Shown here: positions 1 to 64,000 of the stretch, one piece after another
Numbering within the stretch: the stretch's first letter is position 1
How the letters are laid out: every line of letters starts with the position of its first letter
Assembly (NCBI GenBank): GCA_016490735.1
Contig: JAEMWC010000614.1
Span: 347,001-411,000 of the forward strand
DNA from: Pachyseris speciosa
Lineage: Eukaryota > Cnidaria > Anthozoa > Scleractinia > Pachyseridae
Direction of reading: 5' to 3'
Length of the DNA stretch: 64,000 nucleotides
Translations under genes and position numbers: made by a program
Notes under the pieces: model-generated
The model's input: only the letters and a program-made list of their open reading frames with translations
Told to the model about the DNA's origin: nothing
The model's database searches: none

Positions 1-1790
1 CAACATTACTTTCTTTAAGAGGAGATATGAGAAAGCCTAATGACTACTACGATGAAGATCCTATTCAAAGAACTTTGGACAAATATAACAATTTGCCAGC
101 AAGTCAAAAGACGAAAACTACTGCTGTGTCCACCAGCCAACGCTAAGTATCCCACTGGATCACATCGTTTTAGATGAGCTCCCCTGATGCTCTGTGTTAC
201 AGATGTCCTGATAAACAATCTAGTGGAAGATGCAATGCAGTGGGATTTAAAGGAAAATATCTTCTAGTTGGCAGGAAAGAAAAATACAAGTTTGCAACAC
301 CAGCACCTCAATAATCTAATTCAGGCCATTAATAGCTGTGGTGTATCCTTCTCAGTTTGGGAAAAGAGAAATGCAGATGGTAAGGGGTCTGACACCTGGG
401 ACTGGAACAACCTTATGGGGGATGACAGAAAAACCCTCTTGAAGGAGCTTCTGAGAAAGATGGAACCATTGATCCAGCATGATACAGCAAAACCTATAGT
501 TGAGCTATGGAAGGTATTATTAACAATTCATAACATTCCAAAATACTCTACTGCCAACAAAGCACATTATGCGTTTATTACTTCATCTACATTAATACTT
601 AGACTAATCCACCCAGCTATCTTTGGGAGTGTATCAGCTAATACTTGAGCAAAGCAAAATTCCCTGACTTTTGTCTCATCATGAAAAACAATTTCAATAA
701 ATGAATATTGATAAGGTTATTGATATACCCACCACACATTAGGTATGCTCTAATTTTTCAGGCAGAAAATGGCTTTCTTAAACCATGGAATCTCTATTTT
801 TATCTCTTTCCTTAATCTTAGGGATTTGCTGAAATGTACTTCAAGTTCATTTCATCATTTGAACCAGCAGATGTTGACAAGTACTGTCTAAAAGTAAGTT
901 GCAAACAACCTTGTGGTAAACTTAAAAACTACAGTTGCAAAATAATCAGGGTTTTCCTTTTCAAATGAAGTTGCAGACAACTTGGGTAAAGCAGGCGGAG
1001 AATATATAGTGGGTGCATTAGTGCATTATTTTGTTTTAAGACCGAACAATTATTGACAACAAGGATTCTTTATTGCACAATTGCCAGCAACTGAGCTGTT
1101 CACAGGCAGCAAAAATTGCCGGTCGCCGGCAAAAAGGAAAACCCTGAATAATCTTTATTGTCATAGCATTAGAAAGAGCAAGAATTAGAAATGAATCTCA
1201 TTTTGACTAACAGATTAAGACCCGGATTCACACCTTTGCTGACTTGGGGGACAAATGTATTGCCTACGCTGGAGAAAGCAGCTGCTTATCACATTCCCAA
1301 CATTGTGAAGAAATACAAAAGCATAAAGCAGTTCAGTGGTCAAGGTATTCTATGTTGCAGCTTAGCAATCTGATCCAATTTTGTTATTGCTCTGCTGAAT
1401 TTTACATATTAATACGAATTCTAATGTCTGAATCATACTATGTTCCTCACGTTTTAGGAGTAGAGAAAAATAATGATGATGCCAGAAAAATCATCCAAAA
1501 GCCCAATCATACAGATGATCCTTCTGACATCTTGCGTGCTGTCAGCATCGCATTTGCTTGCTAAAGCACAGGGAGAGGAGGGCATGCAAATACTGAAACA
1601 AGGCTACTGAGTACTGGGAGAGTACAATCAAAGTAAACCAAAAAAGACGCAAACATCTAAGCTATGATAAGCCCCTGCTTGTGAAGTGGCAGAAGATATG
1701 CATGTGACCACGACACCTGCTCCTAAAGTTGCACAAACAACTGGGAAAAAGAAGAAGTCTACTAATAGATCCAATTCTAATGTTGTAATC
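1..1790 (+). pseudogene. Partial decayed copy of a repetitive multi-exon family (3' part)
   Basis: The longest open stretch (268-648, 126 codons, including QHLNNLIQAINSCGVSFSVW and WDWNNLMGDDRKTLLKEL) is nearly identical to 51790-52149. Further matching blocks lie at about 840-900, 1190-1345 and 1460-1790. Frames change between blocks, there are stops, and the 5' half of the family is missing because the window begins inside it. I recognise the protein from memory as an uncharacterised high-copy family in cnidarian genomes, probably mobile-element-derived. Function is unknown. It is the left paralogue of the fuller copy at 49.4-53.5 kb. Confidence 0.6.
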
Positions 1791-1890
1791 TAAGGTTCTG
1801 GGTTATTGCCATGTCCCTAATTTCACTCTCCCCTAGCACAATGACAGTACAGTGTATTTTATTACTATTGATGTTCAAATTTTAATTAAA

Positions 1891-1961
1891 AGTTAGCTCA
1901 GTTTGTAGAGCACTGCACCGGTGTCACAGAGGTCATGGGTTCAACTCCCATAGAAGCCTAA
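1891..1961 (+). repeat. tRNA-derived SINE head
   Basis: An A-box-like block (TTAGCTCAGTTTGTAGAGC, about 1893-1911) is followed by a B-box-like block (GGTTCAACTCC, about 1938-1948) with tRNA-like spacing. The arms do not fold into a clean cloverleaf. The paralogous insertion is at 53634-53703, so this SINE was present before the segmental duplication. It is a degenerate repeat, not a working tRNA gene. Confidence 0.6.
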
Positions 1962-2027
1962 ATTTTTGGGATTTATAGTATTTCTCTCTACTGTTTGAGT
2001 AGTGTTTCATAACTGAGATGAACATTC

Positions 2028-2466
2028 ATGTCTCCAGCTGCTATCGAAGATTTGATTTGTGTGTGGGTTTAGGATTCATCTCTTTTGTATACAGCTTGCA
2101 CTTGGCTTCAAACATTTTGTTCGCTGAAAGAAATTCGCTGTCTTGCATAATGTTCATACTCCTGCTTATCAGAGCTGAAGTCAATTGTCGGTGGATCGCA
2201 GCTCGAATACCAGTTAGAGTACTTGGTGTTAGCGGTTGCCCTTTTTCCGATTTAACTTCAGCATAGAATTTCCGCAGTAATTCATTTAGCTCAACCGGTG
2301 TTACACAATTGAAGTCAACTTTCAGCTGTCGTTTGTCGGACCATTTCTTCCATTTTTTGATCCCCCATGAGGTGGCTCTATTTGTATTTCCCGCCTGACC
2401 TTTTGCTTCTAATTAGTCCAAATCTTCTAGCCCCAAATCTGAGTTTTGACTGCTAATTTCTTCCAT
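2028..2466 (-). pseudogene. Crypton-like / DUF3504-type tyrosine recombinase relic
   Basis: On the minus strand a frame starts at ATG 2466 (MEEISSQNSDLGLEDLD, then a TAA) and continues in the same frame with NTNRATSWGIKKWKKW, ELLRKFYAEVKSEKGQPLTP and STLTGIRAAIHRQL. This order (WGI-K-W, F-EVR-like, S-L-IRAAI-R-L) is that of the N-terminal part of KIAA1958/QRICH1/ZMYM-type DUF3504 proteins, domesticated from Crypton tyrosine recombinases. The catalytic C-terminal half is absent; after NPKPTHKS the frame breaks. One in-frame stop and the truncation make it a relic. The paralogous locus near 53.76 kb lacks it, so it is an insertion in copy 1 or a loss from copy 3. Confidence 0.6.
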
Positions 2467-3253
2467 TACTTCAGTTTTCGCTCGAAGACGATTTGACAAC
2501 TTAAAAAACTGCAGTTCAAAACCGGAGTTTCACAAATGAATGGTTTTCCCGTGTCAACACTAGGCTTACTCTAATTGGTTAAAATCCATCGGATGATGAA
2601 GCAAGAACCAATCAGCTGTAGGGCTGATAATGCATTAGCAGCCCGCTGAGCGTGTGTTTTGAAGATGCCGATTTTCTATTTGGCCGCGTATATTGATAAT
2701 AAATATTCATAAAATGAGTCACATTATGTATTACATAACCATTTCTGTGTATCATAATGAGTAGAGGAAAGTTTTAGGGAATATTAGGCAAAATACGTCC
2801 AAAAAGTAGGAAAACTAATAAAAACCAGTAAAGAGAATTGCTATACTCATCATAAAGCTTTGTTACAGTTTTGGATCATATTAAAATTATAAGCAGATTA
2901 ATTTTAGATAATATACTCTCTGATGAAACGGTGGATGACATATGACTGAAAGCAAGCAATATGAGTCTATAGTACAGGCCAAAATCGCACGAGACATGTT
3001 CTTCGGGTTCCCAGGTTGAATCATAGGGCGAAAAAGAAAAACAAGTATTCTGTAGACCGCTGTTAGCGAATTAAAGAAAGCAAAATTCTAGATCATTAAA
3101 CTACCACTGCATCTTTCTCTTCTTTCTTCAACATTTGGAATTTTTTCCTTGTAAAGTTAACCGAACAACGGCGGTTTTCGAACTTGAACACGTAAACTTA
3201 AACTTAATTAACTTAAACTTAAACTTAACTTTATCATAAGGCATCCAACTTAC

Positions 3254-3409
3254 TGTCGCGCTTTCTCTCTTGGCAATGAACCTTTCCACTTCCCACAGCC
3301 GCTCTCGACCATTTATCTTTCTCTTTTGTACAACTGGTAGCATATCAACGGTCGATATGCTGTTTAAAGAGGCGTAAAAGCTACTTTCTCTTCTCGCGGG
3401 AGCCGCCAT
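3254..3409 (-). CDS. Candidate 52-codon first exon of an unrecognised gene, copy 1
   Basis: On the minus strand an ATG in a good context (GCCATTAT complement, MAAPARRESSFYASLNSI) opens a 52-codon frame that ends exactly at a consensus 5' splice site (GTAAGT, 3253-3248). The same module recurs at 54930-55078 with a frame-disrupting deletion but the same donor, and as a truncated start at about 35780-35850. The upstream AAAATGGCGGC-type context resembles a promoter-proximal first exon. I do not recognise the protein. No downstream exon in phase is obvious, so it is a putative or orphaned exon. Confidence 0.35.
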
Positions 3410-3419
3410 TATGAGATAA

Positions 3420-4759
3420 AGGTGCTGATTTCTACCAAAAGTTGCGATGCATGCTGGGTTAAGGGAAACTAGTTTCAGTCTCTCATGTGCAAAATCCACG
3501 CGCGTAAAAAATGGCGTCGGTTTGTTTTCATTGTTCGCTGGAGAAGAAATAGCATCTTTTTGCCCTTTAGTTTGAACTTATGGTTTTAGATAGGATTTGC
3601 AACAATCATAAGAGTGGAAGCGATGTATTCTACACCCCAACTTGAAGCGAGTTGGTTTAACTCACCCGCTCTGGCACAAAATCGTTCGTGGCCCAGGCTT
3701 CGTGTTTCGTCCTTATTTATCCCAAAGAAGGATTACTACAAACAGATATTCTTACGTTTGAGAATACCTCAGGAACACCGAAGCTTTTATATCTAGATTA
3801 AAACAGTGATGCTTACAGTGCTGTTATTATTTGAAATATTTAGCTGCAATGGTTCAAGCACGTCTTAAAATTTCCCCGCTATAATTTACTCCGCGCCCAG
3901 GGTGCATTTAGTTTACTTTACGCCGAAGATCTTCGGCGTGGGTTTTTAATTTTTGCGGCGTACCGGCGTGCGATTGACAAGATGTCGGCGTACTGAAGCG
4001 AGTGATCAAGGCAATATTTGGCGTAACTGGCGTACCCTCACCAACCTGGCGTAGCCACGAAAGGCTACTTGACCTGTAGCGGCTGTGGCCAATAAATAAA
4101 ATAAATTTAAGATCCTTTTGAGTGCAGTTATCTTTGCAGAACGCTTCTCACACCAACAGTACTTGTATCCAGCGGGCTTATCCAGCGAGCATTGATAAGC
4201 AACCGCTGACCTAATACCTGCACGTTCGAAGGCGAATTTGTTCGCTTTCGGAAGAGTGGAAACCTGGGGGTAGTATAGGGAAGGTACGCGCGCACACGCA
4301 TTTGTTTTTTTAAAACTTCTTTCGCCCCCAAACGATCCCATAACTGAGCGCGCGCCTACTCGCGCCCCGTGTTTCCACTCTTTTTGAATGTGGGCAGTGG
4401 GCTATTGCTTTTCTCTGATTTTCAGTGAATGCTCGCGGCTCGCTAGCCCTTGATTGGAAGAAACACTAGAACTTCCTGTCCTTACTGTATAATATTTCGT
4501 ACTTATATTTTCCAGAACAATCCTAAAATTGAAGAACATGTATTGACAAGTTATATAAAAAAGCAAGCAATTGGATGCTTTGCTTCAGGAATTTGAACAT
4601 TTATTGGTCTACGCTGTATACCTAATTACCGACTTCTGTCTATTAAGTCATGTTAAGTGGATCTATAGTTGCTGAAGTTCATTGACCTATGAAAGCGAAC
4701 TCAAAGATTACAAGATGTAATCTTAAGGTGATTCCTCAATTGCATGGCGCATCCTTACT
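3420..4759. other. No recognisable gene
   Basis: Short frames occur on both strands, but none has a recognisable motif, codon continuity or splice context. Copy 1 of the segmental duplication loses similarity to the other copies near 3415. A short repetitive GCGGCGTA/CGGCGTAC-type stretch lies around 3900-4060. Confidence 0.4.
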
Positions 4760-5023
4760 GCATATACATCCCTATTACGACCGAAGCTGGAATATGCAAG
4801 TGCGGCTTGGGACCCGTTTTTAAAGAAAGATATCAGTGTTCTGGAAAGGGTTCAACGTAAAGCAGCTCGGTTCTGCTCACAGATTTATAATAGATATGCG
4901 AGTGTTACGGATATGATTAAAGGCTTAGGGTGGGCCACGCTGGAAACGAGAAGAAGGCAGTCTAGATTAACACTTATGTATAAACTAACTCGTGGTCTTA
5001 TTGATATAGATAGCCGAAAATAA
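4760..5023 (+). pseudogene. LINE reverse transcriptase C-terminal fragment
   Basis: An ATG-less open frame of 87 codons reads AYTSLLRPKLEYASAAWDP, then ISVLERVQRKAARFCS, SVTDMIKGLGWATLETRR and RLTLMYKLTRG, ending at TAA. This is the thumb/C-terminal signature of CR1/L2/Jockey-group non-LTR retrotransposon ORF2 (LVRP-LEYAS-WDP, LE-VQRRAARF, LGW-L-RR). The fragment is uninterrupted but isolated; no upstream RT palm or endonuclease precedes it. It is a 5'-truncated relic. Confidence 0.75.
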
Positions 5024-5025
5024 AG

Positions 5026-5033
<8 letters not shown>

Positions 5034-5059
<26 letters not shown>

Positions 5060-5104
5060 TTCGCACCGGTAACTGCGAGGATCATTCTTCATTTGATTTC
5101 ATTT
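5034..5104 (+). repeat. Truncated tRNA-derived repeat unit
   Basis: A GGCTTCATAGCTCAGTTGG head with A box is followed directly by the tail motif CTGCGAGGATCATTCTTC instead of a T arm. The same tail motif recurs at 5324-5343 after the second, fuller tRNA-like unit. The two units therefore look like a rearranged tandem SINE array. Confidence 0.5.
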
Positions 5105-5195
5105 CCGCAGTTCATGTATTATTTATTTCATATATCATTCACACTCATTTCTTTTACGGGAACATATGAACCCACAATTGACCTGCTCCCAACCG

Positions 5196-5201
<6 letters not shown>

Positions 5202-5226
<25 letters not shown>

Positions 5227-5275
5227 TATCGCACCGGTAATCGCGAGGTCACGGGTTCAAACCCCGTTGAAGTCC
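5202..5275 (+). repeat. tRNA-Thr(GGT)-like sequence, probably SINE-embedded
   Basis: A 74-nt sequence has a complementary acceptor stem (GGCTTCA with TGAAGTC), a D arm around AGCTCAGTTGGTTAGAG, a GGT triplet at the anticodon position and a perfect T arm (ACGGG TTCAAAC CCCGT). An extra C in the 3' anticodon stem breaks that helix and position 33 is C rather than T, so a functional tRNA is unlikely. A second head at 5034 and shared tails indicate a tRNA-derived repeat. Confidence 0.55.
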
Positions 5276-5339
5276 TGAATTTTTTCAGGCTTCTTTTCGC
5301 AATTGTATAAATTGCATTAACACCTGCGAGGATCATTCT

Positions 5340-5708
5340 TCATTTCATCATCTTATCATGATAGGTAGTCTTAACTAGCACTACACTGGCACGACCTTTA
5401 TCTGCTGGGAGAATCATGATGGAGGCACCCTCTTTCAAACCTTTGAGTGCATGTCGCATCTCACTGGTAATGTTAGGTTTGGGAGGCTCAGCCCGTTGGA
5501 GAATAGAGTTCACGCTTCTCCTGGCAGTGTCGGCCTGTTCTGCGTCAAGTGGTCTTATGGCAGACTCCACTTTAGCAATTATCTCAGTCGCTGGGATGCT
5601 ACTAGGTGTTACAGCGAAATTAAACCCTTTCTGTAGTAAAGACACTTCGGGGTCACTTAAGGACCTGGAGGATAAGTTGATAACCCATTTGGATTTGTCG
5701 ACTTGAGG
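5340..5708 (-). pseudogene. Penelope-like element, inverted N-terminal segment
   Basis: The minus strand encodes the region just upstream of the RT domain of a Penelope-like protein: WVINLSSRSLSD, LLQKGFNFAVTP, EPPKPNITSEMRHALKGL, then IMILPADKGRASVVLV and YHDKMMK. The order LLxKGxNFAVTP ... L...ILPADKG..VV matches PLE N-terminal regions. It stops before the KIHK and PLRPIVS region. The remainder of a PLE begins on the opposite strand at 5775, so the two halves form an inverted-5' insertion with an internal deletion. Confidence 0.7.
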
Positions 5709-5710
5709 TG

Positions 5711-5772
5711 TTATGTCTAACAGGGAACTCAGAGTACACAGTTATGTCTAACAGGGAACTCAGAGTACACAG
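5711..5772 (+). repeat. 31-bp perfect tandem duplication at the inversion junction
   Basis: The 31-bp unit beginning TTATGTCTAACAGGG occurs twice head to tail (5711-5741 and 5742-5772), exactly between the inverted and forward halves of the Penelope-like element. Confidence 0.9.
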
Positions 5773-5774
5773 TT

Positions 5775-7214
5775 GACAACTCAGCTCATCTTGTGTCCAT
5801 TGCGAACGGTGAAAGGGTACTAGAAAACGAGGTCATGGTGTCTTTCGACGTAGTGTCTCTGTTCACGAACGTTCCAATCGAAGGAACAGTACAGACTGCA
5901 CTGCGAAAACTAGAAGCTGACCCGCGCCTTGCTAACCGCACGACTCTAACACCTACGCAGATTGCAGACCACTTGAGTTTCGTTCTTAGATCCACATACT
6001 TCCAGTATGATGGACTGATGAGTTACGAACAGCAAGAAGGAGCAGCCATGGGTAGCCCGGTATCCGCATTGATAGCTAACCTCTACATGGAGGGTTTTGA
6101 GGAGCAAGCTTTGACATCCACGCCCTGTACACCTGAGAGCTGGAAACGCTATGTGGATGACACCTTTACCATCTTAAATCGTAACAAAGTTGGCTCGTTC
6201 TTACAACAACTCAATAGTCAACAGCCGACGATCCGTTCACAATGGAAACTGAGAATGACAACTCAATTCCCTTCCTTGATACGTTGATCATCAAGGATTC
6301 GAATGGATACCTCTCTACCAGTGTTTAAAGAAAGCCTACACACACTGACCAGTACCTAGCGTATAATTCACACCACCCGCGATCTGTAAAACGCGGTATT
6401 GTCAAGTGCCTTTACGATCGATCTAAACACCTCATAACAAAACCATCAGCTATCTCTCATGAAAAGAAACACCTCTCATCGGTCCTTGTTTCCAACGGTT
6501 ATCCGTTTTCGCTTGTAAAAAATCTTACGAAAACCAAGGGACGAACAACCACTAAAGAACATGAACCCGGAATTAAATCTACTGTGGTTCTGCCATACGT
6601 CAAAGGCACATCGGACGCTCTTCGCCGTTGCCTACAACAACAAGGCATACGGACTGTTTTCAGATCTGACACCTCTTAGATCACACCTAGTGCGACCTAA
6701 GGACATTGTCGATCCAGTAAAACAAGACGGAGTAGTCTACAAGATTCCCTGCGAATGTGGTAACGTTTATATTGGAGAGACGGGAAGATCTATGCATGAA
6801 CGGATTAAGGAACACAAATGAGACATAGGGCTTGCTCGAACCCAATCCTCCACCGTTTCAGAACATAGCAACGCGACCGGACATTATCCGCTCTGGGACG
6901 AAGTTAAATTTATTGACCGAGACCCACAATGGTACACCCGTAGGGTTAAAGAGGATATTCACATAAGACTTCACCCTAACAACATTAACAGGGACAATGG
7001 AATTGAAATTCCTGAAGCGTGGATGCTCACGATCAGACAACACCACAGCCGATCAGTACCAAAGCGGACCGCTGAGGGTACAATTTCTAGTCTGAACGAC
7101 AAGGATCGAAAATCTCCAATCAACAACAGCCTAAGCGAAGATCGAAACGCACCAATCACGACCAGCCACGGTGCTTCTTATTCTCACACGCAACCAGTCA
7201 ACACCATCGCCTGA
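5775..7214 (+). pseudogene. Penelope-like retroelement: RT palm to GIY-YIG endonuclease
   Basis: The forward half encodes RT motifs MVSFDVVSLFTNVPI, GAAMGSPVSALIANLYM and YVDDTF (catalytic DD), then after frame changes and a stop RKPTHTDQYLAYNSHHP, HLVRPKDIVDPVK and the GIY-YIG-type block YKIPCECGNVYIGETGRS. A further open stretch runs to TGA at 7214, passing a second stop near 6820. RT with a C-terminal GIY-YIG endonuclease is diagnostic of endonuclease-bearing Penelope-like elements. At least three lesions make it non-autonomous. Its 3' end carries a hammerhead motif. Confidence 0.85.
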
Positions 7215-7250
7215 TGAAGACCAGCAGTATAGCTGTCGAAACGTCGCGAT
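7206..7250 (+). ncRNA. Type I hammerhead ribozyme at the PLE 3' end
   Basis: Stem I strand ATCGC (7206-7210) is followed by the catalytic core CTGATGA (7211-7217), stem II GAC(C)AGC/GCTGTC with a 6-nt loop (7219-7237), GAAA (7238-7241), a two-bp palindromic stem III (AC/GT), cleavage-site C (7245) and GCGAT (7246-7250), perfectly complementary to ATCGC. One unpaired A (7218) precedes stem II. Hammerheads with minimal stem III are known in Penelope-like elements and are thought to act as dimers. Whether this copy cleaves is inference. Confidence 0.75.
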
Positions 7251-7432
7251 CCACATCTTTGTGACTCAATCGTGAGACAAAAGATTAACTCAGCTATCAT
7301 TTGAAACCACGATGACGAACACCTTTCATAATAATATCTAGATCCAATGAAAAACATTTGTTTCCTGCTCCGGAAACATAATAAAAGTTAAAAGTTTTAC
7401 AAACTCGGAGCTAAAAGTTAAAACTTATGAAA

Positions 7433-7474
7433 TATTTCGTCCGTTTTTTTCAACCGGACTTCATCAGTCAATGA
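7433..7474 (-). ncRNA. Degenerate hammerhead-like motif of the second PLE
   Basis: On the minus strand CTGATGA (7467-7461) is followed by A, a perfect 5-bp stem II (GTCCG/CGGAC, 7459-7455 and 7443-7439) and GAAA (7438-7435). The canonical ACGTC and a complementary stem I strand are not found, so the 3' part has decayed. It lies just downstream of the stop of the minus-strand GIY-YIG frame, the same place as the ribozyme of the first PLE. Confidence 0.5.
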
Positions 7475-7530
7475 TATGAATGTTAAAAAGATGAATTTTA
7501 AAAAAAAGATGAATTTTAAAAAAAGGGGTT

Positions 7531-7970
7531 TTAACGCCTCTTGGGGGTTAGAATTGTGTCATAGATAGCTGCTAATTCGTAACCATTGTCTCTGTTTAAC
7601 GCCGGTTTCGTAAGTTTAATTTGAATAGCTTCTTTTATCCTGCGTTTGAAGGTGTTACCTTCGGTTGATAGTACTTTTGTCTTATTTGGGTCCACCGAGT
7701 GGCCCTCCAGGCGACAATGCTCGTGAATAGCTGATGAACTTCTTGATTGGTGTTCTCTGATTTCCAGAGAGCGGGCCGTTTCGCCAACGTACTCCTTGTT
7801 ACACTTCTCACAATGGATCTGGTACACAGTACCGCATTTCTTGAGATTGACAGTTGTGTCCTTGACACGTACCAATTGTGATCTTAGAGAATTGACGGGC
7901 TTATGAATAAGTGTGACCTCGTGTGCCTTGAAAGCTCTTTGCAGGCGTTCCGAGATTCCTTTGATGTATG
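7531..7970 (-). pseudogene. Second Penelope-like element, C-terminal GIY-YIG domain
   Basis: On the minus strand the frame reads PYIKGISERLQRAFKAH, LRSQLVRVKDTTVNL, then the endonuclease block GTVYQIHCEKCNKEYVGETA (GxVYxIxCxxCxxxYVGETxR), CRLEGHSVD and ALNRDNGYELAAIYD, ending in a stop. This is a PLE C-terminus. RT is missing: the element is 5'-truncated at about 7970, where LINE sequence abuts it. It is oriented against the first PLE, so the two 3' ends face each other across about 280 bp. Confidence 0.8.
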
Positions 7971-8107
7971 GCGTTGATGCATAGGATGAATAACCACGGC
8001 CCAATTTGGTGCCCTGCGGTAACCCGGAGGGGACTGGTCCCCATTCGGAGTAACAGCCCTTTGCTAACTTAATCCGTTGGAATCGCTTCGAAAGCTTGCT
8101 GAATGAG
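7971..8107 (-). pseudogene. LINE reverse transcriptase fragment abutting the PLE
   Basis: Minus-strand translation upstream of the GIY-YIG frame reads FQRIKLAKGCYSEWGPVPSG, then LPQGTKLG and, after a one-base shift, PWLFILCINA. (R)KLA...W..VP.G.PQGTKLGPWLF is the palm region of CR1/L2-type LINE ORF2. About 45 codons survive. It joins PLE sequence without an obvious gap, giving a chimeric open frame that is an accident of insertion. Confidence 0.65.
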
Positions 8108-8769
8108 ACGCCATATATGCTTCGTAGCCAATATGGCGGTGGATAGCCAAAGCTTTCTCTCTGCTAACTTTGTGGAAGGATTCCAGGATCTACCAAGGCA
8201 ATTTGGGCTAGTTCTGACTGGTAAAAAGTTCAATCGACGTCATATTTTCCAAGTGGTACTGGGTGGCCCGACACTTACAAAAAAAACTTGGAAATAGGAA
8301 ATGGAAGGGTTCTATGTTCCTGGAATAGTTGACTTTCCCAGAATTCTTTGGGTCGTGAACAAGACAACTTGGGATACGCGAGATTGGCTCCAATAAAATG
8401 GTTAAAGCGTGGCCCGCGGAAAAAAGTGAGAGGAAAATTTCCATCCAGATGCCAAGGCCTGGCCTTAAGGTTTGCTGTAAATGTAGAATTTTGATTTTTG
8501 GCAATGTTTTTTATTAAAAAGTTGACCACGAAAATGTGTAATTTTTGGTGTTGTTCTTTGGTCAAAAGACTGGCATTTTGGGCTTTGTTGCCAAACAAAC
8601 TGCGCTATGCAGCGGAATTCGGGTATTGTTGTCAATATTTTTGGGGGGGGGGGGGGATTTGGTAATTGCAAAAAGCACCATTTAGTGCTATTTACGCATT
8701 GTTATGTCTTTGTGACAAAATTTAAACAAGAAATAAATCATTAAAGCAAAAGCGGTATATTTTACGCAT

Positions 8770-9590
8770 ATATGCGTCTTTGGTAGTCAAAGGGTTAAGA
8801 AGAACTTCAAACATTTTGTTCAGTTTGTAGCAGGACTAGTGAGCAATTTTGACATTGGATACACTAAATATCAGCTTGCCAAAGAATTGGCAAATGTGTT
8901 TGGGATAAATATTATGGTACCGAAAGATGACATATGTGAAAAGCTAAAGGTGCAAAAGGAAGCTCTGCAAGAAAATTTGTCTCTGAAGTTTACTGAACAC
9001 AATGGTATTGTTGCAGCTTACACAAATGTTAAAAATGCCGTCGAGTGGCTTCTCAGCAAAGAAACTCTGCAGGAAACAATTACTGTCCCTAATGAAAAAT
9101 TACTCATTTATCACTACATTGATGCTTTTCCATGGATGCAGTGGAGTAAGTTCTTTAATGGAGAAACATCAATAAGAGTTAATTAGTGGAGCCCCACAAT
9201 CTGTTAAGCTCCATTGTTACAGTGTGTTCTTGGTTGGGGTCAGATGACTACAACCATGTAAGTAATCTTGGAAAAGAAACCCTTCAGCAACTGTCCACTT
9301 TGAAGTCAGTCTATCACCCACTTCTGAAGAAGAACATAGAAGTTATTGTATGTGGTGTTGCAGATGGCTGTCAGCGGAGATCAGTTACTGGAAGTTCTTC
9401 ACCAGCTCCACTTATCCCATTCCCGAGTCACCCGAACATCACAAACAACTTGGGGACATACGAGTAATCTGTCAGGCACCTGTGTGGAAAGTTGAAATGA
9501 CTAAGAAGGGAGAAGAACAGTACAAGACATGGTTGGGAAAGCGAGTGGATAATCATGAAAACAGGTTATTACTAGATTTATGGGTAATGA
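8770..9590 (+). pseudogene. Unrecognised coding relic (repetitive, mobile-element-like)
   Basis: A frame from about 8798 (KNFKHFVQFVAGLVSN, then YTKYQLAKELANVFGINIMV) runs to a TAG at 9184 inside an otherwise continuous protein (MQWSKFFNGETSIR before, EPHNLLSSIVTVCSWLGSDD after). A one-base shift near 9370-9430 switches to TYPIPESPEHHKQLGDIRVI and VWKVEMTKKGEEQYKTWLGK. One stop and one frameshift in about 260 codons indicate a recently decayed gene. The style (IEVIVCGVADG, PE-PEH-QLGD) suggests a transposon-encoded or high-copy protein. No catalytic motif is identifiable. Confidence 0.45.
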
Positions 9591-10049
9591 CATTTTGTTT
9601 TATTAAACCAATTAAATTCCCTATTTAGAATGAATGACAACAGGCCTTTTTTCTCCTCTTAAAACATGAGCATTAATCACTTTTGTAAAAATAAACCTTC
9701 CAAACAGTTAAACTCACAAATTTTAGAGACAAGAATGATAATCTGCACATAAATGTACATTTTTTCAACACTTTTTAAAGTGGCCACACACCAATTATGC
9801 CTGAACCTAACTAAAGCTGTTCTCTGAAAAAATCACATGATGCCCAAAGGTATAGTTCTCATCTAGGAAATCTGGGGTACCCAGCTCTCGAAAGCTTTCA
9901 TAAAAATTAAGTTACAATGTATACAAGTCGCCCAAAGACATAAGGCACCTGAGACACCTGGGCTATGCAAGACCACAGCCCTACTAGCACATTAATGTTA
10001 TCAATATGGAAAACTTGATTGGTCAAGTGGTAAACTAAATAAGTGTGTT

Positions 10050-10365
10050 TACTATCATTTATGGCAGAAAAGAATACGCAAAGAAGCACCTTGATCACAC
10101 TGGAGATGCTAATGCTTCTCAACCCAGCAATGACACACCAAGCAACAAGAGCAAGAAACACTATTGTGCAAAGAATGGGCCAAGTAGCTGATGCTCTCAA
10201 ACAAAAATAAGAAACCATGGTTTTTAGAAGTTCAGAGAGTTGCTCGTAAAGTTTGTTTAAACATTTATGATGTCACATTTGATGAAAATGGTATTTCAGC
10301 CTTCTATGAAAAAGCGGAGGAACTTTTTAACTGGGATTTTAGCCCTTCAGTCACTGAAATATTGG
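10050..10365 (+). pseudogene. Coding-like segments ending at a splice donor
   Basis: GRKEYAKKHLDHTGDANASQ and KSKKHYCAKNGPSS, ending in a stop, are followed in another frame by KPWFLEVQRVARKVCLNIYD and FYEKAEELFNWDFSPSVTEI. The last ends at a plausible donor (ATTG/GTATGT near 10365). Amino-acid composition looks coding, but no family is recognised. It may belong with the relics at 8770-9590 and 11433-11582, the last separated from it by the TTAA element. Confidence 0.3.
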
Positions 10366-10412
10366 TATGTTTTTGTAATGGCCTGAAAAAAAAAATTTCC
10401 AATGGATTTTAA

Positions 10413-11428
10413 TCCATTGGCACCCGTGCCGGCCAAAACCGGCCGTAAAAAACTCCCATGCTTCAGAACATTGCAACTCTCTCAATCGCACGAATATTGC
10501 CTTAACTGTTAGTTGTGAGCACGAAATGGAATGCCCTTTAAATTTGGATATCCAATAAATGCAAGAAACGTAGCGATTTTTACCAAATATGGCCTTTTGA
10601 GTTAGGACAAGAACGAAACTGGCCGTTTTTAACGTCAAAGAGAAACAACAAAAATGCCCCTTTTTGCCTTCATGTTTTTTTTAGGGAAATCATCGTCGAA
10701 AAACCAAAACTCAACCGTCGTAACGAAATTCAGTCCTTTTTCTAGCTTAGAAATGACTTTTTTTGTTCATATTCTTCTCCCGAGCGTAGATACAGCCTTT
10801 TGTTCCAGTGCATTCGGGCCTTCCCGACATTTTCCACATCTTGAGTGCATTGCATGCTGGGAACTAACGAGAATTTTTGACAGCGTCTGTTCCTTCCCCC
10901 AATTCTTTCACATATAAACTAAGTCTACAGCCACTCCGACCTACCGCCAAAATTTCCTGCTCGTAGTCATCTTCAGTACACAGAAATTCCAAAATATGTG
11001 GCGGTAGGTCGAGAAATTCATCAATAATCGAGTCCCAAAGGTACTAAGTGTTCGACCGGCCAAATTCCCAGTTCGTCGAGTAACAAGCCAAATTCAACAA
11101 CAAAGTACATCACCTTGCTCGATTCTTTGAGAAAGTGGACTCTTAGCTACCGTCACGCTTAATGATGCTCATCAGGCAGCCGCTAAAGATGAAAAATGGC
11201 TGTAAATTTAGCAGAAATCGCAAGCAAACCGAACTTGGGCCATTGCTGTCGCTTCACGGATAAAAAATAGCTACGTCAAAATGACGTTTTCAGAAACCTT
11301 GAGCCTCCAGTGCCTTAGGACAGCACCACTTTTCCCTGGTAGTTCAAATAAAGAGTCACGAATTGCTATTAATCGTTTATAGGTGGAAAATCACTCCGAA
11401 AATGTAAAAACCTGCGGTAGTCAATGGG
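10413..11428. mobile_element. TTAA-flanked piggyBac-like non-autonomous element
   Basis: Both ends are flanked by TTAA (10409-10412 and 11429-11432). The right end is CGGTAGTCAATGGG before TTAA; the left end begins TCCATTGGCACCCG after TTAA, an imperfect inverted match. Internal inverted blocks (GACCTACCGCC near 10938, GGCGGTAGGTCG near 11001) add symmetry. A TTAA target and a CCCxTTG-type terminus are typical of piggyBac-like elements. No transposase frame is present, so it would depend on one in trans. Confidence 0.55.
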
Positions 11429-11432
11429 TTAA

Positions 11433-11582
11433 ACATCCCGAAAGAATTAACAAGAGAGGAATATGAATGTCAAGCAAGAGTTCAGTTAGAATTTCAATTT
11501 GCTTTAATATTTGGCTCTGAGACAGTTACTGCAACCTTGAAAGAACTACAGTGTAGTAGCATACACTGGATGTTATGTTGAG
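11433..11582 (+). pseudogene. Short coding-like segment beside the TTAA element
   Basis: Immediately right of the TTAA target the frame NIPKELTREEYECQARVQ, FQFALIFGSETVTATLKEL runs to a TGA. Composition looks genuine but no family is recognised. It probably continues the relic left of the TTAA insertion. Confidence 0.3.
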
Positions 11583-12410
11583 AAGGCTCTTAAAGATGCA
11601 GCCTAGGGTGGACTCCCTTTGAGCTTGCACAACTTCAATGATAGCATCATGGAGACCAGACATAAAGATGCCAAGCAAGGCAACTACATTTACAGTGGTG
11701 GGCAAACAAGTGAGACAGCAAAGATCGATTATCAAAGACAAGTACTTACGTACCCAACAATTCTGTCATGAGTGGGCATCTGTTGAGAACAGAGAAAAGA
11801 AAGGCTGCAATTACTCATCAGATTCTCTAAAGTCTGCAAACAGGAAACTGAGGATTTACCAAAACATCTAAAGAGAAAGAAAATGGTTAGAAATATTTAA
11901 ATGACTCTGTAATTTCAAATAAACAACACTTCAATTCATTTAAATAGTATCCTAACTTCTATAATACAATATAGAATGATTAAGGACTACTAGAGACGCT
12001 TCTTGTGTATGCTGCTGCTTTGTCCAAAGCAGTTTACAAGTGATTCATCTCATGAACCTAGTTTTTAATTTTTTTTTTCATTAAACATTCACAACGTTGT
12101 GCTATTTTGTTTCCAATAGCACATTCCTTTTCAAAACACCACAAGAAAGGCAGCTCAAGATGATTCAGTTCGTGGTATATCACTAACTGCTCCTGAAATT
12201 GAGGTACACGTAGGGACTTATGTAAGCACTGACTGTGCAACCAATAAAATGTTTAACTTATGAATATTTTGGTTAACATATCCAACAAAAGAATGTAAAT
12301 ACATCATATTAACGTGAAATATAATGAAGGACTTATGTAATTAATAGAGCTAGAAATTGGAGTAAAAGTGATATCAGATCACAACTTACCTCTGGTAAAT
12401 TATTATTCAG
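11583..12410. other. No supported gene
   Basis: Small frames on both strands (11526-11741 minus, 11638-11871 plus) lack recognisable motifs. The stretch from about 11880 to 12400 is AT-rich and looks intronic. Confidence 0.35.
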
Positions 12411-12550
12411 ATGAATGATTCAAATAAAGATGTTGGCGATGGTATCTGTGCCCGTTCTTGTCCAGATAACGACTCCACCACAAAACAGATGACAGATCAA
12501 TTTCTTCAGGCCGCGAAGACACATTTCCAGTCGTCCAGTGTTGTAGAAAT
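12411..12550 (+). pseudogene. 5' part of an open frame split by the LTR retrotransposon
   Basis: From ATG 12411 the frame (MNDSNKDVGDG, TKQMTDQFLQAAKTHF) is open into the target site GAAAT (12546-12550), where the element begins. The same frame resumes in phase after the second GAAAT at 17415. Removing the element and one target copy gives an uninterrupted 89-codon frame ending at TAA 17549. An AG follows a pyrimidine-poor tract just upstream of the ATG, so this could equally be an internal exon. Protein not recognised. Confidence 0.5.
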
Positions 12551-12689
12551 TGTAGCGATTACATCATTGACACGTGATTTAATGATTTACTACCAATGTA
12601 ACATGATCATCCATAACAGAGATTACAGTGAATTACATCTGAGAGTGAATGCGTGTACTTGTCTTCCTTTGTCTTACCCGATCACTACA
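12551..12689 (+). repeat. 5' LTR (139 bp)
   Basis: Begins TGTAGCGATTACATC and ends GATCACTACA. Base by base it equals the copy at 17276-17414. It is short for a Ty3/gypsy LTR, and no clear TATA box or AATAAA is visible inside. Confidence 0.95.
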
Positions 12690-12707
12690 TTGGCGACGAG
12701 GACGGGA
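12690..12707 (+). promoter_or_regulatory. Putative tRNA primer-binding site
   Basis: TTGGCGACGAGGACGGGA starts directly at the LTR edge. A TGG at this position is expected for pairing with the CCA end of a primer tRNA. I could not assign the tRNA species. Confidence 0.6.
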
Positions 12708-12744
12708 TCTAAGAAAAAGAAGCGAAGAAAAGCACAGATAGAAA

Positions 12745-15700
12745 ATGGTAAACCCTGATGAAGCTGCTTCGGCCACACCGAGCAATAGCACCGCTCCTCA
12801 AGCCCAAGCACTACCGGCACAGCAAAACATCACTGTTACAAACAGACATCTCAATATTACACCCTTCGTCATCGACCGCGATCCCACTAACACCGCCAAC
12901 AGATGGGATAAATGGAAGAAAGATATTGAACGTCAATTCCGTTTTTTCGGCATTCATGAACCGGAGTTGAAAAAAGATGGTCTAATCATCTACGGCGGCC
13001 GCGATATCGCCGATCTCGAAGACTCCCTACCAGATGTCGAAAGCACAGACCCACCCGCTGACGAATACACCAAATTCATCCGAAAGCTGGACAAGCACTT
13101 TCTTCCCAAGAAAAACAAAGACTACGCGAGATTTCAACTTGGTAATCTGCAGCAAGAAGAAGACGAATCACTCGCCAAATACTTCGCTCGGGTACGAGAA
13201 ATCGCCAAGAAATGCGAATATCACGATGAGAACGACGCCATCCGAGACCACTTGATTAAGACAATGCGTAATAGAAGAATTCGAGTTAAAGCCATTCGAC
13301 AAGGCTGGACTCTTCAAGAAATCCTCGATGAAGCCGCTATCGATGAAGAGACCAACCAGCAAGCGACCGAAATGGAAAAGAAGATTCCTCACGAAGAAAA
13401 AATTGTCAAACGCGTGGAAGAAAACCCATCTTCAAAAGCATGTGGTCGATGTGGGCGTAAACACACGCAAAAATGCCCGGCATTCGGCGCCACTTGCACC
13501 GCATGTGGCAAACGAAACCATTACGCAAACGTCTGCCGAAGTAAACCACAAGACAAGAAAGGATATCGTCCACAGCAAGACAAAACTCGTTATTCAAACG
13601 ACTCCCGAATAAGACGCGATCAGCGAGGAGGGAGAAATTCCCGAAGACCAAACAAGCGCAATGGGAAAGTCCACCAAGTGTCAGGTCACGAGGAAATTGA
13701 CCGGAAGTCCGACTCCAGCGACACATCGGGCGATGAATGTTTCATCCACCACCTCAAGATCCACAAAGCGGCAAGCCAAGGCATTCAAAAGACCTGCACC
13801 ATCTTCATAAACGGCATTGAAACCACAGTTGAGCCAGATACCGGCGCAGACACAAACATCCTTGATGAATATCAATTCCGAAAACTACAAACAGAAAGAC
13901 CGGAAATGGCACTTCAAGAATCAACGATAAAGCTAAAAGCACTCAACCACGACCTGCCAATCATGGGAGAATGCACCGTGAAACTTGAAAACCAAACGAG
14001 AGCAATCACCGCCGCCATCGTGGTCGTAAAAGGAAAGATTGACTCTCTACCTTTACTCGGAAGACCAAGCTTAGACGAACTTGGCATGCTAAAGATTGAC
14101 GAAACTGGCGGATTAAAAGAGCCCAACAAAGCAGTGAAGAAAATCGAAAATGAGAATCCTGAGCTAGAGAAAATCCTCGATCGGTACAAGAATCTTTTTC
14201 ACGGAGTTGGCAAGGCAACAAGAAACGGTCAAGACATACAAATTCATTTGCCTATGAAAGAAGACGCCATACCAATCGCCCAGAAACCTAGACGTGTCCC
14301 ATACCATCTCATTGAACCACTCCAGGACAGAATTGAAGAGTTTATCGCGAAAGACATCATGGAGAAAGTCCCTGACCACGAAGCGATCACCTGGTGTTCA
14401 CCAATCGTCGTGCAACCAAAGCCCAAGAACCCTAAAGACATCAGAGTCAGCCTGGACCTCCGCCTCCTAAACAAATCAATGCTTCGCACACGAAACGTCC
14501 AAGCCCCAATAACAGAAGATTTTGTAACCGAATTTAGAGACTGTAAGGTCTTTAGCAAACTAGACCTTAACCACGGTTACCACCAATTCTGCCTTGATCC
14601 CGAATCACGCAAGACTATGACCTTCTCCACTCCATGGGGAAACTACCGATATAAACGCCTGGCGTTCGGAGGAGTCAACAGTCAAGACCTATTTGACGCA
14701 GAGATCAGCAAGGTTATATCAGGCACCCCCAAGGTTCTCAATAACCGTGACGACATCATGATCGGTGGTAGAGACTGGGATGAGCACAACAAATCTCTTG
14801 CACAACTGCTACAGAGGCTGGAAGATCACAACCTGACCCTGAGACGTGAAAAGTGCGAATTTGGCAAAGCGTCCATCGACTTCCACGGACACTTGTTTAC
14901 ACAAGAAGGCCTTAAACCAAGCCCTACCAAGATTCAAGCTGTCCAAAACTGTGCCCCACCAGCGTCCAAAGAGGAACTAGTCTCGTTTCTCCAAATGGTA
15001 GCCTACCTATCCAGGTACATCAGTAATTTCTCCAGTCGGTGCGAACCACTGCGAAAGCTCACAAAAGTCAACGCAAAGTTTGAATGGTTGACAGAACAGG
15101 AAAAAGCCTTCAATGACCTTAAAGCCGCCATCACAGCTGCCCCAGTCCTAATCCCGTACCATCCAGAGCGCGAAACACTCATCATCTGCGACGGAAGCCC
15201 AGCAGGACTAGGAGGAGGACTGTTTCAGAGGACTGGCAAAGGATTCCAACCTGTACACTATGTGAGCCGGACCTTAACTGACACAGAGAAGAGGTACTCT
15301 CAAATCGAGAGAGAGGCACTGGCAGCAGAATTTACTACAACCAGGCTCCAGATGTACCTGCTAGGTGCACCAAAGTTCAAGTTAGCAACAGACCACAAGC
15401 CACTGCTTCCACTGATGAACAATCCAACAGCTAAACTTCCACCGCGCATTGAAAGACTCGCCTTGAAAATGCAGAACCTCGACTTCGAAATGGTTCACAT
15501 CCCTGGTAAAACCAACATGACTGACTACATGTCCAGACACCCACTGCCAGAGACAGGGACTGACCGTCTCGAGAAATATGTCATCGCCACTGTCCAATCA
15601 GAGCACGCCGTAGTCCTGGACAAAATCAAAGAAGAAACCGCAAAAGACAGAGAGCTTATAAAGCTCGCTGCAGCCATGAAAACAGGCAAATGGACCAAGA

Positions 15701-17016
15701 CCGATACAGACCTCAAGCCATACTTCGACCTGAGAGCAGAGCTATACATGGCAGAAGGACTGATTCTGAGGACTGACAGAATCATTCCCCCTGAATCACT
15801 GAGAGACAGGATTATCCAGATAGCCCACAAGCAAGGACACTTGGGTATCAGCAAGACCAAAGAGATGCTACGCCGAAAGTACTGGTTTCCTGGTATGAAC
15901 GCTCGCATTGACACCGTCGTGAGCACTTGCTTTGACTGCCAGATAGCAACAAACACACAGCACACGGAACCAGCCAAAATGACGAAACTGCCAGAGAGAC
16001 CTTGGGAAACTGTTGAAATCGACTTCTGTGGACCATTCCCAAGCAAAGAGTACGCACTGGTCATAACCGACCAATACTCCAGGTACCCAGAGGTTGAATT
16101 TGTTTACTCGACAGCCATCAAGCCAGTACGGAAGAAGCTAAAGAAAGTCTTCGCCACTCACGGAATCCCCAAGACAGTCCAGTCAGACAATGGACCACCG
16201 TTCAACTCAGAAGACTTCAAAGAATTTGCAGCAGAAATGGGGTTCACACACAAAAAAATCACGCCACGACATCCCAAAGCCCAGGGACAAGTAGAAGGCT
16301 TCAACAAGCTCATGAACAAAACAGCTGCGATAGCCCGCGCAGAAGGCATTGATCTCCATGAAGCAACCTATGACATGCTTCAAGCATACCGCGAGACACC
16401 TCACCCAGCCACAGGAACCGCACCATATGAACTCCTCATGAATCGAGCAATCCGTACCAGACTTGACCACTACCCAACAGAGAGAACCTGCAGAGACGAA
16501 GCAGTCAGGAAAAGAGACAGCAAATACAAAGAGAAATTGAAGTCTTACCATGACCAAAGACACAGAGCCAAAGAACACAAGTTCAAAGCCGGAGAGGCGG
16601 TCCTCCTGAAACGAGACAAGAAACGAAAAGGAGACACCCCATTTGAACCGTACATCTACATTGCCACAAAGGTAATCGGATCCACAATCCATGCCAGGAG
16701 AGTCAGCGATGGGAAAACAGTATGCCGAGACGCATCCCAATTCAAGCTGCTCCGAACAACATACATCCCAGCAAGAGACCAGCAAAGGAAACCACCTACT
16801 GCAAGACCAGTAGTACCACCAGCAGCTAAATGCCAAGCAGCACCAGCCGCCACCCAGGAAACAACGCCAGTGGCAGCACCAATAGCCACCCAAGGCATTG
16901 TTACCCAACTAGTGCCAATTGAGGCAACACCTACCAACCAAAACCCACCACTGCGCAGATCACACAGACAGACCAAATCTACATTTGATGGACATCTGAA
17001 GGACTACACCACATGA
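12745..17016 (+). CDS. gag-pol: Gag-Pol polyprotein of the LTR retrotransposon
   Basis: A single frame of 1423 codons encodes everything needed for retrotransposition. Gag-like N-terminus (about residues 1-225) is followed by a cysteine/histidine zinc-knuckle region (CGRCGRKHTQKC, CTACGKRNHYANVC, about 233-265). Protease has DTGAD (about 365). RT shows SLDLRLLNKSML and FSKLDLNHGYHQF, and its catalytic box is NRDDIMIGG rather than the usual YxDD. RNase H has CDGSPAGLGGGL and TDHKPL. Integrase has the HLGISK...CFDC zinc region, then EIDFCGPF, QSDNGPPFNS and QGQVEGFNK carrying the D,D,E triad. A basic tail ends near RRSHRQTKS. No frameshift separates gag from pol, so the two would be made as one precursor. 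Confidence 0.93.
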   Translation: MVNPDEAASATPSNSTAPQAQALPAQQNITVTNRHLNITPFVIDRDPTNTANRWDKWKKDIERQFRFFGIHEPELKKDGLIIYGGRDIADLEDSLPDVESTDPPADEYTKFIRKLDKHFLPKKNKDYARFQLGNLQQEEDESLAKYFARVREIAKKCEYHDENDAIRDHLIKTMRNRRIRVKAIRQGWTLQEILDEAAIDEETNQQATEMEKKIPHEEKIVKRVEENPSSKACGRCGRKHTQKCPAFGATCTACGKRNHYANVCRSKPQDKKGYRPQQDKTRYSNDSRIRRDQRGGRNSRRPNKRNGKVHQVSGHEEIDRKSDSSDTSGDECFIHHLKIHKAASQGIQKTCTIFINGIETTVEPDTGADTNILDEYQFRKLQTERPEMALQESTIKLKALNHDLPIMGECTVKLENQTRAITAAIVVVKGKIDSLPLLGRPSLDELGMLKIDETGGLKEPNKAVKKIENENPELEKILDRYKNLFHGVGKATRNGQDIQIHLPMKEDAIPIAQKPRRVPYHLIEPLQDRIEEFIAKDIMEKVPDHEAITWCSPIVVQPKPKNPKDIRVSLDLRLLNKSMLRTRNVQAPITEDFVTEFRDCKVFSKLDLNHGYHQFCLDPESRKTMTFSTPWGNYRYKRLAFGGVNSQDLFDAEISKVISGTPKVLNNRDDIMIGGRDWDEHNKSLAQLLQRLEDHNLTLRREKCEFGKASIDFHGHLFTQEGLKPSPTKIQAVQNCAPPASKEELVSFLQMVAYLSRYISNFSSRCEPLRKLTKVNAKFEWLTEQEKAFNDLKAAITAAPVLIPYHPERETLIICDGSPAGLGGGLFQRTGKGFQPVHYVSRTLTDTEKRYSQIEREALAAEFTTTRLQMYLLGAPKFKLATDHKPLLPLMNNPTAKLPPRIERLALKMQNLDFEMVHIPGKTNMTDYMSRHPLPETGTDRLEKYVIATVQSEHAVVLDKIKEETAKDRELIKLAAAMKTGKWTKTDTDLKPYFDLRAELYMAEGLILRTDRIIPPESLRDRIIQIAHKQGHLGISKTKEMLRRKYWFPGMNARIDTVVSTCFDCQIATNTQHTEPAKMTKLPERPWETVEIDFCGPFPSKEYALVITDQYSRYPEVEFVYSTAIKPVRKKLKKVFATHGIPKTVQSDNGPPFNSEDFKEFAAEMGFTHKKITPRHPKAQGQVEGFNKLMNKTAAIARAEGIDLHEATYDMLQAYRETPHPATGTAPYELLMNRAIRTRLDHYPTERTCRDEAVRKRDSKYKEKLKSYHDQRHRAKEHKFKAGEAVLLKRDKKRKGDTPFEPYIYIATKVIGSTIHARRVSDGKTVCRDASQFKLLRTTYIPARDQQRKPPTARPVVPPAAKCQAAPAATQETTPVAAPIATQGIVTQLVPIEATPTNQNPPLRRSHRQTKSTFDGHLKDYTT

Positions 17017-17261
17017 ACCGTGAATTGACTTCGAACATTGACCAGATGCTAGCAACAAGGATATGAACACTGAACACTTGTTTCGCTAATGACATTGACT
17101 ATGATTATTTTGATTACAGGGATATCACGGCACAAACACTGAATATATTTCATTGATTAGTTGCATGTTAATCAATTATCATTTATCGATTAAGTGATTG
17201 ATTAGTTATATGTTAAGGAAACCAAGAACTAGGTTGAGACATGAATTTTGAGGAACTGATC

Positions 17262-17275
17262 GGAAGAAGGAGGAG
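17262..17275 (+). promoter_or_regulatory. Polypurine tract
   Basis: GGAAGAAGGAGGAG lies immediately before the 3' LTR, as expected for the plus-strand primer. Confidence 0.85.
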
Positions 17276-17414
17276 TGTAGCGATTACATCATTGACACGT
17301 GATTTAATGATTTACTACCAATGTAACATGATCATCCATAACAGAGATTACAGTGAATTACATCTGAGAGTGAATGCGTGTACTTGTCTTCCTTTGTCTT
17401 ACCCGATCACTACA
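17276..17414 (+). repeat. 3' LTR (139 bp)
   Basis: Identical to the 5' LTR over all 139 bases and followed by the target duplication GAAAT (17415-17419). Confidence 0.95.
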
Positions 17415-17549
17415 GAAATTACCCGCGAAACTGCCAAAGATTTTGCCTCTAAAGCCGCCAATAATGACACGGTAACCACCTTAACACACTTGCACAGTAT
17501 CACATCAACTGTTCAAAGTCTTTTATCAGAAGAGCCGATCCAAGAGTAA
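17415..17549 (+). pseudogene. 3' part of the open frame split by the LTR retrotransposon
   Basis: Starting at the duplicated target, the frame ITRETAKDFASKAANNDTV, LTHLHSITSTVQSLL runs to TAA 17549 in phase with 12411-12550. A GTAAC follows directly, so a splice donor rather than a stop is conceivable. Function unknown. Confidence 0.5.
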
Positions 17550-17694
17550 CACACGAGTTGCTTACTATGAAATTGAACGCAAGGAAGCCTCAACAGTCAG
17601 GCGCATTTGTCATTGAGCACCAAAAGGAAAAATCAGCCATCCTTCGAAGAAAAATCGTTGTTCCATATACAAACGTGTTAGGATTGTAAACCAA

Positions 17695-18163
17695 TGAAAG
17701 AAAAATAATTCTTGACTCTTCCAAAAGGCCACAAACATTCTACAAAAAGAAAGACGAGTCTGCCCGACAGTGTTCAGCGACGTGGACAGAATGCTGCGAA
17801 GCGTCTGATACGTCTGGGGCATGCGAGAAAATTCGACTTGAAATTCAATTTAACCAACCAAACAAAATCCTGAATGATCTAATTCACTCAAACACCCATC
17901 TTCAGATTGCAGCGAACGAAGGAATTCGATAAACATACGATCGCCAGAGTCAAGAGATCATGGAGCCAGAAGCGTTTTTCCCACAGCTAAGGACCCAACA
18001 ACAGTTCGCGTAGCACTGCTTGCCGTTTTAGAACTGCTCAAACAGCCAGAAGGAAGAGATGTATCATGGCTAATTAAAATGTTCGGTGGAATCCATCAGC
18101 ACTTCAAGATATCGTTAAGTCGGAGTATTTGTCATGTTCCAGTTAGTCTTGTCGAACGGTGAG
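17695..18163 (+). pseudogene. Decayed coding segment downstream of the split frame
   Basis: One frame reads ILDSSKRPQTFYKKKDESAR, CEKIRLEIQFNQPNKILNDL, IHSNTHLQIAANEGIR, then TAA, then TYDRQSQEIMEPEAFFPQLR to a TAG. A second frame after an acceptor-like TTTTTCCCACAG reads KDPTTVRVALLAVLELLKQ and VSWLIKMFGGIHQHFKISL. The two overlapping frames suggest a frameshifted exon or alternative acceptors. It may be the continuation of the split frame. No family recognised. Confidence 0.35.
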
Positions 18164-18365
18164 AGCTCCTGATCTTATTTCGCAGCTGTCCACCGTTATC
18201 TCAGCATAAATAACACTTTTAAGTTAAGTAATCCGATGTCTTTTACCTGACCTGGAGTGTCGCAAACGAAGTTTGATAAACGCTGAGTTGTCAAACACAA
18301 AACACCAGCATTTACTCAGATCACTTATGAATTTCGCTTCGCGAAACGCTCTCGAATGAAAGGAC

Positions 18366-19594
18366 GGTAGCTTGGAAAAGCAGGAATGATGGAATTCGGA
18401 ATTCGGAATTCGGAATATTCGGAATCCCGGAATACTCGGAATACTATAAATTAATTAATTTATTTATTTATTAATTAAAAATAAATGAATAAGTAAATAA
18501 AATAAATGTTAAAAAAGGGGGATTAGATAGGCCTGCGCGACTCCCATCCGCGTGTTTTTAGCCTTGACAGACCTGCCTTGAAGCACAGTCTCTGAGCGTC
18601 GGTTGTTTTGCAATAAAATGCCATTTGCTCTCTAAGGTGATTGATGGTTGTATTGGTGGTTTCCATGTGGATTTAACGTGGAATGGATGTGGTTCGTTGG
18701 GTGCTCCTTTGTGCAAATTAATGTAGGATATAAGTGGCGGTTCCTTAAATATTTCTCTGAGCGTCGGTTGTTTCGCAATAAAATGCCATTTGCTCTCTAA
18801 GGTGATTGATGGTTGTATTGGTGGTTTCCATGTGGATTTAACGTGGAATGGATGTGGTTCGTTGGGTGCCCCTTTGTGCAAATTAATGCTAAGGAATGAT
18901 TCCAATCACCCGACACTGTCATGCGTAATCATGAACAGAAATTTGTAATCACGCAAAGAGATTAGATATATTTAATACAGAAAAACTGTGACCGAGTTCT
19001 CTAAGTTTTTTTTACGTCGCCAGTGTTAGGAAAATAAAATGTGTGCCCCCTTGTACTCTTCGATTCTTCTGGCCTTGTTTCCGCTCGGGTAATCTACCAC
19101 TGTGTCTTCTAGGAAATTAAATGCGGCATGCTATTACTGCTACAATTCGTCCAAACACGGCGTACTGTGTTTGTTAACCAAAGAAATAGAAGTGCACAAA
19201 CACACGAAAGAAAGTGCCATACAAAATCTCATGCATTCCGAACTTCAAATGAAATACTGTATTCAGCTTGAAAAAAACAACTTGATTTCGTGTTGCGGTT
19301 AGTTGCTGCTAATGACAATGTCAGCCTGGCGCAGCGATAAGGGAAATGTATTTTGCATTGAGCAGTCAGGAGACCGGGGGCGGGGGGAAGACAGAAATTC
19401 ACATATCTTCTGCACGGTGAGAAATGATGCGACTTTTTAGTTTCTTTTTATTAATTTATTTCTTTATTTCTTTATTTATTTTTCATTTATTTTTAATTAA
19501 TTAATTAATTAATAGTATTCCGAGTATTCCGGGTATTCCGAATATTCCGAGTTTCGGGTTCCCAATTCCATCATTCCTGCGCTTCCAAGCTACC
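18366..19594. mobile_element. 1.2-kb element with long terminal inverted repeats
   Basis: The left end GGTAGCTTGGAA...GGAATGATGGAATT, with repeated GGAATtCGG/GGAATACTCGG units and an AT-rich tract, is mirrored at the right end, which finishes AATTCCATCATTCC and then CCAAGCTACC. The inverted similarity extends roughly 130-150 bp, including the (TTAA/TTTA)-rich tracts. I see no clear target duplication. The interior contains a tandemly repeated PLE fragment and a small unassigned frame (19102-19302). Confidence 0.6.
18558..18905 (-). pseudogene. Tandemly duplicated Penelope-like N-terminal fragment
   Basis: The minus strand encodes two nearly identical blocks containing HPFHVKSTWKPPIQPSITLE (about 18591-18725 and 18757-18890). 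The HPF..KS.WxPPxQPSxxLE signature occurs upstream of RT in cnidarian Penelope-like proteins, as I remember them. The duplication has a period of about 166 bp and leaves a continuous 115-codon frame. RT and endonuclease are absent. Confidence 0.55.
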
Positions 19595-20789
19595 TGAACG
19601 AACCAACAAGGGAGACTTTTGACTGCGCAGGCGCGTGAATTTTTTTTTTGTTTTCTCACGATCATTTTCGACGATCACGCGGTTTTGTGTGCTGCTGAAT
19701 TTGACAACCAAAACTTTAATGATAAGGCATTCTTCAACAGGTCGTCAGCAAACCAAATCAAACATATTACCACGAAAAGCAACTTACCGTGAAGAAAAAA
19801 ATTTGGGTGTGACATCAATTGTCGTAGTTTTACGGTCGGTAAAGGTCTGTTCGTGTGGAGGTGTCGACGGTCAAGATGGCGATTTGTCTGCAACGAGTAT
19901 TTGACGAGCCCAGTGTCGATACATTTTTCTGCCGTCCAAGAGTCTGCTTCAGATCGTAGTTAATGTCAAGCTAAACAAGTGGGACTTTTGTGGTAAGTAC
20001 AACCCATCTTTGTTCCTTGAGTTTGTTTTTTTAGGTTTTTATTTGCTTCGTTTTCTGCCAAGGAAGAAATCGTGTTGCTATCATTTTCAATAATTTCCAT
20101 GGTGTTGTTCAACAAGATAATCTTACCGTTTTCGTTTACATCATTTCTTCATGAAAGTCGAATACAACACTGCAATTAACTAATCCTTCCATTTGATGGG
20201 TACAGCTGTCGTTTCATATCCATGATCTTTGTTGTCAGGCAAGATGAATGGTTTTATTAGTAAATTTAGTTTTTGTATTACCGCAATTAAATGTTTGTCA
20301 TCATACCCCGAGACTTTTGTTTCCCTTCGTGATATGGGAATTCCCATTAACAGGGGATACTTCTGTTAGTGTACTACCTGTTAGCAAAATCTGGTGTAAT
20401 TTCGTGGTGCACCCCCTATTCACCCTGGCCAGACAAAGCTTCGTTGATCGAATTTCATTTTCAAAATATTGGATTTTTAGGCTCACGCTTTTACCCTGCC
20501 TAGATTTCGCAAATTATAATCTACTATCAATACTGAGTTATCACCAAGTCGTACTTACTCCAAATTTATTTTGTCTTAAATCTTAAATTTGTAGACCATT
20601 CCGTTAATTTATTTTGGCGTTTGTTGTCAGGACAGTCGTTCGCAAGTGAAATTAAAATGTGCTTCGAGATTTGATTGCGACTACATTTTTGTGTATTCCC
20701 GAATAACTAATTCGTGATACGGGGATCGGCCAGGAGGAGAGATTCTCTAATACCATATCAATACTTTGACCGAAACAACAGAAATTTAA
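19595..20789. other. No confirmed gene; possible promoter or first exon near 19.87 kb
   Basis: At 19875 an ATG in the context GTCAAGATGGCGAT opens a short plus-strand frame (MAICLQRVFDEPSVDTFF) that stops at 19966; a donor-like GTAAGT follows at about 19993. This resembles the 5' end of a gene, but no further exon is identified. The rest is AT-rich. Confidence 0.25.
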
Positions 20790-21802
20790 GAGTGCCTGTC
20801 CGTAAAAATCAAACATATCGCGGCAAGGGAGGAAAATTCGATTTCTTTCATATTTTAATGTTCGATAGGCTAGGATCTAACTAAAGTCACCGTAAAGTTT
20901 TTTCGGTGAAATATCTTTTCATTTCAAAGAAAAATGCAAATAATGAAAATCCGTTAAAAATCGTCATTTGAGGTGCTAAATAATTACACAGGTTTGAGAG
21001 CCTCGCGTGCAAAAACAAACCATTCTCCTGTCTTTGTAACACTCAAATATTATTTAACAATCTCTAAATATCTGTAAAAATGATTTTGGGGAATACTGCA
21101 TAGTTATTTGCTTACGAAATAATTTAATTTCGAAGGTATACAATTCACTGCAGTAAAAGTACTTCATGAATAAAATTGATTTTCACCATGTGCGAAACCT
21201 TCAAATCGATTAAGCTTCTGGTGGTTGTATATTGGAAGGATGGTCTATAGATTCCTGTAGAAATTTCTTTGGGCAAATGAATAAGAGCGGCGCGAGAGCG
21301 TTTCAAAGTCCATAAAAAATGTAAATATTTGACCTTCGGCGGTGAACTTTGAAGTTGCGGGAAGACGTAACTTTTACTCCGTGTACATGTCTTAAGACTC
21401 GTAATCCATACAAAAACATTTGCAAATGCTCTTACCTTATAATATGTTATAAAAGACAGGTCCAAAGGCCATTTAAGCACGATTCTCTGGTCGTTCGTCG
21501 CATAAGTTTAAGCTCTGTTTGTAACGTCCGATGTTCACCGCGCAAACTGTCAACATGTTCCATGGTCGAATACCAATCTTTGATCAACTTTCGGCGCATT
21601 TCATTACAATCGCATCCTCTTCGACGGCTTAGTCATTTGTTTAGTATTTCTTGGTTTATAGTGCACGAAAAAAATATTACATTTGGTCGCTGCTGGCAAA
21701 AATGTCGGCGCTCAATTACAGTCCATACTGCATTGCAGGCAGCCGTTTGATTGTCACGCAATGCAATGTCATGGGCATTTTAGGGGGTGGAGGAGGGCGA
21801 AA
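20790..21802 (+). repeat. Left inverted arm
   Basis: Inverted match of 25040-26065. Read on the minus strand, its 21145-21480 frame (FITYYKVRAFANVFVWITS, KTCTRSKSYVFPQLQ) equals the plus-strand frame 25370-25690 with few changes. The frame has no recognised motif and may be open by chance. Near the inner end both arms carry AAAATGTCGGCGCT. Confidence 0.8.
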
Positions 21803-22435
21803 ATGTGGAAATGCTTCATTACTAAACAAGAACATACTCAAGGCAACAACTACAATAATAACTACTTTCTCCCTTGCTAAAATCTAGATAATCGTTTATT
21901 TTATCAGTTCGCCTATTCGGTTGCACGCGTGGGCTGGGTTGTTAGGAGCGTTGGCGGGGGCATTGAGATTTTACAAAACTTACTGATAAAGATCACTTCA
22001 ACCTTTACCTACTTCTATATATCTATTACAATAAATCCTAGTATGAAACCACAAATGAAAAATATTGCCTTTCTTTTGCTTCCTGAGCGAATGCTTTCCT
22101 AAGAGAACATTGAATCACTCCTTTTTTTTTTTTTCGTCCTACTGAAAGCCTGGGTTACCTGTGCCCTCTCACGGGTGGCTATTCATCTGCGTGTTACAAA
22201 GTACTTTTTTGAGGGGTATTGGTTTTATTACAAACTATCAAATCTATAATTTCTTAATTATAACGAATTTCAATTTTTTACTTAATTTAAAAATAAAACC
22301 TCTGGGACATTCAGTCGAATTTATGGCTACTACAAAAGGTAGCTATTCGGCAAAAAAATAATAATTTTGTGGCTTCCTAAGTAAACTTGGGGGCGTTTGT
22401 TTGGATTTTTTAAAGTCAAGTTTGTTACACTGAAA

Positions 22436-22850
22436 ATGGAAGGTTGTTGTTCTTTGAAAGCCCTTGTTGGTGGAATTTGTGGTTATGACGCTAAAGACCG
22501 AAAGCGTGACACTGAAATTGTTCCGCTGCTGTCGTGTAGTAAGTACATCAACAGTCACAAGTCACTGTATAAATTTACCGGACCTGGAGATGAGGTTAAA
22601 CTGATTTTATGTCAAGCGGCTATGTTTACAAGGAGCAAAAGTTTGAGCTCCATGACGATATGTCCAAACCACCGATCAAAACTAGGAATAGGTTGGAGCA
22701 CAGGGTCCAGCACTAGGTGCAGGGTTCCGGAAGAAATGGTAAAGGAAAACGAGTGTGGCCAAAAGGTGAAAGAGGGCTGGAGAAAAAGGAGTCTGAGGTT
22801 ATCTTACACAAGACTGGTTCGTTCGTACAAGTTGGGTCAGGTAAGTTTTA
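22436..22850 (+). pseudogene. Transposase-like family, zinc-binding exon with frameshift
   Basis: MEGCCSLKALVGGICGYDAK leads to TICPNHRSKLGIGW and [11 protein letters not shown]; a one-base change then moves to the frame [20 protein letters not shown] and [10 protein letters not shown], ending at a consensus donor (CAG/GTAAGT near 22840). The C-P-HR-LG-GW ... C-VP-E ... TG-FV-VGSG layout is that of a multi-copy cnidarian protein I recall, with a putative zinc-binding module. The frameshift makes this copy defective. It belongs with the blocks at 23075-23532 and 24604-24987. Confidence 0.5.
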
Positions 22851-23074
22851 TTTTTCATTATGTGGGTTTATTAACAATTATCCTGGGAAATCGCGCGGAA
22901 TATCGCCTAATAGCCCGACGAGGCCGTAGATCGCGTTGGCTAAAATCATTAATGACAAAGCACAATTTTCTGTGGTGATTGCAAAAAAGCTGGAAAATCC
23001 GTATATTTAACAATTATCCTGTGAAATCGCGCGGAAATATCGCCTGATACTTAGCCGACGAGAAGTACTGAGCC

Positions 23075-23532
23075 GCGAAGTAGTATACGACTTTAACGTC
23101 AGACTGGGTTTTTCAGACCCACAAGGGGGCAAAGGGTCGTGTGACCGCAAAGCAGAGACGATTAAGAATCACTTTAGAATATATCTAAACTCTTGTCAAG
23201 ACGTGGAGACTGTCGATCAAATGAAGAATGCTATAGAGTCCTCTGGTGGTGTTCCTGCAGTAAGGGCTACGTTATACAATACACAAGATATTCCCAAGTC
23301 CGCACCTTTAAAGTGGGACGGAGTTAGCCTCATCAATAATATTGAATATAGCAATGAGGGAATGAGAGTCTGGAGATCGTATGCAGTTGGCCCTAGTAAA
23401 TTCCTGCCGTGGAGTCAATTTAATTTTCCGGAAAGCTACTCCGTACCATTGCTAAACACATTGAAGGAGGCCAACATTTCAAAAGCTCAATTCGCTGCAA
23501 TCACATCGAGGATAAAATCACCTCAAACGTAG
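23075..23532 (+). pseudogene. Transposase-like family, central block (GGKGSCDRK motif)
   Basis: The open frame begins before the first ATG: VVYDFNVRLGFSDPQGGKGS, CDRKAETIKNHFRIYLNSC, then QDVETVDQMKNAIESSGGVP, WDGVSLINNIEYSNEGMRVW and SYAVGPSKFLPW to TAG. F-DPQGGKG-CDR-A--IK resembles the region around the last acidic residue of DDE transposases (GKG-CD-..A..K), and the WxGVSLxNN...VW.AY.VG.GK.LPW block is characteristic of the same family. Catalytic role is inference. It is open across this block, sits between the long inverted arms and is the best transposase candidate there. Confidence 0.5.
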
Positions 23533-23628
23533 CACGAAGACGTTCAATTGGAATTGAAAGCAGAACTTTCATATGAACAGAATGACGAGGAAAAAGAATG
23601 TCACGATAAATATAGGTTATTGGCTAAG

Positions 23629-23752
23629 TGTGAGGTCAAGATGGCGGGATATTGGCCAAGTTCTTTCGTTGCGTGTTTGTGGACCGCGACGAAGTCGAGG
23701 TCCACAAACACGCAAAAAAAGAACGAGGCTAATATCCCGCCATCTTAACCGA
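23629..23752. repeat. 124-bp near-perfect hairpin
   Basis: TCAAGATGGCGGGATATTGG ... TTTGTGGACC is mirrored by GGTCCACAAACACGC ... ATATCCCGCCATCTTAA around a short CGACGAAGTCGA centre. It is a foldback insertion between coding blocks. Confidence 0.8.
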
Positions 23753-24093
23753 ACAAGCTTGGTCAATAAAGGACTTATTATATGACTCAAAGGACGCTAT
23801 TAAAAGACAGTAAAACGCGGGACGAACGGGCTATCCCGAGCGGTCAAGATGGCTCCATGTTGACCTTGCGGGTAGCCAATCACAACAAGAGAATTGATTC
23901 ATCTTGACCGCTGAAACAGCCAGTCATACAATAAACTTTTTTCATGTCCTGAAGAGGGATGCATAAATCCTTTCACAGATTTTCGTCCCTTCAACATCAT
24001 CTTGACATCGGAAGGCACAGCTATGCTCTAGACAATGGAACGCTTTTCGATAAGGCAATGATGTCATATGCAACAAAACTAGAACAGGGTATT

Positions 24094-24537
24094 AGGGAGT
24101 TTAGAAACTAGGACGCGACGGCAACGAAAACGCCACAGTCATTTCAAACTATATCCTCTCGTTATTGTAGCACTTTCGCGATTATTCCAATGTGTTCAAC
24201 TTGTAAAATGTCGCCGAACTATTCAGGAACTAAATTTCCATGAGCGGCGTTGAAGTAAAGAAAAAGAAAGAAAAATTTGCATCATGTGCTCACGTTCTCG
24301 CCAAAACCTCAAATTTGGTGATTTCTCGTTGTTGTTGAGAACGTGAGCCATGATCGCAAATTTTTCTTTCTTTTTCTTTACTTTAACGCCGATCATAGAA
24401 ATTTAGTTCCTGAATAGTTCGCCGACATTTTACAACATGAACAAATTGGAATAATTGCGAAAGTGCTTTAATAAAGAGAAGGTAAATTTTGAAATGACGT
24501 TTTCGTTGCCGTCGCGTCCTCGTTTCTTAAACTCCCT
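24094..24537. mobile_element. MITE, AGGGAG family, copy 1
   Basis: Ends AGGGAGTTTAGAAACTAGGA and TTTCTTAAACTCCCT are inverted, and inverted similarity continues inward (GACGCGACGGCAACGAAAACG). ATT flanks both sides (24091-24093, 24538-24540), a possible 3-bp target duplication. No coding capacity. Relatives are at 44618 and 45579. Confidence 0.7.
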
Positions 24538-24603
24538 ATTGCCATTGTTGAGAATCCCGTAGAAGTTATTCAGACACCGCAGGCACTGGATTCCTGCTCA
24601 TCG

Positions 24604-24987
24604 TTGCCAATGGGCTGGGCGCTGAAATCCGCCAGTACTCAAAGAACCCGGCTGACCGAAAGCCAGAAACAATACCTCGGGGAAGTATTCCAAATCGGCG
24701 AAAGGACTGGACACAAAGCTGATCCTTGTAAGTCAATGAGAAAGGCCAGAGACGCAGATGGCTCTGGAGAATTTGATACTTCAAGCTATCTAACACCTCA
24801 GCAAGTTGCAAGTTTCTTTTCACGCCTTGCTGCAAAAAGAGTTACTGCAGCTGAAATTGATCTTTTGACAAAATTCAGAAATTTAGTACAAAGCTGCAGG
24901 TGCAAATCTGAAGATCAGAATCTAGAGTCACAGCTTATTGACTTCATCAAAAGGTCAGGAAAAAAACAACGAAATTCTGTTAACTAA
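24604..24987 (+). pseudogene. Transposase-like family, C-terminal block
   Basis: MGWALKSASTQRTRLTESQ, QKQYLGEVFQIGERTGHKAD, CKSMRKARDADGSGEF and LTPQQVASFFSRLAAKR form a 127-codon frame ending in TAA. The order PMGWALK...FT..QK.YL...F..GE.TG.KADP ...SM..AR..DG...F...E.LT.QQ...FFSR is, from memory, the C-terminus of the same cnidarian multi-copy family. The C-terminal FFSRL region may bind DNA. This block is intact although a MITE lies just upstream. Confidence 0.5.
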
Positions 24988-25039
24988 ACCTTTTTTTAAC
25001 TTTTCAGTCTTGTGTTTCAGTATATACTCTTTCGAGCCT

Positions 25040-26065
25040 TTTCAGTCCTCGCCCACCCAGAAGAAATGGCCATGACATGCAACATTGCGTGACGAAATGA
25101 TGGATGCCGGTAATGCAATATGGACTGTAAGCGCCGACATTTTTGCCATTATAGCAGTGATCAGATGTAATATTTTCGTGCACTATAAACCGAGAAATAC
25201 TAAACAAATGACTAAGCCGTCGAAGCAGATGCAGGTGTGATGAAATGCGCCGAAAGTTGATCAAAGATTGGTATTCCACCATTTAATACGTTGACAGTTT
25301 GCGCGGTGTACATCGGACGTTACAAACAGAGCTCAAACTTATGCGACGAACGACCAGCTTAAATGGCCTTTGGACCTGTCTTTTATAACATATTATAAGG
25401 TAAGAGCATTTGTAAATGTTTTTGTATGGATTACGAGTTTTAAGACATGTACACGGAGTAAAAGTTACGTCTTCCCGCAACTTCAAAGTTCACCGCCGAA
25501 GGTCAAATATTTACATTTTTTATGGACTTTGAAACGCTCTCGCGCCGCTCTTATTCATTTGCCCAAAGAAATTTCTACAGGAATCTATAGACCATCCTTC
25601 CAATATACAACCACCAGAAGCTTAATCGATTTGAAGGTTTCGCACATGGTGAAAATCAATTTTATTCATGAAGTACTTTTACTGCAGTGAATTGTATACC
25701 TTCGAAATTAAATTATTTCGTGGGTAAAGAACAACACAGATTCCCCAAACTCATTCCAACATATATTTAGAGATTTTTTAAATAATATTTGAGTGTTTTA
25801 AAGACAGGAGAATGGTTTGTTTTTACACAGGAGGCTCTCAAACCTGTGAAATTATTTAGCGCCTCAAACGACGATTTTTAACGGATTTTCATTATTTGCA
25901 TTTTTCTTTGAAAAGAAAAGATATTTCACCGAGAAAACTTTACAGTGACTTTAGTTAGATCCTAGCCTATCGAACATTAAAATATGAAAGAAATCGAATT
26001 GTCTACCCTTGCCGCAAAATTTGAAATTTGTCTGATTTTTACAGACAGGCGCTCTTAAGTACTGC
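25040..26065 (+). repeat. Right inverted arm
   Basis: Inverted copy of 20790-21802; the two diverge beyond about 26065 outward and 25040 inward. The 25370-25690 frame is the counterpart of the minus-strand frame in the left arm. Confidence 0.8.
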
Positions 26066-27501
26066 ATTGATAGACCAAATTTTCGATCAAAGATGATTCT
26101 TCCGCGAGCAAGTTTGTTCCGCCTTTGATGGATGCTACTCGAATTCGTTTTCGTCAATTTGTCAATATGCCTTGGTCAAGCTCCCCTTAATGCAGCTTTA
26201 CGTCTGTTTGCTCATCCTTTTTCTTACTTTTCTCAGGTAATTTTGAGTTTGACTGCAAATTAAGAGGGTAGAGAACGTAAAACTATTTCAGATCAGGAGA
26301 ATTCATAGGAGTAGTGATTTTAAGTGACAGGATGGCAGAAGAATTTCCAACCTGACAGCTGATTATGCTACATTTTCACCAATTCTTCTGTTATTATGAT
26401 AGCCTGTTTTTGTTTGCAACATCACAACCAGAAGAAGGCAATTTAGCAACTGGATCCTTCAACACATGTTAGGAATTAACTGAAAAAACACCAAAACATT
26501 TTACAAGTTTTTGTTTGGTGTTGCATCAACTCACTCAATTTTCATATTGAAACATCATTTTGAATCTTAAATTGTGTTGTGTATTTAAAATTCTTTTGCA
26601 AATTTGATTATTCAATACACACAAATGTGCTTTTCTTTTGTTTCACTTGCAGGGGAAGCAGAGGTGGAATAAATGTGTTACAGTATTAGCTAAATGGACA
26701 CCCTTCTGGCTGACACCTGAATGAAAATTGTTGAATAAAAAGTAATCATATACATTTGTAGCCTCTCTTTTAATTGAATCATCACTATTTAGACTTTATC
26801 ATCTCTACAAAGAATTGTTGATGTATTTACATTTCTTTTTATTAATGTGTTGTAATGTACTTTTATTAATATTTCAAAAACTAAAGAAAATAGTAGTTTC
26901 CTATGGTGAATGTAACTTACACAGATTATTGTGTCACTAGTAATTTCACTAGTTGTGGGGTTTTCCTCTCATGATATTTGTTGAAATGAATCCCTCTTTT
27001 ATTGTTGATTTGCACAAGTGATGGTTTTATTATAACTCAACTTGAACACATTTTGGTCTTTCAAGTAAAACTACTACATATCAGGCCTCTTACTTCAACA
27101 GTGTAAAACAAACCTCTACCATTAAAAAAATATTTTAGTGAAAGATCAAAACAGAACTGAAGCAAAACAGCAGCAATGCGTTTGTAGATTGGTTAGTAAA
27201 ATTATTTTTGCTATCATCAGAATGTTGGGAGGAGGTCATGCAAAACAAAATGAATCAAAAATATTTGCAGCAGCATAAAACTCAAAAGATATTGTTAGCC
27301 CTGAGGGCCTTTTCACTTCTTGGGAGATTTCTCCTAAATAAACCAGAAGATCAGAGGCAAGTTGTGTTTCATAGCTTATGTAGAAATTTTTAATTATAAT
27401 TCCATTCTTAGAACAAACAAAGCAAGCAGGTAAGGGCAGCTGTTTATTATGAAAATGAACATGAGGGTTCACTATTTATGAAGAAAAGTATAACAGTGAG
27501 T
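26066..27501. other. No recognised gene; AT-rich
   Basis: A short AG-bounded segment near 26650-26725 (GGGAAGCAGAGGTGG..., followed by AATAAA-like sites) could be a 3' exon and polyadenylation region, but the protein is unrecognisable. The small frames at 27208 and 27236 have no motif. Confidence 0.25.
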
Positions 27502-28410
27502 TTATTTTGCAACAGCAGCCAATTCAAAGCCCAACAGGTCAACTGAGGAATTACCAAGAAATCTGAGCTCCTCAATGGACAAAGCTTCAGTTATTCCAAT
27601 GGGTAAAATTACTCGAAAAATATAACCACTTTGGTTTATTTTGACTTGAAATGGTTTCCCTATACTCGAACGTTTTCCATGCACATCAGTCTACTCTTAA
27701 TCCGAGCACAGCTATGATCCAAGCAAAGCCTAAATTATAGTTTAAAAGTGTTAAACAGCAAAAGCCCAGTTGCAGAAACAAGGGAATCTGTTGATCATAA
27801 GTCAAATGTAGCAGTTCATTAGTCTTTGCAGTGATTGAATCTTAAAATTAACATTAAGAGCTTTCTACTTTTATTTTAAAAGTATAAGGAGCTTTGTCCG
27901 GTACACTTGTAGACAATTGAAAACCTAATACACTAACCCAGCCTAATCATGAAATTTGATAAATGAGCTCCTTGATGTAAGCGTATATAACTTCAATTAT
28001 TGAATATTTCAAATACATTTTAATAATAACACTTCCGCTTATTTTCACTAGAAATGGTTTTCCTGCGCTTTGACCTTTTCTGTGTATATCACTGTCAAAC
28101 TGAGTCTAAATTATACCGAAAAACTCACTGGATGTTGTACAGAAAGAGCCCGTGAAAGTACGTAGTTCAGTTTAATTTATAGAACTAACCTCGAAGCACA
28201 TCGGTCTTCTGTTGACAAAGCCGCCGTTGAACTTTCGCTGACCTCTGACACAGCTATGAAGTGCTTCGTCATTTTGTAAACTTGACGGCATAAAGAATTT
28301 TCCCAACCCGGTATTCCTGCTTTTAGAGCAGATCGCTCCTCATTCAAACCGTTTATTCCCCCAACATATTCACGCTTACACGCCGCATGAACCTCCACGC
28401 AGGAAAAATC
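27502..28410 (-). CDS. Candidate host gene with a duplicated exon
   Basis: Minus-strand exon about 28405-28187 (EVHAACKREYVGGINGLNEE, KMTKHFIAVSEVSESSTAAL) ends at a donor GTTAGT. Two acceptor-preceded segments follow with related starts: DIHRKGQSAGKPFLVKISGS (about 28100-28040) and DVHGKRSSIGKPFQVKINQS (about 27682-27620). The second continues ILPIGITEALSIEELRF and LLGFELAAVAK to a stop at 27502. The shared D-H-K-S-GKPF-VKI pattern indicates exon duplication. An ATG at about 28580 (MAADGKMYWITYSI) could be the first exon. Protein not recognised; splice sites are inferred from sequence only. Confidence 0.35.
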
Positions 28411-28801
28411 CGCTTGTACACTAGAGCGGATACTTGTACAAATAACATTTTATGGTTCTTAAGAAATCATTTCCAATTTTTACTATCATTAGGAAAGAGG
28501 ACGACACATGGACATTGATATTTTTATCCAAAATATACTAATAGAATAAGTGATCCAGTACATCTTTCCATCGGCAGCCATGTTTGTTTACACTGAAATC
28601 TCTTTGGCGCGAGTGTAGAGGAGCGTGGATTCAAGGGTAAGAATCAACCAATCAGACAAAAGTCTCCTTGCTGAACGAACCCCCAATTACCCCAAATACT
28701 CCCCAAATAGACCCCAAATGTGTTTCCGAGGCGCGTGCTGATTGGTTGAAATTGGAACACCCGTCAAACAGAGATCAGCGTGTATTTCCCTTCACGGTTA
28801 A

Positions 28802-29457
28802 GGGGGACTTACTTAACTACAAAATTAGCTAACATTGTTGCTATGGAAAGTTCCCAACCCTCATATCTTGGAAACCATAACTTGCACAGACAAGCTGTCG
28901 GGCTATGTTTTTACAATCAAAAAGTTTTACAAGATTTTCGAGTCATAACCATATTTGGTAGGTCACGTGACCAGAAGAGAAAAAGGCCTAAAACTCGAGT
29001 GGCGTACACTTCTGGATATCGAAAATGGTGCCAATGGTTAACGATCGCCAAGGTGCAAAACTCTACGTATCGATTTTTGGAAATTCGCATTTTTGTGAGA
29101 TTTATGACGTCATAAGCACGCAAATTCATACCATTTTGTCATTATCATTGCAGTTATGTACGTTAACAACAATTGCTTACGTAGGCTTGTAAAGAAGGCT
29201 GGAATATCTCCGGCTGGCAAAAAAAATCGGAACTTCACATAATTTTCTCCAAGTTTCAGGGTTTTTTCTCTCTAAAGCGCGGTTGGGGCCTGGGCAAGTT
29301 ACGCATGCGCAATAGCAATTTATAAATTTTACATGTTCACCTCTTCGCACGTCTCACCAATATAGTGGCATAAACACAGAAAAACCGTGTTTTGCAAATA
29401 CAGTCCATAAGAATCCCTTGGCAACAACGCTAAGTCTGTAGTTAAGTTAGTCCCCCC
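28802..29457. mobile_element. TTAA-flanked TIR element (656 bp)
   Basis: Flanked by TTAA (28798-28801 and 29458-29461). Left end GGGGGACTTACTTAACTAC and right end GTAGTTAAGTTAGTCCCCCC are inverted, and similarity continues inward (GTTGCTATGG with CCTTGGCAACAAC). No transposase. piggyBac or Kolobok-type by target; the class is not certain. Confidence 0.65.
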
Positions 29458-29461
29458 TTAA

Positions 29462-30720
29462 GTAAGCGAAGCAATCATATTCTCCCAATTAGTACCATAA
29501 GGAAATGCATGGTTACCAGTGAGGAGATTTTGTATTTATCATTTGGAAATTTCCAAATGCTGCCACGAGAATAAGTTTTACTAAGCAAATTTCACAAGCC
29601 GCAAACAATAGAATCTTTATTTCACACGTAGATTATTTCACACATAGAGCAGATCATCACACTAGCGAATTAATTAGCCACTCATTTCATTTGTATATAA
29701 GAAGGCATGTTCTTAGTTGAATAAAGTTGTCTGACGAGCGCTTAGGTAAATGAATAGATATCAAGATAACTTATGAAATCGTTGTCGTTAGCTATACAGC
29801 TTACCTCTGAGATTCTGTATCCACTTGAACGGGTTCCATAACACAGCTTACAAATAACATATATTCGTTCGATCTGTGGCTGGCAAACGTAGTGGCAAAC
29901 TTTAACAACGCACTTTCTGCAAAAGTGTTGGTGTGGACTGGAGGTCGCGTGACGTCACATCCGGTTGGAAATAGCGCCGAATTCTCTCCTCAACAAGGAC
30001 AAAACATGGCGGCTCGACTGGCCATGTTTTCTTCGGTGTTTTGAAGTGACTGTTACAGAAATTGTGTACTGTGACCGCCAAAGATGTTTTGAAGATATTG
30101 CTTCGACTTCTCCAGGAAAAAGTTTTTCAAAGCAACAATGTTTACTAATATTTGGACGGAAATTACAAGACAGGCATGCGTCTTGTAATGGCGAAAATTT
30201 CACACTCCGAAAACGATTGGTGTTCAGACTTTTGGCTGTAGCGGGTTGTGATCTTTCTAAAGCATAAATCAAAACAGCCTATCCTGTGTGGAACACAATG
30301 GAGGAAACATCGGCAGTCTTGGTTTACAGTATTAACAACGGGAAGGTAATTAACACTCGCCTTGAAGTTGTGGAAGCCGACGCACTGTGCATACTGCCTA
30401 CATGTTCATGGTCCAGAGAGGCAATGATGTGAACGTTATTCAAGGTCAGAATGCTCCTTTGCCATATTTCATGTAAAGGTTGGTATATTTGGACTTTGAG
30501 GTTGTCATCCTGTGAATACAATATGTAGATGGAAAATGCTAAAGCTTGATGTCTTGTTCTTAGCTTTTGTAAGCTTATATAAGTTAAGCTTTATATTCAT
30601 GCTCGAATGCAGTCCAAATTGCCCACCCTTTGGGGAACCTGAAAATTATAAGTGACCCCTTAGTAGAGATTATAGCCTCTGAAAGGGGGTTCATCTTACT
30701 AAACTGACTTTTAAAATGAT
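29462..30720. other. Promoter-like region with a possible first exon
   Basis: The stretch 29750-29890 is a repeat also found at about 36190-36310 and 55530-55620. A plus-strand frame 29965-30267 (YCDRQRCFEDIASTSPGKSF, GENFTLRKRLVFRLLAVAG) looks coding but is unrecognised. At 30298 ATG opens MEETSAVLVYSINNGK ending at a donor-like GTAATT (30346), a plausible first coding exon without identified continuation. Confidence 0.25.
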
Positions 30721-31137
30721 GAAAACATAAAGCTTGTGGGAATTTGTAGCTGGAGTGACAAGGATACTTCAAGTAAGCTTAAGCCACTCTAAGGGCACTA
30801 TGGCCTCAAGGTAGCGGGCATTACCCCTTAAATCTACCAAAGCAAAGATTGAGCCCAAGCATTAGCAGCCATGGACAGCTGTTTCGGCCTTGTTAGGCCT
30901 CATCAGCATGGCATCCATGTAGCTAATGCTTAGACTCAAGTACCCACATATCAATAAAACAAGCAATGAAAACATAAAGCTTGTGGGATGTGGCTAGAGT
31001 GACAAGGATACTAAACAAGTTAACGTGATCAAGTAAGATGAAGCCACTCTAAGGGCACTAAGGCCCTTAGCAATTTAAGGGGTAATGCCCACTACCTTGT
31101 GGCCTTAGTGCCCTTAGAGTGGCTTCAGCTTACTTGA
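30721..31137 (-). mobile_element. Hammerhead retrozyme-like tandem repeat
   Basis: A unit starting GAAAACATAAAGCTTGTGGG at 30721 restarts at 30968, a 247-bp period giving about 1.4 direct copies; an inverted piece then follows to about 31137 (GCCACTCTAAGGGCAC and its complement). The complete unit carries one well-formed hammerhead on the minus strand. Non-coding tandem units of a few hundred bp with type I hammerheads match metazoan retrozymes, which give small circular RNAs. It has no frame of its own and would need reverse transcriptase in trans. Confidence 0.65.
30869..30911 (-). ncRNA. Type I hammerhead ribozyme (retrozyme copy 1)
   Basis: Minus-strand reading: stem I CCATG, core CTGATGA, stem II GGCC-TAACAA-GGCC, GAAA, stem III palindrome ACAGCTGT, cleavage-site C, stem I CATGG (perfect complement of CCATG). 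All invariant core positions of the hammerhead are present. Cleavage would follow the C opposite 30874. Activity as a dimer is expected for so short a stem III. Confidence 0.85.
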
Positions 31138-33654
31138 TCACATTAATATTATTTGAGAAGTATCTTTTTAAATGATGTACAGTACTTGTCAGGTGTAACC
31201 CAGCAGCCCAACCTTGGGGAAGGGTCAGGTAGACACGGTTGTCATCTCTCCTCCCTGGAAATCTTTGGCTCGACTTAGTGGAGGATTTCCTGCATATTAT
31301 TTCCCAGATTTTGTTGTAATACAGGACAACCCTAAAACGTGGAATCTTCAATCTGGAAATATCTGGAAACCAATATTGGAAATCTGACTCAAAAATAACC
31401 TTTGACAAGTATAATAGGAAACAAAAATATATCACTAGTGAATTTGCAGTTCTTTTCCATCAGGGTACATTTGACTCCAATTTTAAGGAAAAATAATACT
31501 CAAACTGTTGTTCCCTGTGTTATGGTACGCCTGTAGTTCATATCAAGCCCAAATTATGGGAGGCAGACAAGTGTATTTTTATAGTGCCAGTACACACAAC
31601 ACCATTTTCTTTCCATTTTAATGGTACATACAGTTGAGTGCCTCTAGATCTGATTGTCATGAGGATTGGACTAAATGTAATCCTCCAATTTAACACAAGA
31701 AAGAGCAACCAATTTGCCACATTTATTCAAAAACAAGGAACTGCAATTTGGTTTGGTAAACATTTTCCTGATTTCAGATTTGAGGGTTGGGCTATAATGC
31801 ATGTGATAGGGGATACAACTCAATCCCAGATTTCTTTCTATTTAGGCTTAATCAATGGCTATATACACATTGTTCATTTTATTCTTGGTTCAATTTTTAC
31901 CTACCCTTGTTTTACACTCATTATATATTCTTAGTGTATATTGTTATACACAAAAACAGAGAAAAAGAAATTGAAACAAGACAACTTATACATGTATAAC
32001 TGAACCACAACAGCACTGAGTACTCTGATTCTTCGCTGAACTTTAGTGACTTGGCAAGTAGTGTGCACCAGTCTGTCCTTGGTTCATTCAATTTGTGGTT
32101 CTTTTTCTGCTCCTTTGTGTATGAATTCATGCAGTACCTGTTTGAAGGAACTGGGGATGCCATGTGGCTGCACGGCTTCTAATGAAAAAAGAATGTAAAG
32201 TTTTTAATTTTCTGTTTGAAAAAATATCTTTTAATAAATTCAAGGAAGGAGTTGTTACATTGTTTGAAACTCATGTTTACCATTAAATGCACCATACATG
32301 CACAGCGTTATATGAACTGAAAACTTTTATTCTTTTTTGACATTTCAACCATGCTGGCTGAAACTTCCTCATTTTTCAATTCACACTTTCTTCCTTAAAC
32401 TGTCACCTTCAACAACCCACCCTGCAAGAAGGAAAGTAAAATTATTCAAATTGTACAAATGAACTGGTTTATTTGAAGTAATATTTGTGACACTCAACCT
32501 AAGAATTTGTTGGAGTTTTGTTACATGTAAGACTCACGCAGATGTAAATTAAGTCAGATCTTCCATGTGCTATAAATAAGACCCATAATAGAGTTTTGAG
32601 AGTATTTGCTCTGATTTAACAATATATTTTTGTGGTTACCTGCCAATCAGAGGAGTATTAACTGATTTCATAAAGGCCCCCTCTTCCAGGATTAAATAGG
32701 GTTAGGGTCAAGCTTTGTGGATGAGTTTTGTTGTGATGATTATTGTTTTATAGCTAAATGTGACGTTGAGAATACCAATAGAACACATGCAGAGTAATGG
32801 CTCACTAAGAAGATAATTAACTTTTCTGAAGTTGCTTTTGATAGAGACAATTGTTTACAAATACTGTAAAAGAGTCATTTAAGTTTGCAAAATTTTATTC
32901 TTATGAATGTTTGCAATGACAATATTTAAAATCATACATGTACATGAGCCTCATGTATGATATAAATTATTTATAAACAAAATTTTATGGTTTTCATACT
33001 TTGCTTAGTTCCTGGGTTTGTGTTTCTTGCTTCTTGACTTTCTTGGAAAGACTCTTTCTTGCTCATTTTAGATGCCACGCACCTCTCAGTAACCTCTTAT
33101 TTCATTGGTTCTTATTACCGTGCAGCTCCATTATTTCAGGGCTAGGGTCCATTGTTTCTGTTGTTTGTTTATTGTTTTCTCAGCCAATCCTGTGAGCTGT
33201 TCCGAGAGCTGTGTGCCGCCTCGTTCATTTTGCCCCAGACCCTTGTCCTATGTGGGGCCTGGAGTGAGGATCATCCAAGTAAGAAAAGCAGCCAAGGAAG
33301 CTCAATATAAACATAAATTTGTTACAGCTAGGTCAACAATTATAATAAATATTACTGTTATTGAACTCTTTCAATAACTCTCTTTAAACATAAAATTAAA
33401 AAATTATAATACAACATGTCATTATTTATATCACTTACACTGATACCACACTAACATTTTCACAATTGCCATTGTCCTACATTGGCTTAAAATTCTTTCA
33501 TAGTTTGGAAACCAATATAAAGTAGTTATTGCAACTTCACTTGACTATTTTAAAGCCAATCTGTTTAAACAATATTTCTTGAGTAGTTAATAAACTTTTC
33601 ACCTACAGTACCAATATGACTCCTTGATTAAGAAAACCTTCTGTGTTCACTTTT
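31138..33654. other. No recognised gene
   Basis: AT-rich sequence with scattered short frames. A minus-strand stretch near 31980-32180 (SNRYCMNSYTKEQKKNHK, EPRTDWCTLLAKSLKFSEES) looks mildly coding but has no family signature. Possibly intron of a gene whose exons lie elsewhere. Confidence 0.3.
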
Positions 33655-33840
33655 TGGGAAGCAGGGATGGCGCAGTGGTGAGAGTGCTCACCTTCCACCA
33701 ATGTGTCCCGGGTTCGATTCCTGGACTTGGCATCTCAAGTGGGCTGAGTTTGTTCGTTCTCTACTCTGTTTTAAGAAGTTTTTCCCAGGTACTCCGGTTT
33801 TCCCCTCTCCACAAGAACAACATTTGATTTGATTTGATTC
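33655..33840 (+). repeat. tRNA-derived SINE (GGCGCAGTGG family), copy 1
   Basis: The A-box-like GATGGCGCAGTGGTGAGAG and B box CGGGTTCGATTCC are followed by a body (TTCTCTACTCTG, AGTTTTTCCCAGGTACTCC) and a TTTGATTTGATTTGATT tail, a simple-repeat end typical of SINEs. Family members are at 39251 and 60124. Confidence 0.75.
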
Positions 33841-34283
33841 TACTTTATTCAGAGTTGATTTGATTTAGTGTCCCCAATTAGTAGAGCATCTGTGCTCGGC
33901 TAGAAAGATTTGAGACTTGAACTGTAGACTGTTAGCCTGCTGGTTTCTTTTAGATTTCCTCTCTATTGAAGTTTTTTTCTCTCTCTCATGTCCTTGTGCT
34001 TTATTTTTTTCACTTCTTCTGGGTGTAAAAGCTTCTTGAATGAATAAGCTTCTTGAATGTTAACCTGTAATTGCTTGTTTGTTGTTTTATTGTTTTCTTA
34101 GAGTAGCACATAGCTTATACAGTATCTATTTTGTAATTTATTACTCTAGGTATTTAGTTCTTGCTTGTTTTGTAATGAATTCATTTTTATATACATTTTT
34201 TGTCACAAATAAATTCTATTAACAAGTAATAAATTTTCTTGATCAGTGTCACCATGGTTTTTAATGGTTTGCCTCTTTGCTTA

Positions 34284-34699
34284 AGCCGGTTACAGATGAA
34301 CAAGTTTTCCTTGACAAGTGTCATTGACAATTTTTATTTGCTCATGTTTATGAACGACAAGTTTTCTTTGGCAAGTTTTGCCTTCACAAGTTTTATTTGC
34401 TTGTGTGAACGAATGAACAAATTTTCTTTGACAAATATTCACTCTAGCCAGCAATTCAATTAGACAGCGGAAGGCAATTTTTTTGACAAGTTTTCCTTGT
34501 TGACCCGTACAGACGAGCAAGTTCTGCGATGTGCCAAGTTTTTCCTTGACAAGTCCACTTGTTCAAAAACTAGCATGCTAGTTTTTGAACAAGTGCACTT
34601 GTCAAGGAAAAACTTGACAAGTTTTTCTTTACACACCAGCAAATAAAATTTTGTTAAGTCAAAACTTTTCAAGGAAAACTTGCTCGTCTGTAACCGGCT
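34284..34699. mobile_element. Foldback MITE with TTA target duplication
   Basis: Begins AGCCGGTTACAGATG and ends CGTCTGTAACCGGCT, flanked by TTA on both sides (34281-34283, 34700-34702). The interior is an array of ACAAGTTTTCCTTG-like motifs in both orientations, with a nearly perfect 46-bp-arm palindrome centred at 34575 (TAGCATGCTA). A 3-bp TTA target fits PIF/Harbinger-type MITEs. No coding capacity; the small frames inside are motif artefacts. Confidence 0.8.
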
Positions 34700-34702
34700 T
34701 TA

Positions 34703-35774
34703 GAAAGGGACTGCAACCAGTTCTGTTTGGTTCACCTGCAACTGGTTTCCACAAATGGTTCTTCATCTAATTAACTAATTCAGTAGTAATTTAATTGTAG
34801 ATACTAACCGTCAAAATACAGTTGCAATATGCCATAAAGAAAAAAAAGTTAAAGCTAAATTATAGCACTGTTGTAATGCAGATACATGTAATGTACATGC
34901 AACCAAAAGGAAAGATTAAGGTGGCATATACCCAAGATGAAGTTTTATCTCCAAAATCAAACTCATTCTGGAGAAACTACCACCATGCAACTCATTGCCA
35001 CGAATGATGACAGACACGGTGATGTTTGAGTCTCTTGTTGCCATTGAAACGAACAAGCTTTTGTAAGATCTCTTTAAGTGTTTCCACAGTAAACATATAT
35101 GAGCAAAAACACGAGGTAAGAAACAATTTTTTACCGAGTGTTTGCATTTGTCTAGGTAGTGAACTGACTCTTGTTATTTGCAGAGAGAAAATTCTTTGAA
35201 GTGAATGATTTTTGCCTTTACCTACCATCAATCTTTCAAATGTTATGAAAGAACAACTCAACAAATTGGCTTTATTCTTGTTCAAATTTGACCCCTAAAA
35301 AGCTGGTAAAAGTCAAAAGTAATTTTGCCATCTACTAATTCTATGCCAGTTTCAAATTTCAAACCTGCATAGGGTCAAGAAAAAAATTGCTGTGGTCAGA
35401 ATTTACCATCCTTCCAGCAATATCAGTGCAGAAGTGTTTGTTACACATGAGACAAGGGAACAAACAAACAGGCATGACAATTATTATTCTGCACTTCTCC
35501 AGCAAAGTAATAGCATAGAGATGGGATGAAAACAACATATCAGCTCCAAAACAGTGAAAATCTTACCTCGCAAACGAGCATTCTGGACAAATCTTTTTTT
35601 TCAACTGAATCCTTTATTCAGAGAGTAAACATTAAAAACAGCTCTTCTGCTTCTAAATTAAAGAGGAAGTTTGGAAAAAAAAAGGCAAACAAGAGCTCTA
35701 TCAGCTCCCTTTTTATCAGCAACCTCGACCAAGCAGCAACACAGCATGAATCTGACCCTACTGCATCCTGATAA
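34703..35774. other. Mostly unrecognised; one lysine/serine-rich open frame
   Basis: The frame 35526-35771 (MKTTYQLQNSENLTSQTSIL, KLKRKFGKKKANKSSIS) is basic and ends at TGA just left of the duplicated block. It could be a terminal exon, but no motif or clear acceptor supports it. Confidence 0.2.
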
Positions 35775-36740
35775 CTGATAGCATATCAACGGTCGATATG
35801 CTGTTTAAAGAGGCGTAAAAGCTACTTTCTCTTCTCGCGCGAGCCGCCATTTTGAGATAAAGGAGAAAAATGCCTCGCTTCACGGCTCAGTAAGCGAACC
35901 AATCATAGTTCGGGATTGATCCATGATCTCTGTTTCCGGATGGGTTATCAGAATCTGGGAAATTTTCGAAAATTTTAGAGTCGGCTAAAATCTCATGCAT
36001 TTGTAAACTGTAGCTAATTTCGTTGACCTGGCTGCGTTTCCAAATAAAATGCTCTCGTTCCAAAAGAGAGACACAAAATTAAAACCTTGTTTAAAGGTTT
36101 CTCCTCTGACCACAATTACATAATTTTTTTTAGCTAAATGAATAGACTCGAACAGAATTTGTAGTCTTAACCCTGTAAAGCTGTCAAGAAATCAAGATAA
36201 CTTTTATGAAATCGTTGTCGTTAGCTATACAGCTTACCTCTGAGATTCTGTTTCCACTTGAACGGGTTCCATAACGCAGCTTCCAAATAACATATATTCG
36301 TTCGATCTGTGGCGTTCTATAGCACGAGGGAGAGAATTATCTATAGAAAATCGGCATCTGTTTGGCAAACGTAGGTCTCACATAGCATTGTCAAACATAC
36401 CGTCGGAACTGAAAAAGTATGATTTTGCAGAAAAAAATCAACTCTTTACCCTTGCGGACGGAAATCGTATTTCTGAATGTTCTCCTCTGTGGCGCTTCTA
36501 ACGCCCCACAATCTATCGCCGACAGTAGAGACTACTCACAGTCTAGATTATTTCCAAATCAATCAATAAAGTTTGGGCTAAAATTGTTGTTTAATGAGGA
36601 TCAAACCCTGGGTGGGAGGGAGGGTTACAAGATTACAACGTGCTATCGAGCTATGCGAGCGATAGAGACCACGAGCGGTCGAAATCTGAGACACCGGCTC
36701 AAATTTGACGGTTTTGCAATCGATCGGGCAAATAATTAAC

Positions 36741-37023
36741 TAAGCTGAAGCCACTCTAAAGGCACTAAAACCCAAAGGGGGAGCGGGCATTACCCCTTAA
36801 ATCTACATGTACCAAAGCAAAGATTGAGCCCAAGCATTAGCAGCCATGGACAGCTTTTTCGGCCTTATTAGGCCTCATCAGCATGGCATTGCTAATGTGG
36901 CCTTAGTGCCTTTAGAGTGGCTTCAGCTTACTTGATCACATTAATTTGTGAAGTATCCTTGTCACTCCAGCCACATCCCACAAGCTTTACGTTTTCATTG
37001 CTTGTTTTATATATATGTGGGTA
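36741..37023 (-). mobile_element. Retrozyme-like repeat, copy 2
   Basis: Starts AAGCTGAAGCCACTCTAAAGG and shares the AGCATTAGCAGCCATGG and ACCAAAGCAAAGATTGAGCC blocks with the element at 30721. The second half is inverted, ending in the complement of the AAGCTTGTGGGATGTGGCT block. It carries a slightly damaged hammerhead and lies at the edge between two blocks of segmental copy A. Confidence 0.6.
36844..36886 (-). ncRNA. Hammerhead ribozyme (retrozyme copy 2), stem III damaged
   Basis: Minus strand: CCATG, CTGATGA, GGCC-TAATAA-GGCC, GAAA, AAGCTGTC, CATGG. Core, stem I and stem II are intact; the A-for-C change in stem III breaks the ACAGCTGT palindrome seen at 30869-30911. Confidence 0.7.
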
Positions 37024-37161
37024 CTTGAGTAATGGATGAACACCAAACAGTCCCCCTCAACCAGACATGCACCCGCGTTGTAGTGGACTTTCTGAGTGTT
37101 TGTGTTTGCCTTATTTTCCCTTTATAATTTTTCATCAAATCACTTCTTATTTCATTAATAT

Positions 37162-38022
37162 TCAGGTATATTGCCCCTTTAAAGTGGTGAAGGAGGAGGA
37201 CTGACTGCGTTGAGGTGGTTTAAGATGTACTGGTTCGACGTCTTGCGAGAAAGGAAACATGCGTAACATGCCACGGTGTGAGGTGCGGTGGGCAAAGGAA
37301 TGAAGTAATAGGTGCTTGAAAAATGCAAGAACGACGTCCAGTGGGAATGCAAATTGCGCAGCGTGGGAATGTTTGTGTAAATGGAACACGCGCATCCCAT
37401 GGAAATTTTCATTTGGGTGTTTGATACCTACCATTTACTGCAACGGTCCACCAACCGGTTTTCCCATGTAAATGGTAAACAACCCAAAATTCCCAAACGG
37501 AATTTCCAAACGGACTTGTGCGTTCGATTTGCTCATTTCTACCAGTTCCAGGCCTTTCGGCTTGGATCGCTCTGCAAACCCGACCGTTGGGAATGTTTGT
37601 GTAAATGGAACACGCGCATCCCATGGAAATTTTCATTTGGGTGTTTGATGCCTACCATTTACTGCAACGGTCGCCCAACCGGTTTTCCCACGTAAATGGT
37701 AAACAACCTCTCTCAACTGAGGGACCCGAGGCTGGTTGATGTCTATAAAAGAGAGAATAACTGCAGTCAGAAGACTATTTCCACAAAGTCAAAACGTTGC
37801 GCAGGACAGGCGACTTGATCTTGAGAGGTGGGAGTGTGAGCAGTCAACTGCTGGAATTGGGCCTCGTGAAAGGGAGACAGGTGCCAGCGGCTGAGGTAGT
37901 CTGCCAGGGAGTTGTCGTGTCCCGAAATATCAAAGGCGGTCATCTCGAAATCGTAGAACGCGGACAAAAACCAGATCACGCGCAAGCAAGAGGTGGAGTC
38001 TGTTTCTATGTGCGATCGGTAA
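37162..38022 (-). pseudogene. DIRS-like retroelement relic (RNase H end and recombinase start), copy A
   Basis: Minus strand, in element order: RSHIETDSTSCLRVIWFLSA, FYDFEMTAFDISGHDNSLAD, YLSRWHLSPFHEAQFQQLTA (the H-I-PG-N-AD-LSRW end of a DIRS/Ngaro-type RNase H), then, after a foreign insertion (37364-37707), VACYACFLSRKTSNQYILNH, the N-terminal SAM-like region of a tyrosine recombinase. The catalytic recombinase domain is missing here but present in copy B. Frames are broken. Confidence 0.6.
37364..37707. repeat. Insertion with 120-bp direct repeats
   Basis: A 120-bp sequence beginning TGGGAATGTTTGTGTAAATG and ending in AAATGGTAAACAAC occurs at 37364-37483 and 37588-37707 in the same orientation, separated by 104 bp. 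Copy B lacks this at the corresponding place (near 58635). Each repeat contains inverted CCATTTAC/GTAAATGG and AACCGGTT motifs. Confidence 0.8.
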
Positions 38023-39080
38023 CCTAAACTACAAAATTCGTGAAGACTTAAGTACTGAAAATCTTGAATGGATAACTTTAGAAATCACCAGGCCTCGGTC
38101 AAGACCATGTCTAGTTAGTACCTGGTATAGACCTTTCGATTCCCCTGTGAGTCTTGTCTTTTTAACGAATTTGAGGAGCTAGTTAACAAAAATTGACGCG
38201 GGAAACTGGGAATTTTCCTTTTAGGGGATATTAACGTGGATCTTATGCCGGATACGACATCAGTTAACGCCGTTAAACTTTAACATATATTTGATATTTA
38301 TAGATTGGACCAGCTAATCACAGAGCCGACAAGTTACCCTAAGTTCCCGCTCTTTAATTGACCTTTGTATTACGAATACACCCACAAAAGTTGCAAAGCT
38401 TGGTGTTGTCCATCTTGCAATTAGCGATCACGCACTAATTTATATGACATATAAGGTCCAGCATGAGCGCGCGGGCACAATAATAATCAAAACCCGCCAA
38501 ATGAAAAATGTCTATAAAGCTAGCTTCCTAAGGGACCTACAACAAAGGGCATGGTCAGATGTTGAAACCGTAAACGATCCAAATGATATGCGGTCAATGT
38601 GAAAAGATATGCTGATGCAAGCTATGAGATAAACATGCATCACTAAAAACTAAACGGGCTGCCAACAAAAAGTCTTCATTGATTATTGATCAATTGCACC
38701 ATGAAGAGATTTCTTAAAAAAGAAAGCAGTTTCGTGCGGCTCCCCTTTGGCTTGGGATCAATGTAAACGTGCCAAGAACCATACAAACAGCAAAATCAAG
38801 AATGCCAAAGGTAAATATTTCACTGACAATCTTGAGTCCAGCAAATCAAATACCTGGCAATTAATTAATTAATGAATTGTCCTCGCGATATCCAAGTAAA
38901 GTAAGGAATATTGCGGAAATTAAGGTTAGGGAGCAAACTATACCTCAACCTTCTGAGATAGCCAATAAACTAAATCTGCATTTCTCAAGCGTTGGTGGGA
39001 AACTAGCTTCAGAAATACCGTCATTTAATGTTGAGCTAAAGTCCCACCCTCGCAAACTGTTGACCAAGCTGCGGGCCTAG
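38022..39080 (+). pseudogene. LINE (CR1/Jockey-like) ORF2 relic, copy A
   Basis: Broken frames spell the endonuclease C-terminus to early RT region: NYKIREDLSTENLEWITLEI, FLLGDINVDL-like, LITEPTSYPKFPL-like, ISDHALIYMTYKVQ, KTRQMKNVYKASFLRDLQQR and, at 38877-39080, NIAEIKVREQTIPQPSEIAN and LNLHFSSVGGKLASEIPS. The pattern (DHxLIY, R..K....F...L) is that of LINE ORF2. Multiple stops and gaps. The same relic is in copy B (58970-59975). Confidence 0.65.
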
Positions 39081-39250
39081 ATAACATTCCAACTAGACTT
39101 CTTGATAGTCGCACCATCGCTCACTCAAATATTTGAATTAACATATGACCTTCCTATATGCACATTAATTTAGAGTCGTTACTTTGTTTTGGCGATATCG
39201 TTGTATATGGAAACAAATCAGCAGAATTATCCACGTAAATGATAAACACT

Positions 39251-39521
39251 GGGGAGCAGGGATAGCGCAGTGGTGAAAGCACTCGCCTTCCGGACTCGAC
39301 GGCTTGAGTTTGTTGTTGGTTCTCTTCTCTACTCCGAGAGGTTTTTCTCCGGGTACTCCTCTTTTCCCCTCTCCTCAAAACTGACCAACACTTCTAAATT
39401 CCAATTCGGTCCGGAATGCTCGGGCGTTTATTACATGAGCCCCCGGCTCAGGGGATTGGGCAACCATGCCCTCCCCACGTTACCGACCTTAAATAAACTT
39501 GATTTGATTTGATTTGATTTG
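39251..39521 (+). repeat. tRNA-derived SINE, copy 2
   Basis: GGGGAGCAGGGATAGCGCAG head (the B-box region is largely deleted), a body with CTCGGGCGTTTATTACATGA and a GATTTGATTTGATTTG tail. Its paralogue in copy B is at 60124-60400 and retains the B box. Confidence 0.75.
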
Positions 39522-40931
39522 TTTTACGTCCTTACGCCGATGAAGTTAAAGTTTAAAAGATCATGATTCTAAATGTGACCAAAGAAACAGGCTTCCTTCT
39601 AAGGTCCTTATTATTTAACAAAGTGAAGGGAGAGGTGTACTTAATCTAGAGGAGGGTTTTTCATCGAGGGAGTAAGCGCCTATTCGGGGTAGGTTCCATG
39701 AGCTTCTTAGATCGTGGGCGGTTATTCGAGGAAGTACGTACGGGATTTAACCCGAGGATAGAAAAGACAGACCCGTGATCGACACCTCACAGTTACCAAA
39801 TCCCTTCTATCCTTGCAGCCTTTTATAATATATATAGAGAGAGAGGCTCTTAATCATGGCCTGTTTAATTACCTTTTTTTTTTCCCATGGAAGGACAAAC
39901 TATGACGGAGCAGATTAATTTTCCAGAAGTGACAGAGTCGCAATGAAACTAATTTTAAGGCTTGTATTTCTTGTATGAAAAGATTCTATTTCGAGCACCA
40001 CAGATTCAAACTTGGATGGTGTTAGCCTAGGCAATTGTTTTAGGATAGTTTTAGGGGTCTTTGCATTCTTACTCTATCGCCTAATCTCGACCAGTCACCT
40101 TTGTGAAAAAAAGATTGTACGTGCAATCTTTCAGGAGAGTTAGTTCCAGATTGTCGAAACTCGGATGCGATGACGGTGCTCTTTCGGTATCTACCAACTT
40201 TGTTTTCGAATGCACAGAAAAGCATTCCGTCCATTCAGCGCCTTGTTTTAAAATGATACGCAAAGATTGCTCTTTTAGGAAAGTTTGGCGGGGAAATTGT
40301 TTGCAGACCGCTGGCCAAAGGCCTTATACGTTAGGTCAAAACCACTCTGTGCACTAGTCTTAGGCCACCTCCGCCAAAAGCATTCCTTGTTCGTTTGTGA
40401 AGACCTCATTCCACGTATATTCTCTTATTTCTAAAGGTATTAGAAGAACGCGTTCTGAGATCAAGAAGTGCTGGGGAAAATTTTACATGCCAACCGCTAC
40501 CATTTATCATGCGAACAAACCTGTCATGTGACTTTCGTTTGTTTGTGGCCACGATCTTTGCGATAATCGAAAAGAGCAACGCAAAAGACTAACTCTGGAG
40601 AGTTATGTTCACTCCTTGTCACCTTACATTTGAGAATTCGCCGCTTTTCGGAACCAAGTTATTATGTTAAAAAACGATTTTGCACAGGTGATATTAAAAA
40701 CGAACGACCTTTCGATGACTTCATGTCATCATTATCATGCCATCATTATCAAAGTGCGTGGTAGAATTGATTAAGTATTAACAGGAAAAAAAACTAGCGC
40801 GTCAATCCTGCGGTACTTTGAGCTTGATAATGATGACCTGGAGTCATCGAAAGTTGGTTAGTTTTTAATGTCGCTAACTGATTGTTTCTTCTTAAAAAGC
40901 GATTGGAAGGGAAACCGTCTACACCTTTTAA
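39522..40931. other. Non-coding part of segmental copy A
   Basis: Collinear with about 60400-61800 with small indels. Frames on both strands are short and not conserved between copies. Nothing recognised. Confidence 0.4.
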
Positions 40932-41961
40932 CTCTTTTCCAACAGGTCTACCAAATATGGTGCTTTTTTGCATCCTGCCTTGAAAACCCACAACTTCCTC
41001 AAATCCCGGACTATGTTTGAAATGAACCATTATTATTGCCAAATAATCAGTTGTTTAGACTTAACCACCCTCTAAATTGGCCAAATCTCCTAATTTCCAA
41101 TGAATATGACCTTTTATTCTGTTGTAAAACCAAACACGCCCCAGGACAACACCGTAAAATACGTAACTTTGTCTTGAAAATGTTAGGACAAAAATTCCTC
41201 TGAAAGCTAACAGTCTACATTGCCAGCAAACTTCGACTCCACGTTCTACCATCTGTTCCAAACTTTCCTGCTCACTTCTTTAGCACGGCGTGGATAAGGC
41301 GTTTGATTTCGGTTGCTCCCACGGGTCTGTCATTTTCGCGTTGGTGACCCAAAGGAATTATGGGAAACTCTTGTTTACCGAGCGAGTGAAAGTCCGCCAA
41401 TTTCAATTACAGAAATGTTTTTGAACTGTGTTGAGCCACCCGGTCCTGCTGACGAGATATTGCCCCAACGGCGTTATTTACAAGTCACAACTCGAAGAAA
41501 TTGCCATGCCAGGTCCCGGTATCCACGCACAAAACGACTGAAGACGCAACTTCACTCCATGAATTGCCAACACTCGCCCGAACACTTTTGAGCGGTACAC
41601 TTCGTGTGAAATTGCTTCTCACCTCTGTTTTGTTTTGTTTTGTTTTGTTTTTTTGTCGTTTTTTTTTTTTTTCAAAGGATTGCCTCTACCCATCAACCCG
41701 GCTTTATAATGCCAGGCAAGGGGCTTCTGAGGTGGAAAATGGCTTGAAAAACACACTTATAGATCAAATAAGCAACGAATTGTAGCTGCAGTGTTTGTTT
41801 AGAAATAAACGACAGCTAGCGTGACAAGCGTGACAACAGAGATAGAGCCTTCGGTGTTGTGGACCAGCAATATCGCAGTGGTAACCCCAGCCAGGTCGAT
41901 ATGACCTCCTACTCTCCGAAAATTGCAAAAAAGGCGACCAAATCGACCAGTAGGGAAAGAG
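40932..41961. mobile_element. TTAA-flanked element absent from copy B (1030 bp)
   Basis: TTAA at 40928-40931 and 41962-41965. Left end CTCTTTTCCAACAGGTCTAC and right end complement CTCTTTCCCTACTGGTCGA form an imperfect TIR. Copy B continues from CCGTCTACAC straight into ATACTCCTG near 61815 without it. The interior has one 92-codon frame at 41313 without recognisable motif, a poly-T run (41652-41672) and no transposase. Target and size fit a piggyBac-like non-autonomous element. Confidence 0.6.
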
Positions 41962-43162
41962 TTAAGGTGTAGACGGTTTTCCTAAAAATACTCCTGATGT
42001 CGTGTAATAAGGTGCGTTTTCAACTAACTTGTCAAAACGCCATTGACAAACTAAACATCCCAAAGTAAAATCAATCAAGAAAATCCCGTTTGTAGGAAAC
42101 GAAGCTTTCAATATCTCTATTTAACACCTGGCCAGACTCTCAGACGGTCCAGCCTCGGGACGAGAGATAATACGTACCTGCGAGTGAACTGAACCGTCTG
42201 AGAATGAGGCTATTTAAAAGGGGACTTAGCGTGAATTGGAGTGAAATTTTAAGGAGGGTAAAGAAGGGATTGAAGTGGGGAAAAATGTTTTGAAACACCA
42301 CCAGACAGTTCACACCCCACAAGGGCACTGCAGCGTGCTGGGAAACTGTTTGGTGTCCGTCCACTAATTTCTAGCTTCAACTTCAAATTTTAAACTTTCA
42401 TTAAATCTTCACAATTTTGCTCTTTCCCTAAATTTAACTCATCTTTTGAGAAAAATTATCTCTTCCCAAATATACCTAAAAGTCACCAAATAATTCACAA
42501 AATATCCCACAACATAGCTTCATGGGATGAGCTTAGGAATTTTTAATTACTTGAAACGCAAACGAGATATCAACATTAAATCCATGTTAAGCGGCTAAAA
42601 AACAATGTTTAGGTTAAATCCCGCCTTAACACCAGGCAAGATAAAAAATACCACATAAGTATTTAAAGTTCAGTTAGTTTCGCTACACACTTCAAAAAAG
42701 AAACTGTCTAGCGATAAAAATCCAGTATTAGCAAAAGCTATGTGCTAACCAAGGCTTGCTAATCGGAATACTTCTAGATCTGATATTGGTCAGAACAGGA
42801 GCCCATTACGTCATGGGCTCCTAGTCAGAAGTAAAAAAATTAGTTTTGCTGCTACCAACTCTCACACTGTTGAAGGGGTTATTCCCGAAACGTCGGACTG
42901 TAAATATACAGTTTCTTGGCACTCGAAAAACAAACAAACAAACAACAACAACAAAACTATCACTGCACCATACTTCTCGATATGCTTGCATATTAATAGG
43001 GACTGAATTAATCTTATAATCTTGCATTTTCTAAATAGTGTCTCAACATAACTCTTCTAAAAACGTAATATGCATAGCTATTGTTTCTACCTTTAAAAGT
43101 CTCGTATCAAAACACGCAGCGTCATTACGCGATGCTAAAGGGTGATAAAGGCACGACATAGT

Positions 43163-43643
43163 TTATACTGAAAATTCTATTTTGATAAAAATTGTGTCAT
43201 CCTTTACATACTGAGGCCCAAAGAACTCCTCAATAGGGGAGAACTTTACAAAGCCATACCCAGTGCGGCTAATTATTTCACCAGGCCTCTGGAATGCTGC
43301 AAGGTTTGGCTTGACTTGTAAGATGCGAATGATATCGTTATGGGCACCACTTTGATCAAGTATGGACAGGGTGATTCTTCCAGTAACAGGCCAATCACAG
43401 ACGATGCCATCATATTTACCCTTCATCATATGAACAAAGACTGCCACGTGTGTGCCACTTCCATTCTCCACACCCATGGGGTGCACCCTGATTCCCAACT
43501 TCCGTGCGTAGCTATCTGTGTAGATTGGATCACTGAAGATGGGTGTTACACACCGCCAATGCTGATCTACTTCAGTGATCTCCCAGATGAAGTGGGTCCC
43601 GGTTCCATCAGCCTTCTTCATGGTTTCCTCTTTTGTATCCCAT
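43163..43643 (-). CDS. TRAF-type MATH domain exon, copy A
   Basis: The minus-strand exon starts after an acceptor (TTTATTCGTAG, 43644 onward) and runs to a stop at 43163. It reads WDTKEETMKKADGTGTHFIW, FSDPIYTDSYARKLGIRVHP, GTHVAVFVHMMKGKYDGIVC, WPVTGRITLSILDQSG, FQRPGEIISRTGYGFVKF and YVKDDTIFIKIEF. F.W.I...SP.F.....Y...I...P.G...G.H..VF...M.G.YD....WP....I...LLDQ...FQRP...YG...F...YVKDDT.FIK is the C-terminal TRAF/MATH fold, which trimerises and binds receptor tails. RING, zinc-finger and coiled-coil exons are not visible upstream. The frame is intact. Confidence 0.75.
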
Positions 43644-44258
43644 CTACGAATAAAGTGAAAAATGATACTTAACAAATAGATTCCACATCCATTTGGCCGT
43701 GTTCGTGTGTAATCCGATCTGAAACGCATGGAGGACGTCAAAACATGTTACGAGCAAATAAGAAGGTTCTGCAGGCGAATAGCAATGACTGATGTTCTTA
43801 CTACGTTTTGGCATCTACCGTGTGTTATGAGAGTACGCACTCACAACCAAATGGAATCTGTTTCTTGGATGCATTTTTTTTTTAATTTTCTTCGGCCCAT
43901 GACGTCATTCATGCATCTACACGTGAATCGCAACCTCCTTTTGACCTATCAAAGCCCGGGGGTTACACCCTCCATTGTATAATTTCTTCAGTAACGTTTT
44001 ATTGAAAATACAGCATGATGAAACTGGATTGCACCAAATTGCACCGTAATGGCTGTAGCGTTCTTCTTGTGTCACCACTTTGCCAATTCCAGCCGAGAAA
44101 ACTGTGGTTGGAATTGATTAAGTTGATCTCGAAGATTTAAGAATACCTAGAAAATGTGGTAAAATCATTCTACACATTTAACTTTTATATCACGGCGGAA
44201 ATGTCAATTAGAATTAATGTCATTATTATGAACAGGGTCAAAAAATTTAATAGGATTT

Positions 44259-44290
44259 GTCTGTTTGTTTGTTTGTTTGTTTGTTTGTTT
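44259..44290 (+). repeat. (GTTT)n microsatellite
   Basis: About seven GTTT units; it lies in a segment of copy A missing from copy B. Confidence 0.9.
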
Positions 44291-44617
44291 TTTCGATGTT
44301 CTAATTTCTACCAGCTGACTTTAATTTTGTTCGGCTGCTTTACGGAGTCGTAAAGAAAGAACAGCTCGTAATGTTCAAGGAATGACCAAAGTGAAAAATA
44401 TAAAAACATAACAAAAGTCAACTTTTAGGACAGTGAGTTTGGTTTGTTCCTTCGGTTCATTTGTTTGTTCAGTTGCTCCACTGTCGCCAGTGGCGAAACT
44501 TAACTTTTAAACAATGGCGTCAGCACATAAGGTGAAGAAAGAGTCACATTATATAGAAAACTGTTGACTGCTTACACCACCCTTCTTAATTCGTTTGGCC
44601 CGTGCCACGTCATCATT

Positions 44618-44979
44618 AGGGAGCTTTGGCAACGAGGACGGCAACGAGAACGCCACAAAACAATGGGTTTAATTCGTAAAAACAATGGCTCTGCACGTGC
44701 ATTTTGCAGTTTGGTACATTTCGTTGGCGTCCTCGGCAAAACAACAACGTGAAATGACCAGATTTCAGGTTTCCTCGAGAACGTGAGCACATGACAGTCA
44801 TTTTTTCTATCTTTTTCCTTATTTTAAAGCCGTTCGTAGTAATATAGCCCCTGAATAGTTCGCCAACATTTTCCAAGTTGAGCAAATAGGAATAGTCGCG
44901 AAAGCGATGCAAAAACGAAAAGTTGGATTTTGAAACGACGTTTTCGTTGCTGTTGCCATCGCCGATGCTAAAGCTCCCT
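44618..44979. mobile_element. MITE, AGGGAG family, copy 2
   Basis: Ends AGGGAGCTTTGGCAACGAGG and GATGCTAAAGCTCCCT; inner arms (GACGGCAACGAGAACG, CGTTTTCGTTGCTGTTGCC) are inverted. Flanks ATT and AAT. A ATGTGCTCACGTTCTCG-like centre is shared with the other copies. Non-coding. Confidence 0.7.
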
Positions 44980-45027
44980 AATGTGTATGGCTGTGGATGA
45001 CGTGATTTTAAAATTATACCAACAGAG

Positions 45028-45363
45028 TTATCGTTTCAAACCATATACCACCTTGAGATTGACATCAAATGATAAAACAGAGGCAAAAATAACATGCCTG
45101 TTCAGGTGTTGATTCCACAGCCTAAAATCTCTAATGCTGCATGCATGCTCTATGGCTTGTTCGTTCTCAACGGTAGAACATACTGCATTGATGTCATTAG
45201 TGCCGCGGAGGTAACGTGGAGGCATCCCATGGCTGTTTTGCTGCCCTGTCTCCTCAACAGAGACCATCAGTTCGCAGTCTTGGTCTCCATGACTAGCAGA
45301 CACCTGCACCGCATGCTCGCTGCTCGTCTCCTGTATCGGGCTGCCCATTCCATCACCACTTTC
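45028..45363 (-). CDS. Candidate exon of unknown protein upstream of MATH exon A
   Basis: On the minus strand an acceptor (CCTATTGCACAG) precedes an open frame ESGDGMGSPIQETSSEHAVQ, ASHGDQDCELMVSVEETGQQ, RDFRLWNQHLNRHVIFASVL to a stop at 45028. It is acidic and low in structure. It lies on the same strand, 1.4 kb upstream of the MATH exon, and could belong to the same gene, but a MITE lies between them and no motif links them. Confidence 0.3.
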   Translation of the reverse strand, partial: ESGDGMGSPIQETSSEHAVQVSASHGDQDCELMVSVEETGQQNSHGMPPRYLRGTNDINAVCSTVENEQAIEHACSIRDFRLWNQHLNRHVIFASVLSFDVNLKVVYGLKR

Positions 45364-45578
45364 CTGTGCAATAGGGTGGTAAAATAACAGTCATGTTAAA
45401 AGCTGAACATGTACCCCCATTAAATTTTGTGAGGGTAATCGAGATAGTGGTTTTGAGGCCAGATGGCAGGCTGCTATTGAAATGATCTTCAACTGAGTTC
45501 TGGCCTCACAAATATATTAATATCATTATCATTATTGCCGCGTTGCCGTTGCCGGTGCCGTAGCCGTTGCCGTTGATT

Positions 45579-45929
45579 AGGGAGCTTTAGCAACAAGGAC
45601 GGCAACGGCAACGAGTACGCCACAAAACAATAGGTTTAATGAGCAAAAACAATCGCTCTGCACGTGCGTTTTACATTTTGGTACATTTGTTGGCCGTCCT
45701 CTGCAAAACAACAACGTGAAATGACCACATTTTAGGTCTCGTGAACGTGAGCGCATGATGGTAAATTTTCTTTCTTTTTCCTTTCTTTGACGCCTTTCGT
45801 AGTCATATAATAGGAAAGTTCGCCAGCATTTTGCAAGTTAAACAAATTGGAATAATTGCCTAAGAGTTACGAAAACGAGAACTTAAATTTGGAAACGACG
45901 TTTTCTTTGCGGTCGCCGTCATCGTTGTT
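45579..45929. mobile_element. MITE, AGGGAG family, copy 3
   Basis: AGGGAGCTTTAGCAACAAGG at the left; the right end CGACGTTTTCTTTGCGGTCG has lost the CTCCCT terminus. It is about 600 bp from copy 2 in the same orientation. The (CCGTTGCCG)-rich stretch just before it (45538-45575) looks like part of a further degraded copy. Confidence 0.6.
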
Positions 45930-46389
45930 ATTGGTACTGGTACCGATATTATTAAAAGCCAGTCCTTTCCACTTTTCCCTGATAACATTCTAGTATAAAG
46001 TATGTACTTTCGGAATAAAAGGTGTGCAATTTGGAACAGTTATTTTCCCTTTCTCAGAGGTATGGCTACTTCATTGTGTTTTCCCAATGTACTCGCAAAT
46101 TTTCTTCGTAACCACGCTGAGCGTTTCAGTTGCCACGGTCACTGTAGTGGCACTTCAATGTCGCATGCATATAGATAACTTCAACTTCTTATGTTTGTCT
46201 CTGGCTAACTTTTAAAATTCTCTTCTTAGCACCTTCTTGTCCGAATGGATAGTGATATTACTGACTAAAGTACTTTGTTCTGGTTAATATTCACATTTTT
46301 TTCCTTTAGTTATTAAGCCAGAAATGACTATGCCACCCTGCTTCGGGTCATTATACTTATCATTACTGTTGTCATCTTGCTTATTATTA

Positions 46390-46570
46390 TCAATATAAAT
46401 CACTATGATTATGAGCATCACCATCATTGCTATCATCATCACTGTTGTTATCACTATCACTATCACCATCACTCCATCATCATCGTCATCATCATCATCA
46501 TCATCATCATCACCATCATCATCATTAGCGTCACAGTCAACGCCACCGTCGTCTTCATCATTATCTTTAT
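46390..46570 (+). repeat. (ATC/TCA)n-rich simple repeat
   Basis: Imperfect trinucleotide array (ATCATCATC, CACTATCACC). The serine-, isoleucine- and histidine-rich frames across it are artefacts. Confidence 0.9.
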
Positions 46571-47204
46571 CGACAACAACAACTTGGCAAACGTTTTCCC
46601 TTTAAATCATAACCTAACACTGGAGCGAACAGAACAGTTGTCCGTATCAATCAAATCTTGTAAAGCCATTTATATTTACCTCGTTCTGGCTTTCTCCGTG
46701 AGACCTTGGGTCGTTTTCTCTGAGACAAGAAACGAATAATAAATTAATCTTTAGCTATTGACTTGTAAATGAAGACCATATTATGACTGTTCTTTGGATT
46801 CTGAGTAAGCCTCGCGAAAATTTGGCATGGGCCAGATTTGTGCACATTGTACTAATTGTTCAATTGCGAAAGGACTAAGCTCCTGGTTTGGTGAGAATTG
46901 AAAGTTTTAAAAAACCTGTGAATGTTCTTGTAATTTTAATTTATTTTAAACAGATTTTATTTTGAGACTCCATTTTTCGAGGCATTTTAAAGATGGAATA
47001 GGATTGCGACTAGTCTAAAACTATATGGACTTGTATTTGTGTTTCGCATAAAACTCCAAAGTGTGTGCAAAGTCCAAACATTAAGTTTTTTCCGATTTTC
47101 AAGGTACATTGACGTTAGCATAACAGACTTTGCATCTTATCGCGAATGACACACATTATTCATGTAAACGCTATGGAAATTGGTCAGACCCTTAAAGGAG
47201 TTAA

Positions 47205-47604
47205 AGTGTCTACATCGTCTTCTGTTTCTTTGTGGTTCTGGTGTGTTCATAAGGAGTAGATACCTTTTCAAAAAAGTTTTTTTCGAATTCCGCCGTGCTT
47301 TTGCCTTGATTTCCCGCTTGAGCCACGCCCATCAAACTTAACCGATACAGTAAGGGACATGGGTCTATTCCTGATTTGACGTCACAAACTGCTTTGCATG
47401 CATATTTACAGACTTAATGCGATGCAAATCAGTTTTTGACATGAAACCAGGAATAGACCCATGCCCCTTGCTAGCTCGGTCGAAAAAACATTTTTGAACA
47501 TCTATCTGCGCTCAATGTGCATACCAGAACCACAAAAAACAAACAAACGAACAAACAAACAAACAACAACAACAACAACAAAAACAGAAGACGATATAGA
47601 CACT
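47205..47604. mobile_element. TTAA-flanked foldback element (400 bp)
   Basis: TTAA at 47201-47204 and 47605-47608. Ends AGTGTCTACATCGTCTTCTG and CAGAAGACGATATAGACACT are inverted, then TTTGTGGTTCTGGT and ACCAGAACCACAAA. A second inverted pair (CATGGGTCTATTCCTG / CAGGAATAGACCCATG) lies inside, and an (AAAC)n/(AAC)n microsatellite (47540-47582) interrupts the right arm. Non-coding. Confidence 0.75.
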
Positions 47605-47656
47605 TTAAGACTACCAGAACCATAATTGCTATTATTAATCATTGTCAATGAAACAG

Positions 47657-47823
47657 GGCAGCGTCCCTTAAGCGGCTTAAACTATAACTGCTTCGAGGCA
47701 AGAGCGATGGACAGTGCAATAAAGAAACTGAACACAACAACATTTATCTCCGAACTTCCAAAGCGCACATGGTTCACCCCCGGAAAATATTGCGTCATGG
47801 GTACCGTAACATATCCTACTGAG
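47657..47823 (+). CDS. Candidate internal exon, protein unknown
   Basis: Bounded by AG (47655-47656) and GT (CTGAG/GTACAT at 47824), the 167-bp frame reads QRPLSGLNYNCFEARAMDSA, KKLNTTTFISELPKRTWFTP and GKYCVMGTVTYPTE. Composition and splice context look coding. No family or partner exon is recognised. Splice sites are weak evidence alone. Confidence 0.3.
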
Positions 47824-47999
47824 GTACATGTACATCATTACTTTTTAGCAACAGAAACGTTACTGTTATTCACCAACGATTTGCACCTGAAATTGCAATA
47901 GAATCGAAAACAAACAAATGGCAACTTTTTGAAGCACTGACACGAACGATAAGTTTGGAAGGTGTGTAGACTGAAAACCAACAAACCTAGAGACAAAAA

Positions 48000-49450
48000 A
48001 AAAAACACGATAAAAGGTATAAGTAAATAAAGAGTATAAGTCAACACGTGAAATATTTTGTTGGTTTGAAACGCAAAAACACAAACACATTGCTACTTTG
48101 AGCCGAACCGAATTTCGGCGAAACCTAGGGCTCTAAGGATGTCGATTGCTGCTAACAACACCATTCGTGTAATCCAAACCCTCTGAAAAGTCCCGATTGC
48201 TGCTTACACGGAAGGAGGCCGTTCAAAGAAGCCGTGACACAAACATCAAGTAAAAAACCGAGTAGACGCACCACACCGGAGTATTTAGTGCCATATCTAG
48301 CCCAGTCATAAATTGTTATTTGTGCTACTGAAAGATGTCATGCATAAAAAAAATTAAGTACTTATTTTCCCGTCAGTTGCCCTTTAAAAGTCAGAGCGCA
48401 TGTTCAAATTCAATCCGGCGAAACCGATCGCGATTTGTTTAAGTGTCTTTCTAGAGGCTTCAGTAAGAAAGGTAAAATTAAACTGTGGTTTGCTTCGGAA
48501 CTGCCTGACCACCCACTGACGTCATTTGATTTGGTCTTCAGTAGAAAGACGGGCAAAGCAGAATTATACGAATTATACAATAAATGGCTGTAGAGCTATA
48601 ATAGTGCACCTTGAAGACACACTACCAAACATTTTCCGTCTAGACGCATAAACGGCGAGGGAAGAAAAATCATAATATAAAGGTTCAGTTAGAGGTTACT
48701 TGGACGATATCGGCAGGGATCAAAATAACCGCCAACATTGGAATATTTTACATTCACAACAGAGCGTCTATTCGTGAAACAATTTATTATACTTGAAATC
48801 CAAATAGAAAACGTAAAGGAACATAATAATAAAAAAAACTAGCGATTTTAACTGAATTCTGTCCCAGTGAAAATGCTTGCAGGAAATCTGATGAAATCGA
48901 TTGACCAAGCAGCACCACAATACTGCGATAGTTACAAACCTACAATAGCAAAAACCCCCTCTCTAATAAGCCACCTGTTTGGAAGTCGGTTTTATTATTA
49001 AGCCCCCTTCTCTAATAACCCCCACCCCTTCTTTTGGAACACCAGATTTTGTCATTATTCCCTCCTATTCTCTCTTGCGAAATATACTTTATGCGGCCCG
49101 GTTGGTTTGTTTTTAAACAAATATGCAGTAAAACAAACAATACTGTTTCCTACTTCGTATTAAATAATAAAGTTTTACTGCAGTCGCTTAAGATTTGTAC
49201 AGAAACTATCTAACACGAAAACCGTGTGTTCAAAGATTTGAAATAAGCCCCCATCTCCAATAAGCCCTCCGTTAATAACGCCTGAAATAAAATAAGCCCC
49301 CCGGGGGCTTAATAGAGCTTTTACGGTAATAGTGCTTTCTAAGATGTCCTCCACATACGACGAAAGATTTATAATTTTCTTCTCTGACTGCCCCAACACC
49401 AAGCTGAAATACGTCCTTTATGGCAACGTGAAAAAGGCACTGAAGTGTTG
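48000..49450. other. No recognised gene
   Basis: Short frames only. Repeated AATAAGCCCCC / GGGGGCTTATT motifs (48960-49320) resemble fragments of a repeat. Confidence 0.35.
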
Positions 49451-49452
49451 TT

Positions 49453-52400
49453 TTGGTTAAAAAGTTGCAATACGAGTTTCTTTCTGCCTGGAGGAAGCAG
49501 CTCTCTGACAGGCAAACAGTTGTCAGCTGGTACATCGATCTTGTAAATCTAAACATACAAGGCAACGCTTTTAGACTGAATCCTAGCAGCGAAAGGCTAG
49601 TATCGAGATTATATGAACTCTCAAACCTGGCAGAAACTAGGAGAAAGCCTTTAAATAAGAAGGGGAGCCCTAAACAGTGTAAGGAATTCCTGACCTCCTA
49701 CAAAAAGATAGCTGTTCTAGCAGAGGAAGTTATATTATGACAGTTGATGAATGGACATCAGAGATTTTTAAATTAGAGGAAAAGCTGAGCCTTGCAAAAG
49801 AAGAAGTTGATAACTGGAAAGAAAAAAAGTTCATGATCTAGAAAAATTAAACTAAAAGGTATTTGAGGAGATGCTAAAGGATAGAGATCTGTATCAGGCA
49901 TGCAAAGAAGAAAGTGAGTCAATGAAACAGTACATAAAACGGTTGGAAAACGGTCAGTTCAACAAGGTGAGAGGTACATCAATCCCAGAGATAACAACAA
50001 CTCAAGCCAGAAACAGAAAGCTGAAAGAACTGAAAACAAGGGCACAGGAAGATCTACATTGTTGTACTTTGTTTGGGCTGGAGTTGGACCACTTAAGGTT
50101 AAAGTATCTAAAGACCCCACACACATACACTGTTAAGTTAACTACAGAAACCCCAGCATCGCTTCTTTCAAATGCATCTGACAAATGCAGCTGCCCATCC
50201 TCTTCTCCTGCAACACTACCACCTGGTAATTAACCAGTTTCAGCAGCCATGACTTCAAGTTCTTCATCTGATACTGAATCTCCCTCCACCTCACTTTCTG
50301 GCTTGCAGTCACAATCCACAGACCAAGAATCCACGCAAAAACAAAAAACAGTACTCAAAGCTCAGGAAGGATGACAAGGCCAGAGTAGAGAGCATACTCT
50401 ACCTCATCGACAAATTTGGAGTTGGAGATGAATTTATTCACGAGTTGACAATGATAATTATGGGTTTGCCTAAGTCATATCTTTTTAAGCAAGGCAGGAA
50501 TGCCCTTAATGAGCGCTGTATCATCACATCAACTCCTGGCAAGGCCCCAGGAGCCCAACACTCCTTTTCAAAGCTATTGGCTGAGCGAATTCATAACATA
50601 TACATGGTATGTATACTTCTTTCTTTCTTCTTTCCATGTCATATTATTCACAGGCCTGAGATGGGGGAGGTCAAACATCCATGGGTGTCATAAAATACTT
50701 TTTGAAACTCATTTAAAACCATAATTTATATGGGTTTATTTATTCTAAGCTTTCCCATGTTGCAAACAAACAAACAAACAAACAAAACAACAACAACAAC
50801 AAATGTATTTCAAGAAGGTGCAATAAAGTGAAACTCTGTGGTGATGGTGCATGACATATGAGCAGAGTTTGCAATTTTATACTTCTGGGTCTGTCAATAC
50901 TTCAAAGCAAAGATGACCTGCTATCATCTAAAGGTAATGAGATGAAACATTAAGACAGACACTTAATGAAAGTAATGTCAGTTCACTCAGCTCTGTTTCA
51001 AGGGTGGGGAAGGAGGGGGAGGACAACAGTGACTGTCTTCTTCACAATCACCATACTCTTATATTTTGCCCAAGGTACACACACCTTTGCTGTTGTCAAT
51101 GGCCCTCAAAATCGTGAAACTTTAGCTGAGAGCTTCAGAGTCGTGTTTGCTTAAGTTAATGAAATCCAAGACAGAGGCTACATCACTGTTGATGGCAAGC
51201 AAGTTGAGATTGAAATGTTTCTTGGTGGGGATTACAAGGTTAGAATCACAAGTACAAATCAAAAATTCATACTACAATATAGAAAACACAATGAACTACT
51301 ACTTCATCTCAAATTAATGTTATATTTATTTGATTTCTTTCTGGTTTCTATTGCTGGTTATTGAAATCAGTGCAGCAAATTCCACCTATGCTTGCTTATG
51401 GTGCAAAGTTCACAAGAAAGCCACGTAAGGCATTCAGATCCCACGCAAAAAAAGGTAATGATGGATTAAAATTGCTATCTCTCTCTATAATAATCATGAT
51501 AATGATAATGTTAATGATAACAACATTACTTTCTTTGAGAGGAGACCTGAGCAAGCCTAATGACTACTACAATGAAGATTCTATTCGAAGAACTTTGGAG
51601 GGAATAAAACAATTTGCCAGCAAGTCAAAGGGCGAAAACTACTGCTGTGTGCACCAGCCACTGCTAAGTATCCCACTGGATCACATCTCTTTAGATGAGC
51701 TCCACCTGATGCTCCGTTATACAGATGTCCTGATAAACAATCTAATGGAAGATGCAATGCAGTGGGATAAAATGGAAAATTTCTTGGCAGGAAAGAAAAA
51801 TACAAGTTTGCAACACCAGCACCTCAATAATCTTATCCAGGTCATTAATAGCTGTGGTGTATCCTTCTCAGTTTAGGAAAAGAGAAATGCAGATGCTAAG
51901 GGGTTTGGCACTTGGGACTGGACCAGCTTTATGGGGGATGACACAAAAACTCTCTTGAGGATGGAACCATTGATCCAGCAGGATACAGCAGAAACTATAG
52001 TTGAGCTATGGAAGGTATTATTAACAATTCATGACATTCCAAACTACTCCACTGCCAACAAAACAAATTATGCATTTATTACTTCATCTACATTACTACT
52101 CAGACTAATCCACCCAGCTATCTTTTGGAGTGTATCAGCTAATACTTGAGCAAAGCAAAATTCCCTGACTTTTGTCTCACCATGAAAAACAATTTCAATA
52201 AGTGAATATTGATGAGGTTATTTATATACCCACCACACATTAGGTATGCTCTTACTTTTCAGGCAGAAAATGGTTTTCTTAAACCATGGAATCTCTATTT
52301 GATCCCTATCCCTGTTTGAAATGCAACTCCACAAGATTTCTAGACGTACCAACAATGTGCTGCATGTAATGTGTTTTTTTCTTTCTCTCTTTTTATATAT

Positions 52401-53542
52401 ATATTATTTCTGGGCCCGCAGTTATTGGTTACTTAGCTGTTGCAATGTCCCTGCCAAACATACTGATTTTAATGTTTTTTTTTTTTTTTTTGGTATGTGT
52501 ATCATAATGGCAAAGCTAATAAAATAAAATAAAATAAAAATTTTATCTCTTTCCTTAATTTTAGGGATTTGCTGAAATGCACTTCAAGTTCATTTCATTA
52601 TTTGAACCTATAGACGTTGACAAGTACCGTCTAAGAGTAAGTTGCAAACAACCTTGTGGTAAACTTAAAAAACTATCGTCCTTTTCAAATGAAGCTGCAG
52701 TTAACCTGGCCAAAGCAGGTGGAGAATAGTGGGTGCGTTAGTACATTATTTTGTTTTAAGACTGAAAAATTATTGACAACAAGGATTCTTTATTGCACAA
52801 TATTATTGCCGGTGACTGAGCTGTTCACAGGTGGCAAAAATTGCCGGTTGCCGACAGAAAAGGAAAACCCTGAATAATCTTTATTGTTATAGCATTAGAA
52901 AGAGCAAGAATCTCATTTTGACTAACAGATTAAGACCTAGATTGACACCTTTGCTGACTTGGGGGACAAATGTATTGGCTACGCTAGAGAAGAGTGACAT
53001 GCTACTTGCATTCAGTAGCTTACATGTGCTGCTGTATCACATTCCCACATTGTGAAGAAATACAAAAACCTGAAGCAGTTCAGTGGTCATGGTATTCTAT
53101 GTTGCAGCTTAGCAATCTGATCCAATTTTGTTATTGCTCTACTGAAATTTCACATATGATTTGGATTCTAATGTCTATATCATACTATGCTTCTCACATT
53201 TTAGGAGTAGAGAAAAATAATGATGATGGCACAAAAATCATCCAAAAGAAGACCAATCATACAGATGATCCTGCTGACATCTTGCGTGCTGAGCATTGCA
53301 TTGGGTTGCTAAAGCACAGGGAGAGGAGGGCACGCAAATACTCACACAAGGTTACTGAGCACTTTGAGAGTACAATCAAAGTAAACCAAAAAAGGCACAA
53401 ATGTCTAAGCTATGATAAGCCCCCTGCTTGTGAAGTGGCAGAAGATATGCATGTGACCACGACACCTGCTCCTAAAGTTGCACAAACAACCGGGAAAAGA
53501 AAGAAGTCTACCAATAGATCAAATTCTAATGTTCTAATCTAA
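49453..53542 (+). pseudogene. Fuller decayed copy of the repetitive multi-exon family
   Basis: Ordered coding blocks: KKLQYEFLSAWRKQLSDRQT (49453-49740); VDEWTSEIFKLEEKLSLAKE; MLKDRDLYQACKEESESMKQ (49871-50233); DDKARVESILYLIDKFGVGD, LPKSYLFKQGRNALNERC (50370-50600); GDGA then a stop then NFILLGLSILQ (50838-50930); HTFAVVNGPQNRETLAESFR, then a stop, then GKQVEIEMFLGGDYKV (51060-51240); MLAYGAKFTRKPRKAF; the block homologous to 268-648 (51790-52149); and GVEKNNDDGTKIIQK (53200-53542). Between these lie frameshifts, stops and non-coding stretches. The GDGA...VNGP...FFLGGDYK layout is that of a high-copy cnidarian family and could be a DDE-type transposase, but that is inference. This copy is dead. 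Confidence 0.6.
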
Positions 53543-53633
53543 GGTTCTGGGTTGTTGCCATGTCCCTAATTTCACTCTACCCTAGCACAGTGACAGTGTA
53601 TTTTATTACTATTAATGTTGAAATTTTAATTAA

Positions 53634-53703
53634 AAGTTAGCTCAGTTAGTAGAGTATTGCACCAGTATCACAGAGGTCATGGCTTTCACTCCAGTACAAG
53701 CCT
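53634..53703 (+). repeat. tRNA-derived SINE head, paralogue of 1891-1961
   Basis: A-box-like TTAGCTCAGTTAGTAGAG and a decayed B box (GGCTTTCACTCC). More diverged than copy 1 in the B box. Confidence 0.6.
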
Positions 53704-54059
53704 TAATTTTTTGGGATTTATTTTCACTACTGTTTGAGTAGTGTTTCATAAATGCGACTAACATGCATGTCTGTATTATTTAATTCGCAGTTCAAATATA
53801 TGAATTTCATATATCCATTTAGAATTAGGTTAGTATTAAATAGAATTTCTTAATCTCATAATATGTTAATACAGAAATATATAATCATACAATAGGTTTA
53901 TAAAAATTCAAGGCAGGTGCCACAGCTACACAAAATTAAGAATTATGGCCAAGAGCTACATTGTATCTTTACTTGTAAATGAAAAAGTTTTTTTTTTTTT
54001 TTCTGAAAAGCTCTTAGGGATGGGTAATGATTCCCTCCCACACTATATTTTCTCAGTGA

Positions 54060-54360
54060 TCAGGACATAAAATGCCTCACTATCATAGGATACATGACTT
54101 TTATCCCCTGGCCATGAGAGTCAGCAAGGTGATCCCAAAATGGTGGGAAATATTGTAGAGGAAAATCTCCTTGATTTAGTAGATGCCAACCATCTTGAAA
54201 AAAACCTTTGTTTTTAAATAGCAACCTGTATACATCCTCTCTCAGGGTTATGGTAACAAGCAATCTTGACTTTGATTTCAGATGCTGTTCAACAGCAATT
54301 CTGAGTGTCATAGTCTCACCAAAGAGAAGAGACTCCTCCAAGACTGGATTCTCAAAATAT
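54060..54360 (-). CDS. Candidate terminal exon, protein unknown
   Basis: After a good acceptor (TTATTGTCTTGTAG) a minus-strand frame reads YFENPVLEESLLFGETMTLR, SKSRLLVTITLREDVYRLLF, FFQDGWHLLNQGDFPLQYFP, WDHLADSHGQGIKVMYP to a stop. It is uninterrupted for 100 codons and protein-like. It lies downstream of the first-exon module at 54930-55078 on the same strand, but the phases do not match directly. No family is recognised. Confidence 0.4.
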
Positions 54361-54929
54361 CTACAAGACAATAATTATTCATAAAATAAGTCACATTATG
54401 TATTACATAACCATTTCTGTGTATCATAATGAGTAGAGGAAAGTTTTAGGGAATATTAGGCAAAATACGTGCCAAAAAGAAGGAAAACTCATAGAAACTA
54501 GTATAGAGAATTGCTATACTCATCATAAAGCTTTGTTACAAGTTTGGATCACATTAAAATTATATGCAGATTTAATTTTAGATAATATACTCTCTGATGA
54601 AACGGTGGATGACATCTGACTGAAAGCAAGTAATATGAGTTAATAGCACCGGACACAATCGCACGAGACATGTTATTCGGGTTCCCAGGTTGAATCATAG
54701 GGCGAATACCCCTTCTAGGAAACCAAGTATTCTATAGACCGCTGTTAGCGAATAAAAGTAAGCAAAATTCTAGATCGTTAAACTGTCACTGCATCTTTCT
54801 CTTCTTTATTTAACATTTGGGAGTTTTTCCTTGTAAATTTAACTGAACAACGGCAGTTTTCGAACTTGAACACGTACAGGTATGCTTCTTAAGTTTTCAT
54901 TAAGCTAAATCATAAGGCATCCAACTTAC

Positions 54930-55078
54930 CGTCGTGCTTTCTCTCTTGGCAATGAACCTTTCCACTTCCCACAGCCGCCCGTTATCTTTCTCTTTCGTAC
55001 CACTGGTAGCATATCAACGGTCGATAAGCTGTTGAAAGAGGCGTAAAAGCCACTTTCTCTTCTCGGACTAGCCGCCAT
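54930..55078 (-). pseudogene. First-exon module, copy 3 (deletion shifts the frame)
   Basis: MAASPRRESGFYASFNSLST matches copy 1 (3254-3409) and ends at the same GTAAGT donor, but a small deletion after KRKI moves the rest out of the copy-1 frame. Copy 2 (from 35850) is cut off after about 20 codons. Confidence 0.45.
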
Positions 55079-56616
55079 TTTGAGATGAAGGAGAAAAATG
55101 CCCCGTTTCACGGTTCAGTAAGCGAACCAATCATAGTTCAGGAAATGAGGGTAAATTTTGACAGTTCTGTTGGAGCCAAAACGGATAGCTGGCTCTTGAA
55201 TAAGTAATGAAAATCCGGTTCAAAGTGAATTTGTTTCCCTTAAAAACAGAAATCTGTACGCGTTTATTACGGTGAAATTTCACGCTCCGCTTGTTTAATT
55301 ATTCAGTTTTTTAGTTTATATTTCTCTCCACTGCTCAGCTCAGTCCCAACGAGTCCGGTTATCGAGGTTCTACTGTAGTTGTAAAAATTTTAGTTACGAC
55401 GGTCACCTGGTAAAAGAAAGAAAAGGTTGCTCCGTGTGGCCACAGTTACATATATAACTTTTTTTTTCAGCTAAATGAATAGACTCCACAAGAGAATTTA
55501 TAGTCTTAACCCTGTAAAGCTGTGAAGAGATCAAGATAACTTGCTCATGAAATCGTTGTCGTTCGCTATACAGCTTACCTCTGAGATTCTGCGTCCACTT
55601 GAACGGGTTCCATAACACAATTCACGATATGTGGTGTCCTATAGTATTAGGGAGAGAATTGTCAATAGCAAATCGGCATCTGTTTTGGTAAACGTAGGTC
55701 TGGCATATCATTGTCAAACATACCCTCGGAACTAAAAAAGTATGATTTTGCCGCAAAAAAAAAAAATCATCTCCTTACCCTTGCTGACGGAAATCGTATT
55801 TCTGAATGTTCTCCTCTGTGGCGCATTTGTTTGTCCTGTAGTGTACTGCATGCCCTATTTGATGTATTTCTTTTGAGAGTTGTGATTGGCCAACATGGGA
55901 TCTTATTTTATTCTTCTTTCTTTTTTTTTCCTGTTGCTGACATCGCATTACAGAAACGCATCATCCAGATCGCATTATCCATCCGCGGCCGCGGCCACGT
56001 GCCTGACTTGATTGACAGTGAAAGAATAATTTATCACCCGATCCACCAAAAAAATGTGGTGTGGGCGGAAATCATTCTCTTTCTGGCCCGTGTTGAAGTG
56101 ACATTAAGTTTCTTTAGTCCGATTTTTCGGCGATGGATCGTACCAACGAGAGAATTTCACGCGCACGCGAAATTGCGAGTAAACGCGTCGCGTCTCCTCA
56201 CCAATTCGCGCGCGCGCGTGTGTGTTTCTCCCTTCCCTCAATCCATTGCCGACAGTAGAGACTACTCGCAGTCTAGATTATTTCCAAATCAATCAATAAA
56301 GTTTGTGCTAAATTGTTGTTTAATGAGGTTCAAACACTGGGTGGGAGGGAGGGTTACAAGATTACAAAGTGCTATCGAGCTATGCGAGCGATGGAGACCA
56401 CGAGGAGCCCTCGAAGTTGAGGGTGACGCAATCGATCGAGCAAACAGTCTAATTAACTACTTTGATCGTGATCAAAAGAATACAGTTATCTCCAAATCAG
56501 TCAATAACGACACATGTTTGTTCTAAAAATTTTGTTTAATGAAAATCAAACCCCAAACTAGCCCAAATGTGTCAAAACAAATTTATGGTTAAAGTATTGA
56601 TAAAAATATGCACGGT

Positions 56617-57243
56617 GGGTCAGCTGTCATCAAAAAGTGATCACTTTCAAACTAGTTTTTCAATTTTTTAACCGTTTGACCTGAGACTTTGCACGATAAT
56701 AGAACTTTGTATTCCCAACAATCGCATGTTTTTGAATATTTTGATTTTAACAGTTTTTGGCGCGAAAATGACGTCATAAGACTGACAGTAAAATATAACT
56801 TTTAAGTTATGCCATAACAGGTTAGCAACTTTAAAAGAGTACTCAGAGAAGAACTTAAATGTGAAAATTTTTTTTTTGAAAAGCTCACTTGGTGAAGAAG
56901 ATATAACATTCTAAAGATCACCAAATTTCTAAAAATAGTAACAAAATGGCGAAAATTCGAAATTCACAGCTCAATAACTTTTCAACCAATTAAGCTTTAC
57001 AAATATTTTTTTACATTTGAGGTCATCTCTGTAAGTTCTTACAAAAGTTTTAGTATTTTATGCCATAAGTCGAAAACTACTTTTTGCTGTCAGTCTTATG
57101 ACGTCATTTTCGCGCCAAAAACCATCCAAAAACATACGATTGTTGGGAATACAAAGTTCTATTATTGTGCAAAGTCTCAGCTCAAACGATTGAAAATTAA
57201 AAAACTAGTTTGAAAGTGATCACTTTTTGGTGAAAGCTGACCC
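56617..57243. mobile_element. Foldback element private to copy B
   Basis: Ends GGGTCAGCTGTCATCAAAAA and TTTTTGGTGAAAGCTGACCC; the inverted similarity (GTGATCACTTTCAAACTAG, ATGACGTCATAAGACTGACAG) extends about 200 bp inward from each side. No target duplication is obvious. Non-coding. Confidence 0.75.
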
Positions 57244-57259
57244 GGCGTAATGTATCTAT

Positions 57260-58960
57260 CTATATGAATAATAAACTACAAGGCCGTAAACAGTTACGAG
57301 AACAAAGTTCAAAGGAAAAGGGCAGCTGCAAATGTTCAGTAACTTCTTGTGTTATATAGGCCATGACGTCTGGGACCTGGGTACGGATCTTCAGAGGGAG
57401 TGCTTGGTAAGCGCGGAAGGCGTCTGAACGCCAGTCACCATGTAGCTTTATCAGATGCTCTGGAAAAGCGAGAGTGGCGCCGCCACGACGGAAGCTGTGG
57501 CGAGAGAAGTTCACCGGGTCTAATCCGCCGTGTAGATATAGGACGTTTTGAGACAAAAACTGAACGTGGAGAGGGTAATTAGACGGCAGCCAGAAGCTGT
57601 GAGGAGGCAGAACAATGGTGCTGGCGGTGAAGCCGTAACTAAAATTAAGAAGTGTAAGAGAACGGACACTAGACATAGCGCAGAGCCAGGAATGCTAGGA
57701 GTGGGATAAGGAGAATGCGTTCCTTGTGTTGAAGTGTTTTGGTCCAACGAATGCGGAAACCGTGAACTTTATGTCTTACCGAGCGAGGTTGCGGTGTGGG
57801 GTGAAAGGAGCCAGCCGAGGCGACAGTCGAATTCGATTTGCGAAGGAAAGAGAAGAACGCTGTGCAAAATAACGCCCAAATTGCGGAGTGAGAAGGAAGG
57901 CTGGTGTCCAAATTACCGTACGAATGGCCAGAAGTAATTGCGGAATGACAGGGTATTTCTTTAGGGAGGCAGTTCCTAAGAAGCGTTTCAATCCTCGCTT
58001 GATCAAAGTGACGGCAAAACTGTCAAGAGCGCCAAAAGAGAAATCATTATACCTGAATGCTACATTTTTGTCACTTATTTTTATCCTTATTATCTTCTCG
58101 AAATTTCATGCCATCCAAAAAACCCATCATAGTTTTGTAGCACATAACCTGATAAAAATATCTCAGAATTTTTGGGTGATTTTTAGAGTGTCTGTGAGGA
58201 AGAAGAGAAGGTGGAAGGGGAGAGTGATTTTAAGGGAAGGCCGTGAGAAAAATGAAGATTTTAAGGTGACCAAAATTAAAATTTGAAGGTTAATGGACGA
58301 AGACCAAACAGTCCCCCCTCCACCTGACATGCACCCGCGTTGTAGTGGACTTTCTAAGTGTTTGTTTTTGCCTTATTTTCCTTTTATAAGTTTTCATCAA
58401 ATCACGTCTTATTTCATTAATATTCAGGTATATTGAGCCCTTAAAACGGTGAAGGAGGAGGACTGACTGCGTTGAGGTGGTTTAAGATGTACTGGTACGA
58501 AGTCTTGCGAGAAAGGAAACATGCGTAACAGGCCACGGCATGAGGTGCAGCGGGCAAAGGAAGGAAGTAATAAGTGCTGCAAAAATGCAAGAATGACCTC
58601 CGGTGGGAATGCAAATTGCGTAGCGTGCCAGGGAAGTAGGCGTGTGCCTGAATCTGAGAGACGAGGATGGCGAGGTGAGAGGCCGTGAGACTGGAGACTG
58701 GTTGACGACTAAGAAAGAGAGAATAACTGCAGTTAGAAGACTATTTCCGTTGCGCAGGACAGGCCACTTGAGAGGTGGGAGTGTGAGCAGTCAACTGCTG
58801 GAATTAAGCCTCGTGAAAGGGACACAGGTGCCAGGGGCTGAGATAGTCTTCCACGGAACTTATCGTGTCCTGGAATATGAACGGCAGTCATCTCGAAATC
58901 GTAGAACGCGAACAAAAACCAGATCTCGCGTAAGCAAGAAGTGGAGTCTGTTTCTACGTG
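57260..58960 (-). pseudogene. DIRS-like retroelement relic with tyrosine recombinase, copy B
   Basis: Minus strand, element order: FEMTAVHIPGHD (RNase H end), ACYACFLSRKTSYQYILNH-like, then IKRGLKRFLGTASLKKYPVI, WALFCTAFFSFLRKSNSTVA, FRIRWTKTLQHKERILLIPL, PGSALCLVSVLLHFL and FSRHSFRRGGATLAF, HLIKLHGDWRSDAFRAY. FLRKSN, R-WTKT-Q, HSFRRGG and GDWxSxAFxxY contain the R, H-x-x-R and Y residues of a tyrosine recombinase, as in DIRS/Ngaro elements, which integrate with a recombinase instead of an integrase. At least three frameshifts and a small deletion inside the active-site region inactivate it. Confidence 0.75.
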
Positions 58961-58969
58961 TGGTGTAAC

Positions 58970-59975
58970 CTAAACTACATAATTCGTGAAGACTTGAGTA
59001 CTGAAAATCTTGAATGGTTAACTTTAGAAATCACCAAGCTCGGTCAAGACCATGTCTAGTTAGTACCTGGTATAGACCTTCCAATTCCCCTGTGAGTCTT
59101 TTTAACGAATTTAAGGAGCTAGTTAACAAAAATTGAAGCGGGAAACTGGGAATTTTCCTTTTAGGGCATATTAACGTGGATCTTGGATATGAAATCAGCT
59201 AACGCCGTTAAACTTAAACATATATTTGATATTTATGGATTGGACCAGCTAATCACAGAGCCGACAAGAATTACCTTAAGTTCCCGCTCTTCAGTTAATT
59301 GACCAATGTATTACGAATACACCCACAAAAGTTAATTTTTTGCAAAGTTTGGTGTTGTCCATCTTACAATTAGCGATCACGCACTAATTTATATGACATA
59401 TAAAAGTTCCAGCATGAGCGTGCAGGCACAATTATAATCAAAACCCGTCAAATAAAAAATGTCCATAAAGCTAGCTTCCTAAGGGACCTACAACAAAGGA
59501 CATGGTCAGATGTTGAAACCCTAAACGATCCAAATGATATGTGGTCAATGTGGAAAGATCTATATGCTGATGCAAGCTATGAGATAAACATGTATCACTA
59601 AAAACTAAACGGGCTGCCAACAAAAAGTCTCCATGGACTATTGATCAATTGCACCATGAAATGCATAGAAGAGATTTCTTAAAAAAGAAAGCAGTTTTGT
59701 GAGGTTCCCCTTTGGCTTGGAATCAATATAAATGTGCCCGTAACCATACAAAGAACGAAATTAAGAATGCTAAGCGTAAATATTTCACTGACAATCTTGA
59801 GTCCAGCAAATCAAATCCTAAAAAAACCTGGCTATTAATCAATGAATTGTCCTCGCGACATCCAAACAAAGTAAGGAATATTGCGGAAATTAAGGTTAGG
59901 GAGCCAACTATAACTGAACCTTCTGAGATGGCCGATGAACTAAATCTGCATTTCTCAAGCGTTGGTGAGTAACTA
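58970..59975 (+). pseudogene. LINE ORF2 relic, copy B
   Basis: Paralogue of 38022-39080: STENLEWLTLEITKLGQDHV, ISDHALIYMTY, KTRQIKNVHKASFLRDLQQR, WNQYKCARNHTKNEIKNAKR, KYFTDNLESSKSNPKKTWLL and HPNKVRNIAEIKVREPTITE. Slightly more complete than copy A in the last block but also with stops. RT catalytic motifs are not reached. Confidence 0.7.
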
Positions 59976-60123
59976 GCTTCAGAAATACCGTCATCTAATG
60001 TTTAGCCTAAGTCCTACCTTCGCAAACTGTTGACCAAGCAAAATGAAAGGAAAGCTGCGGGCCTAGATAAAATTTGAACTAGACTTCTAGAAATGGCTGG
60101 CAACATAGTCGCACCATCGTTCA

Positions 60124-60201
60124 ATGGCGCAGTGGTGCAGTGGTGAGAGCACTCGTCGTCCACCAATGTGGCCCGGGTTCGATTCCCGGACTCGACGGGT
60201 T

Positions 60202-60232
<31 letters not shown>

Positions 60233-60400
60233 GCCGAGAGGTTTTTCTCCTGGTACTCCGGTTTTCCTCTCTAATAAGAACCAACACTTCTAAATTCCAA
60301 TTCGATCTTGAATGCTCGGGCGTTTATTACATGAGTACCCCGGCTCGGGAGATTGGACAACCACTCACCACGTTACCGAGCTTAAATAAATTTGATTTGG
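60124..60400 (+). repeat. tRNA-derived SINE, copy 3
   Basis: Duplicated head GGCGCAGTGGTGCAGTGGTG, B box CGGGTTCGATTCCCGG, body CTCGGGCGTTTATTACATGA and tail AAATAAATTTGATTTGG. Paralogue of the SINE at 39251. Confidence 0.8.
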
Positions 60401-62679
60401 TGAACTTAACTTTTGACTTTGTTTTACGTCCTTACGACGATGCAGTTAAAGTTTAAAAGATCAGGATTCTAAATGTGACCAAAGAAACAGGCTTTCCTTC
60501 CAAGGTCCTTATTATTTAACAAAGTGAAGGGGGAGGGTGCTTAATCTAGAAGAGGGTTTTTAATCGAGGGAGTAGGCGTTCTTAGAGCGTGGACGGTTAT
60601 TCGTGGAAGTATGTACGGGATTTTACCCGAGGGTGGAAAAGACAAACCCGTGGTCGACACCTCACAGTTACGAAATTCCTTTGCAGTCTTTTATAATATA
60701 TAAGGGCTATTAATCATGGCGTTTTTAATTACCATTTTTTCCAGGGAAGGATAAACTATGACGGAGCAGATTGATTTTCCAGAAGTGACAGACTGAATCG
60801 CAAAGAAACTAATTTTAGGGCTTCTATTTCTTGTATGAAAAGATCCTATTTCGAACACCGAAGATTGTAACTTGGATGATGTTAGCCTAGGCAATTGTTT
60901 CAGGATAGTGTTAGGGATCTTTGTATTCTTACTCTATCGCCTAAGCTCGACCAGTCACATTTGTCAAACAAAAATGTAGTTGCGCTCTTTTAGGAGACTA
61001 TTATGGGGTATCGAAACACGAAACAGACGATGACCATGTTCTTTTGGAACCTACCAACTTTAATTTGGAATGAACAGAAAAGCATTCCCGTCCATTCAGC
61101 TCCTGGTAACAGAATGATTTACGCGAAGATTGCTCTTTTAGGAAAGTTTGGCGAGAAAATTGTTTGCAGACCGCTGGCCACCGTCCTCAAACGGTCTGTC
61201 CAGACCACTCTCACAGGCTGCGCACTAGTCTCAGGCCGCCTCCACCAAGAGCATTCCTTTTTAGGAGTATGTGTTCGTTTGTGAAAACCTTATTCCACGT
61301 ATATTCTCTTATTTCTAAACCGGAACAAGAATAATCATAAAGGTATTAGAAGAACGCGTCCTTAGATCACGAAGGGCTGGGGAAAACCTAACATCCCAAC
61401 CACTGCCATTTATTATGCAAACAAACCAGTCACGTGACTTTCCTTTGTTCGTGGCTACGATCTTTGCTGTAACCGCGAAGAGAGTAACACAAAAGACTAC
61501 CTCTAGAGAGTTATGTTCACTCCTTGTCACCTTAGATTTGAATTAGAACCCAAGTTATTATGTTAAAAACCGATTTTGAATCATTAACGATATTAAAAAC
61601 GAACGACGTTTCGATGACTTCATGTCATCATTGCCATGCTATCATTATCGAAGTACATGGTAGAATTGATTAAATATTGACAGGAAAAAATAGCGCGTCT
61701 ATCATGTATTTTGAGATTGATTTTGTCGACCTGGAGCCATTGAAAGGTGGTTAGTCTAATATCGCTCAGTAATGTTTCTTCTGAAGGCGATTGGAAGGGA
61801 ATCCGTCTACACATTAAATACTCCTGTTGTCGTGTAATAAGGTGCGTTTTTAACCAACTTGTCAAAACAACATTGACAAACTAAGCATCCGAAAACAAAA
61901 TCCATAAAGCAAATCCCTTTTCTAGGAAACGGAGCTTTCAATATCTCTATTTGACACCTGGCCAGACTCTCAGACGGTCCAGCCTCGCGCCAAGAGAGAG
62001 TACGTGCCCGCGAGTGACCTGGACCGTCTGAGAATCAGGCTATTTAAGGGGGGCCTTAGCGTGAATTGGAGTGAAATTTTGAGGAGGTTAAAGGAGGAAT
62101 TGAAATGGGGAAAAAATGTTTTGAAAAACCACCAGACAGTTGACACTCCACAAGGGCACTGCATGATGCCGGGTAACTGTTTGGTGTCTGTCCACTAATT
62201 TCTAACTTCAAATTCCAATTTTAAACCTTCATTAAATCATTAAATCTTTGCAATTTCCTATTTCCCTCTATTTAATTTATCTTTTGAGAAAAATTATCTC
62301 TTCCCAAAAATACCGAAAAATCACCAAATAATTCAAAAAATATCCCACAACATAGCTTCGTGAGATGAGCATAGTGATTTTTAATTGCTTGAAACGCGAA
62401 CGAGATATCATTATTCAACGTTAAATCCATGTTAAGCGGCTAAAAAACAATGTTTAGGTTAAATCCCGCCTTAACACCAGGCAAGATAAAACATACCACG
62501 CAAGTATTTAAACTTCAGTTAGTTTCACTACACACTTTAAAAAAGAAACTGTCGAACGATAAAAATCCAATATTAGCAAAAGCTACGTGCTAACCAAGGC
62601 CTTCTAATCGAAATACTTCTCGATATTAGTATGTAGTGCAGAAAAGTGGTTTTGCTGCTACCAAATATATATCACACTG

Positions 62680-62712
62680 ATGAAGGGATTATCCTCGAAA
62701 CGTCAGACTGCA
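62680..62712 (+). ncRNA. Hammerhead-like core, copy B
   Basis: CTGATGA, A, a short stem (GGGATTATCC), TCGAAACGTC: the core boxes are present but no complementary stem I is found. The paralogue near 42877 has CTGTTGA instead of CTGATGA. Probably the remnant of a PLE-associated ribozyme. Confidence 0.35.
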
Positions 62713-62970
62713 AAATATACAGTTTCTTGGCACTCGAAATAAAAAAAACAAAACAAAACAAAACTATCACTGCACCATACTTCTCGATATGCTTGCATAT
62801 TAATAGGGACTGGCTTAATCTTATAATCCTGTCGTTTCTAAAATAGTGTCTCAACATAACTCTTCTAAAAACGTAATATGCAACGCTACTGTTTCTACCT
62901 TGAAAAGTCTCGTATCAAAACACGCAGCGTCATTACGCGATGCTAAAGGGTGATAAAGGCACGGCCTGGT

Positions 62971-63451
62971 TTATGCTGAAAATTCTATTTTCATAAAAAT
63001 TGTGTCATCCTTTACATATTGAGGGCCAAAGAACTCCTCAATAGGCAAGAACTTTACAAAGCCATACCCAGTACGGCTAATTATTTCATCAGGCCTCTGG
63101 AATGCTGCAAGGTTTGGCTTGACTTGTAAGATGCGGCTCATATGGTTATGGGCACCACTTTGATCAAGTATGGACAGGGTGGTTCTTCCAGTAACAGGCC
63201 AATCACAGACGATGCCATCATATTTACCCTTCATCATATGAACAAAGACTGCCACATGTGTGCCACTTCCATTCTCCACACCCATGGGGTGCACCCTGAT
63301 TCCCATCTTTCGTGCGTAGCTATCTGTGTAGATTGGATCACTGAAGATGGGTGTGACACACCGCCAATGTTGATCTACTTCAGTGATCTCCCAGATGAAG
63401 TGGGTCCCGGTTCCATCAGCCTTCTTCATGGTTTCCTCTTTTGTATCCCAT
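62971..63451 (-). CDS. TRAF-type MATH domain exon, copy B
   Basis: Intact paralogue of 43163-43643 with the same acceptor and stop. By eye fewer than ten residues differ (for example KMGI for KLGI, RTTLS for RITLS, HNHMSR for HNDIIR, FLPIE for FSPIE), none of them an indel. Role as for copy A: C-terminal TRAF domain. Upstream exons would lie beyond the window end. Confidence 0.75.
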
Positions 63452-64000
63452 CTACGAATAAAGTGAAAAATGATACTTAACAAATAGATTCCACATCCAT
63501 TTGGCCGTGTTCGTGTGTAATCCGATCTGAAACGCATGCAGGACGTCAAAACATGTTAAGTGCAAATAAGAAGGTTCTGCAGGCGAATAGCGATGACTGA
63601 TGTTCTTACTGCGTTTTGGAATCTACCGTGTGTTATCAGAGTACGCACTCACAACCAAATGGAATCATTTTCTTGGATAAATTTTTTTCCTCTTCGGCCC
63701 ATGACGTCATTCATGGATCTACACGTGACTCGCAACCTCCTTTAGACCTATCAAAGCCCGAGGGTTACACCCTCCATTGTATAATTTCTTCAGTAACGTT
63801 TTATTGAAAATACAGCACGATGAAACTGGGTTGTACCAAATTACACCACAACGGCTGTTGCGTTCTTCTTGTGCCTCGACTTTGCCAAATCCAGCTAAAC
63901 AAAATGTAGTTGAATTAATTAATTGTTCCACTGTCGCCATTGGCGAAACATAATTTCTGAACAATGGCGTCAGCACACAAGGTGAAAAAGAGTCACATTA

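Follow-up and report, generated by a model that had tools for sequence, protein, structure and literature searches.

Retrozyme inserts in the genome of the coral Pachyseris speciosa usually have a head-to-head form, and the two outer ends of such inserts tend to lie, one each, at two fixed positions of the ~254-nt unit, here termed P1 and P2. The probable explanation, to which we assign a probability of roughly 0.78, is that a Penelope-like reverse transcriptase (RT)/endonuclease inserts the retrozyme RNA in trans, priming on both target strands at P1 and P2. The analysis covers the window, i.e. the whole stretch of 64,000 nucleotides at C614:347001-411000 that contains two retrozyme inserts (copies 1 and 2; Table 1), and the genome around it (984 Mb, 2,368 contigs).

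On its minus strand, copy 1 carries a type I hammerhead ribozyme with intact core bases, which scores 33.9 bits against Rfam RF00163 (E 1.3e-6 for a search space of 701 bp). This is 0.1 bit lower than the gathering score of 34, so that the hammerhead is absent from a gathering-threshold Rfam scan of the window; an E-value scan of the whole window reported the related model RF02275 at the same site (27 bits, E 0.016). A strict descriptor, requiring the full core and all three stems with 4 bp or more in stem I, matched at one place in the window, this one, and 200 dinucleotide shuffles gave 1 match in all. These results confirm the complete minus-strand hammerhead that a preliminary description had proposed, together with its GGCC stem II (GGCC/GGCC, loop UAACAA). 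Stem I, described there as a perfect 5-bp helix, in fact comprises 6 bp (GCCAUG/CAUGGC), and stem III consists of an A-U and a C-G pair closed by AGCU. As placed from the known motif, the cut would fall between positions 30874 and 30873, separating GUC from CAUGGC. Copy 1 differs from the unit of a long array elsewhere in the genome (L032) by 6 nt inserted in loop 1, 16 nt deleted and minor changes, which bring its unit to 247 bp. According to energy calculations, the loop-1 insertion creates a rival helix: the free fold of copy 1 reaches -52.5 and the hammerhead-enforced fold -39.5 kcal/mol (gap 13), compared with -50.5 and -44.5 kcal/mol (gap 6) for the common unit. With the rival fold favoured, window copy 1 itself might cleave poorly, of which the fold energies, calculated without tertiary contacts, give only a hint. 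Modelled as a circle, the 247-nt unit is predicted to fold well (z -4.4 vs 200 shuffles).

Copy 1 amounts to less than two units with a single hammerhead. Its minus-oriented part extends up to ~31065 and its plus-oriented part starts at ~31073, the left end corresponding to unit position 167 (P2) and the right end to unit position 129 (P1); the 14-bp target-site duplication contains one mismatch, and 8 of the matches are consecutive. Direct repeats 244–260 bp apart flank the hammerhead on both sides, in addition to a 65-nt inverted pair. The tandem 247-bp unit first described thus stands as regards the direct repeats, but not as a full tandem, the right part (~31073-31163) being inverted, and the extent originally given as 30721..31137 reaches slightly further, with the insert at ~30722-31163. 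As had been proposed, the unit is non-coding in that the insert is without a stop-to-stop ORF of at least 110 aa. Copy 1 is best explained as a single insertion of a coral non-LTR retrozyme. Three paralogues of it, 2.6–2.8 kb apart, occur on the same contig (L049, C614:204001-214000), and similar copies in C1361; two of the L049 paralogues match the whole 651-bp query (89–91%) and hence share the flanks of copy 1, which indicates that the insertion was duplicated along with its surroundings. L049a-c, as sharers of these flanks, were left out of the end, pairing, junction and duplication counts given below.

Copy 2 is older and has probably decayed. Its helix III is broken (GAAAA in place of GAAAC), no target-site duplication was found for it and neither of its ends lies at P1 or P2, and it gives no support to the insertion model. 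A duplicated segment downstream was rejected as the unoccupied counterpart of copy 2, since it holds a different insert of ~1.8 kb at that place. This other insert (56459-58291) includes a long imperfect palindrome (56617-57243) and two minus-strand ORFs that lack a Pfam match and look recombinase-like by eye. The duplicated segments of the window (1-3422 with 51521-55091, and 36093-44121 with 55422-63922) are ~80–91% identical; each copy of the second contains a TRAF/MATH ORF (43163-43747 and 62971-63555), and named relatives of the former, 54–57% identical, occur in Oculina patagonica and Stylophora pistillata. Also present in the window is a Ty3/gypsy-like retrotransposon (12551-17414) with one Gag-Pol frame of 1,424 aa; the two repeats that flank it, 139 bp or longer, are identical, so that it is probably young.

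Table 1. Coordinates in the window of the retrozyme inserts, their parts and the Penelope-like sequences.
Feature	Position	Strand	Basis or remark
Type I hammerhead ribozyme	30868..30912	-	RF00163; core at 30874-30906
Hammerhead plus outer stem (18-nt arms)	30849..30940	-	Inverted repeat pair, module map
Retrozyme insert, copy 1, head-to-head	30722..31163	-	BLAST against actual genomic unit, module map
Left target-site duplication, CTTTTAAAATGATG	30708..30721		13/14 bases equal to 31164-31177
Right target-site duplication, CTTTTTAAATGATG	31164..31177		Pairs with 30708-30721
S and R modules, first copy, with P2 end	30719..30805	-	Module map, direct repeats
S and R modules, second copy	30966..31066	-	Module map, direct repeats
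Inverted part with P1 end (x and R modules)	31073..31163	+	Module map, BLAST, inverted repeats
Retrozyme insert, copy 2, hammerhead then inverted part	about 36735..37030	-	Ends at unit positions 105 and 198
Penelope-like fragments	5340..7214		ORFs 5721-6287, 6329-6679, 6822-7214 (+); N-terminal-looking 5741-5340 (-)
C-terminal fragment, another Penelope-like element (GIY-YIG type)	7531..8163	-	Relatives carry PF01541, PF00078, PF26215
Hammerhead-like motif without helix III, Penelope-type	7211..7245	+	Pattern CTGATGA..GAAACGTC
Hammerhead-like motif without helix III	62677..62704	+	Pattern match alone

A DNA search of the genome with 30600-31250 as query yielded 1,452 candidate places, 40 of which were scored and gave 205 matches, and an exact 34-nt core occurs 5,582 times genome-wide (2,834 forward, 2,748 reverse; 0 for the backward-read control). 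Tandem copies elsewhere, on whose existence the preliminary description had made its reading depend, are present: among the first 100 of the 5,582 cores, 16/19 same-orientation neighbours within 2 kb are 254–256 bp apart, the rest at 115, 206 and 507 bp. L032 is a head-to-tail array of ~12.5 units (3,180 bp) in which nine of ten measured core intervals are 254 bp, six of them identical, and one is 508 bp. With its type I hammerhead, ~254-bp tandems elsewhere, G+C contents of 0.445 and 0.453, non-coding unit and target-site duplications, the element is what it had been taken for, a retrozyme, and belongs to an established kind, the metazoan non-LTR retrozymes, whose range of ~150–450 bp includes the 254-bp tandem repeats. 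Coral retrozymes of 225 and 245 bp have been described in Acropora millepora (Cervera and de la Peña 2020, PMC7229834). As far as that description goes, they likewise have type I hammerheads with a two-pair helix III, thousands of genomic motifs, non-coding units, G+C below 0.5 and duplications of more than 4 bp; the families are likened here by description, and the unit has 254 bp in P. speciosa. Cleavage and circles have been demonstrated for the A. millepora type of retrozyme (PMC7229834), whereas for P. speciosa they are predicted. Plant LTR retrozymes, as described in PMC7229834 and PMC7761336, resemble the element as hammerhead-bounded, non-autonomous units expressed as RNA circles, but differ by a type III hammerhead, a length of ~700 bp, LTRs and 4-bp duplications. 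Pattern scans for relatives in viral contigs gave 0 matches, and one match of ~20 nt among other genome contigs, in a bacterial record, was dismissed as chance-like.

For an unbiased view of insert orientation, we used the 69 clusters formed by the first 100 of the 5,582 cores, of which the first 28 in contig order were read. Here, 19 loci were minus/plus (head-to-head), 0 plus/minus (tail-to-tail), 6 plus only and 3 minus only. Neighbours within 2 kb among the same 100 cores comprised 12 minus-plus, 0 plus-minus, 13 minus-minus and 6 plus-plus pairs. The other 30 of the 58 loci analysed, made up of both window copies and 28 loci that were picked for similarity to copy 1 and are therefore biased toward its form, included 21 minus/plus, 1 minus/plus/minus/plus, 6 plus only and 2 minus only. 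The inverted segment, from which an uncatalogued family had been surmised, is thus no mark of one family, being part of the commonest insertion form in this genome (19/28 loci) of a kind of element already published for corals (PMC7229834). In that publication, coral retrozymes are head-to-tail dimers to 62-mers, in contrast to the mostly head-to-head copies of the P. speciosa genome, and the portions of its main text consulted make no mention of inverted or head-to-head inserts or of a fixed end pair.

As the left-hand copies are in minus and the right-hand ones in plus orientation, both outer ends of an insert represent the 3' side of the RNA sense. Counting unit positions from 0 as the first base after the cut, the 99 outer 3' ends in the 58 loci comprised 42 at P1 (bin 121-137), 40 at P2 (bin 160-182) and 17 elsewhere, where the two bins, set after the data were seen, span 40 of 254 positions. 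P1 comes after ..GTGAAGTATCC and P2 after ..ACGTTTTCAT, at a distance of 40 nt. In the 41 head-to-head loci, the two ends were paired as P1/P2 in 26, P1/P1 in 2 and P2/P2 in 0 cases, with an end elsewhere in the remaining 13. The pattern was seen in both sets of loci (unbiased: 11 P1/P2, 1 P1/P1, 0 P2/P2, 7 with an end elsewhere; other: 15, 1, 0 and 6, respectively). If ends were chosen independently, at least 26 mixed pairs out of 28 would be expected with a probability of 1.5e-6, and the 11/12 mixed pairs of the unbiased set alone with a probability of 0.003. Inverted repeats bounded by target-site duplications might also suggest a foldback DNA transposon or MITE that carries a hammerhead by chance. 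We consider this extremely improbable, as the two ends represent different unit positions and hence no fixed matching terminal inverted repeats, unit numbers and junctions differ between inserts, and long head-to-tail arrays such as L032 exist.

Target-site duplications were measured as the longest exact match, of at least 8 bases, between the two flanks near the insert ends, dropping two of the 58 loci (L010 because of N, L092 because of a short flank). Such matches were present in 26/39 head-to-head loci, 3/17 single-orientation loci and 1.3% of 3,080 mispaired flanks. They are tied to the end pairing: 25/26 P1/P2 inserts (11/11 in the unbiased set) had a match, as opposed to 12/650 mispaired P1/P2 controls and 1/13 head-to-head loci with other end pairing, and in 21 of the 25 the duplication measured 11–15 bases. 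In three loci (L038, L040, L043) left and right flanks resemble each other; without these, 22/23 P1/P2 inserts had matches of at least 8 bases. Since the duplications track P1/P2 ends, P1/P2 inserts look intact, and the whole head-to-head array is a single insertion event. Inverted repeats are easily misassembled, which raises the question of whether head-to-head arrays are assembly errors or products of later recombination in tandem arrays. The matching duplications around 25 of the 26 P1/P2 inserts make this hardly credible; furthermore, no two loci have both flanks in common (L049a-c excluded), and recombination should also yield tail-to-tail arrangements, which numbered 0 in 28 loci.

We infer cleavage and circularity and, from the anatomy of the inserts, two-strand priming and the Penelope-like identity of the enzyme, to be pictured as follows. 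Tandem transcripts of the ~254-nt unit would be cut by the type I hammerhead to give monomers, which are probably closed into circles; the RNA template may be such a circle or, alternatively, a linear multimer. A Penelope-like RT/endonuclease would take the retrozyme RNA in trans and cut both target strands, whose 3' ends would both prime synthesis, from unit position ~128 (P1) in one case and from ~168 (P2) in the other. Each cDNA would then extend toward the 5' side of the RNA, sometimes over more than one turn of the unit, and joining of the inner cDNA ends would leave a head-to-head insert between target-site duplications. As RT copies toward the 5' end of the RNA, defined outer 3' ends combined with variable inner ends fit two-strand priming. 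Counting against it, 9 of the 28 unbiased loci have a single orientation, and flank matches are scarce both in single-orientation loci (3/17) and in head-to-head loci with other end pairing (1/13). The inner ends were not clustered at the cleavage site (4/97 vs 4.2 expected), contrary to what linear-monomer templates would lead one to expect. They were in excess at unit positions 54-72, a range chosen post hoc (23/97 vs 7.3 expected); this excess adjoins a predicted hairpin and could perhaps reflect an RT stop.

The inner junctions also bear on a model in which only one target strand primes and the inverted part is made by self-priming (snap-back) of the cDNA. Such a mechanism has been proposed for Penelope elements, and palindromes have been reported at inverted junctions (PMC3846280). 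Three loci whose two inner ends coincide in unit position (L054, L082, L046) would suit it, as would a fourth whose inner ends agree within 5 nt. However, these are the 4/40 junctions that lie within 5 nt of symmetric, and the other 36/40 join positions more than 5 nt apart; snap-back also leaves unexplained why the far end lies at the other fixed point (26 to 2). We therefore regard it as quite improbable.

As to the type of enzyme, twin priming is known for L1, with head-to-head inversions and similar-sized duplications, and would speak for a LINE-type enzyme in place of a Penelope-like one. In L1 twin priming, however, the second strand starts at varied internal sites, and the products are a minority form. 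The retrozyme inserts, by comparison, end at defined internal points, P1 being paired with P2 in 26 of the 28 inserts with both ends binned. Such pairing corresponds to the tail pattern of Penelope elements (PMC3846280, PMC11167929), and although LINEs have been named as candidates alongside them (PMC7229834), we consider twin priming by a LINE-type enzyme unlikely.

A Penelope-like enzyme is named because topology, tail and duplication match published Penelope inserts. In rotifers, Penelope elements have been reported as inverted head-to-head repeats, one of which may bear a 31-bp tail, with duplications of 8–10 bp, and self-priming was suggested (Arkhipova et al. 2013, PMC3846280). A purified Penelope-like protein of Anolis has been reported to cleave and extend both strands, starting at two adjacent internal sites, and the stretch between these is the 30–40 bp tail of genomic Penelope copies (Frangieh et al. 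2024, PMC11167929). In vitro, the start-site preference did not differ between the strands (PMC11167929), so that the one-each pairing of P1 and P2 goes beyond the published result. According to these sources, the retrozyme inserts and Penelope-like elements with GIY-YIG endonuclease (PMC3846280; Poseidon of Anolis, PMC11167929) have in common head-to-head inserts with a hammerhead nearby, two ends 30–40 nt apart (40 here) with one side longer, and duplications of ~8–15 bp (8–10 bp reported there, mostly 11–15 here). They differ in that Penelope-like elements are autonomous, coding for RT and GIY-YIG endonuclease, and have minimal hammerheads; being non-coding, the retrozyme is not a member of them, though inserted like one. 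Retrozymes had already been proposed to be mobilised by Penelope elements, since both have type I hammerheads and a tandem form and occur together (PMC7229834), and two reviews (PMC7761336, PMC11722881) give the same arguments.

Penelope-like sequences are present in the window as well as genome-wide, where relatives of the Penelope RT were found at 150/150 scored places, of 5,128 candidates. In the window, the piece at 5721-6287 has an RVT_1 match of 29.1 bits, 0.5 bit short of the cut-off of 29.6. We read the 5340-7214 pieces as a GIY-YIG Penelope element, supported by the Pfam domains in relatives of the neighbouring fragment; named relatives of this latter (7531-8163), itself without Pfam match, come from Acropora, Pocillopora and Oculina. 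In addition to the two hammerhead-like motifs of Table 1, a weaker match to the minimal-hammerhead pattern lies at 7433-7467, and none of these pattern sites had an Rfam match in the E-value scan of the window. In sequence, the retrozyme was no more similar to three Penelope-side 3' regions of the window than expected from shuffles (p 0.29, 0.29, 0.19). A 65-nt Penelope-like match at L040, ending at window position 7295, was considered too short for end mapping. The Penelope-like fragment is itself head-to-head at 5340-5774, where its minus piece (5741-5340) meets the plus RT piece (from 5721) and the junction holds a 31-bp tandem repeat (5710-5774); a tRNA match (5202-5275, Rfam 49 bits) lies next to the fragment, and a similar stretch lies near 5034-5080.

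What appears to be new is the predominant head-to-head form, the paired fixed ends and the resulting link to the Penelope machinery. In the literature searched, mostly open-access main texts, we found no paper joining retrozymes with head-to-head inserts and nothing on Penelope-like elements in combination with twin priming and inverted copies. The form with paired ends may hold for animal retrozymes at large. In more general terms, we think it fairly likely that small RNAs made by ribozymes are taken up in trans by Penelope-like enzymes, which insert them by priming each target strand at its own fixed site on the RNA. Short inserts whose ends and duplications can be read number in the thousands and make the mobilising enzyme testable in any coral assembly. 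They also document, as it occurs in nature, the little-known mechanism of Penelope elements on a ~254-nt template, with two start sites of which each target strand uses one; this argues against self-priming as the origin of head-to-head forms. If the broader reading is true, two-strand target priming would take the place of self-priming as the source of head-to-head Penelope structures, and animal retrozymes would be SINE-like parasites of Penelope elements.
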